A stretch of DNA of 52,252 nt, taken from contig JAUVLV010000013.1 of assembly GCA_030600545.1 (NCBI GenBank), positions 1-52,252 of the forward strand, in the 5' to 3' direction. Below the pieces are notes generated by a model. The model was not told the DNA's origin. It saw only the letters and a program-made list of their open reading frames with translations, and made no database searches. This document shows, piece by piece, positions 1-52,252 of this stretch (the stretch's first letter is position 1; each line of letters begins with the position of its first letter). Both the position numbers and the translations under genes were made by a program. This DNA comes from Candidatus Aegiribacteria sp. Its GTDB lineage: Bacteria > Fermentibacterota > Fermentibacteria > Fermentibacterales > JCC-6.

Positions 1-42
1 TAACTATAAATTCTGCATATTTTTCTGAGGGGGGAGTCTGTT

Positions 43-1176
43 CTGACGGTAATTATAGAAACGATATTCTGGGTATGTTTGGGCATGATTCTTTTGCCCA
101 TAGCTGTGTATCCATTCATAATGTTTCTTCTTGGTTTGTTATTTACGCGCAGGGAAGAGTTTTCTTTTGATGAATATCCGGTTGTCAGCGTGATGGTTGC
201 GGCTAGGAACGAGGAGAAGTGTATAGGAGAAAGAATTCGAAATCTTATTTCTCAGGACTATCCGCAAGACCGGTTTGAGATACTTATTGCTTCCGATATG
301 TCTACAGACAAAACCGATGAGATCATTGAATCCTTTGAGAAAAATGGAATTCGTTTCTTGCGATCAGAGACACAACTTGGTAAGTCAGTGCTTATGGTCA
401 AGCTATCGAAAATTGCCAGGGGCGAAATTCTGGTTTTTTCCGATGCCAACACTCAGTTTAGACCCGATACTGTGAGAGAGCTGGTGGAGCCATTTGCTGA
501 TCCTGCAGTGGGCTGTGTGGATGGTTCGAGACGGAACAGCCTGAACTCGGTCACGTGTGAATCCATTTACTGGCGATATGAACAAATGTTGAAAGTACTT
601 GGCAGCAGGATTGGAGCAGTTCTCGGGGCTACTGGAGCGGTGTATGCTGTACGGAGTAAACTGTATAACCCTACCGATCCTGCACGGGCTGATGATTTTG
701 AAACCGCTGTTAGTACTCGGATCCAAGGTTATAGATGTATTTACAATCGCCGCGCCATTGCTGCGGAACCAACCCCGGATAACTCTACTCAGTATCAACG
801 TCTCGTGCGGATAGTCAGCTGGATGATGGGTTCAGCTTTCTCTCTATTCGGTAAGGCTATCAAAGGAAAAAGATACGGTCTTGCTTTACAACTCATAGTC
901 CATAAAATTCTCAGGTGGAACATGGGACTGTTTGCCATTATTGCCACCATTGCCAGCATTCTACTTGCGATATGTGACTCACCAACCAATGTTCTATTTA
1001 TAAGTGTCATCGTTTTTAACTTGATTGCTTTCGCAGACAAGGTTGCCGGTAACAGAATGCCGTCTTCGTTGCGCTTACCATATTTTTTCTGGCTGATGTG
1101 TCTTGCTTCACTTTCTGGAGTTGCCAAAGCTGTTGCTTTCCAGGCTACCGCAGTATGGGATCACAGTAAGAGGTAA
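43..1176 (+). CDS. membrane-anchored family 2 glycosyltransferase
   Basis: A GT2 enzyme predicted to transfer a sugar from a nucleotide donor at the inner membrane, probably for surface polysaccharide. Visible motifs are VSVMVAARNEE near the start of the catalytic domain, the SDxSxDxT donor-site segment, SDAN where the DxD metal site is expected, ADDFE as the base region, and Q-x-x-R with L in place of the usual W. Three hydrophobic segments follow at the C-terminus. The open frame runs back to a TAA at 7-9. A GAGGGGGGAG Shine-Dalgarno at 27-36 points to a CTG at 43-45, which restores a complete N-terminal membrane helix; the alternatives TTG 79 and ATG 85 cut that helix and lack a ribosome site. 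The substrate cannot be told from sequence. The family is sure, the start is probable. Confidence 0.85.
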   Translation: MTVIIETIFWVCLGMILLPIAVYPFIMFLLGLLFTRREEFSFDEYPVVSVMVAARNEEKCIGERIRNLISQDYPQDRFEILIASDMSTDKTDEIIESFEKNGIRFLRSETQLGKSVLMVKLSKIARGEILVFSDANTQFRPDTVRELVEPFADPAVGCVDGSRRNSLNSVTCESIYWRYEQMLKVLGSRIGAVLGATGAVYAVRSKLYNPTDPARADDFETAVSTRIQGYRCIYNRRAIAAEPTPDNSTQYQRLVRIVSWMMGSAFSLFGKAIKGKRYGLALQLIVHKILRWNMGLFAIIATIASILLAICDSPTNVLFISVIVFNLIAFADKVAGNRMPSSLRLPYFFWLMCLASLSGVAKAVAFQATAVWDHSKR

Positions 1177-1272
1177 ATATCATTCAAAATTAAACTCACG
1201 ATGTTTCATGTACATTCCCAATTGATATGCAATTTACGATAAATGGTTATAAGTTCACCGTTATATATGCCT

Positions 1273-1485
1273 TCATAAAACCCAGGAATCTGTTTTCGAA
1301 AGAGCCTGATGTAGGAGCTCTTGCCTTTCCGTTCGTTCACGAACAGTTCTAAAGGGAGGATTCGTCCGGATCCAGAAAATGTGATCCGTATCAATGTGCG
1401 GAAAGCCAGTTGCATTAGCGACGGATTTCGCAAGAGACGTGGTCCCGGATCCAGACGCTCCGAATATATGAATTCGTTGTATCAT
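1273..1485 (-). pseudogene. N-terminal fragment of a P-loop kinase-like (FlaR/topology-modulation type) protein
   Basis: About 70 residues remain. They begin MIQRIHIFGASGSGTTSLAK and continue through FPHIDTDHIFW to a terminal DSWVL, then TGA. The GASGSGTT loop, with T where Walker A has K, is normal for this nucleotide-kinase-like family, which is usually about 175-180 residues long. SWVL is where the family continues into a conserved GSLCGWG-like segment, and no remaining frame of 1177-1272 encodes it, so the C-terminal half is lost. The fragment lies 39 bp downstream of the GNAT gene on the same strand. An upstream in-frame TTG at 1506 is possible. Probably not functional. Confidence 0.65.
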
Positions 1486-1524
1486 TCCAGGCCGTTTCGC
1501 CAGCAAGGGATAATCCGCTTCGCT

Positions 1525-2337
1525 TCAATGGATTTCATTGTATGATGATACTATAACTTCCAGTGACTTCTCACTGAATCCCAGGCTCTCAGCCAGCTTA
1601 ATTGAGGGTTTGTTGTTAATATCTACAAGGTATATTGGTCGATATCCATGTGAGAAGCACCATTCGGTAGCATGGCTGACAACAGCTTTTCCGTATCCTT
1701 TCTTTCTGAATTTTAGACCTGTTCCTACCGTAATATTCGCGCCCAGGTAATCGATATCTGATATGTATGCTGAAGAAGCGATTTCATCTTTCTCGAAAGC
1801 AGTGAAGTATCTGCCGGCACGAACAGTTTTCACCCTTGCGTTCCACAAATATTCAATAGATCTCTTTCCTCTAATAATCCAGCGAGAAATGAACCTGGCC
1901 CTGTCTGATTCTGATAGAACATCAACCCTGATCTTCTTTTCCTGTTTGACCAATTCTTCCTTATCCAGTGTCATTCGCATCATAAGTCTGGTGCTGTAAA
2001 GCAGGACTGGAAGAAAATCAAAGAAAGTATCATCGATCATTTTCAGCAGATCCTCGTTAATTACGTTATCTGAAAGAGGTGTACGTTGAATATCAAAGGC
2101 GGGGGCAAATTCCGGAGAAACGGAGAATATCACATTTCCATCAATCACCGTTGAAATCAGATGCTGTGCATAGAAGAAAGCAAATGTTCCTGCTCTCCTT
2201 TTGCAGGGAAACACTCGATGTCCTGCTTTCAGTCGTTCCGGATCAACGCCAAGGTATTTAAGGTAGTATTTATCGAAGGGGATCAACGATTTTTCCTGAC
2301 TTTCTTTGATATCTTCATTTTTTATCCAACATTGCAA
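1525..2337 (-). CDS. GNAT-family N-acetyltransferase with an N-terminal extension
   Basis: The C-terminal part, about residues 130-270, is a GNAT fold. Residues VGTGLKFRKKGYGKAVV carry the acetyl-CoA pyrophosphate loop (R-x-x-G-x-G), followed by a helix and the NKPSIKLAESLGF segment typical of the family. The first 120 residues are less clear; they may be a second, degenerate GNAT-like half. The acceptor (small molecule or protein) is unknown. The only in-frame start near the N-terminus is TTG at 2337, without an obvious ribosome site; a TAA lies two codons upstream. It is followed by the broken P-loop gene on the same strand. Confidence 0.75.
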   Translation of the reverse strand: MQCWIKNEDIKESQEKSLIPFDKYYLKYLGVDPERLKAGHRVFPCKRRAGTFAFFYAQHLISTVIDGNVIFSVSPEFAPAFDIQRTPLSDNVINEDLLKMIDDTFFDFLPVLLYSTRLMMRMTLDKEELVKQEKKIRVDVLSESDRARFISRWIIRGKRSIEYLWNARVKTVRAGRYFTAFEKDEIASSAYISDIDYLGANITVGTGLKFRKKGYGKAVVSHATEWCFSHGYRPIYLVDINNKPSIKLAESLGFSEKSLEVIVSSYNEIH

Positions 2338-2501
2338 TAATTATTTAACTGTTACATATCGCAGTACCTTGATACGTGCACCAGCTCCGCTGATACTATT
2401 AATCAGATTATGCTGCAGTCAAGTTCCCAGCAGCGGTTCTGCTATTCCTGATAATTCAGTTTCAGAGTATATAATAGAAATAGTTATCTTTTTTCAGTTA
2501 G

Positions 2502-2530
2502 TTGACAGGAATGAAATATGTTTCTATTGT
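2502..2530 (+). promoter_or_regulatory. sigma-70-type promoter for yicC
   Basis: TTGACA at 2502-2507, a 17-bp spacer, then TATTGT at 2525-2530. The predicted transcript starts near 2537, about 64 nt before the yicC ATG. The rest of the 2338-2600 intergenic stretch holds no convincing gene. Confidence 0.55.
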
Positions 2531-2600
2531 GGTTTCTGGGATTTTTTATTGTTGTAAGTGTCGCAAGTGAAGTCCAGCCACAAATCCGGAAGGATATCTT

Positions 2601-3482
2601 ATGGAATCAATGACAGGCTTTGGAAGAACTGAGACCGGTGGTGAAGGTTTTACGTTGACTGTTGAAACGAAATCGGTCAATCATAAAAGCCTGAGTATTT
2701 CTCTGAAGCTGCCCGAAGTATTTTCAAGTATGGAACCCGAAGTCAGAAAGGTCATCAAAGAAATGTTCGACAGGGGGCGCATCAGACTGGATGCTGCTGT
2801 TGAGATGGGTGGCTTTGGCGGTTCGTCCGTATCTATCAATATAGAATCGGCAAAGCAGTACATTATCACCGCGGAGCTTCTTATCAAGGATAACGAACAC
2901 ATCAAAGGGATGACCGCAGGGGAGCTTCTCAGTCTTCCCGGAGTTGTGGAAATAGCTGAACCTTCAATGCTTGACCGCGATGAACTGACGGATGCGTTCA
3001 GATCATCCATGATTGAGGCTTTAAAGGAACTCAGGGAGAGCCGCCGCAGGGAGGGAACTGAACTTGCCCCCTTATTTCGCGAGGGGTTCGAAAGTATAAG
3101 GGAACTGGCTGTTCCCGTTCTTGCATTGCAAAAGGAATCGGTACAGGAAAGGCACGGGCGTCTTAAGGAAAGAATATTCGAACTTCTGGATGATGTCAGT
3201 CTGGATGAAAACCGCTTGATGCAGGAGCTCGCTTTCATGGCAGACAGATCGGATATAACAGAGGAAGTTCAGAGGCTGAAATGCCACCTTGACCATGTTC
3301 TTGAAATACTGGATTCCGATGACCGTTCAATTGGACGGAAACTGGAGTTTCTTATTCAGGAGATGCACCGCGAGCTAAACACGATGGGAGCGAAAGTCGA
3401 TGATCCGGAGCAGTCACTGAAGGTTATTGAGATGAAGAACATTTTGTCTTCACTTAAGGAACAGGCTGCGAACATTGAGTAG
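2601..3482 (+). CDS. yicC: YicC/YloC-family endoribonuclease
   Basis: A 293-residue protein of normal family length. The N-terminus has the hallmark MESMTGFGR and VETKSVNHKSL segments. The C-terminal domain has FLIQEMHRELNTMGAK and ends SSLKEQAANIE, as in YicC. YicC proteins are hexameric RNases acting on RNA in the cytoplasm; a broader role here is not visible. ATG 2601 is preceded by GGAAGGAT at 2588-2595. In many bacteria yicC lies directly before gmk, and here the stop codon overlaps the TTG start of a decayed gmk. The last 51 bp recur exactly at 7862-7912. Confidence 0.95.
   Translation: MESMTGFGRTETGGEGFTLTVETKSVNHKSLSISLKLPEVFSSMEPEVRKVIKEMFDRGRIRLDAAVEMGGFGGSSVSINIESAKQYIITAELLIKDNEHIKGMTAGELLSLPGVVEIAEPSMLDRDELTDAFRSSMIEALKELRESRRREGTELAPLFREGFESIRELAVPVLALQKESVQERHGRLKERIFELLDDVSLDENRLMQELAFMADRSDITEEVQRLKCHLDHVLEILDSDDRSIGRKLEFLIQEMHRELNTMGAKVDDPEQSLKVIEMKNILSSLKEQAANIE
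3432..3482 (+). repeat. 51-bp direct repeat, copy A (3' end of yicC)
   Basis: The last 17 codons of yicC including the stop, from ATGAAGAACATT to ATTGAGTAG, are identical to 7862-7912. The match breaks at the base before (G against A) and directly after the stop codon. The two copies bracket the arylsulfotransferase-like and spermidine-synthase-like genes. Confidence 0.95.
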
Positions 3483-3591
3483 AACGTCTGGCTGGCTGAT
3501 TGTCCTCGCGGAACCTTATGGAGCCGATAAAACCATTTTGCTATCCAACCTCATGTGACTTGCGTGTTCACTGTTTTCCCGACGAGATTGT
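3475..3591 (+). pseudogene. decayed 5' end of gmk following yicC
   Basis: Reading from the TTG that overlaps the yicC stop gives MSRTSGWLIVLAEPYGADKT and then ILLSNLM before a TGA. This aligns with MSNAPGQLIVLAGPSGAGKT of the intact gmk at 10496; the Walker A loop has decayed from GPSGAGKT to EPYGADKT. After a frame change, codons at about 3562-3591 read CVFTVFPTR, matching AVFSISTTTR of the intact gene. At the DNA level the match to 10496-10620 is clear but diverged, so this is an old remnant. Nothing of gmk is recognisable beyond about 3591. Confidence 0.8.
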
Positions 3592-3630
3592 AAACTTAAT
3601 TCCGGGTTTCTTTCAAATAGAAAAAGATTC

Positions 3631-4992
3631 CTATAGGTTAAGCCAGTTTTCCACATTTTCCGTCGGCACCCTGACAACATCGAACAGAGTGGCAATAAGT
3701 TCATTGTTATCTCCTGCCCGGTAAGGATTATAGAATTCCCAGACTATCTCTCCTTCAAGAGTCACCTCGAAAGCTCTGCCCATGGTGGATTCGATAATTA
3801 GAGTGTTAGCGTTTGGAAGCCTTTGACAGGATCCGATAACTTTTGAATAGAACGGATGTTCTTCGTTCCCCGTGTAGTTCCAGAGAACTTCTCTGGTCTC
3901 CGGGTCATACTGGAGAACTGTGGATTTTTCATTTAATCCCTGATTATCAAAGATAAGAATTGTACCGTCGGGAAGGACGGTTGGCTGGTGCTGCAAGTGC
4001 CAGAAATTGGATTCTGCCCAGTATACCGTTTCTTCTTCGAGATCAACTGTGCATACAAGATCGATGGCCCTGTGGGAAATTATCACTGTTCCAGGGCGAA
4101 GGAGCCCCGTGTAATAATCTGGCAGCATTTCCGGCCCGATATACTCTATTGCGTTGCAATGAAGCACATCACCGGAATTCTCCATTCTGCGAAGAACTGG
4201 CGCAAAGCTGGAATTAGCAAGAACATCGTACGTTGAGATCCAGCGAACCATATTACCCAGAGAGTCCAGAACGCAGATGTAATCTTCTACGATGCATTTA
4301 TCTGAGGAATATCTTTCGTTGACGTGAACGTTACTCCCCAGGGCATACACGTTGCCGTTTTCATCAATATCAAGATCGTGGTGAGCGCCAATGCATTCAC
4401 TCGCCCAGAGAAGATTTGAATCCTTGTCCAGTCTTACGATACCTCCGCCTCGTATCACAACTGTCAGATCTCCATTATCGGCAAGGCAGCTTTTCCTCCA
4501 ATTGGTGTATTCAATATCCTGATCCTGAGCATCAGGCCAGAGACCGTATATTGTAACTTCATTGTTGAACCAGCTGTGTACAGTTTCTCCGTTCATATCC
4601 ATGAGAAAGATATCCGAGTCATGTCCTGACATTACAAGGTTATAACCCGGACATGTCCTGGCAGTGTCATAAACGGTAACACCCATTTCGACAGGAACCT
4701 CAGAGAAACCGGACAGGTAACCAAGTGATCGGAGCAACTCGATCTGTTCCTTTTCACTTTCAGTCATATCGTCCTCGGCAGTGGCATACGTTCTTGCCAG
4801 TCCCCAAGCACCGGGTTGTATCTCTGGCTTCTCTTCATCAATTATTTCAGGAAGATCATCGAAAGAATGAAGAATGCTAAGAATCTTTAGCCTGATAAGT
4901 CCTCTGTACCTGTAACCGGCAAATGACAGAATAACCAGTACTATAATGCCGGAGATGACAAATATTCTCAGTCGTCTGCCAGTATTTTTCAT
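3631..4992 (-). CDS. membrane-anchored arylsulfotransferase (ASST)-like protein
   Basis: A 453-residue protein with one N-terminal membrane helix (about residues 9-26) and a large outside domain that looks like the beta-propeller of bacterial arylsulfotransferases. Supporting segments are HDLDIDENGNVYALG, HCNAIEYIGPEML and WHLQHQPTVLPDGTILIFDNQG, with repeated blade-like ends such as ILWN and IVWEF. ASST enzymes move sulfate between phenolic compounds, but many family members have no known substrate, so the activity is inferred. An ELLRSLGYL segment before the propeller resembles one often seen near the C-terminus of sulfatases. The ATG at 4992 follows GAGGGAAAA on the minus strand. It is convergent with the yicC/gmk remnant. 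Confidence 0.65.
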   Translation of the reverse strand: MKNTGRRLRIFVISGIIVLVILSFAGYRYRGLIRLKILSILHSFDDLPEIIDEEKPEIQPGAWGLARTYATAEDDMTESEKEQIELLRSLGYLSGFSEVPVEMGVTVYDTARTCPGYNLVMSGHDSDIFLMDMNGETVHSWFNNEVTIYGLWPDAQDQDIEYTNWRKSCLADNGDLTVVIRGGGIVRLDKDSNLLWASECIGAHHDLDIDENGNVYALGSNVHVNERYSSDKCIVEDYICVLDSLGNMVRWISTYDVLANSSFAPVLRRMENSGDVLHCNAIEYIGPEMLPDYYTGLLRPGTVIISHRAIDLVCTVDLEEETVYWAESNFWHLQHQPTVLPDGTILIFDNQGLNEKSTVLQYDPETREVLWNYTGNEEHPFYSKVIGSCQRLPNANTLIIESTMGRAFEVTLEGEIVWEFYNPYRAGDNNELIATLFDVVRVPTENVENWLNL

Positions 4993-5014
4993 CTGTGACT
5001 TTTCCCTCTACTGA

Positions 5015-5020
5015 ATTATA
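5015..5020 (-). promoter_or_regulatory. -10 element for the arylsulfotransferase-like gene
   Basis: The minus strand reads GAGTATAATTC, a perfect TATAAT 22 bp before the start codon, giving a very short leader. The -35 position (TTCGTT on the minus strand, 17 bp away) is poor. Confidence 0.4.
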
Positions 5021-5272
5021 CTCGAATCAAATATATGAACGAAGAGGTAAAATATACATCAAGTTAAATTCTCAGACAAAGTTAAGTAATCGAGTTGGAA
5101 TGCGGATCATTCTGAATTCACTACTTATTAACTGCGCAGAGTCAGTATTGTCAATCAGTTATAGGAATTGAGGTAAACCGGAAATTGATCATTTTGCATC
5201 ATTGGCTATGTATTCTATTCGCTCTTATTTAAAGGCTTTGATATTACATGGTAGGAAATTGCTCTCAAGGCT

Positions 5273-5302
5273 TTGACAGTAACATACGTTCATCAGTATT
5301 GT
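5273..5302 (+). promoter_or_regulatory. promoter for the spermidine-synthase-like gene
   Basis: TTGACA at 5273-5278, an 18-bp spacer, then TATTGT at 5297-5302. These are the same two hexamers as the yicC promoter. The predicted leader is about 140 nt. Confidence 0.5.
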
Positions 5303-5446
5303 TACTCCATACAGAAAATCACGGTTGGACAGATAGCGGGGATCTTTCTTCAGAGCAGTATTACTGATGTCGATAAATAACAGATTCCTATCGATATCAT
5401 GTTACAGTGGAATTCTTTCTTTAATCACTTTTGAAGGGTAAATCGT

Positions 5447-6052
5447 ATGATATTAAAAGAGAGGTTCAACACACATCTGGCCATTTTTCTTGCCTCGTTC
5501 TCCATAATCTTCAGCGAGCTGATTCTGGTGAAAATCCTCTCTGGAATACGTATTGGATTTTCCCTTGCTTCTTTCTTTGTCTATGCCGGAGCAATCCTCG
5601 GGTTGGGGCTGGGCAACTTCATACTGCTTTCATCAGGGCGAAAGGATCACCGGCTTAAGAAAGTTACCTGGCTGAACAGGCTATCACCGCACCTTCCATT
5701 GTTTCTTGTACTTCTGCTGCTCTTCGTCATCCTTGTATCGCTGGTGTTGCTTCAGTTCCTTGCATTAGGACGTTTTTTTGAGCTTATCATGGGTAGCATG
5801 TATGTAATATATCCTGCGATAGTGCTTGTTTACTGCTTGTTCGGCTACTTGGTAGGCCAGATCTTTGTGTCAGCCTCCCGAAAAAACAAAACTGTTATGA
5901 CCTGGACGTTCGATATCTCAGGTTCTGCGGTGGGGGGGTATCTTGCCTGTGCTTATGATGGGGTTTGCAGATCCATTGGTTCTTTACTTCGTTCCCGTTC
6001 TTGCTACGCTGATTCTGGTGATGGTGATGTTCAGACCGGAAGGGCAGAGTAG
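5447..6052 (+). CDS. membrane spermidine-synthase-like protein, N-terminal segment (frameshifted)
   Basis: The first 164 or so residues form at least four membrane helices (starting LAIFLASFSIIFSELILVKI) and a GYLVGQIF...FDISGSAVGG segment typical of the membrane-embedded N-terminal half of SpeE-like proteins. After GSAVGG the frame turns into an unrelated polar tail and stops at 6052. The natural continuation (ILPVLMMGFADPL) is in the next frame. A run of seven Gs at 5932-5938 where six would keep the frame explains the break. ATG 5447 is preceded by GAAGGG. See the following entry for the rest of the protein. Confidence 0.7.
   Translation: MILKERFNTHLAIFLASFSIIFSELILVKILSGIRIGFSLASFFVYAGAILGLGLGNFILLSSGRKDHRLKKVTWLNRLSPHLPLFLVLLLLFVILVSLVLLQFLALGRFFELIMGSMYVIYPAIVLVYCLFGYLVGQIFVSASRKNKTVMTWTFDISGSAVGGYLACAYDGVCRSIGSLLRSRSCYADSGDGDVQTGRAE
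5932..5938 (+). other. G7 homopolymer at the frameshift site
   Basis: Seven Gs follow GCGGT. With six, codons GTG-GGG-GGT-ATC would join the two halves of the membrane protein into one frame; with seven they are split. This may be a sequencing or assembly error, a true mutation, or a tract that slips to switch the gene on and off. Confidence 0.75.
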
Positions 6053-7748
6053 AAAGATATTGCCCAGAGTACTTATTCCTCTTGTTCTGTTCTCGGCAGC
6101 CTATCTAGCTCTGATACCATCGGTGAGGACCTATGACCTCCTCAGAAGTGCGTTTCCACGAGAGTACAACAGTCTTGTCAATCGGACCATTGACAACTTC
6201 GAGGGCTTCCTCACCAGTAAGTACAGCATGGACTATATCGGGTGGTCCCCCTACAGGAAGCTCAATTACTTCGAGTCGGACAGTGCATACATGGTCACCT
6301 ATGACAACGTCACCACAACTGCGCTCATGAAGGAAAACAGTCCTTTCCGTCCTGCAAGCCTCTTCCTTTACCCGGAGCAGTCGGAGAACACGTTGATAAT
6401 AGGTGCCGGGTGCGGAGGGCAGATACCACTTCTCCTTACAATGTCGGATACCATCACAGCAGTGGAGCTGGATCCCATGGTGGTGGAGTTCGCCACTTCA
6501 CATGCCGGACCCGACCACTTCCTCCACTCACCAGATGTTACCTATCTCGCTCAAGAGGGATTGGCCTACATGAAGAGTCATCCAGGTCCTTATTCATACA
6601 TTCTCTTCCCCCTTACCGATACTTTCATTACCTCAGCGGCTCAGAGCCTGGTAAAGGCGGAGAATTACCTCTACACAAAGGAAGGCCTGGAAACCTCCAT
6701 CTCAAGCCTTTCCGATGATGGTTGCCTTGTTATCGCACTGGCCTCCGGAATGAACCAGTACGGCAGTGACATTATGAACAGGTCGTTTCCGACTGTTGCA
6801 GTTCACCTGTTCCGGAACCTTCTGGAAATAGGTGTTCCCCCGGAGAACTTCGCTATCGCCTCCGCAAGCGAGTACATAAGCGGAGGCCTTTTCCTGATCT
6901 ATGACAACAACGGACTTGACAGGGAAAGGTTTGACAGCCTCCTGACCAGCGCTGTTTATGTGGATATCGTTCTCACGGACAATGAGGAATTCATTCGGTT
7001 AGCGTCCAGCGCCGAGACAACAACCAACGACAGACCGTTCTTCTACATCGCCGGCAAAATTCCGCCGAATCCACTCATGCTTGCCACCCTGTTTCTTGCG
7101 CTATCTGCGGTGATTCCTATTTCTCTTCTCTTCTACAGAGCGCGCCGCAAGGGAGCGCTTCAAGGACTCGACAGTACTTTCATGAGTACGGAAATCCTCT
7201 ATGCCATATGCACCGGTTTCGGTTTCATGGGCATGAGTACTCTTCTTATACAAAGGGTAATCCCGATTTTCGGTGCCCCTTATCTGGCCGGAACAGTGAT
7301 CATAACCGCCCTTCTCTCAGGGGCCGCAGTGATAAGTGTTCTCATGGGAACCAGGGGTATAGGATGGAAGGGGATGACAGTGCTTTCGGTGTGTGCGATG
7401 CTTATTATACCGGTAATATCTCTCTTTGATGTTGATACATTCTCAATACTTCCCCAGTTGACTCTGATCCCGAGGATATTCCTGACCTTTGTCATCTTTT
7501 TTCCAGTGGGTATCGTATTGGGTGCCTTCTTTCCCAAGCTTCTGCAGATAACCTCTGCCAGAAGTGAGGCGCACGTGATCCTGGCATACGGTACCGACAT
7601 CACTTTTTCCATAATAGGAATAGTCGTTTCCCTGGTGATACCGGTGATGCTGGGATACAGATTCATGTTCCTGCTGATAGGGCTGGCTTACCTGATCGTG
7701 GCCATACTGCTTCAGCGCTTGAAGCGCTTGGAGGGTCTAGCTGACTGA
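5943..7748 (+). CDS. membrane spermidine-synthase-like protein, main segment (frameshifted)
   Basis: Continuation of the gene that starts at 5447. The listed start (TTG 5943) is only where the frame becomes usable, not a real start. The chain has two membrane helices, then a Rossmann methyltransferase/aminopropyltransferase-like domain with TLIIGAGCGGQ and TAVELDP, the nucleotide (SAM/dcSAM) binding motifs, and then about six more helices from NPLMLATLF to the C-terminus. Joined to the N-terminal segment it would give about 765 residues. The family is called spermidine-synthase-like, but the membrane-fused members have no proven polyamine role, and the catalytic Asp pair of true SpeE is not obvious. 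Function is therefore open. Confidence 0.7.
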   Translation: MPVLMMGFADPLVLYFVPVLATLILVMVMFRPEGQSRKILPRVLIPLVLFSAAYLALIPSVRTYDLLRSAFPREYNSLVNRTIDNFEGFLTSKYSMDYIGWSPYRKLNYFESDSAYMVTYDNVTTTALMKENSPFRPASLFLYPEQSENTLIIGAGCGGQIPLLLTMSDTITAVELDPMVVEFATSHAGPDHFLHSPDVTYLAQEGLAYMKSHPGPYSYILFPLTDTFITSAAQSLVKAENYLYTKEGLETSISSLSDDGCLVIALASGMNQYGSDIMNRSFPTVAVHLFRNLLEIGVPPENFAIASASEYISGGLFLIYDNNGLDRERFDSLLTSAVYVDIVLTDNEEFIRLASSAETTTNDRPFFYIAGKIPPNPLMLATLFLALSAVIPISLLFYRARRKGALQGLDSTFMSTEILYAICTGFGFMGMSTLLIQRVIPIFGAPYLAGTVIITALLSGAAVISVLMGTRGIGWKGMTVLSVCAMLIIPVISLFDVDTFSILPQLTLIPRIFLTFVIFFPVGIVLGAFFPKLLQITSARSEAHVILAYGTDITFSIIGIVVSLVIPVMLGYRFMFLLIGLAYLIVAILLQRLKRLEGLAD

Positions 7749-7861
7749 TGTCAACAGGTTGACTTCACATGGCTGTCGTCGGAGTACTTCATACATTGGG
7801 TTTTTTTATCCACCTTCGCTACTCCACCACCATCTATACAGTCATTGTGAATTCTCGGACA

Positions 7862-7912
7862 ATGAAGAACATTTTGTCTTCACTTAAGGAACAGGCTGCG
7901 AACATTGAGTAG
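7862..7912 (+). repeat. 51-bp direct repeat, copy B (displaced yicC 3' end)
   Basis: Exact copy of the last 51 bp of yicC (3432-3482) with no yicC body in front. Just upstream, CAGTCATTG at about 7839-7847 may be a weak remnant of the preceding yicC codons (CAGTCACTG). The bases after it (CGCTCTGGTCAG) loosely resemble the start of gmk. It lies in the 217-bp gap between the spermidine-synthase-like gene and the histidine kinase, which holds nothing else I can name. Confidence 0.95.
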
Positions 7913-7965
7913 CGCTCTGGTCAGTATACGGCGTTGTAGTAGAGTATCTGTGATGAATCCGGGCT

Positions 7966-10134
7966 TTACCTGGCATCCAGTAAATCTCTTATCTTCTGGC
8001 GAAGGGCAGTAAGACTGAAGGGTTTCTCCAGCAGATCCTTGTCGCCCTTTTTCATGTCATCAGGCATAATCTCATTCTTTATATAGCCCGTCATATATAG
8101 GATGCTGCCGTTGAAACCGTTCTCTTTCAACATAGAAGCAAGAATTACGCCGTTGATGCCAGGCAATACAACATCGGTAAGAAGGAACTGCAATTTATTA
8201 CTGATGCCTTCGAAAATTTTCAACGCTTCTTCCGCTGACCCGGCAGACATCACTTCGTATCCCTCTTGGGAAAGGTATCGCTCAACTATGCTTCTCAGGG
8301 CTTCATCATCCTCCACTAGAAGGATGTTCTCACCCTTGCTGGATTCAGTGCTCTTTGCGGTCTGCTCCTCATCGTAAATATGTTCTCCTTCAACCCTGGG
8401 CAGATATACCATGAAGGTTGTACCCACAGCGGGTTCGCTGCTTACCTCAATAACTCCGTCGCTCTGTTTAATTATGCCGTACACCATGGCAAGGCCCAGA
8501 CCGCTGCCGTTTTCACTAAGCTTGGTTGAATAGAAAGGTTCGAAGATACGAGCCTGTGTATCTGCGTTCATTCCACATCCGGTATCGCTGATAGAGAGCT
8601 GCATGTACCGACCTGGATGAAGATCGGGATTGATTACCAGTGAATTCTCGTCAATATCAACGTTGATGACCTCGATAGTGAGTTTACCGCCTGATTTCAT
8701 GGAATCTCTTGCGTTTATCACCAGATTGACGATTACCTGTTCGATCTGGCTTTCATCAGCGAAAACGCATCCTTCGTCCTGCGAGAAGGATGTGACAAGC
8801 TGGATATCCTCGCTCAGCAGCCTGCTCAACATCCTCTGAAGTCCTGATACGATCCTGCCCAGGTTCAGAATCCTCGGCTGCAGTATCTGCTGTCTGCTGA
8901 ATGCGAGAAGCTGCTGGGTTAGTAAAGAGGCTCGGTCGGCAGCTTTGAGTATCCCCTCGGCATCCGGTCGCATGGGATGGGTTTCAGGAATATCTAAAAG
9001 AATGAAGTCTGTATGACCCTTTATTACCGTAAGCAGGTTGTTGAAGTCGTGTGCAATACCGCCCGCAAGCCTTCCGACAGCATCGAGTTTTTGCGACTGC
9101 AGAAGCTGAGCTTCAAGTATCCTCCTGTTGGTAATATCCCGCACCAGAGACTGGGTACCTTGTGGAACGCCGTCCCGTTCAACAACCGAAACGCCAACCT
9201 CAAGCCAGATTCGGCCACCGCCTTTCTTAATGCCTTCACACTCGAATCTGTCGGGGACGTCTTCACCGGTAAGACGTCGATTGTGGTAATCCATGACCTT
9301 CTCTCTCCATTCCGGTGCAATGCATTTGAAAGGATCCATCTTCAGAAGATCATTCCGAGAGATACCGAATATCTTCAGAAAACGGTCGTTGGAGTAAAGA
9401 ATCTTTCCATTCTGGTCATCTATCATCACCCCGTCGGAGATATACTCCGTCATCCTGCCGAGGAAATCGTTCTTCTCCTTAAGAAGTTTCTCAAGTTCCC
9501 TGTTTTTCAGAACAAGTTCTTCCTTGTGTATGCTGATCTCCGCTTCCTGCTCAGCTTTTTCCGTCTGATGTTTTGCATCTATCTCGGTAATGACCTTACT
9601 TTTCTCCAGGTTGAAGAGTTTTTTCTCAAGCTCACTCATCCTTCGGTGATATTCAAGAGCTTTCTCGAAATCCTCTTCCTTCTCGTAAAGCTCACTGAGG
9701 GAATGGTACCCCTGTATCATGAAATCCAACGCTTCTGACCGTTCAGCTATTTCAAGGCCCCTGTTCAGATATTCCAGGGCATCTTTCTGTTCACCACTTG
9801 AGTAGTACACCTGACCTATGTTCTCGAGCACATTGGTGATGCCCTGCTTTGAATCAAGTTTTTCGTAAAGAGAAAGAGCACTGTGAAGGTGTTTTAGAGC
9901 TTCATTATGATTAAGCTGCCCCAGGCAGGCTTTGCCAAGTGCATTCAGAGCTTTTGCTTCCAGCAGTTTGGACCCGTTGGATACTGATAAACCAAGGGCT
10001 TCTTCCGCATGGGAACGGGCTTTAGCTGGGGATACCTTGAAATTCATGAGGGAAAGATCGATCAGGAGATCGATACGCTCCTTATCGGTTACCGATTTGA
10101 GTCTGTCTTCCAGCGCCTGTATCGAATCGGTCAT
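7966..10134 (-). CDS. hybrid sensor histidine kinase: TPR-PAS-HisKA-HATPase-REC
   Basis: A 722-residue soluble kinase with no membrane helix. Residues 1-165 are TPR repeats, 170-220 a coiled coil and about 225-340 a PAS domain. The HisKA box is GGIAHDFNN with phospho-acceptor H362. The ATPase domain shows N474 in NLVINARD, DTGCGM at 517-522 and GSGLGLA at 543-549. A C-terminal receiver domain has the acidic pair in LLVEDDE, phospho-acceptor D654 in LLTDVVLPG and K704 in EKPF. All key residues are present, so it should autophosphorylate and pass phosphate to its own receiver. The ATG at 10134 follows AGGGGGA on the minus strand. No cognate output regulator is adjacent. It sits inside the split yicC-gmk locus. 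Confidence 0.93.
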   Translation of the reverse strand: MTDSIQALEDRLKSVTDKERIDLLIDLSLMNFKVSPAKARSHAEEALGLSVSNGSKLLEAKALNALGKACLGQLNHNEALKHLHSALSLYEKLDSKQGITNVLENIGQVYYSSGEQKDALEYLNRGLEIAERSEALDFMIQGYHSLSELYEKEEDFEKALEYHRRMSELEKKLFNLEKSKVITEIDAKHQTEKAEQEAEISIHKEELVLKNRELEKLLKEKNDFLGRMTEYISDGVMIDDQNGKILYSNDRFLKIFGISRNDLLKMDPFKCIAPEWREKVMDYHNRRLTGEDVPDRFECEGIKKGGGRIWLEVGVSVVERDGVPQGTQSLVRDITNRRILEAQLLQSQKLDAVGRLAGGIAHDFNNLLTVIKGHTDFILLDIPETHPMRPDAEGILKAADRASLLTQQLLAFSRQQILQPRILNLGRIVSGLQRMLSRLLSEDIQLVTSFSQDEGCVFADESQIEQVIVNLVINARDSMKSGGKLTIEVINVDIDENSLVINPDLHPGRYMQLSISDTGCGMNADTQARIFEPFYSTKLSENGSGLGLAMVYGIIKQSDGVIEVSSEPAVGTTFMVYLPRVEGEHIYDEEQTAKSTESSKGENILLVEDDEALRSIVERYLSQEGYEVMSAGSAEEALKIFEGISNKLQFLLTDVVLPGINGVILASMLKENGFNGSILYMTGYIKNEIMPDDMKKGDKDLLEKPFSLTALRQKIRDLLDAR

Positions 10135-10452
10135 AAGAACTGATTCCCCCTATTTGATAAAGCAATAGGAAAATCGATTTCCAGCCACACCATGATTCGT
10201 TCCCGACATGGTACTTCTATTCCCCGTGACCTTGATCTATCATACTGAACTGATGATACTACCTGCCACTCCGCCCGGTCAATTCCACGGATGACTGATA
10301 ACTGCCCAAACCACGCCGCAGGATACACCTCATCAGCGAAGGCTGCCGGATAAAAGAAATGACCTCCATACGGCCACCTCACTTCGGGCTGGTGATGTCT
10401 TTGAATTATGTTTAATATACTTCGTAGTGTATGGTGTTGTCCGAATCGCTTT
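10135..10452. other. 318-bp intergenic stretch, no gene seen
   Basis: Lies between the divergent histidine kinase and the gmk leader. No frame gives a recognisable protein. TTTAATATAC near 10411-10420 could supply a -10 element (TAATAT) for the gmk operon, but no matching -35 was found. It is not similar to the region upstream of intact yicC; the similarity begins only at about 10453. Confidence 0.5.
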
Positions 10453-10469
10453 ATCCGGGAGGATATCTG

Positions 10470-10499
10470 ATGGAATCGATGATAGGCTGCGAATATTGA
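10470..10499 (+). pseudogene. collapsed yicC remnant forming a 9-codon leader before gmk
   Basis: The region 10453-10485 matches the yicC ribosome site and first codons (ATCCGG-AGGATATCT-ATGGAATC-ATGA-AGGCT), and at AGGCT it jumps to the last codons of yicC (GCGAA-ATTGAGTA). Intact yicC has ACAGGCT both near its start and near its end, so a deletion between those two short repeats explains the structure. What is left encodes MESMIGCEY, behind GGGAGGA, and its TGA overlaps the TTG start of gmk as TTGA. It may act as a translated leader coupling ribosomes to gmk. Confidence 0.75.
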
Positions 10500-11791
10500 G
10501 TAACGCGCCCGGGCAGCTGATAGTACTTGCCGGACCTTCGGGAGCCGGTAAAACCACCCTTGCCCATCACCTTGTTGAGACGTTCAGTTCAGCAGTATTC
10601 TCAATTTCAACAACAACAAGAAATTCGCGTGGTTCGGAGAAGAACGGGGTAGACTACTTCTTCAAAGGCAGGGAAGAATTCCAGGAGATGATAGAAAAAG
10701 GTTATTTCCTTGAGTACGCGGAGGTTCACGGACATCTTTATGGAACCTCAAAAGCCTGGGTTTTAAAAGAACTATACCGCGGGGCAAGTGTTATCCTTGA
10801 TATAGATATTCAGGGGGCACTTCAGGTTAAGGAAGCTTTTCCAGCTTCAATACTGATCTTCGTTCTGACGCCTTCTCCGGATGTACTCCGCAGCAGGTTG
10901 ATATCCAGAAATACAGATGATCCTGATGTCGTTCGAAGAAGGATGGAAACCGCAGTATGGGAAACGGGCTGGATCGGTTCCTTCGATTACTACGTACGCA
11001 ATGGCAGCCTTGAGGATTCCCTGCTGCAGGTTGAAGCGATATTCCGTGGTGAGAAACTTAAGCTGGCGAATATGGGCTTCCCTTCTGAAGTCAGGGCTTT
11101 TTCTCCCGATTCTTTCACTGGGCTTGAACACTGGCGCGGAAAAAGGGTGATAGTAACATCCGGCCCCACAAGGGAACCGCTTGACAGGGTTCGTTTCATT
11201 TCCAACAGGTCCAGCGGACTTATGGGTTGCAGTATGGCGGAGGCATTCCGTGATGCCGGAGCCGATGTTCTGTTCGTTACCGGTCCTGCCTGCAATTCAG
11301 ATCCTTCCGGAACGGATATTATTACCGTTGAAACAGCACGGGAAATGCTTGATACTCTCATGGGCGAAGTTGAAAGGGCCGATCTGCTTGTAATGGCAGC
11401 GGCAGTATCCGATTTCAGCCCTTCTGATTTCTTTGATGGTAAAACCGAAAGGGCAGGAACTGTAGAGCTTGAACTTGAAGCAACTCCCGATATACTGGAA
11501 GAACTGCACAGGTCAGTAGACGGTATGTGTCCGGTGATGGCTTTTGCCCTTGAATTCGGGTCCGGCGGAGAAGAGAGAGCCCTTCGTAAAATGAAGAGGA
11601 AGGGGGCAGACGCAATTTTCTACAATCCGGGGGATATTCCAGGAGCCGGAATGGATGTATCCTCCAACCAGGGGAAGCTGATTTTCAATAACGGCAGTTC
11701 CGAGGAAGTCAAACGGTTCTCGAAAAGGTATATTGCTGAGCTGCTGGCCGCAGCCATGGGAAGATATTTAACGAAAGGCAGTGAATGTTAA
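10496..11791 (+). CDS. guanylate kinase - phosphopantothenate-cysteine ligase (CoaB) fusion
   Basis: Residues 1-190 are guanylate kinase (GMP to GDP): P-loop GPSGAGKTT, then SISTTTR and the GVDYFF and YGTSK segments that bind GMP. Residues 205-431 are the CoaB half of Dfp/CoaBC: VIVTSGPTREPLD, VRFISNRSSGLMG, MAAAVSDFSPSDFF and KMKRKGADAIFYN. CoaB joins cysteine to 4'-phosphopantothenate in coenzyme A synthesis. The CoaC decarboxylase half, which normally precedes CoaB, is absent. I take TTG 10496 as start because it gives MSNAPGQLIVLAG and matches the decayed gmk after yicC; GTG 10427 would only add out-of-frame yicC remnant. It heads a ten-gene run. Confidence 0.9.
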   Translation: MSNAPGQLIVLAGPSGAGKTTLAHHLVETFSSAVFSISTTTRNSRGSEKNGVDYFFKGREEFQEMIEKGYFLEYAEVHGHLYGTSKAWVLKELYRGASVILDIDIQGALQVKEAFPASILIFVLTPSPDVLRSRLISRNTDDPDVVRRRMETAVWETGWIGSFDYYVRNGSLEDSLLQVEAIFRGEKLKLANMGFPSEVRAFSPDSFTGLEHWRGKRVIVTSGPTREPLDRVRFISNRSSGLMGCSMAEAFRDAGADVLFVTGPACNSDPSGTDIITVETAREMLDTLMGEVERADLLVMAAAVSDFSPSDFFDGKTERAGTVELELEATPDILEELHRSVDGMCPVMAFALEFGSGGEERALRKMKRKGADAIFYNPGDIPGAGMDVSSNQGKLIFNNGSSEEVKRFSKRYIAELLAAAMGRYLTKGSEC

Positions 11792-12537
11792 TGGCTGAGG
11801 ACAGGAATACACTTACTCCGCGAGGGAAAGCTGATCCCTTCTGGAATTCGGTAGCCAGTTTTGGTATTGATGAGATTTTTGTACTTCCTGAATGGATTTC
11901 AGAACTGAAAGGTGAGAAGACTCCTTCGGTGACAGGTAAAGAAGGTGGAAATATATCGGGGGAACTTGAGGCTCTTACTTCAAGGGTTGGTAACTGCCGG
12001 GCTTGCCGTCTATGTGAAGAAAGGAACTCGATTGTTTTCGGCGGAGGTAACCCTTCCGCGGGGATCCTGTTCATCGGTGAGGGGCCCGGAGCCAACGAAG
12101 ATATTCAGGGCAAACCATTCGTTGGCCGCGCGGGGAAGCTGCTGGATAAAATACTGGAAGCTATCGACCTGGACAGGGATTCAGTGTACATAACAAATAT
12201 CGTGAAATGCAGACCCCCCGGTAACAGAAATCCTTCACCGGATGAAGTTGCAGCCTGCTGGTGGATACTGGAAGAACAGATACGGATAATGAAACCGGGT
12301 ATTATAGTATCCCTTGGTGCGCCTGCCAGCAGAACAATGACTGGTAGCACAGAGGGTATAGGAAAACTCAGAGGTTCCATTCACAGATATGGCGATATAC
12401 CGGTTCTTCCCACCTATCATCCGGCTGCTCTTCTGCGAACTCAAGCCCTGAAAAGACCTGTATGGGAGGATATGAAAAAGCTTAAAAAACTGCTCGATGA
12501 ACTGAATCTTCCAAGAACCGGGAAGGATAAAGCATAA
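11785..12537 (+). CDS. family 4 uracil-DNA glycosylase with 4Fe-4S cluster
   Basis: Removes uracil from DNA as the first step of base excision repair. About 65 unmatched residues precede the domain. Cysteines C71 and C74 (also C77) in NCRACRLC, with C142 in IVKCRPPGNRNP and C158 in AACWW, fit the four cluster ligands of this family. Motif A is GEGPGANEDIQGKPFVGRAG and motif B is HPAALLR. The gene overlaps the gmk-coaB end: ATG 11785 or ATG 11791 are both possible. Its own TAA shares a base with the dnaB ATG, implying coupled translation. Confidence 0.93.
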   Translation: MLMAEDRNTLTPRGKADPFWNSVASFGIDEIFVLPEWISELKGEKTPSVTGKEGGNISGELEALTSRVGNCRACRLCEERNSIVFGGGNPSAGILFIGEGPGANEDIQGKPFVGRAGKLLDKILEAIDLDRDSVYITNIVKCRPPGNRNPSPDEVAACWWILEEQIRIMKPGIIVSLGAPASRTMTGSTEGIGKLRGSIHRYGDIPVLPTYHPAALLRTQALKRPVWEDMKKLKKLLDELNLPRTGKDKA

Positions 12538-13892
12538 TGGATGAAAAGGGGCACAGGCCCCCACATAGCCTGGATGCTGAAAAGAGCGTTCTTGGAGCTA
12601 TGCTTCTCGATCAGGAACTCGCTGTTGAAGCCCTTGATGGACTTAACACAAACGATTTTTTCGACCGCAAACATAGGAGAATCTTCCAGGCTTGCCGTGA
12701 TCTTGATTCAAAAAACAGCGTAATGGATATGGTTACGGTTGGTGAGGAATTATCGAGAAAAAAGACTCTGGAAGAGGCCGGAGGTATAGAGTACATCGCT
12801 TCTCTTACCGATGACATTCCCCTGCTTTCGAATGTGCTTCAGTACATAAAGATAATCAAGGACAAGGCCATGCTTCGCCAGCTCATCAAGGTAAGCAGAG
12901 AGAATATCAACGAAGTTCTCGAAGGAACTGATGATGTAGAGAACGTTCTTGATGCAGCTGCCAGCAAGATCATGGCGATTACCGAATCAAGGGCTTCGGG
13001 TGAGTTCAAACCTTTAGCACAGCTTGTTTCCAGGGGTATCGAAGAACTTGAAAACCTCAGGAATACCAAGGGTTACGTCACCGGGCTTTCCACCGGGTTT
13101 ACCGAGCTTGATAAGATGACTACGGGATTTCACCCGGGTGAGCTGATTATTCTTGCCGCGAGGCCCGGTATAGGCAAAACAAGTATGGCATTGAATATGG
13201 CGACACATATCGCAAGCGAAACGGAAAAGGCTGTAGCTTTTTTCAGCCTGGAGATGTCCGATGCGAAACTTACTCAGAGAATGCTCTGCGCCGATGCCCA
13301 CATAGGTACAAAACCAATTATCGAGGGGACCCTTTCCCAGAATGCCTGGTACGATCTTCAGGCAGCCGCCGACAGGCTCCAGAGGATGAAGATTTTCATC
13401 GATGATAAGGCCAGTATAGGTTCTATGGAGGTAAGGGCAAAGGTAAGAAGCCTTAAAAGGCGGGAAGATCTCTGCATGGTCTTCGTCGATTATCTTCAGC
13501 TTATGCGTTGTGACGGAAAATCCGAGAATAGACAGCAAGAGATTGCGCGTATAACGGGCGATCTTAAAGCGCTTTCCAAAGAGATGGAGCTTCCCGTGAT
13601 GGCGCTTTCCCAGCTGAGCCGTATGGCTACAAAAAGGAGCGGTACTCCCAGGCTCAGCGACCTCAGGGAAAGCGGTGCTATAGAACAGGATGCCGACCTG
13701 GTAATGTTCCTTCATCAGCCGGAAATACATGCCGATCAGGACGGTGAATTTGAAGGTCAGATTGATTTTCTCAGAAGAGAAACTGTACTGAAGATAGGAA
13801 AACAGCGAAACGGCCCTCTGGGCATAATAGAGCTTATTTTCCAAGCCGATATCACCCGCTTTTTTCCTGTTGATCAAGACGGATTTGATTAG
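12537..13892 (+). CDS. dnaB: replicative DNA helicase DnaB
   Basis: A 451-residue hexameric helicase of the replication fork. The N-terminal domain starts PHSLDAEKSVLGAMLL. The RecA-like domain begins near residue 180 and has Walker A ARPGIGKTS (208-216), FFSLEMS, VFVDYLQLM as Walker B and LSDLRESGAIEQDAD. Length and motifs are normal and no intein is present. The ATG overlaps the previous stop. The neighbouring radA and the glycosylase make this a replication and repair block. Confidence 0.97.
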   Translation: MDEKGHRPPHSLDAEKSVLGAMLLDQELAVEALDGLNTNDFFDRKHRRIFQACRDLDSKNSVMDMVTVGEELSRKKTLEEAGGIEYIASLTDDIPLLSNVLQYIKIIKDKAMLRQLIKVSRENINEVLEGTDDVENVLDAAASKIMAITESRASGEFKPLAQLVSRGIEELENLRNTKGYVTGLSTGFTELDKMTTGFHPGELIILAARPGIGKTSMALNMATHIASETEKAVAFFSLEMSDAKLTQRMLCADAHIGTKPIIEGTLSQNAWYDLQAAADRLQRMKIFIDDKASIGSMEVRAKVRSLKRREDLCMVFVDYLQLMRCDGKSENRQQEIARITGDLKALSKEMELPVMALSQLSRMATKRSGTPRLSDLRESGAIEQDADLVMFLHQPEIHADQDGEFEGQIDFLRRETVLKIGKQRNGPLGIIELIFQADITRFFPVDQDGFD

Positions 13893-13903
13893 TTAGGGGC
13901 AGT

Positions 13904-15280
13904 TTGGCCAAAAAGAAGACAATTTTCATCTGTAACGAGTGCGGAGGAAATACAGTAAGATGGTCCGGGAAATGCCCCCATTGCGGAGCATGGAACACCA
14001 TGGTGGAAGAGGTGGTTGTAAAGGTTTCCGGAAAACCCCTTTCCAGAGGAATCGTTACTCACCCCGTTCCTCTCTCAGAAATCCCGAAAATTTCCGGGGA
14101 ACGATTACAAACAGGTATTGAAGAACTTGACAGAGTTCTGGGCGGGGGTGTTCTCAAAGGATCGGTGAATCTTATAGGAGGAGAACCCGGCATCGGGAAA
14201 AGTACCCTTATGCTTCAGCTTTCCGCCGCTCTTTCAGACAGAGGAGAGAAAGTACTTTACTCAACCGGCGAGGAATCCCCTGAACAGATTGCCCGGAGGG
14301 CACGCAGAATTAATTCAGTGCGGAATGACGTGATAGTTCTTGCCACAACGAACCTTGATACTGTCCTCAGTAATCTTTTGAACACAGGCTGTTCCCTCGT
14401 AGTGGTTGATTCCATCCAGACACTCTACTCCTCCGACCTTGCCAGTGCTCCCGGTACAGTTTCCCAGGTGAGGCACTGTACTTCGGAGCTTATAAGAGAA
14501 TGCAAAACAAAAGGTTTAACCGCTTTCATAGTCGGCCATGTAACCAAGTCTGGTTCACTGGCGGGGCCGAAGGTTCTGGAACACCTTGTTGATTCTGTTA
14601 TATATTTCGAGGGTGAGGGAGATCGGGTCTACCGTCTTCTCAGAGTTGCAAAGAACCGTTTCGGTTCAACAAATGAGCTTGGTGTGTTCGAGATGACCGT
14701 GGAAGGGCTGCGAAGCGTAAGAGAAGTATCAGCCTACTTCCTAAGGAGGGATAACGCCCTTCGTACAGGAACTGTTATTACAGTTGTCATGGAGGGAACA
14801 AGGCCATTTCTTGTAGAAGTTCAGGCTTTAACAAGTACCACAAGGTACGGATATCCACAGAGAAGTGTTAACGGTATGGATTCCCGCAGACTGCCGATGC
14901 TTCTTGCGGTGCTGGAAAAAAGATGCGGGATGGATCTTGGCAATCAGGACGTCTTCGTAAATGTTGCCGGAGGCGCCAGCCTGACCGACCCCGGAGCTGA
15001 TCTCGGGGTTTGTCTTGCGGTTGCTTCCAGCAGACTGGAAAAACCGGTGAAGGAGGGCATTACCGTCAGCAGCGAGATAGGGCTTGGCGGAGAACTCAGG
15101 CCGGTGACACATTTTGATCTCAGATTGAGAGAAGCTCTCAGCCTGGGATTTTCAGGGCTGGCTGGAGCCGCGGATGATGCGGAAAAAGCCGGCAGTGGAG
15201 CAGAGGGTTTTATAAGTTTAATTAATTCCATCGAAAACCTTCTCTCCAATCAAAAGAAAAAAGGAGGAAACTGGTTATGA
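13904..15280 (+). CDS. radA: DNA repair protein RadA (Sms)
   Basis: Recombination-associated ATPase and branch-migration helicase. It has a four-cysteine zinc finger (C10, C13, C24, C27), Walker A GGEPGIGKST at 92-101, the RadA-specific KNRFG motif at 250-254 and a C-terminal Lon-protease-like domain with DVFVNVAGG. The length of 458 is typical. The start is TTG 13904 behind AGGGG, 11 bp after dnaB. Its TGA overlaps the next ATG. Confidence 0.96.
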   Translation: MAKKKTIFICNECGGNTVRWSGKCPHCGAWNTMVEEVVVKVSGKPLSRGIVTHPVPLSEIPKISGERLQTGIEELDRVLGGGVLKGSVNLIGGEPGIGKSTLMLQLSAALSDRGEKVLYSTGEESPEQIARRARRINSVRNDVIVLATTNLDTVLSNLLNTGCSLVVVDSIQTLYSSDLASAPGTVSQVRHCTSELIRECKTKGLTAFIVGHVTKSGSLAGPKVLEHLVDSVIYFEGEGDRVYRLLRVAKNRFGSTNELGVFEMTVEGLRSVREVSAYFLRRDNALRTGTVITVVMEGTRPFLVEVQALTSTTRYGYPQRSVNGMDSRRLPMLLAVLEKRCGMDLGNQDVFVNVAGGASLTDPGADLGVCLAVASSRLEKPVKEGITVSSEIGLGGELRPVTHFDLRLREALSLGFSGLAGAADDAEKAGSGAEGFISLINSIENLLSNQKKKGGNWL

Positions 15281-16284
15281 AAACATCAGGCTGGGAAGTA
15301 CGTATACTTTTCATTCTTGTTCTCGGCCTATTGGGGACATTCGCATTCGATGGACTTTCGCCCTCCCCATGGTTCGGACTTACCGGTCTCGGGATCGGCA
15401 TAGTTGCCGTTATCCTGCAGATCGTATTCGTCAGGATTCCTGCAGATGAAATTATTTATACAACTGTCGGTGCGATTATCGGGCTTGTCGCAGGTATTCT
15501 TGTTATACTGGCGCTTCGTATGGGGAACCTCTCCGCATCTGAATCCGGCGTTACACCGCTTATTATGATACCTTTTGCATTTGCGTACGTATTCGGTCAC
15601 GTGGCATTCACAAAGGGTAAGAAACTTGGGCTGATGCAGACTAACGAAGAAAAAGAAAAAGCTGCTACACCTGTTCTGGTAGACCTTTCCGCGGTAATCG
15701 ATGGCCGGGTTGCGGATATGCTGCTTGCAGGACTTATCAGAGGGCCCTTTATTCTGTCGGCTTCAATAAAGAACCAGCTTGAGGAAATGGCTGATTCAGA
15801 CGATATAATTGAACGGGGTCGCGGCAGAAGAGGTATGGAAACTCTTGAAAGGCTTGAAGACGCTGCGGGCAATTCCGGAGGTCTTGAATACAAGGACTTC
15901 GGAAAACAGGAGAGAGAACGTTTCCGCATGCTTGAATACATCAGAAAAGAAAGCGTATCCCTCCTGAGCAGCGACAGTGATATTCTTGATATAGCTATGA
16001 AAGAGGGCAATCACGTTATAAATCTTGAAGAGGTGGGGCCTGCTTCCAGGCCTGTGACGTTACCGGGAGAGGTACTGTCCATAAGGCTGGTCAGGAAGGG
16101 AAGAAATCCCAAACAGGCTGTAGGTTTCATGGATGACGGAACCATGATAGTAGTAGAAGATGCCGAGGGGATGATAGGCACCAGCGTTGAAGTTCAGGCT
16201 CATACAACTTTCAGATCATCGGGCGGAACCATGGTCTTCGCAAAACTGAACAAGGATGGCAGCGTCACCGGAACCGATGACTGA
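15277..16284 (+). CDS. PIN-TRAM domain membrane protein (YacL type)
   Basis: Four membrane helices occupy residues 1-115. A PIN nuclease domain follows (VLVDLSAVIDGRVADML, DSDDIIERGRGRRG and DSDILDIA carry the acidic residues), then a TRAM RNA-binding domain at the end (VGFMDDGTMIVVEDAEGMIG). This is the YacL/TadL-like family found next to radA and ispD in Firmicutes, so the order radA-yacL-ispD-ispF is ancient. Its RNA target is unknown. It overlaps radA by 4 bp. Confidence 0.88.
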   Translation: MKTSGWEVRILFILVLGLLGTFAFDGLSPSPWFGLTGLGIGIVAVILQIVFVRIPADEIIYTTVGAIIGLVAGILVILALRMGNLSASESGVTPLIMIPFAFAYVFGHVAFTKGKKLGLMQTNEEKEKAATPVLVDLSAVIDGRVADMLLAGLIRGPFILSASIKNQLEEMADSDDIIERGRGRRGMETLERLEDAAGNSGGLEYKDFGKQERERFRMLEYIRKESVSLLSSDSDILDIAMKEGNHVINLEEVGPASRPVTLPGEVLSIRLVRKGRNPKQAVGFMDDGTMIVVEDAEGMIGTSVEVQAHTTFRSSGGTMVFAKLNKDGSVTGTDD

Positions 16285-16316
16285 CGGGCAGGGAGAATAC
16301 TGAAGAGCTGAATCGT

Positions 16317-17486
16317 ATGCAGAAGAAAAGCTGGGGCGTTGTAATTGTTGCTGCCGGTTCAGGAACCAGATTTGGTTCAGGAGTACACAAGCAATTTCTC
16401 AGGCTTCATGGCATACCAATCATTGAATGGTCGATCAATGCTTTTCTGGCCATTGATGAAATCGGAGAGATCGTTGTCGTTACCCCGGGTGACACTGCAC
16501 TCTGGGAGTCATTCTGGAAACCACCGGCAGGCATAAAGACCATTTCGGGGGGCCTTCGGCGTCAGGACTCCGTTCTTGCCGGCCTTGAAGCCCTGGATTC
16601 ATCCAGTAATGTACTTATCCACGATGCAGCACGCCCTCTTGTTTCATCCTCTATTATCAGGAATGTCATGAAGGGTGTAATTGATTCGGGGGCTGCAGTG
16701 CCCGTTATTCCCATAAGGGATACTGTGAAGAAAGTAACATCATCTTCTCTCGTAAGCGGCACCGTTTCAAGGAACAATTTACGAATGAGCCAGACACCTC
16801 AGGGGTTCATCCTTGAAAATATTCTTCGGGTTCTCAAAGATGCCGATGAGGTGACCGATGAGTGCGCGGCAATGGAATCAGCCGGTTTTGAAGTTCTTGC
16901 CGTGGCAGGGGAACCGGGAAATATGAAGCTTACGGATCCGGAGGATTTAATGATCATGGAGTCACTGTCGGGGGGGAGTATGGAAAGCAGAATCGGAACC
17001 GGCCTTGATTTCCATCCCTTTGAGTCGGGAATTCCTCTTTTTATCGGCGGTTGTCATATTGAATCAGAATTCGGCCTTTCAGGTCATTCCGATGGAGATG
17101 CTGTACTGCATGCTGTTTCGGACGCTCTTCTGTCGGCGGCCAGGCTGGGTGATATAGGAGTGCTCTTTCCTCCGGATGATGACAGGTGGAAGGGCGCTGA
17201 CAGTGCAGTTCTTCTGGAAAAGATCTGTGACCGCGTTCGTGGAGAGGGCTGGAGAATAAGACAGATCGATGTAACTGTTATTACGGATTTTCCGAAGATC
17301 TCTCCCATCAGATATGTCATGATTAACAGGATAGCTGATATAGTCGATACTGAACCGGAGAGGATATGGGTAAAGGGGACATCAACAAATACACTTGGCG
17401 ATATAGGAAAAGGAAAAGGCCTGGGCTGCATGGTTATGGCCAGGATCGCAAGGAGAACTGACACTGCGGCGATTGGGAATCATTGA
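16317..17486 (+). CDS. ispDF: bifunctional IspD-IspF of the MEP isoprenoid pathway
   Basis: Residues 1-221 are IspD (CTP plus MEP to CDP-ME) with VIVAAGSGTRFGSGVHKQF, HDAARPLV and TDECAAME. Residues 222-389 are IspF (MEcPP synthase) with metal ligands D231, H233 and H265 in TGLDFHPF and GHSDGDAVLHA, and the KGTSTNTLGDIGKGKG loop. The fusion is known in several phyla. It skips IspE, which is not in this window. ATG 16317 starts 32 bp after the PIN-TRAM gene. Its TGA overlaps the TTG of the next gene. Confidence 0.96.
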   Translation: MQKKSWGVVIVAAGSGTRFGSGVHKQFLRLHGIPIIEWSINAFLAIDEIGEIVVVTPGDTALWESFWKPPAGIKTISGGLRRQDSVLAGLEALDSSSNVLIHDAARPLVSSSIIRNVMKGVIDSGAAVPVIPIRDTVKKVTSSSLVSGTVSRNNLRMSQTPQGFILENILRVLKDADEVTDECAAMESAGFEVLAVAGEPGNMKLTDPEDLMIMESLSGGSMESRIGTGLDFHPFESGIPLFIGGCHIESEFGLSGHSDGDAVLHAVSDALLSAARLGDIGVLFPPDDDRWKGADSAVLLEKICDRVRGEGWRIRQIDVTVITDFPKISPIRYVMINRIADIVDTEPERIWVKGTSTNTLGDIGKGKGLGCMVMARIARRTDTAAIGNH

Positions 17487-18094
17487 TAGAAAGAATACTT
17501 GAATACCTTGCGAATAACCCGCCCGGTGCCTGGGCCGGACCCCTTCTTGGATTAATTGCTTTTGTTGAAACTCTTTTTCCTCCGTTTCCCGGTGATATCC
17601 TCTTCATTGTCGTTTCAGGCTGGACCGTTTCAAGCGGCTTTCCTCTTTTCCTGGTAGCTCTTTACGGAGTTACCGGTTGTTTTATGGCAAGCTGTATACT
17701 TTTCTACCTCGGCCATAAACCTGGAAAGCAATTCGTTGAAGGCTGGCTGAAAAGGAAGTTGGAGCCGGAAAGGGTCAACAAAGCAAAAGAACTGATCGCA
17801 AGCCATGGCCCTCTTATACTTGCTGCAAGCCGGTTCATTCCAGGAATAAGATCCCTTCTCGTACTCATGGCGGGAACCTCGGGCATGCGGTTCGTCCTGG
17901 CCGTGATTCCTGTGGCTTTCAGCGCCATAGCATGGTATACGATACTTTCGGTGGCAGGTTCGGTTCTCGGGAATAACATACAGGCCGCAGAGGGATTCAT
18001 GAAGCATTTTGAGATATGGATATGGGTTGTTCTTGCCCTCGCGCTCCTGGTTTTCCTTATCATCAGGATTCGCCGAAGGAAGGAGAAAAAGTGA
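17483..18094 (+). CDS. DedA-family (VTT domain) membrane protein
   Basis: A 203-residue inner-membrane protein with about five hydrophobic segments. It has the DedA motifs ETLFPPFPGD near the N-terminus and SRFIPGIRS in the middle. DedA proteins are implicated in flipping or recycling of lipid carriers such as undecaprenyl phosphate. The start is TTG 17483, overlapping the ispDF stop. Its stop overlaps the start of glgA. Confidence 0.92.
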   Translation: MIERILEYLANNPPGAWAGPLLGLIAFVETLFPPFPGDILFIVVSGWTVSSGFPLFLVALYGVTGCFMASCILFYLGHKPGKQFVEGWLKRKLEPERVNKAKELIASHGPLILAASRFIPGIRSLLVLMAGTSGMRFVLAVIPVAFSAIAWYTILSVAGSVLGNNIQAAEGFMKHFEIWIWVVLALALLVFLIIRIRRRKEKK

Positions 18095-19515
18095 GAATAA
18101 TTTTTGCCGCCTCAGAAGCATATCCCTTTGCCAGTACCGGAGGTCTGGCCGGAGTTACAGGTTCCCTGCCAATAGCTCTTGAAAACGCGGGTCATGATGT
18201 TAGCATAATAATGCCCCTCTACCGTGATATTAAGAAGATCAAGGATTTCAAATGGATCAGCGGGAAATTTTCAACATCAGCGGGAGAAAAATTCGGCATT
18301 GCCGAATCGGTTATACCCGGAAGCGGCGTATCGGTCTATTTTGTAAGCAAAGATGAATACTTTCACAGGCCGGGGATATACGGCCCGGATGACGCATCCG
18401 CATACGATGACAACGCGGTAAGATTCGCTTTTTTCTGCAGAGCAGTTGTAGCTTTCTGCGAAAGCCTTGGTAAACCACCGGACGTACTCCATTGTCACGA
18501 CTGGCAGACAGGGCTTATCCCCGCTTACCTCAGAAATTCAATAAAGCCATCGGTTGTATTCACCATTCATAACCTGCTATTTCAGGGTAATTACCCTCAG
18601 GAGGAATACGACTGCACCCACCTTTCATGGTCGCTGCTCACGATGGAAGGCCTGGAGTTTTACGGAGAGTTCAGTTTTCTTAAAGCCGGAATCGTTTATG
18701 CCGATCAGGTTACAACCGTAAGCGAAACGTATGCGAAAGAGATACAGAGGCCCGAATTCGGTGAGGGCTTCGACGGTTTGCTCGGTGAGCGTTCCGACAA
18801 CCTTACCGGGATACTCAACGGTATAGATTATAATGCATGGAATCCGGAAACTGACGGAATTCTGACCGCGACTTACAGCGCGGATTCCATTTCACCCAGA
18901 AGGAAATGCAGAAAAGCGCTGCTGAATACACTTGGTCTTGACCCGGTTGATAGAGGACTGACGGTCGGAGTTGTTTCAAGGCTGACAAGGCAGAAGGGGC
19001 TTGATCTTCTGTTTCCTGTTATTGGCAGACTGGCTGACAGGGGCTTCAACTTCGTAATACTTGGAACCGGTGACAGCTATTACATGACAAGGCTTTCTGA
19101 GCTTGCTCTGGAACATCCCGGAAGAGTATCGGTAACTCTAAGGTACGATGAAGCTATGGCCAGGCGAATATTTTCCGGCTGTGATATCGTAATGATGCCA
19201 AGCAGATTTGAGCCCTGCGGCCTGGCTCAGATGATGGGAATGAGATACGGTGCTGTCCCGCTGGTTAATCGTACAGGAGGGCTTGCGGATACAGTTATTG
19301 ATGAAAAAGACGGAGGCTTTGGTTTTGTAATGAACAAGGCTGATCCCAGGGAATTATTTGAATGTATCCTTCGAGCCGGGGAGTACTACAGAAGTAAGAA
19401 CAGGTGGGCCTGGCTCGTGAAGAAGTGCATGAGGCAGGACAATTCCTGGAAAAGCAGAATATTACCCTACGAGAACGTATATTCCATGGCAGTTGAAACA
19501 AGAAAGGCACGATGA
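18091..19515 (+). CDS. glgA: glycogen/starch synthase-like GT5 glycosyltransferase
   Basis: A 475-residue GT5 enzyme, normally ADP-glucose:glucan transferase. The start is GTG 18091, giving MRIIFAASEAYPFASTGGLA behind GAAGGAAGGAG; a longer frame to 18016 only reads through dedA. Catalytic parts are present: HCHDWQTGL, SRLTRQKGLDLL and the PSRFEPCGLAQMM loop with its two glutamate-region residues. Oddly, the near-invariant KTGGLaD of bacterial glycogen synthases is S15-TGGLA-G21, so both the Lys that contacts ADP-glucose and the nearby Asp are missing. The donor or acceptor may differ. No other glycogen gene is nearby. Confidence 0.85.
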   Translation: MRIIFAASEAYPFASTGGLAGVTGSLPIALENAGHDVSIIMPLYRDIKKIKDFKWISGKFSTSAGEKFGIAESVIPGSGVSVYFVSKDEYFHRPGIYGPDDASAYDDNAVRFAFFCRAVVAFCESLGKPPDVLHCHDWQTGLIPAYLRNSIKPSVVFTIHNLLFQGNYPQEEYDCTHLSWSLLTMEGLEFYGEFSFLKAGIVYADQVTTVSETYAKEIQRPEFGEGFDGLLGERSDNLTGILNGIDYNAWNPETDGILTATYSADSISPRRKCRKALLNTLGLDPVDRGLTVGVVSRLTRQKGLDLLFPVIGRLADRGFNFVILGTGDSYYMTRLSELALEHPGRVSVTLRYDEAMARRIFSGCDIVMMPSRFEPCGLAQMMGMRYGAVPLVNRTGGLADTVIDEKDGGFGFVMNKADPRELFECILRAGEYYRSKNRWAWLVKKCMRQDNSWKSRILPYENVYSMAVETRKAR

Positions 19516-20261
19516 AAATCCCAGAAAATGCAACCGAATCGCTGCTTGCTGTATTCACTCAGTTCTGGAGAACGGATGAAACCTATTCTCTGCTTCTGAA
19601 CATGAGAACTGCCGGAATCGTAATGATCGCGGCGGTGATTGTGATATCCGTAGCCGGTTACATACCCGCTGTACTGATCAACTGGGAGGAAGTAGAGATT
19701 GAATGGCGAAGTGAGAGGCTTCCAGAACTTACCGAGGAAGGATTTACTACTGCCCGGGCTGACAGCATTGTATCCGGTGAACTTGGCGAAATGAAACGCA
19801 TGACCGAGAGCCTTCCTATGGCCAGGCTTGTGGAGAGGGCCATTATCGCTTTACTTGCTGCTCTGGCCGCATTCGGGACGGTTTATGCTGTAGAGAATAA
19901 AAAAGTTGGTAAAGTCACTGATTACCTGACATCTTCCATGCTTTCCCAGGCTGCGTACATGCTTACGGGGGTACTGCTGATACTATTCGTTTCATTACTT
20001 GATATTCCGCCTTCTGTAAGGCTTAACCTGTCGTTTTTTGTTCCGGTTGATGTTGTCGACCCGTCACGTATTCATGTGTTTATATATAGATTTCTGGAGA
20101 GTGTAGATATTCCTTCTATAACTGCTATGGTTCTATGGGGAAGAGGTCTTGCAGCGATGCTGCATCGCAGCCGGTCATGGGGGATACGTCTTTGTTTTTC
20201 CATGTATACTATTGGTATTCTACTTATTTCTCTGCCGGTGATGTTCGCACCGGAAGCATAA
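19512..20261 (+). CDS. multi-pass membrane protein, possibly Yip1-like
   Basis: A 249-residue protein with five or six hydrophobic segments, the first at residues 33-52, and a charged stretch of about 50 residues between the first two. The topology resembles Yip1-domain proteins often found in this phylum, but no diagnostic motif was seen. It overlaps glgA by 4 bp (ATGA) and is followed 20 bp later by the TolC-family gene, so it is co-transcribed with an envelope gene. Confidence 0.55.
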   Translation: MKIPENATESLLAVFTQFWRTDETYSLLLNMRTAGIVMIAAVIVISVAGYIPAVLINWEEVEIEWRSERLPELTEEGFTTARADSIVSGELGEMKRMTESLPMARLVERAIIALLAALAAFGTVYAVENKKVGKVTDYLTSSMLSQAAYMLTGVLLILFVSLLDIPPSVRLNLSFFVPVDVVDPSRIHVFIYRFLESVDIPSITAMVLWGRGLAAMLHRSRSWGIRLCFSMYTIGILLISLPVMFAPEA

Positions 20262-20281
20262 CGGAAAGGGAGCGTTGAAGA

Positions 20282-21577
20282 ATGAGGAAAGCTGCTTTTT
20301 TGCTGCCTTTGATTATTTCAGTTCTTTTCGCACAGGCCGATTCATTGTCACTTGACCTTTCAGGATGGGTTATTGTGGCAATGCAGAATTCACCTGACAT
20401 CACAATTTCTTCAGCCGATCTGATGGCTGCCGAAGCATCACTGACTTCTTCGGAATCCTTTCTCTGGCCCAGGCTGAGTCTGAGTTCATCCGCAAGTCAT
20501 TCATGGAATTCTGTCCCGGATATGTCCGGCGGTTATACGGACACTGACAATTCATCATGGTCCATGTCCGCCAGCGTCTCTCAGGAAATTCTGGCATCCG
20601 GCGGAAGCAGCTGGCTGCGAATGTCCGGGAGCAGGCATTCTCTTGACGCTTCCCGGTTCGATATGGATCAGGCCAGGCTTGATCTGACCATGGACGTCAT
20701 AACGGCGTATTACGGAGTGATAGAGGCAGTGCAGCTGCGGGCTTCTTCGGAAAGAGCTCTGGAAAGAAGTACCGAACAGCTCAGGAGGACGGAGGCTCTT
20801 TACAGGATAGGAGGAGCCACGAACCTCGAATTGATACAGTCCGAGGTTCAGCAGAGTTCCGACAGTCTGGCTCTGCTTCAGAAAGAGCAGGCGGTGTCCA
20901 ACTCCTATATCTCTCTATATCAGACTGCCGGTGTAATTGGCTCGGAGCATACGGTTAATACCAATGCTGTGCTGCAGCCGGTTTCCATCTCAACGGCCAC
21001 GAACTACAGCCTTGATATTTCGGGCAGCAATTCAGTTGCCTCTTCTCAAGAAAGACTCATGGCGACGGAGTATACCTATGAGGCAAACAGACGTTCGTAC
21101 TGGCCTTCGCTGAATGGAGCGGGAAGCTGGAACTGGAGCAATGACGAACTTGATTTTGAGGATTTTTCCAACAGGGACAGCTGGCAGGTTTCTCTTTCTC
21201 TGAACTGGACCCTTTTCGACGGATTCAACCGCGAGAGCATCATTCAGTCCTCCAGAGCTTCCCTTTTAAGACAGCATGCCTCTCACGAGGCTCTTCTGAA
21301 TTCAATAAGAAGCTCTATATTAACTGCCCAAAACAACCTTATCAGCGCAATCAGAAGCTGGGAACTCTCACTTCAGGTTCTTAATCAGGCCAGCGAGAAG
21401 CTAAGGCTGTCGAGTATGAGTTACGACCTTGGAAGCATCTCTCTTCTCGATCTGCTTGATGCGCAATCAGGAGTTACTTCAGCTGAAGCATCCGTTGAGT
21501 CTTCCAGAACAGCATGCCTGATAGCGGAAGCGAGATTGCTTGTTCTTCTCGGGCGGAATCCCAGGGTGGGTGAATAG
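20282..21577 (+). CDS. TolC-family outer membrane channel protein
   Basis: A 431-residue secreted protein. A signal peptide (MRKAAFLLPLIISVLFAQA) is followed by two homologous halves rich in long helices. Examples are the YYGVIEAVQLRASSERALER and LRRTEALYRIGGATNLELIQ segments and their second-half counterpart LSSMSYDLGSISLLDLLDAQ. The pattern is that of the OEP/TolC family, which forms trimeric outer-membrane exit ducts for efflux or type I secretion. No inner-membrane pump or adaptor is adjacent. It closes the ten-gene run that starts with gmk-coaB. Confidence 0.9.
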   Translation: MRKAAFLLPLIISVLFAQADSLSLDLSGWVIVAMQNSPDITISSADLMAAEASLTSSESFLWPRLSLSSSASHSWNSVPDMSGGYTDTDNSSWSMSASVSQEILASGGSSWLRMSGSRHSLDASRFDMDQARLDLTMDVITAYYGVIEAVQLRASSERALERSTEQLRRTEALYRIGGATNLELIQSEVQQSSDSLALLQKEQAVSNSYISLYQTAGVIGSEHTVNTNAVLQPVSISTATNYSLDISGSNSVASSQERLMATEYTYEANRRSYWPSLNGAGSWNWSNDELDFEDFSNRDSWQVSLSLNWTLFDGFNRESIIQSSRASLLRQHASHEALLNSIRSSILTAQNNLISAIRSWELSLQVLNQASEKLRLSSMSYDLGSISLLDLLDAQSGVTSAEASVESSRTACLIAEARLLVLLGRNPRVGE

Positions 21578-21592
21578 GAGAAATTGCGGGGG

Positions 21593-21620
21593 TTGCGTTT
21601 GCCTGATATTGTTATATAGA
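21593..21620 (+). promoter_or_regulatory. possible promoter for fabD
   Basis: TTGCGT at 21593-21598, a 16-bp spacer, TATAGA at 21615-21620, and an AGGAGG ribosome site at 21649-21654. It is the only plausible box pair in the 83-bp gap. Confidence 0.35.
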
Positions 21621-21660
21621 ATTTCGGTGATTGTTTCTCGCTATTGTTAGGAGGATTTTA

Positions 21661-22590
21661 ATGGGAAGATTGGCTTTTCTGTTTCCCGGGCAGGCATCAC
21701 AGAGTGTAGGCATGGATAAATTCCTCAGAGACTATCCTGATGCTGTGGATTTTCTTAACAGGATCAATGAAATGACCGGTGTTCTAAAATTGAGTGAAAT
21801 TATTTCCGAAGGACCACCCGATATTCTAACCAGAACAGACAATGTACAGCCAGCCATAACGATGATCAGCATAGCTACAATGAACGTACTTGTAGCAGCA
21901 GGGGTAAAACCGGAGGGCACGGCCGGGCACAGCCTTGGTGAGTATGCCGCACTGGTAACCGCAGGCGTACTGCTCCCCGGAATAGCAGCCAAGCTTACCC
22001 GCATAAGGGGTGAGCTCATGCAGAAATGTGCAGACAGGCATCCCGGGGGAATGCTGGCGCTTATAGGAATAAGTGTTGATGATGCCAGGGAATGCGTTGA
22101 GGAAGTATCCGATATAGGCCCTGTTGGAATAGCCAACGTTAATGCAGAGGGCCAGGTTGTAATTTCCGGAGCAAGGGATGCTCTGAACAAAGCTGGAGAA
22201 CTGTGCAAGAAAAAGGGCGCCAGAAGAATTATACCGTTGCAGGTTTCGGGAGCCTGGCATTCACCTCTTATGAAGGATGCAGCCAAGGGGCTCGAGAGCG
22301 CGCTTGATGATGCCGGTTTTTACGAACCTGAAATACCTGTAGTAGCAAACGTAACCGCCGACCTCATCCGAAGTGGTGACGAGGCAAAACGGTTGCTCAA
22401 GGAACAGGTAACGTCACCTGTTCTGTGGGCCGATTCTATCAAGAAGCTTCAGAAAAGCGGATTCGATACCTTTATTGAAGTCGGTCCCGGAAAAGTTCTT
22501 CAGGGGCTTATGAAAAGGGTAAAGAATGTTACCGTTTACGGAACTCAAGACAGGGAAGCCCTTGAGGAAACCCTGAAAGCCTTTACATAA
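21661..22590 (+). CDS. fabD: malonyl-CoA:ACP transacylase
   Basis: Loads malonyl groups onto acyl carrier protein for fatty acid synthesis. The 309-residue chain has FPGQASQ at the start, nucleophile S91 in GHSLGEYAAL and catalytic H200 in SGAWHSPLM, close to the E. coli positions. ATG 21661 follows AGGAGG at 21649-21654; the frame upstream to 21631 adds ten unlikely residues. The other fab genes are not in the window. It is convergent with the thiD-Nudix gene. Confidence 0.96.
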   Translation: MGRLAFLFPGQASQSVGMDKFLRDYPDAVDFLNRINEMTGVLKLSEIISEGPPDILTRTDNVQPAITMISIATMNVLVAAGVKPEGTAGHSLGEYAALVTAGVLLPGIAAKLTRIRGELMQKCADRHPGGMLALIGISVDDARECVEEVSDIGPVGIANVNAEGQVVISGARDALNKAGELCKKKGARRIIPLQVSGAWHSPLMKDAAKGLESALDDAGFYEPEIPVVANVTADLIRSGDEAKRLLKEQVTSPVLWADSIKKLQKSGFDTFIEVGPGKVLQGLMKRVKNVTVYGTQDREALEETLKAFT

Positions 22591-22601
22591 AAGTCACTAT
22601 T

Positions 22602-23912
22602 TTAGCTGTACAGAGTTTTTACGAGTTTTTCCACAAGCTTATTATGCGCACTGAATGCCAGTTCAGGAACCTCCCTGATCGGACTCCAGAGAACTTCTGA
22701 CGCATCGTCTCCCGCAACAGGTGTACCTTCCCAGTCCGTTACCTCCAGAACAGCGAGAAGAATTCCGCCGTAGGCAGTCATGTCGGTTTCAAGTCCCATG
22801 AGTCTGCTTTCCTTTACGTGAAGAGCCGTTTCCTCCAGCAGTTCCCTGCAACCGCATTCTACAGGGGTTTCACCTGTTTCCAGGAAACCTCCGGGAAGGG
22901 ACAGCATTCCCTTTTTCGGCGGAACCGCCCTCTTTACAAGCAGTATTCTCTCACCGTCGTGAACCATCAGAGCTACTGCGGGAAGGGGGTTCCTGTAATG
23001 GATGTAGCCGCACGTTCTGCAGAAAAGGTGTCCATGTTCTCCCGGTGATTTGCCAAGGGGAGCACCACACATCGGGCAGTAGGCAGGAGGAAGGTAGAAT
23101 GCACTGCCGTCCGGCGCTACAGACAAAGGGCCTGCTTCCGGAAAATGGCCTGGAAGGTTTCCATGCACTCTTTTGATCCTTCTGGCGATAACCCTTCTTA
23201 CAAATTGCCTCGCGTCCCTGACAGCAGATTCCATTGGAAATCCAGCAGCAAGCAGAGCCACAACAGCTGAGCCCAGTGTACAGCCGGTTCCGTGTACATT
23301 CTCAGTTGTGATCCTGGATCCGACGAACCTTTTGTAACCACTTTTAGTTACCAGTATATCCACAGGATTCCCAGGCAGATGACCTCCCTTAACCAGTACA
23401 GCCGCTGCGCCGATATTGATAATCATCCTCCCGGCCTCAATCATGTCTTCTTCATTCTCAATTGCTATTCCGGAAAGGATCTCCGCTTCACCGATATTCG
23501 GAGTGCAGAGAGTGCACAGGGGTACTAATTCATTCCTCAGCAGTTTGGTCATACCACTGCTCACGAGGGTACTTCCTCCGCCTGCCGCGAGAACCGGGTC
23601 AAGAACGTAGGGGATTCCATTCAGATTTTCTCTAATGAATCCGGCCAGAGCGGAGACGTTCTCAATGCTTCCCAGCATCCCCGACTTCACACCTGCAACC
23701 GGACCGTCATCACAAACAGCCGTTAGCTGTTCAACCAGCTTTGCAGGATCAACAGCATCCCATGACAGAACATTTCCACTGTTCTGAACGGTAACTGCAC
23801 TGATTGCCGGGCACCCGTGAAAACCCATGGCTGAGGCGGTCTTCAGATCCGCAGGCAATCCTGCCCCACCGCTTGGATCCGTTCCCCCGATAAAAAGCAG
23901 AACTTCATTCAA
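22602..23912 (-). CDS. ThiD kinase fused to a zinc-ribbon Nudix hydrolase
   Basis: Residues 1-258 form a ThiD-type hydroxymethylpyrimidine (phosphate) kinase: IGGTDPSGGAGLPADLKT, VLDPVLAAGGG, TPNIGEAEIL and the HGTGCTLGSA anion hole near 208-217. A zinc ribbon follows with cysteines at 279, 282, 298 and 301, and then a Nudix domain with a full Nudix box (G-x5-E-x7-RE-x2-EE) at about 342-364. ThiD makes HMP-PP for thiamine synthesis; Nudix enzymes cut nucleoside or other diphosphates. The start is TTG 23912, because AGGAGG lies 8 bp upstream on the minus strand; the frame continues to 23942. No other thi gene is close. Both catalytic sites look intact. Confidence 0.9.
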   Translation of the reverse strand: MNEVLLFIGGTDPSGGAGLPADLKTASAMGFHGCPAISAVTVQNSGNVLSWDAVDPAKLVEQLTAVCDDGPVAGVKSGMLGSIENVSALAGFIRENLNGIPYVLDPVLAAGGGSTLVSSGMTKLLRNELVPLCTLCTPNIGEAEILSGIAIENEEDMIEAGRMIINIGAAAVLVKGGHLPGNPVDILVTKSGYKRFVGSRITTENVHGTGCTLGSAVVALLAAGFPMESAVRDARQFVRRVIARRIKRVHGNLPGHFPEAGPLSVAPDGSAFYLPPAYCPMCGAPLGKSPGEHGHLFCRTCGYIHYRNPLPAVALMVHDGERILLVKRAVPPKKGMLSLPGGFLETGETPVECGCRELLEETALHVKESRLMGLETDMTAYGGILLAVLEVTDWEGTPVAGDDASEVLWSPIREVPELAFSAHNKLVEKLVKTLYS

Positions 23913-24101
23913 GTGGTAAACCTCCTGAATACCTGATACCATACAAATTCAATCTCTAGCCCTGATCATCTATTGGAATTATGCTTGACCATATGTGGAA
24001 CTATACTTGCTGATGTGTATATTTCCGAGTACCTGTACAGCGCGACTGCACTGAATACGGATACTTCAACTATAAACACCTGGAAAGGAATCGGCATCGT
24101 A

Positions 24102-25901
24102 CTGCAAAGCCAACGCTTCAGCGTAAAAATATTTACAGCATTATTCCTGATTTTGTTCTTGCCTTCAGCTGTATACGCTTCTTTCACAGAACCTGTTGTG
24201 GATTCCATTTATATTTCTGGAGATTATCCCATTTCGGAGCACAAGCTTCTCAGAGGAACCGGGCTTGAGACAGGAGTATCCCTTCTCAGGATAACACCAA
24301 TACAGGTTAGTGATGGTATCATTGTTAACCTTAATGATCTGGGATATCTCGATGCAGAAGTAACCGTTCAATGGCCTATGTGGGATGATGATATCAACGT
24401 TGTGAGAATTTCTGCTGAGTCCGGAACCAGAAGCATTCTGTCCGGTCTTGTATTCAATGGTGCGTTGATTTTTTCCGCAGATTCACTTGCTGCAGTTTAT
24501 CCCGGATCTCCGGGTGAACCGATAACACCCTATGATACTCTTTCCTTCAGAAATTCCGTTCTAAATCTGTACAATGAAAGAGGTTACATTTACTCATCCA
24601 TCGATATTAATCTTTTGAGCATGAATAAAGCCGACGGACAGACAGGTTACCGTGCAGTGGAATGCAATATTGACGAGAAGAAGCAGGCATTTCTTGGCAT
24701 TGTCTCAGTTACCGGGCTTGAAACCATTCGCGAAAAAGTAATTACAAGAGAAATACTGATCCAGCCGAGAGATTCATTGAATATGGAGCTGCTCAGGCAG
24801 TCAATAAGTAATATTTACGGGCTTGGTCTGTTCCAGGATGTCCGGTTCGCCTACAATTCCAATGAGGATGACAGCACTGTCGTCAATCTTGACATTTCCG
24901 TATGTGAAAGCAGGTACAAAAGAATAGACCTTGGTTCCGGCTACGTGTCGCCATCGGCAGTTATCGGAAGCGTCACATGGCTTCACCCCAATATCATGGG
25001 TAACAACCAGAGGCTGACAATCGGCATAAACATCATGGAATTCATTGGTTCCAGGGAAGGACAGATGATAGAACCGGAGATTATCTACGAGGAACCCTGG
25101 TTATTTTCATCAAGATGGAAATGGCAGTTGAAACTGGGCTACCTCTACCTTTACTCTCCCGGTATCAGACAGAGGAGTTATTCAATTACCTCCACATTTG
25201 CCAGGGATATCTCGGAACACCTGAAATTCACAGTCGGTTACAGTCTTGAGTATGAAAAATACAACGAATGGGTGGAAAACAGTTTTACTACTTCCGACTG
25301 GAGAACAACCTCCAGTATCACCTCAACTCTCATACACGATACAAGAAGCCCCATACTTGATCCACTGCGGGGACACTGGATGATGGGCGAGGGAAAACTG
25401 TCAGGAGGATTTCTTGGAGGGAGCGATTATTACAGAGCTTCCAGCGAAGCCAGGCTTTTCTTTCCGATGAACGATGATTTTATTCTGGCCGGTCGCCTGA
25501 GACTGGGGGGTTCGTTTCCCTACGGTGATGACACCACCATACCTCCCGATGAGAGATTCTTCCTGGGAGGAGGAACAACTGTCCGGGGTTATCCTTTCAA
25601 TTCACTGGGTCCGAAGGATGGCGATGGGAACCCCGTAGGGGGGCGGCTTGAGGTTCTCGGGAATTTCGAGTTAAGGGTCAGAGTAGCCGGAAACCTTGGA
25701 ACTGTTCTTTTCACGGATGCCGGAGGGCTCTGGAACACATTTAATGAGGTTGATCTTGGTACGGCAGGATTTGGAACTGGAATCGGACTGCGCTACCATA
25801 CTGTTTTTGGACCCCTGAGGCTTGATTACGGGTTTGCGCCCACCTGGAGGAATTCCCTCAAGAGGGGAAAAATATATATCGGGATCGGTCATGTTTTCTA
25901 G
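24102..25901 (+). CDS. Omp85-family outer membrane assembly protein (BamA/TamA type)
   Basis: A signal peptide (IFTALFLILFLPSAVYA) is followed by about four POTRA repeats and a C-terminal 16-strand barrel. The barrel shows the VRGY loop (FFLGGGTTVRGY), GPLRLDYGFAP and a terminal aromatic residue (GHVF), as expected for insertion into the outer membrane. The tamB gene 27 bp downstream suggests a TamA-like partner, though a BamA role cannot be excluded. Start unclear: CTG 24102, or ATC 24096 just after AAAGGA at 24084-24089, leaves a normal signal peptide. TTG 23973 and GTG 24015 would add up to 43 residues ahead of it. Confidence 0.88.
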   Translation: MQSQRFSVKIFTALFLILFLPSAVYASFTEPVVDSIYISGDYPISEHKLLRGTGLETGVSLLRITPIQVSDGIIVNLNDLGYLDAEVTVQWPMWDDDINVVRISAESGTRSILSGLVFNGALIFSADSLAAVYPGSPGEPITPYDTLSFRNSVLNLYNERGYIYSSIDINLLSMNKADGQTGYRAVECNIDEKKQAFLGIVSVTGLETIREKVITREILIQPRDSLNMELLRQSISNIYGLGLFQDVRFAYNSNEDDSTVVNLDISVCESRYKRIDLGSGYVSPSAVIGSVTWLHPNIMGNNQRLTIGINIMEFIGSREGQMIEPEIIYEEPWLFSSRWKWQLKLGYLYLYSPGIRQRSYSITSTFARDISEHLKFTVGYSLEYEKYNEWVENSFTTSDWRTTSSITSTLIHDTRSPILDPLRGHWMMGEGKLSGGFLGGSDYYRASSEARLFFPMNDDFILAGRLRLGGSFPYGDDTTIPPDERFFLGGGTTVRGYPFNSLGPKDGDGNPVGGRLEVLGNFELRVRVAGNLGTVLFTDAGGLWNTFNEVDLGTAGFGTGIGLRYHTVFGPLRLDYGFAPTWRNSLKRGKIYIGIGHVF

Positions 25902-25928
25902 AATAATGAACTCCAGGGAGTCTCACTC

Positions 25929-28900
25929 ATGAACAGGAGACGGGGGCTTGTCAGATGGCTCAGAATAATACTTCTGGGGTTCGCGCTCCTGGTTCTGTCT
26001 TTTTATATCCTTCTGGCCAGCGGGTTTCTAGGGGATGCTCCGGGAAAGATAATCGGCAGTATCGTTTCTGATGAAAGTATTACACTGACCTTCAGAGGGT
26101 TGCGTACAAATATCTTCTGGAGTACTTCTGCGGACTCGGTTATAGTATCGGATCCGGAGGGTCTTGTGGTGGCAGTAACCGGCGTTCAGATAAGCGGAAG
26201 CCTTCTTGATTACCTTGTAAGTACCCATATTGACGAGATACTGGTTGACAGGCTCAATATCCGGCTTGCTCCCGATACTGGCATTCAGGATGATCAGCCT
26301 GATTCACTCATATCCCTCCTTAATGACATCGACGGTGGTATTGCTGTCAGTACAGACAGGCTGTTACTGAAATATGGGATAATAACTGAATCCTCGGGCA
26401 TCCTCATCGATTCCATGTACCTGGACGCTTCCATTGAAAGACTATTCGGAGTTGCTGTGAATGTTGACTCTGCAGAAATCGATCTCCCCGGTTTTGGCAG
26501 AATTGGCGGGAACGGACTTCTGCTTATGAGAGACGGTGATGTTACAACTGATGGATTCACCGCCTTTGCAGCTCCCGGATCACTTCTGATCTCCGGAACA
26601 CTTTACGGTTCAGAGGAAATACTTGACCTTAAAATCTCGGGAAGCGCGGGAACTTCATCTTTCAATATCCCTGTTGACCTGACTTTCTTTCTCGAGGGCA
26701 GCCTGGTAGGTAAAATGTCCGATCCTCAGGTTGAACTGATGCTTTCCAGCGGAAGTGCTGTTCTGTTCGGGGCGGAAGCTTCCTTTGAAGTGGACACTCT
26801 GACAGCGGATCTTCAGAGTATCACCGTGCGAAACCTGTCCCTTGCAACTGATGATGTCGAATTGAATCTCGATGGCGGATTCGATATAGAATCCATGGGA
26901 TGGAATGCAGCCATGAGCCTGAACATGACCAATACAGACATTGCGGAATATCTGACACAAATCTCGACTACGGATGTTACCGGTTCTGTCACCGCAGAGT
27001 GCAGCGGAACAGGCTCATCGAATCTGAACGGCACCGCGACCATCGACCTTACCGCATCAACCTATGAAATCGTCAGTGTCTCGACGCTCCATCTCGATGC
27101 TGTTCTTTCAGACAACTCCTTTAACCTTAATGGATCTGTCAACAGCAGCAGTGGCAGAGTATCATTTGCCGGTGATGGGTGTTTAGGACCAGGATGGACA
27201 CCTGAATCGTGGACAATGCAGGCTGATGGTGAGATTATAGATCTTTCTTTTCTCAGGGAGCTGGACACCGTTGAATACCCAGATATCACCTCCGCTTTTT
27301 TCTCTGTGAACGGAAGCGGTACACAATTCGGAATGAATATCACGGGTAATGCAGGGGTTAAAGAACTGGAAATGGACGGAATGTCCGCTGAACAGGCATC
27401 GTTCAACGGTTCCCTGAATTACTCCACAAGAAATACTATAGCGGGAATTCCCTTCGGGATGAATCTCAATGGCAGTGTTGAAGTCCTTGGTTTTGTAGCT
27501 GAAGGGGTATCGGCCGATACTGCATCCCTTGAGGGAACTTTTAGTGTGTCGGACCGAAATATGATAGCGGATGCTTCCCTTCTGATTGATAGCCTCAGGG
27601 TAGTCTCTGACGTTTTCCACACGGTAGCTGATATAAAATTCGACAGCGATTACATCAAAATAAACGGATTAACTTTAACCGGTTCCAATAACCGGATTTA
27701 TTCGGCTGAAATAGAAGTAGAGACTGGCGATACAACCTTCTTCAATATGGAGGAGATAAGGGCTACCCATTCAAAACTGAGGGTAATCACTGCTGGAGGA
27801 TTATCGGGATTCACTGAAAACGGCACAATTGTACTCGACACACTCTGGCTGGACCCTCCCGTGGGAGAACTTGCCGTGTCCGGGATTTTCAGTGAGGAAA
27901 GAACGGAAATGTATGCTGACATAGTCAACTTCGATTTCAGTTCCTTCAGCACGTTTTCCGGTCTGCCTGCTGATATGTCCGGTGTCGGCAATTTCAGGAT
28001 TTCGTACTTCATGGATACAACCGGTGTACAGGGTTCACTGACAGGGAGAATTTCGGATCCGGCGTACGGTCAATTTAAAATGGACAGTGTAACCATTGAT
28101 GTTTCCGCCGAGAATAACGCATTCGACGTTAATGGAATATATGCCTGGCACAATGGAGTTCGATCCGGCCTGCAGATGAGAGCCAGGGATATCTGGGCTG
28201 GAACTGAGTTTGCCCTGCTTGCCGACAAGATCCAGTGGCTCGAGCTTGAGATCAACAATATCAGCGACTGGCTGTTCTATGTTCTTCCCTTACCGGTGAA
28301 AACTATGGGTGCAAGTGTTTCCGCAAGGGTTGAGTACGAAAAAACTGATAAGGATTACACATTTGAAATTCAGGCATCCGCAAGGATCAGCCGTCTTTAC
28401 ATTACACTTCTGGGAATTGAGTTTCCCAACGTGAATTTCTACCTAAACTATCCTGATACTACTGAAAGCGGTTACAACGCCAGGTTCACACTGGGTGCCG
28501 GCAGTGGAAGCACCGGCAACTTTTCCTCCAGCTGGCAAGCGGATATCATCAGCCTTTTTCCCTTTGAACTTGGTGATTACAGCGTAAGTTCCTCTCTGTT
28601 GGATATGGAAATAGCCATACCGGGAATGGGAGCGGTAATCTGTTCCGGAGGGCTCAACTCCGATGGAACAGGGCTGGAAGGCAGACCTGTCCTCTCAGGT
28701 AAGTTGAAAGTTCTTGAGGGAGCGGTAGGTATTCCACAACCGGTAAGCTCTTCTTCCTCTGGAGATTCGGGAGAGCTGCCATTTGATCTGTCCATTGATG
28801 TGACCGGAACCGGGGATCTCTGGTTCAGAACAAATTTCGCCGATATTGAGATGGCTCTGAAACTAAGGATATTTACTCTTGAGCGCAAACCAACTCTGAA

Positions 28901-29537
28901 CGGGTACGTATCGGCCGTGAGAGGTAGAATCACATTTCTGCAAAGGGACTTCCAGATAACCGAAGGACGGATTAACATAGTGCAGGGCAACCCACCCACC
29001 ATGCAACTGAACGTAACCGCTGAAACAACGGTGCGAAGCGTAATAAGCCATGAGGAGTACAGGATTACGATTCTAATATTGGGGGATGTTGAAAATCCCC
29101 AGGTTACTCTCTCCGGCGAGGGTCCGATGGGTCAGATCGCCCAGGAGGATATCCTTACTCTGCTGGCGGCAGGTCTTACCTACGGCGAGATGCAGCAGAT
29201 GAACTCCTCGGCTATCAGATCCGAGGTTGAAAACGTAGCCCAGACGATGCTTGGAAGCCTTCTTGCCCGTAACCTCAGGCATGATATAGGGCTTGATACA
29301 TTCGAGATATCTCCCGAGCTTTTTTCGGATACCACAAGCCTTGTTCTTAATGTTGGAAAGTATGTTCTACCAAATCTTTATGTTTCTTACAAGGGTGATG
29401 TGTTCTCCGCTGACCCGGGTAATTTCAGTGCCCAGTACCTCTTCAGTTCCGATTTTTATATTGAGGGAACGAGCAGAACAACAATACATGGATATCAGGA
29501 ACCCACTCTGGAACTGCACTACACCATAAGATACTAA
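25929..29537 (+). CDS. tamB: TamB-family translocation and assembly protein
   Basis: A 1202-residue AsmA/TamB-like protein with one N-terminal membrane anchor (residues 11-31) and a long beta-rich periplasmic body of repeated strands. The C-terminal DUF490 domain is recognised by RITFLQRDFQITEGRINI, LSGEGPMGQIAQEDILTLLA and a terminal beta-signal-like end. Such proteins bridge inner and outer membranes and work with an Omp85 partner (TamA) in protein insertion or lipid transport. It directly follows that partner. ATG 25929 is behind AGGGAG. Length fits the family (about 1200-1500). Confidence 0.93.
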   Translation: MNRRRGLVRWLRIILLGFALLVLSFYILLASGFLGDAPGKIIGSIVSDESITLTFRGLRTNIFWSTSADSVIVSDPEGLVVAVTGVQISGSLLDYLVSTHIDEILVDRLNIRLAPDTGIQDDQPDSLISLLNDIDGGIAVSTDRLLLKYGIITESSGILIDSMYLDASIERLFGVAVNVDSAEIDLPGFGRIGGNGLLLMRDGDVTTDGFTAFAAPGSLLISGTLYGSEEILDLKISGSAGTSSFNIPVDLTFFLEGSLVGKMSDPQVELMLSSGSAVLFGAEASFEVDTLTADLQSITVRNLSLATDDVELNLDGGFDIESMGWNAAMSLNMTNTDIAEYLTQISTTDVTGSVTAECSGTGSSNLNGTATIDLTASTYEIVSVSTLHLDAVLSDNSFNLNGSVNSSSGRVSFAGDGCLGPGWTPESWTMQADGEIIDLSFLRELDTVEYPDITSAFFSVNGSGTQFGMNITGNAGVKELEMDGMSAEQASFNGSLNYSTRNTIAGIPFGMNLNGSVEVLGFVAEGVSADTASLEGTFSVSDRNMIADASLLIDSLRVVSDVFHTVADIKFDSDYIKINGLTLTGSNNRIYSAEIEVETGDTTFFNMEEIRATHSKLRVITAGGLSGFTENGTIVLDTLWLDPPVGELAVSGIFSEERTEMYADIVNFDFSSFSTFSGLPADMSGVGNFRISYFMDTTGVQGSLTGRISDPAYGQFKMDSVTIDVSAENNAFDVNGIYAWHNGVRSGLQMRARDIWAGTEFALLADKIQWLELEINNISDWLFYVLPLPVKTMGASVSARVEYEKTDKDYTFEIQASARISRLYITLLGIEFPNVNFYLNYPDTTESGYNARFTLGAGSGSTGNFSSSWQADIISLFPFELGDYSVSSSLLDMEIAIPGMGAVICSGGLNSDGTGLEGRPVLSGKLKVLEGAVGIPQPVSSSSSGDSGELPFDLSIDVTGTGDLWFRTNFADIEMALKLRIFTLERKPTLNGYVSAVRGRITFLQRDFQITEGRINIVQGNPPTMQLNVTAETTVRSVISHEEYRITILILGDVENPQVTLSGEGPMGQIAQEDILTLLAAGLTYGEMQQMNSSAIRSEVENVAQTMLGSLLARNLRHDIGLDTFEISPELFSDTTSLVLNVGKYVLPNLYVSYKGDVFSADPGNFSAQYLFSSDFYIEGTSRTTIHGYQEPTLELHYTIRY

Positions 29538-29584
29538 CAGTAGTTGAATTATAAGTAAAATTTCAGCCCGGTGGATGTCGTCGT

Positions 29585-29965
29585 CTACGAACTGGGATAC
29601 TTTTTTTTCTCAGGAATGACTCCTCTTATTCCTCCCCTTGGATCATCTACATCACGCTCGAATCTCGGGATAAGATGAATATGAACGTGAGGTATCGTCT
29701 GCCCGGCAGCCTTTCCCTCATTCACTCCGATATTGTAACCGTCTGCCGCGAGGGACTGTTCAAGCTGATTCTTTCTGAAACTCAGCGCATGGGAAATTGA
29801 GGTTAGTTCTTCTCTGGTGGCATCGAATACGCTTGCGAAATGTCTGAATGGTATGATGAGAGTATGTGAAGGAGAAACCGGGTAAAGGTCGCGGATGATG
29901 TACACATTTTCATCTTTCCAGATGATCCTGTCTTCATCGGGATTACAGAACGGACAATCACTCAT
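29585..29965 (-). CDS. HIT-family nucleotide hydrolase/transferase
   Basis: A 126-residue protein with an N-terminal CPFC pair, HTLIIPFRHFASVFD and the catalytic histidine triad HVHIHLIPR at about residues 95-103. Family members cleave adenosine nucleotide conjugates. ATG 29965 is preceded by GGAGG on the minus strand, which is better than the upstream ATG at 29977. It is convergent with tamB. Confidence 0.93.
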   Translation of the reverse strand: MSDCPFCNPDEDRIIWKDENVYIIRDLYPVSPSHTLIIPFRHFASVFDATREELTSISHALSFRKNQLEQSLAADGYNIGVNEGKAAGQTIPHVHIHLIPRFERDVDDPRGGIRGVIPEKKKYPSS

Positions 29966-30057
29966 TTTATCCTCCAAATCAGAAATACAGATTATGGCTT
30001 GCTTTCCCTCAATTCATAATGTACGATATTCTATCCCTATGAAACAGGAGGAGGATT

Positions 30058-30645
30058 CTGAAGGACTATACAACACCCCCGAATGGATTTTTCAGCAGAA
30101 GTGCTGAAATCCTTGCCCCCGATCTTATTGGCTGCCTTTTACGAAAGAAGACTGAGGGAGGATTCATCTCCGGTGTAATAGTAGAAACCGAAGGTTACAC
30201 CGAGGACGACCCAGCAAGTCATTCCTTCGGAGGAAGAACCGATAGAAACCATTTCATGTTCGAGAGGGGCGGTCTGGTTTACGTTTATCTTGTCTACGGT
30301 GTTCACAACTGTTTCAACGTAACATCCGGAAGACCTGGAAGGGGAGAAGCCGTTCTCATCCGTGCGGTGAAGCCTTTTGAAGGTATCGAACTGATGGTCG
30401 CGAACCGTGGGACGGAGAAACCTGAGGATCTTTGCAGCGGTCCGGGCAAACTCTGCCGGGCATTCGGAATAGACAGAAGATACAATGGGATTTCACTGGT
30501 AGATGGTGAAATTCACCTGCTTGTTCCGGTCACAGATGAAAAACTCAAAATATCTGTCACAAAACGTATCGGTATCACAAAGGCTGCTGGCCTTCGAAGA
30601 AGATTTGCCCTCAGGGGTTCCAGATGGGTTTCCAGGGGAAAATGA
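30058..30645 (+). CDS. 3-methyladenine DNA glycosylase (AAG/Mpg family)
   Basis: Excises alkylated bases from DNA. The domain reads GFFSRSAEILAPDLIGCLL, then VIVETEGYTEDDPASHSFGG with the catalytic Glu, RGGLVYVYLVYGVHNCFNV, and DLCSGPGKLCRAFGI. From ATG 30256 only 129 residues would remain and the active site would be lost. The open frame extends upstream to 30043 with clear homology from about 30080, so I start at CTG 30058, just after AGGAGGAGG at 30046-30054. This gives 195 residues, the normal family length. ATT 30055 is an alternative start. Divergent from the HIT gene. Confidence 0.88.
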   Translation: MKDYTTPPNGFFSRSAEILAPDLIGCLLRKKTEGGFISGVIVETEGYTEDDPASHSFGGRTDRNHFMFERGGLVYVYLVYGVHNCFNVTSGRPGRGEAVLIRAVKPFEGIELMVANRGTEKPEDLCSGPGKLCRAFGIDRRYNGISLVDGEIHLLVPVTDEKLKISVTKRIGITKAAGLRRRFALRGSRWVSRGK

Positions 30646-30731
30646 CATTATAGACATTTTCTTTCCACTTTCGTAGTTTCATAATCATCAATCAGATATG
30701 AAATAATCAGCAGAACTTCTGAATTGTTGCA

Positions 30732-32170
30732 ATGGAGGAATTATGTACCGGTATCGTGGATGAGATCATAGAGCCGGACATTCGCATATACGGATCCAAT
30801 GCGCTTTGGCCCTCAAGCAGGATTCTCAATGTTAATCTTGGATCAAAAGCCGGTTTCAAGCTTCTCAGTTTTCGGGTAATGCCTGTAAGATACAATCCCG
30901 TCAACGGAGAATTGGAGATGGCTGAAAATATTATCGCCCATATAAGTTGGAATGAGGCAACAGCCACGTTCAGATCATCCGGGCAGATAGAGCGAGGGCG
31001 CAGGCAGCTTGAAGGCTGGATAGACAATCCGGAATACCTTAACAGCTGTTCACCTGCATTATCTTTAGTTGAGGGAGCAGTTGATTTCATCGTAATTACA
31101 TCAGATGACTATTCCGATTCCTTTGCTCAGCTCGTTAGTTTTAAAAATGCTTCGGGAATCACAACAGAGCTTGTTAATATCGATTCTATCCTTCTTGCTG
31201 GTTCCGGTTGGGATGATGCGGAAATTCTCAGGAACTACATAATTGAAAGGTATCAGAATGACGGTCTGCAGTACGTTCTGCTGGGGGGAGATGAAACGGT
31301 TATCCCTGTACGGATGATAGATCTCTACTGTGAAGGTTATTCTGATAACGCTCCCGTTGACCTTTACTTCAGCGACCTTGATGGAACATGGGACAGCAAT
31401 GGTGATCATAATTACGGTCAGCCTGACGATAACCTCGATCTTTACAGTGATGTTACAGTGGGAAGAGCCCTGATAAGCTCTCAATCCGATGCTGCGCTGT
31501 TCGTTGAAAGAACCATTGAGTATCAGCAGGATCCTCCCGCAGGAGACTGGCAGTCAACAGCCATGCTTTGCGGTGCTGGTCTCTTTACAGGATATACAGG
31601 TGCTAAGGTTTGTGATTCTATTGCGATCAATCTTCCAATGGACTGGACAATTTACAAGGCGTACGAAGCCTCTAAATCCTCCGACGGCTATACGACCCAT
31701 ATTGATATAATCAACGATGGAACCAATTGGGTTCACTACGCAGGTCACGGCAGCACTACGGGTATTTTCTGGCAGGGTTCCCCCTTTGGAGCGGAGGATT
31801 CGACCGGGAGCTTTACTGTATCCTTGATTGGCATGCTTTTCATGATCCGACGATGACCGTTCTGGGGAATCAGACGGGAACAGCGGAATCATCCGGTTCT
31901 GTACCACTTCCGAATCCCACCGATATCGGAAATCCCCGGCCGAACCCGGCAACAGAATCAATTACCTTCAACACGAATTTTTCTGCTTCCCGAGCCTGTA
32001 TCGAGATATATGACCTTACCGGAAGGATTGTCTGGAGGAGTGCCATAACAGAACCCGGCACAGTTCAGTGGAATTTTGGTGACATCGGAAAAGTATCCTC
32101 TGGCGTATATTTTGCTGTGATTAGAAGTGAAGAGTTCTCGGACTCAACCAGATTTGTAATCACCAGGTAG
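30732..32170 (+). pseudogene. broken gingipain-like (C25) cysteine peptidase with type IX sorting domain
   Basis: The first frame (30732-31856) holds a partial propeptide (FRVMPVRYNPVNGELEMAENI) and a C25 catalytic domain up to the His motif WVHYAGHGSTTGIFW (H339). It then runs into a stop. The second frame, ending at 32170, resumes with FHDPTMTVLG, near the end of such domains, and a C-terminal sorting domain (NPRPNPATESITF ... IYDLTGRIVW ... SGVYFAVI). The stretch that should carry the catalytic Cys, some 30 residues after GHGS, is missing, so a deletion with frame change has removed the active site. No signal peptide remains at the N-terminus. The sorting tag implies a type IX secretion system elsewhere in the genome. 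Confidence 0.8.
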
Positions 32171-32172
32171 GG

Positions 32173-32862
32173 TTAGTTTGAAAATTTGCTTGAGAGTACT
32201 TTAAATGTAAGGAGCATCAATCCGATTCCTTCAATCACCGCGAAGAAAACGTAGATATCACCGTGAAAGGCTGCTCCATTTCCTTCAATCCATCTCAGTG
32301 TCCATAGAACGTATCCATGGGGAATAATAAGCTGGAAGACCGGGGAGAGAACCCATGATGCAGTGGACGCCTGAGCCATGAAGGCCAGAAGGTTGAGTAT
32401 ATATCCCGTCTGCTTCAGGTATTTTTCCAGCAGAACCGTTACTGAAACCGCAGTCAGTGAGGCAAAGGGAATAACTGTCCACAGCTGCCAGGGGAATCCT
32501 CCCCTTGCGGCTGTCCAGATAGTGGCCAGCCCCAGTGCAGGGAGAGCACCTGCCATGAAAGAAAACAGTATCTCCGGAATAATTAGTGAGTACTTGCCGG
32601 CTTTTGACTGAAACAGAATATCAGCAAGATCATTTCTTGCATCCGATTCGCGCCATCCCACAAGGAATGCTGCAGGTCCGCTGTAAGTGATGCATGATAT
32701 TATCAGGGGTAGAAATGGAACTGCGGTCTGTCCTGGAAGTATCCATGCGATGATGGGAGCGGCAAGTAGAATCCAAATGAATCCCTGTCGCCGTAAAGCC
32801 CATTCCGACATGTACCGGAATACACCAGCCCATATTCTCAGATATCCAGGTCTTCTGCCCAA
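32173..32862 (-). CDS. ABC-2-like membrane protein (putative permease)
   Basis: A 229-residue protein with about six hydrophobic segments and a short charged N-terminus. No sequence motif fixes the family. Its start overlaps the end of the upstream degenerate ABC ATPase by 25 bp, which is the usual layout of an ABC-2 exporter pair. The start is TTG 32862. Its stop lies 2 bp from the end of the convergent peptidase pseudogene. Confidence 0.6.
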   Translation of the reverse strand: MGRRPGYLRIWAGVFRYMSEWALRRQGFIWILLAAPIIAWILPGQTAVPFLPLIISCITYSGPAAFLVGWRESDARNDLADILFQSKAGKYSLIIPEILFSFMAGALPALGLATIWTAARGGFPWQLWTVIPFASLTAVSVTVLLEKYLKQTGYILNLLAFMAQASTASWVLSPVFQLIIPHGYVLWTLRWIEGNGAAFHGDIYVFFAVIEGIGLMLLTFKVLSSKFSN

Positions 32863-33782
32863 AAAAGATCTGCCTCTCCTGGTTCATCGTCAGTGGCGTA
32901 GAATTCAACCAGTTCGGAGTTTGATGGCGGTCTCACCTCAAGACCGGCAATCTGCCTTGAATTAGCTCTGGCAAGGTTAACCAGGTTTGTTACGGCAGTG
33001 GAGAGTCCAGCATGGTAAAATTCATACCCTCCCGGTATTGCCACAATATCCTTCGCACCTGGAAGGCTTTCCATCACAGCCCTGGGGAGAGCAGGAAAGA
33101 ACCTGACATGGAGCCTCATAAGAATAGAACATGCATCTGATAGTTCCTGAAGCCTGACGATTTTCCTTACATCATTTGAGTCGCAAACAGCGATTCTATC
33201 TGCGGATTGAGGTATGTACTGTATCTCGGGAAGTGATGCAATAACTGCGCAGCCGCCCTGACAGAGATCTTCAAGGAGGGGATGCAATTTTTCGGAAAAA
33301 GGTCCCTGCAGTACAAATACATCGGGAACAGGCAGGCATGCGGCAGCGAATGCTACCAGATACCGATTGTCAGGTGAAAGCTCATTTACCTCTTTATTCA
33401 CACAGTTCTCAAGCGAACACCAGCCGTAGAGCTGGGACAGTATATTCCTGGTTTCTTTTCTGCTGTAGCCTGCTGCAGCTGCTGCAAGGGAGAGATGTCC
33501 TGATACAGTCATGCCATCAGGACATGAGAAGTCGCAGGAAACATACACAATCCTGCCCCTTGCACTGTGGCTGTAAATACTCAGGTTATCATCACCGAAT
33601 TGAATCCTTCCGGAAACAGGTGGTTTTAGCCCTGCGATAATAAGGGCAAGATCCGAGGCAATGGATTCATCATCACCCAGGAGAACTGTCATTGATCCTG
33701 CAAGAACCGCCAGATCAAGTGGTACTTTGGAATTATCCGTTATGTAAAGTTTCTCCGTACTCAGCTGTACTGAAGAATCCAT
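32838..33782 (-). CDS. degenerate ABC-transporter ATPase (apparent pseudo-ATPase)
   Basis: The layout follows an ABC ATPase: a loop after strand 1 (VLLGDDESIASDLALIIAGL), then KPPVSGRIQFGDDNL, YVSCDF at the Q-loop, NELSPDNRYLVAFAAACLPV at the signature and PDVFVLQGPF at Walker B. But the P-loop has no G-x-G-K-S/T, the signature is LSPDN not LSGGQ, Walker B lacks D-E, and the switch His is replaced (SLPEIQ). The frame is intact over 314 residues with a normal ribosome site, so it is probably expressed. About 110 C-terminal residues have no clear match. It is followed by a membrane protein. Confidence 0.65.
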   Translation of the reverse strand: MDSSVQLSTEKLYITDNSKVPLDLAVLAGSMTVLLGDDESIASDLALIIAGLKPPVSGRIQFGDDNLSIYSHSARGRIVYVSCDFSCPDGMTVSGHLSLAAAAAGYSRKETRNILSQLYGWCSLENCVNKEVNELSPDNRYLVAFAAACLPVPDVFVLQGPFSEKLHPLLEDLCQGGCAVIASLPEIQYIPQSADRIAVCDSNDVRKIVRLQELSDACSILMRLHVRFFPALPRAVMESLPGAKDIVAIPGGYEFYHAGLSTAVTNLVNLARANSRQIAGLEVRPPSNSELVEFYATDDEPGEADLFWAEDLDI

Positions 33783-33800
33783 GTACAGTGGTTCCCTTCT

Positions 33801-34790
33801 TTAGCCCGTTTTCATCAGGCTGGCATCGGCCAGTTCAAGAGCCCGTACAACTGCAAGACCTTCCGCACCTGAGGATCTGGGAGTATTACCAGTCTCTATG
33901 CAGCTGAGGAATTCTTCCATCTCAGCCGCAAGAGGTTCTCCTGCTGGCAGTTTTGGCGAGAGGATATCGCCGGTTCTGTACGATAGCTGATATTCACCAA
34001 AACTTTCAGGTTCGATAACTTCAACGCCCTTATCGTAAACCTTTATCTTCTCAATAGGTTCGGTATCATCGTAAACAAGCATTTTCCTGCTGCCGACGAT
34101 AACCGTTCTTCTGAGTTTCGAAGGTGAAAGCCAGGAGACCTGCACGTTACCGATTGCACCGCTCGGGAAAGCGAGATTGATGAATGCCACGTCCGGAATT
34201 TTATCAAGAACGTAAGCATGACCGAAAGCGCTTACGCTGGAGGGTTCCTCATCCAGCCAGTAGAACAGCATGGAGAAATCATGCGGAGCAAGGTCCCAGA
34301 TTACTGAGACATCCTTCTGATGCAGTCCGAGATTCACCCTGCTCGAAGTGATGAAGTGGATTTTCCCCAGTTCACCGCTGTCGATAATTTCCTTGGCTTT
34401 GATGACGGGAGGTGAGAACATGAATGTATGTCCAACCATTGTAACAAGACTGTTCTTTTTGCCAAGATCGACAAGTTCCTCAGCCTGTTCGATGCTGGCG
34501 GCAAACGGTTTTTCGACAAATACATGCTTTCCAGCGAGCAGAGCTTCTTTAGCGAGCGGAAAGTGGGATGAGACGTTTGTGGCGATTACAACGGCATCAA
34601 GACTGCTGTCATTCAGCATATCCCGATAATCCGATGTGTAACTGACATCAGGGTATCTTAATTTCATTTTCTCAAGACGGTCTGGATCTGAATCGCACAT
34701 TATAAGCTCGCCATTTCGTTTATTGGCGTAGAGATTCCTGAGTAAATTGGGACCCCAGTATCCAAGACCGATAACTCCCGCTTTCAACAT
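33801..34790 (-). CDS. Gfo/Idh/MocA-family NAD(P)-dependent oxidoreductase
   Basis: A 329-residue sugar dehydrogenase-like enzyme. The N-terminal Rossmann domain starts AGVIGLGYWGPNLLRN, the EKP motif lies in HVFVEKPFAAS, and the C-terminal domain carries WDLAPHDFSMLFYWL with the catalytic His-region. It resembles enzymes that oxidise nucleotide sugars for surface polysaccharides. The substrate is not certain. ATG 34790 follows AAGGAAGG on the minus strand. It precedes the degenerate ABC gene by 18 bp and is probably co-transcribed with it. Confidence 0.9.
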   Translation of the reverse strand: MLKAGVIGLGYWGPNLLRNLYANKRNGELIMCDSDPDRLEKMKLRYPDVSYTSDYRDMLNDSSLDAVVIATNVSSHFPLAKEALLAGKHVFVEKPFAASIEQAEELVDLGKKNSLVTMVGHTFMFSPPVIKAKEIIDSGELGKIHFITSSRVNLGLHQKDVSVIWDLAPHDFSMLFYWLDEEPSSVSAFGHAYVLDKIPDVAFINLAFPSGAIGNVQVSWLSPSKLRRTVIVGSRKMLVYDDTEPIEKIKVYDKGVEVIEPESFGEYQLSYRTGDILSPKLPAGEPLAAEMEEFLSCIETGNTPRSSGAEGLAVVRALELADASLMKTG

Positions 34791-34884
34791 ATGTTTCCTT
34801 CCTTGTTTTATGCGAATGCTTAAATTTTCCGGTTAATGGAAAATACAACCTGATGCAATAACAGTAAAGCTATCATAAAAAGGG

Positions 34885-34915
34885 GCCGGGCCCCAAACCT
34901 CAAAGGTTGCCCGGC
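34885..34915 (+). promoter_or_regulatory. strong hairpin in the clpB 5' leader
   Basis: GCCGGGC (34885-34891) pairs with GCCCGGC (34909-34915). Inside, AACCT (34896-34900) pairs with AGGTT (34904-34908) around a CAA loop, with a CCCA bulge on the left. A possible -10, TATCAT at 34871-34876, would start the transcript right at the hairpin. The ribosome site AGGAGGT (34942-34948) is outside it. No U-tract follows, so it is not a terminator; it may stabilise the mRNA or act as a control element. Confidence 0.5.
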
Positions 34916-34953
34916 AGGATATATACTTCTATTTTATCAATAGGAGGTAATCA

Positions 34954-37548
34954 ATGAACTTTGAAAAATTAACGATCAAATCAAAAGAAGCTATTCAGGA
35001 AGCCAGCAGAATAGCAATTGAAGCCGGTAATCCGGAGATAGCCCCCATTCATCTTGCTGCTGCGCTGCTTGATGATCAGGACAGTGTAATAGCTGGAGTT
35101 CTGGACAGCCTTGAAATAAACCGTCAGGCGATCAGAGATGAAATAGCAGGGGTTCTGGGTTCACTCCCAAGAACACAGGGTGGTTCCGAACCAAGGATGT
35201 CAACGAATCTGGCAAAGATAATGGGTGCAGCGGAGAAAATAGCCGCAAAAATGAAGGACGAGTACATAGCCAGAGAGCACCTTTTTCTTGGGCTGCTTGG
35301 TTCCGGTGGCAGAGTTGCAGATATACTCCATTCAAATGGAGTTACGGAAAAGGCTTTCCTGGAGGCGCTGGCTTCCGTCAGGGGATCATCCAGAATCAGT
35401 TCGGAATCAGCCGAAGACAATTACAAAGCCCTTGAGAAGTACACCAGGGATCTTACCGGAATGGCGCGTCAGGAGAAGCTGGATCCTGTCATAGGCAGGG
35501 ATGATGAAATTAGGAGGGTCATGCAGGTCCTGGGGCGGAGAAGAAAGAACAACCCGGTTCTCATAGGAGAACCTGGAGTAGGGAAAACAGCAATTGTTGA
35601 AGGATTGGCAAGACGGATAGCGGAGGGTGACGTTCCTGAAACACTCAGGAATAAAAGCGTAATGGCACTGGATATGGGTGCCCTCGTTGCCGGGGCTAAA
35701 TTCAGAGGAGAGTTCGAGGAAAGGCTCAAAGCTGTTCTCGAGGAGATAGCCGATGCTGAAGGAAGAATCATCCTCTTCATAGATGAGATGCATACACTTG
35801 TGGGTGCGGGTGCCGCCGAAGGTGCTGTTGATGCGGCCAACATGCTTAAACCAGCTCTCGCAAGGGGAGAGCTGCATTGCATAGGTGCAACGACCCTTGA
35901 TGAATACAGGAAACATATTGAGAAAGATGCTGCTCTTGAAAGGCGCTTCCAGCCCGTTATTGTAAAAGCACCCTCTGTGGAGGATACGATAAGTATTCTA
36001 CGGGGGCTACGTGACAGGTACGAAAGGCATCACGGGATAATTATTCAGGACGCTGCACTTATCGCTGCCGCGACTCTGTCCGACCGATACATCACCGACA
36101 GGTTCCTGCCTGACAAAGCGATAGATCTTGTAGATGAAGCCGCGAGCCGTCTTCGCATAGAAATTGACAGTATGCCCGAAGTGATAGATGAGATCAGGCG
36201 AAGGATAATGAGGCTTGAAATAGAACGGGAAGGACTTCTGAGAGAAGATGAAACTGAATGCCAGGCTGAGCTTGAAATAATCGAGAAGCAACTTGCCGAG
36301 CTTGAGGAGGAAAGAACTGCGCTGGAACTCAGTTGGAAAAACGAAAAGGACCTTATCGATAAAATCCGCGATTATGCCAGACAAGTTGATGAATTTCGCG
36401 GGCAGGCCAAGATCGCTGAACGCCAGGGTGATTTTGAGAAAGTTGCGGAAATAACCTACGGGAAAATTCGTGAGCTGGAGAATGAATCCACGACCCTGAA
36501 GGAAAGGCTGAACGAACTTCAAAAGGAGGGATCACTTCTTTCCGAGGAGATTACACCCGATGACATCGCTGATGTAGTATCTAAATGGACAGGCATTCCG
36601 GTATCGAGGCTTATGGAAAGTGAAAAAGAACGGCTTCTTTCCCTTGAGGATGAACTTCACGAAAGGGTTATTGGCCAGGATGAGGCGGTTTCAGCTGTTT
36701 CAGAGGCAGTCAGGAGGGCAAGGGCAAGTGTTCAGGACCCCAACAGACCTCTTGGCAGTTTCATATTCATGGGACCTACAGGTGTAGGTAAGACTGAACT
36801 CGCAAGATCCCTTGCTGATTTCCTTTTCGATGACGAGAACGCTCTTATCAGAATTGACATGAGCGAGTTCATGGAAAAGCATTCCGTTTCAAGGCTTATT
36901 GGTGCTCCTCCAGGATATGTCGGATACGATGAGGGAGGGTATCTGACCGAAGCGGTCAGAAGAAGGCCTTACTCAGTTGTTCTGTTCGATGAGATTGAAA
37001 AGGCCCATCAGCAGGTATTCAATGTATTTCTCCAGATACTTGACGAGGGCCGCCTGACAGATGGCCAGGGAAGAACTGTGGATTTCAGGAACACAGTGAT
37101 CATCATGACCAGCAACCTGGGTAGCGATTGGATAGCTGAAACAGCCGGGAAGCTGACCCAGGAGGAACTTACGGAGAGGGCAAAGCGGGAACTGAGTACA
37201 TATTTCAGACCGGAATTCCTCAACAGAATAGATGATATCATTGTCTTCCGCCCACTTGGCAGGGAGGAACTGAGAGAGATCGTCGAGATTCAGCTGAAAA
37301 GGCTGAACAGGATATTGAGGGAACAGAACATAACCCTTGTTCCATCCGAATCGGCCCTTGACCTCCTGACTAAGCTTGGATACGAACCGGCATTCGGCGC
37401 AAGACCGCTGAAAAGAGTCATACAAAAGTACGTTCAGAACGAACTTGCCAGCGCTATAATCGACGGCAGAATACATCAGGGGCAGAGCGTACTTCTGGAA
37501 ACAGAAGGTGATAATTTCGTCATGAAACCGGAAGTTGAACCGGAATAA
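34954..37548 (+). CDS. clpB: ATP-dependent disaggregase ClpB
   Basis: An 864-residue Hsp100 chaperone that rescues aggregated proteins with DnaK. It has an N-terminal double repeat (1-145), NBD1 with Walker A GEPGVGKT at 205-212 and ILFIDE near 275, a coiled-coil middle domain (about 400-530) that marks ClpB rather than ClpA or ClpC, NBD2 with GPTGVGKT at 607-614, and a C-terminal small domain. ATG 34954 is behind AGGAGGT. No CIRCE or sigma-32-like box is visible upstream, but the leader has a strong hairpin. Confidence 0.98.
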
Positions 37549-37549
37549 T

Positions 37550-38350
37550 ATGTATCCAACCCTGATCGTATTTGCGGGATATCTTGCTTCCGATATTTTC
37601 CTTGACGGCTGCATTGCCGCCCTTGCGGTGTTTTCTCTCGGGCTGGGGGAATTCCTGTTTTTATTGGTTTTTCGTAACAGTAAACATCCATCTCTCATCA
37701 TGGAAGGCGCAGTGCTGGCAGCCGCAGGCCTTGCTGGAGACATACTGAGGGACAGGGGATACAGCGGAGCTGGATATGTAATTCTTGAACTGATCCTGGC
37801 AGGAGTACTGCTTGTATCGACCGCCCGAGGAAAACCTTGGCTGGCTTCCCAGATGAAAAGGTTCTCTGGATTTTCGACCGACAGGGAGTTCTCCGGAGAG
37901 ATGTCCATGGTCATGGGGCTGCTCTTTCTTACTCACGGAGTTTTCCTTACCATTATGATAGTGCTGCAGGGGAGGGTACCGGTTCTGCCAGCTATTTTTT
38001 CCTTCGTTGTGCTTTACGCAATAGTTTTTTTCATCCTCAGGAGGAAGCAGATGGAAAAGAATATCAGGAACGAACCACACCTTCTGAAAAGCGATGAAGG
38101 GAAACTGATACTCGAACTATCGGGAGAGAAAATAGGCAGCATGGTTTTAAAGCCAGGGTCGGTTTCAATTGTCACTGAGGTTGAGATTGCGGAGAACTGC
38201 GAGGTATATGAGTTCCTTGAAATTCTTGAGAAGTGCTTGAAGCATCAGGGTTGTAGAGCGGTAAGGTTTGCTGCTTGGGATGGAGATGAGCTGCACCTTG
38301 AAATGTCGGGCTACCAAAATACTCCCTCCGGCTGGAACAAAATCCTTTAG
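37550..38350 (+). CDS. membrane protein with septation-protein-A-like N-terminus
   Basis: About 266 residues. The N-terminal 160 have six hydrophobic segments, starting TLIVFAGYLASDIF, and resemble YciB/IspA-type proteins in spacing only. The C-terminal 90 residues are soluble (from KGKLILELSG-like residues near 195 to a final GWNKIL) and look a little like the end of a GNAT fold. Start ATG 37550 directly follows the clpB TAA; TTG 37535 would overlap clpB. The final base of its TAG is the first base of the inverted-repeat element, so the insertion may have set the present C-terminus. Confidence 0.6.
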   Translation: MYPTLIVFAGYLASDIFLDGCIAALAVFSLGLGEFLFLLVFRNSKHPSLIMEGAVLAAAGLAGDILRDRGYSGAGYVILELILAGVLLVSTARGKPWLASQMKRFSGFSTDREFSGEMSMVMGLLFLTHGVFLTIMIVLQGRVPVLPAIFSFVVLYAIVFFILRRKQMEKNIRNEPHLLKSDEGKLILELSGEKIGSMVLKPGSVSIVTEVEIAENCEVYEFLEILEKCLKHQGCRAVRFAAWDGDELHLEMSGYQNTPSGWNKIL

Positions 38351-38376
38351 AGGTCGGACTTACTTATCTTACCTAT
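38350..38376 (+). repeat. left terminal inverted repeat
   Basis: 27 bp, perfect inverse of 38604-38630. Its first base is the last base of the TAG stop of the preceding membrane-protein gene. Confidence 0.9.
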
Positions 38377-38603
38377 ACGTGACAGTTTATTATAATTAAA
38401 AAAATAAAAACATTACTGAAAGTACATTCTCTATCGGTATTATTTACTAGAAATCAAACTGAATGGTTATAGGGAATTCGATTACGGAGATCAGAAGAGT
38501 CGTGCTTGTTAAAAGGTAAGTTCCGCTAGTTTTACCGATGCTGAAGCTGATTCTGATATTCTGTACAGTCTTTAATGCGTCATGATATTATAAAATGCTG
38601 TAA

Positions 38604-38630
38604 ATAGGTAAGATAAGTAAGTCCGACCTC
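38604..38630 (-). repeat. right terminal inverted repeat
   Basis: 27 bp, perfect inverse of 38350-38376. It ends about 65 bp before the lipoprotein gene; a possible -10 (TATACT, 38663-38668) follows it outside the element. Confidence 0.9.
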
Positions 38631-38695
38631 GGATAGCGGAGCTTTACATTTAAGAGTATATTTATACTACTGTCGAATGATTTCTGGAGGTTCTA

Positions 38696-40306
38696 ATGAA
38701 AAAAATTCTTATCATTTTAATATTATCGGCCAGCTTCGTTGTTGTGCTGTTATCATGCAGTAAGCCATCCGGACCTCTTGATGTTTCCGATCCTACTGCA
38801 TCAATTCTTACAGTTACCCTTGAAGAAACCGGTACCCTTAAGAACAATGGAGTCGCCGTATCATCAGCGTTACTTTCAGAACGTTCTGGCAGGGGCGAAG
38901 TTATTCTTGAGATAAGCGGTAAGGGTGGATACCAGGCACATGCGGTATGGACCCAGTGCCCTGATGATAATTTCTCCTGGTACGCAATATACCGTTCAGA
39001 TACACCCGGAATCGCGTCCAACATTGAAGTTGCGGACACAAACGTAATATTCACAACGGTATCAGGTACTTCCTGGATAGATGCCGGCATCAGCGCTGGA
39101 AACACATACTATTACGCAGTCCGGACCGTTAACGAGGATGACATGGATTCCTGGAGTAACGAGGATTCGGTGGTTGTTCCTGCCGCTGTACCACCTTCTT
39201 CCTCCACTTTATCGGGATCCTATACCGGAGACGGTACATTCGGCCAGGTTACTCTTGAATGGACCGAATGTCCGGAGAGTGATTTTTATTGTTACAAACT
39301 TTACCGATGCGAGAATCCTCACATAGAAATAGATCCCTCACTGGCCGAAATTTTAGCTGTAGCCGAGGAAATTGATGATATAACCTTCGAAGATAACGAA
39401 GTTGAGGGGCTTGCAACCTACTACTACGCCGTAGAAACAATCAACGAGTCGCAGTTGAGTGCGTGGAGCAACGAGGTATCGGTTGCAATTCCGGATCTGA
39501 CACCTTTGCTGACCGTATTTTTCATCGACCCTTCGCATAATAATTATTATTCGGGGGATGTCATTCTTCTTAGAACTCCTGAGAACAACTATTACGTGAT
39601 TGACGGCGGGGATAGATCGGGAAGCTGGAGCTGCGGAATCGAAAAAGTGCTGCCGCTGCTTGACAGCCTGGGAGTAGACAGCCTTGATGGAATTGTAGGT
39701 ACGCATCCCCATTCGGATCATATAGGAGGCCTGATCGGTGTTCTTGAGAATATACCTGTGGCTGTTGTATGGGATTCAGGTTTTGAACACTCTACATCAA
39801 CTTACTGGGAATACCTTCAGGCAATTGAGGATAACGGTTCCGATTATGTAAAGCCCAGAAGGGGAGACCTTCTCGACTGGGATGAGGATCTTACAGTTGA
39901 GTGCATTCATCCCGTGGAACCTCTTGGGAACGATGCGAATAACGCGTCCATTGTTCTGAGGGTAACTTATGGCAGTGTATCTTTTCTGTTCACCGGTGAT
40001 CTCGAAACCAGCGGCGGAGAAAACGTAATTCTCGATGCTTTAAGCCAGGGAATAATAGATGATATTTCAGCTGATGTCCTGAAAGTGGGTCACCATGGTT
40101 CGTATACTTCAACTTCCGACTCCTGGTTGCAGGCGGTTGACCCGGATTACGCAGCCATTGAAGTCGGCTATGGAAATCCGTACGGTCATCCTCACAACGA
40201 AGTGGTGCAGAGACTTGAAAATTATGGAGCATTGATATACAGAACCGACCAGGATGGTACATTCATAATGACAACGGACGGAACCGACCTGGAGATCTAC
40301 CCCTGA
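38696..40306 (+). CDS. lipoprotein with two FN3-like domains and a ComEC-type metallo-beta-lactamase domain
   Basis: A 536-residue exported protein. The signal peptide ends in a lipobox (VLLSC, C21). Two fibronectin-III-like repeats follow (about 75-160 and 180-275), each ending in the pattern YYYAV..N......WSNE..V..P. The C-terminal domain (about 280-536) is a metallo-beta-lactamase fold with THPHSDHIGG, FTGDLE and GHHGSYTS, closest to the secreted hydrolase domain of ComEC. It may be a surface nuclease or phosphodiesterase; the substrate is unknown. ATG 38696 is behind GGAGG. Confidence 0.88.
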   Translation: MKKILIILILSASFVVVLLSCSKPSGPLDVSDPTASILTVTLEETGTLKNNGVAVSSALLSERSGRGEVILEISGKGGYQAHAVWTQCPDDNFSWYAIYRSDTPGIASNIEVADTNVIFTTVSGTSWIDAGISAGNTYYYAVRTVNEDDMDSWSNEDSVVVPAAVPPSSSTLSGSYTGDGTFGQVTLEWTECPESDFYCYKLYRCENPHIEIDPSLAEILAVAEEIDDITFEDNEVEGLATYYYAVETINESQLSAWSNEVSVAIPDLTPLLTVFFIDPSHNNYYSGDVILLRTPENNYYVIDGGDRSGSWSCGIEKVLPLLDSLGVDSLDGIVGTHPHSDHIGGLIGVLENIPVAVVWDSGFEHSTSTYWEYLQAIEDNGSDYVKPRRGDLLDWDEDLTVECIHPVEPLGNDANNASIVLRVTYGSVSFLFTGDLETSGGENVILDALSQGIIDDISADVLKVGHHGSYTSTSDSWLQAVDPDYAAIEVGYGNPYGHPHNEVVQRLENYGALIYRTDQDGTFIMTTDGTDLEIYP

Positions 40307-40370
40307 TTTTGTCATCCAGCAATCAATTTGGTGCGATTTGCGTTGACTTGAGACATATATTAATTCATCT

Positions 40371-40389
40371 TAACAACAATTGTTATAAT
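40371..40389 (+). promoter_or_regulatory. -10 element overlapped by an inverted repeat before the 2-oxoacid oxidoreductase operon
   Basis: TAACAA-N3-TTGTTA at 40371-40385 overlaps a perfect TATAAT at 40384-40389, the position of a repressor operator. The -35 region is poor. A TTGACT at 40343-40348 is too far away to pair with it. Confidence 0.4.
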
Positions 40390-40435
40390 AGTGTTTTATT
40401 CATTTAATCAATAACATGAACCGGGAGGTTTACCA

Positions 40436-40684
40436 GTGAACGAAAACCGGAAATACCCGTTTCCCGAAATAGATCCAGATATCTGCAAGGGGTGTAAACT
40501 GTGTATTGCAGCGTGCCCTAAGGATGTTCTGGTAATTTCGGAGAAACTGAATTCCAAGGGATTTCACTATTCGGAGTACGTTGGTGAAGGCTGTATCGGC
40601 TGTGGTAATTGTTACTACACGTGTCCCGAACCCAGCGCAGTTACAGTGTACTTGAAAAATTACGTACCAGAGGAGGTGAGTTAG
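40436..40684 (+). CDS. 2-oxoacid:ferredoxin oxidoreductase, delta (ferredoxin) subunit
   Basis: An 82-residue ferredoxin with two 4Fe-4S motifs, CKGCKLCIAACP (C17-C27) and CIGCGNCYYTCP (C53-C63). It carries electrons from the thiamine-diphosphate centre of the enzyme to free ferredoxin. GTG 40436 follows GGGAGGT. The next gene begins directly after its stop. Confidence 0.93.
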   Translation: MNENRKYPFPEIDPDICKGCKLCIAACPKDVLVISEKLNSKGFHYSEYVGEGCIGCGNCYYTCPEPSAVTVYLKNYVPEEVS

Positions 40685-41737
40685 ATGCCTCGAAAGTTAA
40701 TGAAAGGGAACTACGCTGCCGTATACGGTGCGATTCTTGCAGGCTGCAAGGCATACTACGGTTATCCCATTACACCTGCCAGCGAAATAGCGGAGTCAGC
40801 TTCTGCGCTCTTCCCAAAATTCGGAAGAACATTCGTTCAGTCTGAAAGTGAAGTTTCCGCGATCAACATGGTATACGGAGCAGCGGGATGCGGACAGAGG
40901 GTTATGACCGGCAGCTCCGGCCCCGGAATCAGCCTTAAACAGGAGGGTATTTCCTACTGTGCGGGCTCAGCTCTCCCATGTGTGATAGTAGACATCATGC
41001 GCGGCGGTCCGGGTCTTGGTAACATCGGCCCCGAGCAGAGCGATTACAATCAGGTTGTAAAGGGTGGTGGACACGGCAATTACAAAGTTGTTGTGCTCGC
41101 TCCCAACTCGGCACAGGAAATGTGCGATCTGACAATGCTTGCATTCGAACTGGCGGATAAATACAGAAATCCTGTATTTGTACTCACCGACGGGGTCATT
41201 GGCCAGATGATGGAAGCGGTAGAGCTTCCTGAGCCGGTAAAGGAACTCCCTGACAAGAGTGATTGGGCCGTTTACGGAACTGCCGATTCCAGGCATCTCA
41301 TCAATTCCATCTACCTTGATCATGATGATCTGGAATGGTGGAACAGAGAACTGGCAAAGAAATACGAAACCATCCAGAAGAACGAAGTAAGGGTGGAGGA
41401 GTACATGATGGACGATGCCGAGATCGTAGCAATCGGTTATGGAAGTTGCAGCCGCGTCATTCGTTCCGCTGTTGACCTTGCCCGGGAAAGAGGGATCAAA
41501 CTTGGTATGTTCCGCCCCATAACTCTTTTTCCGTTCCCTGTTAAAGAGATTGCTAAGTTTCCGGACAGGGGACTCAAAGGAATTCTTACTGTCGAAATGT
41601 CCGATGGTCAGCTTGTAGACGATGTAAATCTCGCGTTGAAAGGAAAGATGATTTCCGATCTTTACAATAGAATGGGCGGCAACGTTCCGACTGCCCTGGA
41701 GATCCTTGAAAAGATTTCCGAACTGTATGGAGTGTGA
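40685..41737 (+). CDS. 2-oxoacid:ferredoxin oxidoreductase, alpha subunit (VorB/KorA type)
   Basis: A 350-residue subunit. The start [12 protein letters not shown] plus [18 protein letters not shown] and [15 protein letters not shown] are typical of the alpha chain in four-subunit enzymes acting on 2-ketoisovalerate (VorB) or 2-oxoglutarate (KorA). The two substrates cannot be separated by eye. The enzyme makes acyl-CoA and reduced ferredoxin from a 2-oxoacid, as in anaerobes. ATG follows GGAGGTGAGTTAG. Confidence 0.93.
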
Positions 41738-41739
41738 TT

Positions 41740-43179
41740 ATGGCTCAGAAAACAGTACTCAGAAAACCTAAAGGTTTCATTGATGTATACAAGCATAAGC
41801 CCGGAGCCGAGAAGGACAGAACACATTACTGCCCGGGTTGTGGCCATGGTATTCTGCATAAACTCATTGCCGAAGCCCTTGAAGATTATGACATTGTAGA
41901 AAAAACAATCGTAATCAGTCCTGTTGGCTGCAGTGTATTCGCGTACTACTACTTTGATACCGGAAACATTCAGGTTGCGCACGGAAGGGCTCCCGCTGTT
42001 GCTACCGCTGTTTCCAGGGCTAATCCCGATTCGGTAGTGATCAGCTATCAGGGTGATGGAGATCTTGCGGCCATCGGAGGCAACAATATTCTCCAGGCGG
42101 CGAACCGAGGTGAAAACGTTGTTGTTTTCTTCGTTAACAACGCCATTTACGGCATGACCGGCGGACAGATGGCACCGACTACACTTTTGGGACAGAAAAC
42201 TACTACTACGCCCTATGGCCGAAATCCTCAAACGGATGGTTATCCGCTTCAAATGTGTGAGATCATCAATCAGCTGACAGCTCCTGTATTTGTGACAAGA
42301 ACTTCCCTTCATGACATGCCCAATATCAGGAAGACAAGGGCAGCTGTACGAAAAGGTATAAAGAACGCGATGGACAAAAAGGGATTTTCCTTTGTTGAAG
42401 TGCTCAGCATGTGTCCAAGCGGATGGAAAATGGATGCCGTGCCAGCCCAGGAGTGGATCAAGGAAAATATGCTCCCGAGGTTCCCTCTTGGTACGCTAAG
42501 GGATATTTCTGAAGAAGCGCCAGCCATTGAACGTCCTGTACCTGTGATGGATGCGGACGAAGTCAAGAAGATCCTTGGATATGGAGCTTTCAGCGATTCG
42601 AATCTTGAAAAGAATCCGGATGCTGCCTTTAACAAGGTCGCTCTGAGGGTAGCTGGCTTTGGGGGACAGGGTATAATGTCAACAGGCATAGCCCTGGCCA
42701 ACGTTGGAATGGAATACGGCTACAATGTAAGCTGGCTTCCGTCCTACGGTCCTGAAATGCGCGGCGGCACCGCGAACTGCTCGGTTAAAATACAGGGAGA
42801 TACCATAGGCGCATCAGAGTGTACTGAACCCAACATGATCATCGCCATGAATCAGCCCAGTCTCGAAAAATTCGAGAAGATACTCATTCCCGATGGTGTG
42901 ATCATATACAACAGTACGCTTATTGACATCGAACCAACCCGCAGGGATGTAAAGGTTTATAACGTACCTATTACCGGTATCGCTGACGAACTTGGTGACA
43001 CGAGATTCCAGAGTATGGTCAATGTAGGTGCCTTTGCCGCTGTCACTGGAATGTTCGATCCAGGTGAAATACAGGGTCTCATGTCTTCTCTGTTCGCGGG
43101 TAAGCCCGAGTCGGTTATCAAACTGAACGAAAAGGCTGTTCAGAGAGGATACAACTACGTCAAGGATAATTTTTCCTGA
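41740..43179 (+). CDS. 2-oxoacid:ferredoxin oxidoreductase, fused beta-gamma subunit
   Basis: Residues 1-280 are the beta chain, which binds thiamine diphosphate: HYCPGCGHG, PVGCSVFAYYYFD, YQGDGDLAAIGGNN and NNAIYGMTGGQ. A linker leads to the gamma chain at about 305-479, starting VALRVAGFGGQGIMSTG with MRGGTANC. In most species beta and gamma are separate genes; here they are one chain of 479 residues. ATG 41740 is 7 bp after GGAG; GTG 41734 overlaps the alpha stop and is less likely. Last gene of the operon, followed by a hairpin. Confidence 0.93.
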   Translation: MAQKTVLRKPKGFIDVYKHKPGAEKDRTHYCPGCGHGILHKLIAEALEDYDIVEKTIVISPVGCSVFAYYYFDTGNIQVAHGRAPAVATAVSRANPDSVVISYQGDGDLAAIGGNNILQAANRGENVVVFFVNNAIYGMTGGQMAPTTLLGQKTTTTPYGRNPQTDGYPLQMCEIINQLTAPVFVTRTSLHDMPNIRKTRAAVRKGIKNAMDKKGFSFVEVLSMCPSGWKMDAVPAQEWIKENMLPRFPLGTLRDISEEAPAIERPVPVMDADEVKKILGYGAFSDSNLEKNPDAAFNKVALRVAGFGGQGIMSTGIALANVGMEYGYNVSWLPSYGPEMRGGTANCSVKIQGDTIGASECTEPNMIIAMNQPSLEKFEKILIPDGVIIYNSTLIDIEPTRRDVKVYNVPITGIADELGDTRFQSMVNVGAFAAVTGMFDPGEIQGLMSSLFAGKPESVIKLNEKAVQRGYNYVKDNFS

Positions 43180-43189
43180 GGAATAATCG

Positions 43190-43221
43190 TTACCGCTGGC
43201 AGTTTTTGCTGCCAGCGGTAA
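43190..43221 (+). terminator. 13-bp perfect hairpin after the oxidoreductase operon
   Basis: TTACCGCTGGCAG (43190-43202) and its exact complement (43209-43221) around TTTTTG, 10 bp after the operon stop. There is no U-tract behind it, so it may be an incomplete or non-classical terminator, or a 3' mRNA-stabilising stem. Confidence 0.6.
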
Positions 43222-43259
43222 TAGTATTCTGAAATTGATTTACTGAACAGGGGGACAAT

Positions 43260-44336
43260 ATGAAAACTGTTCTGCTTTCTGTAATTATTCTGCTTGTCAT
43301 TCCTGGTGTTACCTTTGCTTTTGGATATGCTGATGCCAATAGCAATGGTACATCCATTCCCGGATACAATGCCGTTACTCTGGGGCTTGGTGGAGCAAGA
43401 GCCATCGGTTTTGGGGATGCCTTATCCATTCTAACCAATCCTGCTGACATTTACCGGGTTCCTGGAACCACTTTTGGAATGGCAATCGGCCCAGCAGTAA
43501 TCACCGAATCCTTTGAAGACACAACAGGGTTCCATGATTATAACTGGATTGCGCTGGCTAACCTTTCGGCTGCGATAAAATTCCAGGCAGGCCGTAAACT
43601 TGCCCTGGGAGCCGGAATAGCAAGAATATCGGATTTTTCGTTTGAAGGAATATATTACGATAGGGATGCTATCTCGGGTATTATTATCGAAAATTTTGAA
43701 CTAGTCTCAAGAGGGGGTCTGTACGAATCTGCCGCAGGTTTTTCATGGCAACCGGAAAACTGGATCAACGTAGGCTTGTCTGGCGGGTTACGCTTCGGTG
43801 AGGCCAGTTACGATTCCACATATGAGGACAGAGTTGAACCTGAAAACGACACAACCGTTTCGATCGGCTGGAATGAGAGCGATTTCTGCTGGCATGCCGG
43901 AATCATGATTCCTCTCAATCTTAGCAGTATAGGTATTTCATGGGCATCCGCCACAGATCATTACGATGCTCGAATTGCCGCTGGAGGAATACTTTATGCC
44001 GGAGAATCGAAGCAGGGAGCGATTGGAATAGAAGTTGAAATCATAGATCCGGGGGACGCCAATAACCTGGATGCCAGAATTATTGGTCAGGTAAAACCAT
44101 CCAACTCCCTTACATTCAGGGGGGCGTTATCCTTTATAGACAGGAATGATGATATAGAAAGCCAGGGAATAGGTGTATCTGTCGGTACGGGAATAGCTCT
44201 TGGAAAAATAACACTGAACGGGGCATTTGCATTGTCTACCATAACCAGAGAATCATCCGCTTTCTCGATCTGGGAACCTGTTGATATCAAGGTATCGCAG
44301 TCATTGCTTTCCTTCGGACTTAACTGGAATTTATAG
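43260..44336 (+). CDS. outer membrane beta-barrel protein (paralog 1)
   Basis: A 358-residue secreted protein: a signal peptide (MKTVLLSVIILLVIPGVTFA) and then alternating short hydrophobic strands ending NL. It begins like PorV/UPF0164 or FadL-type barrels (LGLGGARAIGFGDALSILTNPA). It shares LRFGE-SY, WHAG and E-EIIDP segments with the gene at 44903, so the two are paralogs. Cargo or channel role unknown. ATG 43260 follows AGGGGG. Confidence 0.8.
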   Translation: MKTVLLSVIILLVIPGVTFAFGYADANSNGTSIPGYNAVTLGLGGARAIGFGDALSILTNPADIYRVPGTTFGMAIGPAVITESFEDTTGFHDYNWIALANLSAAIKFQAGRKLALGAGIARISDFSFEGIYYDRDAISGIIIENFELVSRGGLYESAAGFSWQPENWINVGLSGGLRFGEASYDSTYEDRVEPENDTTVSIGWNESDFCWHAGIMIPLNLSSIGISWASATDHYDARIAAGGILYAGESKQGAIGIEVEIIDPGDANNLDARIIGQVKPSNSLTFRGALSFIDRNDDIESQGIGVSVGTGIALGKITLNGAFALSTITRESSAFSIWEPVDIKVSQSLLSFGLNWNL

Positions 44337-44337
44337 G

Positions 44338-44781
44338 TTAAAGCCAGGGTCTTACAGCAAGCCGGTATTCATACACTTCCTCGGGTCTGAAGAAAAGCTC
44401 TATCTCTCTTTTTGCTGATTCAATGGAATCGGATGCGTGTATCATATTATGACCGGGACTGGTTGCGTAATCACCTCTTATAGTACCGGAAGCGGCTTCT
44501 GCGGGATTGGTTGCTCCCACCATCGACCTGACAATCTCAACTGCGTCCATTGATTCTAAAATCATGATAACCGACGGCCCGCTTGTGATAAAGGAGATAA
44601 GACCCTTATAGAACTCTTTGCCCATGTGTTCTTCATAATGCTGCTCTGCTGTTTCCGGAGAAATCCTGGTGAGTTTCATAGCAGTTATCTTCATTCCCCT
44701 TCGTTCGAACTTGGATATCAGTTCACCGATCAGTTCTCTCTGCACCGCATTCGGCTTAAGAATAACAAGTGTCTTCTCCAT
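44338..44781 (-). CDS. ndk: nucleoside diphosphate kinase
   Basis: Balances NTP pools by phosphate transfer through a phospho-histidine. The 147-residue chain starts MEKTLVILKPNAVQRELIGE and has GATNPAEAASGTIRGDYA and the active-site His in HNMIHASDS. ATG 44781 follows AAAGGGG on the minus strand; the longer frame to 44820 is not needed. It sits between the two paralogous barrel genes, with the opposite direction to both. Confidence 0.97.
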   Translation of the reverse strand: MEKTLVILKPNAVQRELIGELISKFERRGMKITAMKLTRISPETAEQHYEEHMGKEFYKGLISFITSGPSVIMILESMDAVEIVRSMVGATNPAEAASGTIRGDYATSPGHNMIHASDSIESAKREIELFFRPEEVYEYRLAVRPWL

Positions 44782-44804
44782 GCAAGCCCCTTTCATCTGT
44801 TCAG

Positions 44805-44834
44805 ATAATATGCTTATCATTTAATTGAGAGCAA
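44805..44834 (-). promoter_or_regulatory. promoter for ndk
   Basis: On the minus strand TTGCTC (44834-44829), an 18-bp spacer and TATTAT (44810-44805), about 24 bp before the ndk start. Confidence 0.45.
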
Positions 44835-44836
44835 CA

Positions 44837-44865
44837 TTGATTTTACTATCAGCTGATTGTATCAT
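44837..44865 (+). promoter_or_regulatory. promoter for the second barrel gene
   Basis: TTGATT (44837-44842), a 17-bp spacer and TATCAT (44860-44865). The -35 boxes of this promoter and the divergent ndk promoter are only 2 bp apart. It supports a start at ATG 44903 rather than upstream. Confidence 0.5.
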
Positions 44866-44902
44866 TGTTGGGACAATAACAATCACAAGAAAGGAATTGA
44901 TT

Positions 44903-46033
44903 ATGCCCCATTTCTCAACTTCCATGTTTTCCCGGAGACGAATCGCACAAGCAGTATCGTTTCTTATTATACTAATCCTGATTCTGTTTATTGTTCCCGA
45001 AGTAAGTCTCGGGTACGGATTTCATGATGCGCTAACTTATGGAAACACCGTAAATGTTGTCAGCATCAGATCTGCTACCATGGTTGGTGTCAGGGTATTT
45101 GGTGCTAAGGGAGCCTCCGCTGTATTTCTTAATCCCGCTTGCCTTTCCAACGTGAACAGTTTCAATATGACGGCCTCCACATCGTTGCTTACCTGGGCGG
45201 AGGAGGTTATTGACAGTACCAGTACAACACGGCGGTCAGAGGTAGGTTTGGGCTCACTTACAGGTGCTGCGGCTTTCAGAACAGGATCGGATCTGGTTAT
45301 AGGAGCTGGTGTTGCAAAGGTATCGGATCACCAGTATGACGGAACGCACTTTCTGCCCGATGATCCTTCCCATCCCGGGATCGACGTTATTGAAGTATTA
45401 ATAGCCAAAGGAGGTCTTTGGGAAGCTCTGGGAGGTGCTTCATGGAGTGTTACCGATAATTTCACGGCAGGAGTATCCGCAGGATTAAGATTCGGTGAAG
45501 TAAGTTACGAATATATCTATGATAAGAAGTACACTCCATATGTCGATTCAACTGCTTCATGGAGCTGGGATCTATCTGAAGCATGCTATCACGCAGGATT
45601 CACTCTTGGGGATGATGAAATAGCCGCCGGTGCTTGCTACACTTCAGGTTCTTCCGATCATTACTATTCTACTTTAGCACTTTCTGGCAAAGCCAGGGCC
45701 GAACATATCGGCAATACTGAGATGGGTTTTGAAGGTGAAATAGTTGATCCATTTAACAATAACTATTTTCACGGTAAAATCTCCATTGAAACTCCCATAA
45801 GGCGCAATATCAACATTATGGCAGGTGTCGGATTCAATGAAGGGGCGAACATGAATCGAGTAGGATTGGCTTTCTCCATAGGAGGAAACTACCAGTCAGG
45901 TCGGATGAGAGTAGACTTAGCACTATCTCATATGGGAAGATCCAGGACCAGTAAATCTTTCCCTAATGAATATTCGGATTATATTGATGATTCCTGGACT
46001 CATTTCTGCATTGGTTTGCAATACATGATATAA
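44903..46033 (+). CDS. outer membrane beta-barrel protein (paralog 2)
   Basis: A 376-residue protein from ATG 44903, which follows AAAGGA and lies after the promoter; reading further upstream would cross that promoter. A longer than usual signal sequence (RRRIAQAVSFLIILILILFI to SLG) precedes the barrel. Shared with the gene at 43260 are GLW/YEA, GLRFGEVSY, the CYHAG segment and E-EIVDP. Family as for paralog 1. Confidence 0.75.
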   Translation: MPHFSTSMFSRRRIAQAVSFLIILILILFIVPEVSLGYGFHDALTYGNTVNVVSIRSATMVGVRVFGAKGASAVFLNPACLSNVNSFNMTASTSLLTWAEEVIDSTSTTRRSEVGLGSLTGAAAFRTGSDLVIGAGVAKVSDHQYDGTHFLPDDPSHPGIDVIEVLIAKGGLWEALGGASWSVTDNFTAGVSAGLRFGEVSYEYIYDKKYTPYVDSTASWSWDLSEACYHAGFTLGDDEIAAGACYTSGSSDHYYSTLALSGKARAEHIGNTEMGFEGEIVDPFNNNYFHGKISIETPIRRNINIMAGVGFNEGANMNRVGLAFSIGGNYQSGRMRVDLALSHMGRSRTSKSFPNEYSDYIDDSWTHFCIGLQYMI

Positions 46034-46072
46034 TTTAAACGATTTCACCGTTGCCTTATGAGAGCGGATTAA

Positions 46073-49000
46073 ATGAAAAGTGATTTAAGAGGTTCCCCTT
46101 CCCGTGGATGGGTGAGGGTGAGTTGGACTCCAGATTCAGGGGTATTGCTTGTCTCCGGTGATAGTGAAGGTTTGCTGGGAGTAAGTGCGCGAAGGCTTAT
46201 AAATTCAACTGAACCCCTTGGCCTTCTTCCCACGGAGCTGGCAAACATTCTAGCCAGCGGATTGCCGGATATTCCGATACATCTGTCCACCTCATCCCTC
46301 ACCGGTTCAGTCAGTACCATTAAAGGTCAGGCTGAAATAATTCTTTTCGGAATTGCAGGATTTCAGAGCCGCAGCAATATCATGCTTGATGAACTGGGTG
46401 CGGGTATTGTAGGAACAGACAGAACCGGCAATATAACTCTTTGGAACAAAGCAATGTCCAGCATATTCAGAATTCCCCAGAAGCATGTAATTAGTAAAAA
46501 CTTGCAGGATGTTCTGGTATCTCCAGTTCTGTATTCGTGGGATAATGTTATAAAGATGGTCTTGGACGGCAAACAGATTAAAGTAATCTGCCGTCCAGAT
46601 ACTCAACGTAGAATTGAATGTACATTTTCACCAGGCGGCTCCGGTGTGGTGGGTACCTGTTTCGACACAACCGAGAGCTTCCAGGCTGAAAATCGACTTA
46701 GAACAAGCAGAAAAATGAATCAGGCCTACTTTCATTCCGTGAGTACCGGCCTGGTTCTATTCGATAAAGATTACAGAATTCTTGTTGCGAACAGAGCTTT
46801 CGGCCGCATGTTCGGGTTGATGGAAAACCTGCTTGGTATCCACCTTCATGAGATTCTGCCCAGTGAAAGCTATGAGATCATCGAAGACCAGACGAGACCA
46901 TTCTTTGCAAATCATTCGAAGGAAAAGGAAAACGCCAGAACTGCCCGGTTTACCCTTCCTGATAAAACCAGAAGGATAATTCTCCAGAATGTTCATCCGA
47001 TTATGGAGGATTTGAATGAAGTACACTATGCGGTTGGAATATTTGAGGATATTTCAGAAATTACAATAATGAACGAGAATTACAGGAATAACCTGGAGAC
47101 GGTAAAGAAAGTAAACCAGTTAGCTGATGCTCTGCATTCCGGTGGAACTTTCAGCTCCACTGAAATCGCTGAAAGATTGAATGAATGCATTTCTGCAAAG
47201 GCCGTGGCTATCTATTTGTCCGACCCACTTTCGGAAAGCAGACTGACAGGCTGCACATCCAGCTGGCCGGACGATGTACCTGAGGTTTTCTCGGAGTTAA
47301 GGCTGGCACCTGTACTGGTGGAATCCAATACGGGATACAGAATCACGGGGGATGATATTGGAGTTCTTGCCCCCTGGTTCAACAATTGTATTGTATTTCC
47401 CCTTGAATCGGAAAGAAAAACCTTCGGGTACATTGTTATAGCCAACACAAAAAACAATTCAGCGACGGATATTTTTCCCTTTGCAGAAATTTCTGCCAGA
47501 ATTGTCATGGCATATTTCAATGCCAACGAGTACGAGACTGAGATCGAGCATTTGGATCTTCTGATCAGCAGGCAGAGCAAGCTTGCCAGCACCGTTATCG
47601 ATTCACTTGATGTTCCTGTTGCCATTTTCAGAATCGACTGGTCGGTTATACTATGGAATAGACCTATGGAAGAATTAACCGATGTCTCATTCGATCTTGC
47701 TTCCGGCAGATCAGAGCTTGCCGCAAATATTCTTTTTCATGGTATAGGTGGAATCAGCGCGGCCCAGAGATTCATAAGAAACGGATCTTCAGAATTCCCG
47801 GAATCCTGGGAAGTTGAGAATCAGAATGGAGAAACTACCAGGTGTACATGGCGACTGATCAGAACGGAATCGGTAGAGGGCAGAAATCTGGAATCCGTTA
47901 TAATCGTTGTCGGTGTAAAATCCGATGATACTTATAGTATTAATTCAGCTAAAAAAGCAGCCGAGACATATTCCTCGCTTAGCAGGGGAACATCGGCTCT
48001 TCTCTCAGCTTCGGACCGTACAAGAATTGAAGAGGCAGCAGCAGCAGCTCTGCTTGAAATATCCGGTGCATCCAGAGTTACTCTGAAGATCCGCGGCATC
48101 AATCCTGTTACCAGAACAACCTACGATCAGAAGACGGACATGGACTCCTTACGCCCATGGACACTTCCCCTGGAAACCGATACCGAGACGATTGGAGAAT
48201 GCCAGTTTCACGGTGGAAAAGAATACTCCGTCATGAAGGATTTCACACGCAACGTTGCAAGAACCTGTGTAGAACTTGAAAAAGCAGCCATAGGAAGAAG
48301 ATTTGCACTTATTACAGAGAGGGCATCTGGTAAATTTCTCATATCAAACAGTAGCGGCAGGATACTTCTGTCCACCTGGATGGATATAACCGATGGGGTC
48401 GTTTCCAACCGGACAGTTTACGATATGTTTTCCGGCACTGAATGGTCGTATCTGGATGCGTCAATCTCAGGCATACTGAACAAGGGCAGGCTGAACATGA
48501 GACTCAAAACTGACAGCGGTGATTATATGCAGATGGCTGCTGTGGCTCTAAACGGGCATGAAGGGGAGGCACTGATCATATGGTGGCCTGTATCCGAGCT
48601 GTCATACAAGATGCATCTCAGGTACCTGGAGCTGGCCGAAGCTTCGGGATTCGCGCTGAGGGACATGCTGGACAGCCTTCTTGCTTCCATCAGCAAAGGT
48701 TTTATACGCATCAAGGAAGTTATTAATCCCGATCATCCTGTAGCGGCTGTTCTGAATACAGCAAAGTACGCTTTCGAAGGAATGAACAAAGGTTACTTTT
48801 ATCTTCGTCTGATACAGATGTCTTTGAATACAATTCCTGAAAGGGTAAATACTGAATTCTATCTTGATAAGGTAATGTCATCGTTCATTGAAGCTGGTAT
48901 GCTTTCTCCGGATATTTCCATATCTGGCGGACTATACGATATATCAGGTAATATTGACCTTATGCAGCAGGTTACACTGCGGCTCTGCAGCATTGTCTGT

Positions 49001-49303
49001 CCTGAAGCCACACCTGCCTTCAAAGTATCGGTCATCAAAAGGAAAAATCTTAAAAACAGGGAAGGCCTGTCAGGTAGAGTGGAACAGTATGTAAAGCTGA
49101 ACATCCTCAAGGCGGATGGGAGCCCATTGAAGAATATCTCTGAGGATTTTTGCGATCTGACTGAGCCGGTAAACTGTTCGGGAGGAATTTCACCTGCCTC
49201 GGAGATATCTCTGCTGTGCTTGATACTGCGGCTTACCGGTGGCGCTCTCCTCAGGGATGAAGATACTTTTTCCCTGTGCATACTTTTCCCCTGCATGGAC
49301 TAG
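46073..49303 (+). CDS. multi-PAS/GAF sensor protein with a degenerate histidine-kinase core
   Basis: A 1076-residue protein without a membrane helix. Likely order: N-terminal region of unclear type (1-100), PAS (101-200), PAS (220-330), GAF (345-485), PAS (495-620), GAF-like (625-745), PAS-like (750-850), kinase-like core (850-1076). The core has the helices of a dimerisation domain but no H-box His (LLASISKGFIRI where LxxIxHDFNN is expected). The ATPase part lacks the N-box (LRLCSIVCPEA) and glycine boxes, ending only in SLCILFP. It probably senses signals or acts as a partner of another kinase but cannot itself phosphorylate. ATG 46073, no strong ribosome site. Confidence 0.75.
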   Translation: MKSDLRGSPSRGWVRVSWTPDSGVLLVSGDSEGLLGVSARRLINSTEPLGLLPTELANILASGLPDIPIHLSTSSLTGSVSTIKGQAEIILFGIAGFQSRSNIMLDELGAGIVGTDRTGNITLWNKAMSSIFRIPQKHVISKNLQDVLVSPVLYSWDNVIKMVLDGKQIKVICRPDTQRRIECTFSPGGSGVVGTCFDTTESFQAENRLRTSRKMNQAYFHSVSTGLVLFDKDYRILVANRAFGRMFGLMENLLGIHLHEILPSESYEIIEDQTRPFFANHSKEKENARTARFTLPDKTRRIILQNVHPIMEDLNEVHYAVGIFEDISEITIMNENYRNNLETVKKVNQLADALHSGGTFSSTEIAERLNECISAKAVAIYLSDPLSESRLTGCTSSWPDDVPEVFSELRLAPVLVESNTGYRITGDDIGVLAPWFNNCIVFPLESERKTFGYIVIANTKNNSATDIFPFAEISARIVMAYFNANEYETEIEHLDLLISRQSKLASTVIDSLDVPVAIFRIDWSVILWNRPMEELTDVSFDLASGRSELAANILFHGIGGISAAQRFIRNGSSEFPESWEVENQNGETTRCTWRLIRTESVEGRNLESVIIVVGVKSDDTYSINSAKKAAETYSSLSRGTSALLSASDRTRIEEAAAAALLEISGASRVTLKIRGINPVTRTTYDQKTDMDSLRPWTLPLETDTETIGECQFHGGKEYSVMKDFTRNVARTCVELEKAAIGRRFALITERASGKFLISNSSGRILLSTWMDITDGVVSNRTVYDMFSGTEWSYLDASISGILNKGRLNMRLKTDSGDYMQMAAVALNGHEGEALIIWWPVSELSYKMHLRYLELAEASGFALRDMLDSLLASISKGFIRIKEVINPDHPVAAVLNTAKYAFEGMNKGYFYLRLIQMSLNTIPERVNTEFYLDKVMSSFIEAGMLSPDISISGGLYDISGNIDLMQQVTLRLCSIVCPEATPAFKVSVIKRKNLKNREGLSGRVEQYVKLNILKADGSPLKNISEDFCDLTEPVNCSGGISPASEISLLCLILRLTGGALLRDEDTFSLCILFPCMD

Positions 49304-49493
49304 CCAGGATTCATCACAGGTACTCGTGTCATGTCACTTGTATTGATATTTGAGTCGATTATTTTACCATGGTAATTCATTCAGAATGTAATGCTTCACG
49401 AAAATGGGTAGCCTCTACTTTACCTTTGACTGTTTTCTGGTCATACTACCGATTCGTATTAATTATTAATGGATATTATCTGGAGGATTAATT

Positions 49494-51953
49494 TTGGATC
49501 CCTACGATTTCAAAAAACTTGAAGAAAAATGGAAGCCTGTCTGGAACAGGATGGGGCTTTACAGAACCGGTACGGAAGATGACAGAGAACCCTTTTACTG
49601 CCTTGACTATTTCCCCTATCCTTCAGGAGCTGGATTGTCTGTAGGCCACTGCAAGAACTACATTCCCACAGATGTCATATGCCGTAAGAAACGGATGGAT
49701 GGATTCAATGTATTACATCCCATGGGCTGGGATGCCTTTGGCCAGCCGGCGGAGGAATATGCCATAAAGACGGGTATACATCCCTCTGAAGTGACCAGAA
49801 TCAACTCGGATACCTACCGCAGGCAGATGAAATTGATTGAGGCCAGTTACGACTGGGAAAGAGAGATCAATTCAAGCGATCCCGATTACTACAAATGGAC
49901 CCAGTACTACTTTAATCTTCTTTTTGACAGAGGGCTCGCATATCAGACGGAGAGCGATCAGATGTGGTGCCCCACATGCAGTATAGTTCTTTCCAATGAA
50001 GAAGCCGCTGGTGGCGTATGCTGGCGCTGCGGAGGCGAAGTTACAAAAAAGAAGTTGAAGCAGTGGTTCTTCAGGATCACCGAGTACGCCGACAGACTGC
50101 TTCAGGGTCTCGAGGATCTCGATTGGCCCGAAGGGATCAAGGCCATGCAGAGGAATTGGATAGGAAGATCTGAGGGGGCAGAGGTCATATTCAGGATTGT
50201 GAATCCTGAGACATATTGCGAGATGGATCTTCCGGTCTATACCACCAGGCTTGATACTATCTTCGGTGCTACATTCTGTGTACTTGCTCCGGAATATCCT
50301 GATATAGAAAAAATGGTTACATCGGACAGGCATGACGAGGTGATGAGTTATGTAAACGAAGCCAGGACAAAGAGTGACATGGAAAGAACTGCTGCCGCGG
50401 AAAAAGGGAAAACCGGTGTGTTTACCGGCTGCTTTGCTGTGAATCCCTACAACGGTGAAGAAATTCCACTGTATATCGCCGACTACGTGCTGGCCGGTTA
50501 TGGAACTGCCGCAATAATGGCGGTGCCCGCCCATGATGAGAGGGATCACGCCTTCGCTAAAAAATTCGGGATACCCATTGTTGAAGTCATAGCACCCGGA
50601 GGTATACCGCAGGGAGTTGAGGAAGCTGCAACGGTAGCAGACGGACAACTGATAAACAGTGGGCCATTCACCGGCCTTGATTCCGACAAGGCCAGGGAAA
50701 AGATGGCTGAATACGCCATGGAGAATGGAATCGGAAAAGCTGATATCCGCTACAGGATAAGGGACTGGTTGGTTTCAAGACAGCGTTACTGGGGAGCCCC
50801 GATACCGATAATACACTGCAAAAAGTGCGGAGCTGTACCTGATAGAAATCTACCCGTTGTTCTTCCGGAACTTGATAATTTCGAACCTGACGATTCTAGT
50901 CGATCACCTCTGGCAAGAGCTGAAGAATGGGTAAATACCGTATGTCCTGAATGCGGTGGTCCTGCGAGACGGGATACCGATACGATGGCAGGTTTCGCCT
51001 GTTCATCGTGGTATTTCCTCAGATTCGCATCTCTTGCTGAGTCTGACAGACCATTCGATCCGGAGATGGTGAAGTACTGGCTCCCGGTGGACCTTTATGT
51101 AGGGGGTGCCGAGCACGCGGTAATGCATCTTATCTACGCAAGGTTCTGGACTAAGGTCATGTACGATGAAGGAATACTTGATTTTATCGAGCCTTTTTCC
51201 GTGCTGAAAAACCAGGGAATGATACTGGGAGCAAATGGACTGAAAATGTCCAAGTCAAAGGGAAACATCGTTACTCCGGATGAGATGGTAGAAAAGTACG
51301 GTGCCGATGCTTTGAGGCTCTATATCCTTTTTATGGGACCGTTTGAAGCGGAACTGGAATGGAACGAGGAGGGGATAGCTGGCACCTACAGGTTCCTGAA
51401 GAGAGTTTGGTCGGTGGTGCTTGAAACAGCAGAACCTCCGACCATGGAAAAAGATGATGATTTCATTTCAGAACTCCGTTACAATACGGCCAGGACGGTT
51501 AAAAAAGTTACGGAGGATGTAGATTCCTTCGCTTTTAATACGGCTGTGGCCGCCATGATGGAGTTCATGAATTTCCTTTCAGCCAACAGGGAGAGAGCCG
51601 GAGCTACAGGCATGCTCTGGAGAGATTCAATCAGGAAACTGCTTATTCTCATGGCTCCTATGACACCCTTTATTTCCGATGAACTGTGGGAGCGGATGAA
51701 CTTCCCCGGAGATACGGTTTGCAGGCAGGAATGGCCCTCCTGGGATGAAAATGACATTGTTCTGGATACCGTTGAAATAGTCGTTCAGGTCCGGGGCAAG
51801 ATCCGCAGCAGGATTAGAATAGATACAGATGCCAGTACCGATGAGATCGAGAAAAAAGCTCTGTCACTGGACAGGATAAAGGAAATACTGGGGGGCAATG
51901 AACCCAGGAGGGTGGTAGTTGTCCCCGGCAAACTCGTCAACATAATACCATGA
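49494..51953 (+). CDS. leuS: leucyl-tRNA synthetase
   Basis: Charges tRNA-Leu. An 819-residue class I enzyme: HIGH-like motif in PYPSGAGLSVGH, zinc-binding cysteines in WCPTCSIVLSNEE and CWRCGGEV, the CP1 editing domain with TTRLDTIFGATF and MAVPAHDERD, KMSKSKGN near residue 585, and the anticodon-binding C-terminus. The start TTG 49494 is behind GGAGG. The 190-bp gap upstream holds a TTGACT (49426-49431) without a good -10. No T-box-like leader was recognised. Confidence 0.97.
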   Translation: MDPYDFKKLEEKWKPVWNRMGLYRTGTEDDREPFYCLDYFPYPSGAGLSVGHCKNYIPTDVICRKKRMDGFNVLHPMGWDAFGQPAEEYAIKTGIHPSEVTRINSDTYRRQMKLIEASYDWEREINSSDPDYYKWTQYYFNLLFDRGLAYQTESDQMWCPTCSIVLSNEEAAGGVCWRCGGEVTKKKLKQWFFRITEYADRLLQGLEDLDWPEGIKAMQRNWIGRSEGAEVIFRIVNPETYCEMDLPVYTTRLDTIFGATFCVLAPEYPDIEKMVTSDRHDEVMSYVNEARTKSDMERTAAAEKGKTGVFTGCFAVNPYNGEEIPLYIADYVLAGYGTAAIMAVPAHDERDHAFAKKFGIPIVEVIAPGGIPQGVEEAATVADGQLINSGPFTGLDSDKAREKMAEYAMENGIGKADIRYRIRDWLVSRQRYWGAPIPIIHCKKCGAVPDRNLPVVLPELDNFEPDDSSRSPLARAEEWVNTVCPECGGPARRDTDTMAGFACSSWYFLRFASLAESDRPFDPEMVKYWLPVDLYVGGAEHAVMHLIYARFWTKVMYDEGILDFIEPFSVLKNQGMILGANGLKMSKSKGNIVTPDEMVEKYGADALRLYILFMGPFEAELEWNEEGIAGTYRFLKRVWSVVLETAEPPTMEKDDDFISELRYNTARTVKKVTEDVDSFAFNTAVAAMMEFMNFLSANRERAGATGMLWRDSIRKLLILMAPMTPFISDELWERMNFPGDTVCRQEWPSWDENDIVLDTVEIVVQVRGKIRSRIRIDTDASTDEIEKKALSLDRIKEILGGNEPRRVVVVPGKLVNIIP

Positions 51954-52026
51954 TGATTTCCGTTATACAGCCCTTTGCTTTCATCCGGAAGCTGGTCACG
52001 GTATTACGGAAAGGAATGATTTACTG

Positions 52027-52218
52027 ATGTACCCCCGGAGAGCAGATATCAAACCTGGTATGAAGGTGATACTTGTAACAAAGGAAAATCAACGTTCCGG
52101 TGAATTGACCGAGGGGATTGTTAAGGACATCCTGACCAGGTCATCGAAGCATCCACACGGCATTAAGGTTCGGCTTGAAAATGGAATTGTGGGCAGAGTC
52201 AAAAAGATATTGTCTTGA
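52027..52218 (+). CDS. YwbE-family small protein
   Basis: A 63-residue protein, MYPRRADIKPGMKVILVTKE through TRSSKHPHGIKVRL to GRVKKIL. This is the YwbE/DUF2196 family, a short beta-rich fold of unknown function found in many bacteria. Full length is normal. An AAAGGAA ribosome site lies 11 bp before ATG 52027. It follows leuS by 73 bp with no terminator seen between them. Confidence 0.9.
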   Translation: MYPRRADIKPGMKVILVTKENQRSGELTEGIVKDILTRSSKHPHGIKVRLENGIVGRVKKILS

Positions 52219-52252
52219 AGTTGAAAAAATATTGCAGGCACTGACCTGGAGA

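Follow-up and report, generated by a model that had tools for sequence, protein, structure and literature searches.

Organization of the yicC-gmk locus

The window analysed here, a stretch of 52,252 nucleotides, belongs to a draft genome of Candidatus Aegiribacteria sp. (G000) of 2.29 Mb in 74 contigs that is 73% complete. It carries one intact yicC and one intact gmk-coaB, with other genes between them and with remnants of both genes (Table 1). Three copies of the yicC-gmk junction (c1, c2 and c3) were distinguished, the second of which had been overlooked in the earlier note on this DNA.

Table 1. Coordinates of the features at the yicC-gmk locus (positions in the window).
Feature	Position	Strand	Remarks
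Upstream region of intact yicC	2471..2582	+	common to G000 and G018
c1: ribosome-binding site and intact yicC (yicC 2601-3482)	2583..3482	+	PF03755, PF08340
c1: decayed gmk start	3475..3558	+	27 codons in gmk frame, then stop; P-loop lost
Arylsulfotransferase gene	3631..4992	-	paralogue 79% identical on another contig
Membrane gene, weak spermine-synthase match	5447..7748	+	two overlapping frames, 5447-6052 and 5943-7748
c2: yicC end	7836..7912	+	partial copy; 7862-7912 identical to 3432-3482
Hybrid histidine kinase gene	7966..10134	-	in other neighbourhoods in relatives
Ancestral yicC upstream region (P), now ahead of gmk	10389..10452	+	
c3: ribosome-binding site and start of yicC, with its last 20 bases	10453..10503	+	joined at AGGCT, 10484-10488
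Intact gmk-coaB	10496..11791	+	PF00625, PF04127; start TTG 10496-10498

In c1, intact yicC is followed by what the earlier note had read as a decayed 5′-end of gmk, and alignment bears this out: positions 3463-3535 match 10484-10556 with 77% identity over 73 bases, with a local alignment score of 42, where the best of 300 simple shuffles reached 26. The remnant reads LSRTSGWLIVLAEPYGADKTILLSNLM, then a stop (3475-3558). Loss of the P-loop and presence of the stop stand as first described, but the frameshift also claimed does not precede the stop, because the remnant stays in the gmk frame for all 27 codons. The upstream region of intact yicC contains TTGACA-17-TATTGT at 2502-2530, and parts of this region, mainly 2542-2582, are repeated at nine other places in the genome, some of them gene starts.

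In c3, the two ends of yicC, which had been recognised as joined at AGGCT ahead of intact gmk-coaB, are directly visible in the sequence as a 5′ part (10453-10488) and the last 20 bases of the gene (10484-10503). The 5′ part is 89% identical to 2584-2619 over 36 bases and scores 52 in local alignment, the best of 300 simple shuffles scoring 27, so that both remnants lie well above shuffled sequence. ACAGGCT occurs at both places in intact yicC, and the bulk of the gene would have been deleted between the short repeats AGGCT. What is left forms a nine-codon mini-frame, running from ATG at 10470 to TGA at 10497-10499 behind the ribosome-binding site GGGAGG, the stop of which overlaps the gmk start in TTGA (10496-10499). 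This overlap is not in itself a sign of selection, since any frame across the yicC deletion ends on or enters gmk. A leader of its own would be needed by gmk because the upstream kinase gene is on the other strand, and the yicC remnant probably is this putative leader. The region upstream of c3 gave no sigma-70-like match on the + strand and one on the - strand, in the direction of rqcH; RNA structure in the leader region (z -1.37 and +1.52) was nothing beyond that of shuffles. The guanylate kinase and a CoaB-type (DFP) domain are encoded as one 431-residue protein, and frames of similar length are present in many relatives.

The partial copy c2 shares 51 of 51 bases with c1, and this stretch has just these two sites in the draft genome at up to 3 mismatches. 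Its likeness to yicC extends back to about position 7836 in comparison with G018, the closest relative, in which the yicC-gmk pair is single and clean: the 26 bases 5′ of the identical stretch align with G018 yicC at a score of 17, reached by 0 of 2000 shuffles, and with the yicC of G000 itself at a score of 3, reached by 321 of 2000. The identity over 51 bases is suggestive of later homogenisation, and conversion between junction copies is likely. Since gmk-like sequence after c2 was not significant in local alignment, c2 is claimed as a yicC end alone. The adjoining 42-base element (7924-7965), for which no stable RNA fold was found, has eight further places in the genome at 88-95% and is also present in a few relatives.

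Genes between the junction copies

About 6.9 kb of other genes had been placed between the copies, and these can now be named: they encode an arylsulfotransferase, a protein that matches spermine synthase weakly (below the Pfam cut-off), and a hybrid histidine kinase. All are elsewhere or absent in relatives, and their histories differ. The spermine-synthase-like region (5067-7794) is 91% identical to that of G013, versus 75% for yicC. Its gene is one 768-codon frame in G013 and two frames in G000, which meet at a run of seven G (5932-5943) and reflect either a real break or a sequencing error. A 46-base piece in the insert resembles part of the second arylsulfotransferase gene of G013.

The kinase locus of G018 is similar to those of G011, G014, G006 and G009 within the gene itself and in none of the flanks. 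The G000 gene (722 codons) lacks, at 9536-9783 of the window, two stretches that are present in the 871-codon gene of G018; the ends overlap by 6 and 17 bases, as in short-repeat deletions. In the loci of nine relatives, where up to 1500 flanking bases were searched (in five loci, one flank was limited to about 450), no convincing direct repeats surround the kinase gene; the matches obtained were one of 25 bases (E 0.023, locus L105) and an inverted one (E 0.023, locus L069).

The insert genes are no duplicated copy of their neighbours, and the locus is thus not a plain tandem duplication. The 91% likeness to G013 implies that foreign DNA entered, which would suit integration in one step, whereby recombination at the resident junction took up a DNA circle or incoming fragment that bore a junction copy, and the insert arrived already flanked by direct repeats, without prior tandem duplication. 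The 51 bases common to c1 and c2, with their unlike flanks, also resemble a crossover or conversion tract. However, c3 combines a lineage-specific GAG with older bases (see below), a poor fit to one recent donor, and its upstream region, about 82% identical to G013, did not arrive with the G013-like gene. We regard integration in one step as unlikely.

A transposon or integrase element that duplicated its target on entry would likewise account for direct repeats around the insert. Such insertion leaves a fixed short target duplication and a recombinase; here the shared stretches differ in length from case to case (about 35 to about 990 bases) and contain decayed gene parts, and no recombinase is among the eight window proteins scanned, which makes a mobile element very improbable. 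Inverted repeats were also considered, and of the 22 pairs listed for 2400-12000 none bounds the insert.

The yicC-gmk junction in relatives

A search of 36 family genomes (G000-G035) recovered yicC from all of them and gmk from 35. The two genes are adjacent on one contig, as a single pair, in 33 of the 33 relatives where the arrangement was readable (counted by eye), in agreement with the earlier statement that their order is conserved; G000 is the only family genome in which they are separated, by about 7 kb. The arrangement was unreadable in G008 (yicC at a contig end, no gmk match) and in G033 (yicC and gmk at the ends of two contigs). The yicC and gmk frames overlap at the junction in 16 of the 17 genus relatives measured, the exception being G001. 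Firmicutes are likewise reported to have yicC next to gmk (PMC8041843). A second yicC-like match, away from gmk, lies in a 712-codon open frame of the family member G023 (contig C55, locus L002).

In all eight loci mapped (G018, G009, G010, G011, G016, G012, G002 and G003), two window blocks, one with its end at 3533-3535 and one starting from 10484, map to a single yicC-gmk junction with an overlap of 70-72 bases. Among the 19 genus genomes, extra yicC/gmk junction copies are found in G000 alone, except for a 41-base match to gmk only in G011. Both outer flanks (1527-3533 and 10484-23924) match one contig of G018. This agreement speaks against a faulty assembly of sequences from more than one strain, as does the presence of diverged, decayed remnants at both insert ends, which misassembly does not make. 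The fragmented and incomplete state of the draft and the exactness of one repeat over 51 bases could raise such a suspicion, which we consider scarcely credible.

Timing of the proposed duplication

A few diagnostic sites distinguish the junction copies. Both c1 and G018 have GGAAGG ahead of the start, CTTATGG, GAACATTGA and TAG, and c2 carries GAACATTGA and TAG, whereas c3 carries GGGAGG, CTGATGG, GAATATTGA and TAA. All 13 other genomes aligned have GAATATTGA and TAA, and the ribosome-binding site is variable among the others. GAG in place of GAA is common to c1, c2, c3 and G018 and occurs in none of the 13 others. The common GAG together with the older bases places c3 within the G000-G018 lineage, yet parted from it before G018, and on these few diagnostic sites the duplication appears to predate the split of G000 from G018. 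The earlier contention that the remnants are not of one recent event agrees with this, as c3 keeps bases that have changed both in G018 and in the intact yicC copy.

The yicC and the gmk-coaB trees (15 genomes) each join G000 with G018 at 0.994, so that replacement of yicC by a foreign gene, which was also considered, is not supported. The first 100 bases of G000 gmk are 89% identical to G009, 90% to G011 and 89% to G018, unlike further along the gene. P at c3 is 87% identical to G009 over 94 bases, versus 76% for yicC.

Duplication of the pair followed by reciprocal loss, the reading first proposed, is supported in that both members are present twice, with one decayed in each copy, and that relatives have a single pair. 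It was incomplete with respect to the three junction copies, the apparent homogenisation of c1 and c2, the mixed histories of the insert genes and the probable leader. The remnants are indeed absent from relatives without the duplication; this had been named as evidence against the reading, although a duplication private to the lineage predicts just such absence.

In the explanation that we favour and hold to be fairly probable, the overlapping-frame yicC-gmk pair would have been duplicated in the common ancestor of G000 and G018. One copy would have kept yicC and lost gmk, and the other kept gmk and lost all of yicC except its two ends; other genes would have come to sit between the copies, and G018 would have returned to one clean pair. 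With the gmk start within the yicC end and the promoter ahead of yicC, prior copying of the junction is presumably what allowed the pair to separate. Today yicC may be driven by other upstream sequence, and gmk by what used to be the yicC upstream region and ribosome-binding site, by way of the nine-codon leader ending on the gmk start, in which case the yicC remnant would be retained as the leader of gmk and not merely as debris.

Separation of rqcH and yicC in the genus

In the ancestral arrangement, rqcH and yicC are transcribed away from each other on either side of one common intergenic region (P). A gene rqcH with PF05833 was identified in 18 of the 19 genus genomes. It neighbours yicC in 11 of the 19 (G001, G002, G004-G009, G014, G015 and G017; G015 by its rqcH start alone), and the two genes are apart in eight (G000, G003, G010-G013, G016 and G018). 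In a census of P with a 127-base query, in which all candidates were scored, P was single in nine of the 11 neighbour genomes and a second copy was present in none; with this query P was not found in G001 and G005, where it is perhaps too diverged. G017 has an additional yicC-start fragment with 24 bases before it.

P is present, whole or in part, on both sides in seven of the eight separated genomes, G018 being the exception. For G000 it is the copy now preceding gmk that forms the second side, and intact yicC follows a different upstream region; one further copy lies on contig C52, away from rqcH and yicC. In G003 and G012, two P copies on the same contig enclose about 3 kb, and the stretch common to both sides in G016 is about 35 bases. 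At least the G003 duplication is its own, since both of its copies share changes that are absent from the others aligned.

Several further observations were made in these genomes. On the rqcH contig of G016 (C68, locus L093), P copies with shared changes lie at 2253-2316 and 3657-3730, about 1.4 kb apart, in addition to the copy before yicC. The rqcH match of G003 (L079, G003:C16:33401-34078) has one TAG stop. Contig C83 of G018 (L067, 3068-3461) contains an rqcH start, the intergenic region and a yicC start fragment; this fragment is 85% identical to G009, whereas the rqcH region of G018 itself is 73% identical, and it may be acquired DNA or a contaminant and was excluded as one side of a P pair.

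No flanking copies were found around the 2.2 kb insertion of G018 (acetyltransferase gene to yicC). A blanket rule that copies flank every insertion in the genus is refuted by this insertion and the nine kinase loci. Their lack of copies would fit a filter, by which copies last where both neighbours need the stretch. We tentatively propose, as a possibility that may well prove wrong, a copy-first mode of gene-order change at rqcH-yicC-gmk, in which the shared stretch is duplicated, genes settle between the copies and the sides decay reciprocally. The copies would persist only where both neighbours depend on them, and the ends of the dead gene would become the leader of the survivor.

Comparison with known processes

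Tandem duplication followed by random loss is a model for mitochondrial gene-order change. The present case is alike in that a block of neighbours was copied, that each copy lost a different member and that remnants mark the losses. It differs in involving a bacterial gene pair with overlapping frames, and in that genes foreign to the copied block lie between the copies, for which reason the strict tandem model does not apply. In duplication, degeneration and complementation (subfunctionalisation), both copies are kept because each has lost a different needed part, as may also be the case here; what is divided in G000 is two whole operon genes with their start signals, and not the functions of one gene. 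Leader mini-frames coupled to the next gene have their own ribosome-binding site and a stop overlapping the next start. The short frame of c3 has these features, but it is built from the two ends of a gene that was once full-length, and its function as a leader is putative.

The literature match for tandem duplication and random loss concerned flatworm mitochondria and not bacteria, and PMC8942028 deals with bacterial amplifications and not with such a split. In titles and abstract openings, with few subscription papers covered, no case of such a split of a bacterial gene pair was found among the matches listed, and nothing was returned on divergently transcribed genes in this connection.

The process, duplication with reciprocal loss, is of a known kind and is here unusually well preserved. 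The separation of tightly joined bacterial genes is usually invisible because the intermediates vanish; at this one locus, the 19 congeners present the intact order together with several separations that have the shared region on both sides. It would accordingly be predicted that copies of the shared stretch lie on either side of insertions at shared promoters or gene overlaps, and that insertions at independent sites are without them. In G000 the fossils of both genes are still readable, and the case shows how bacterial gene order changes.
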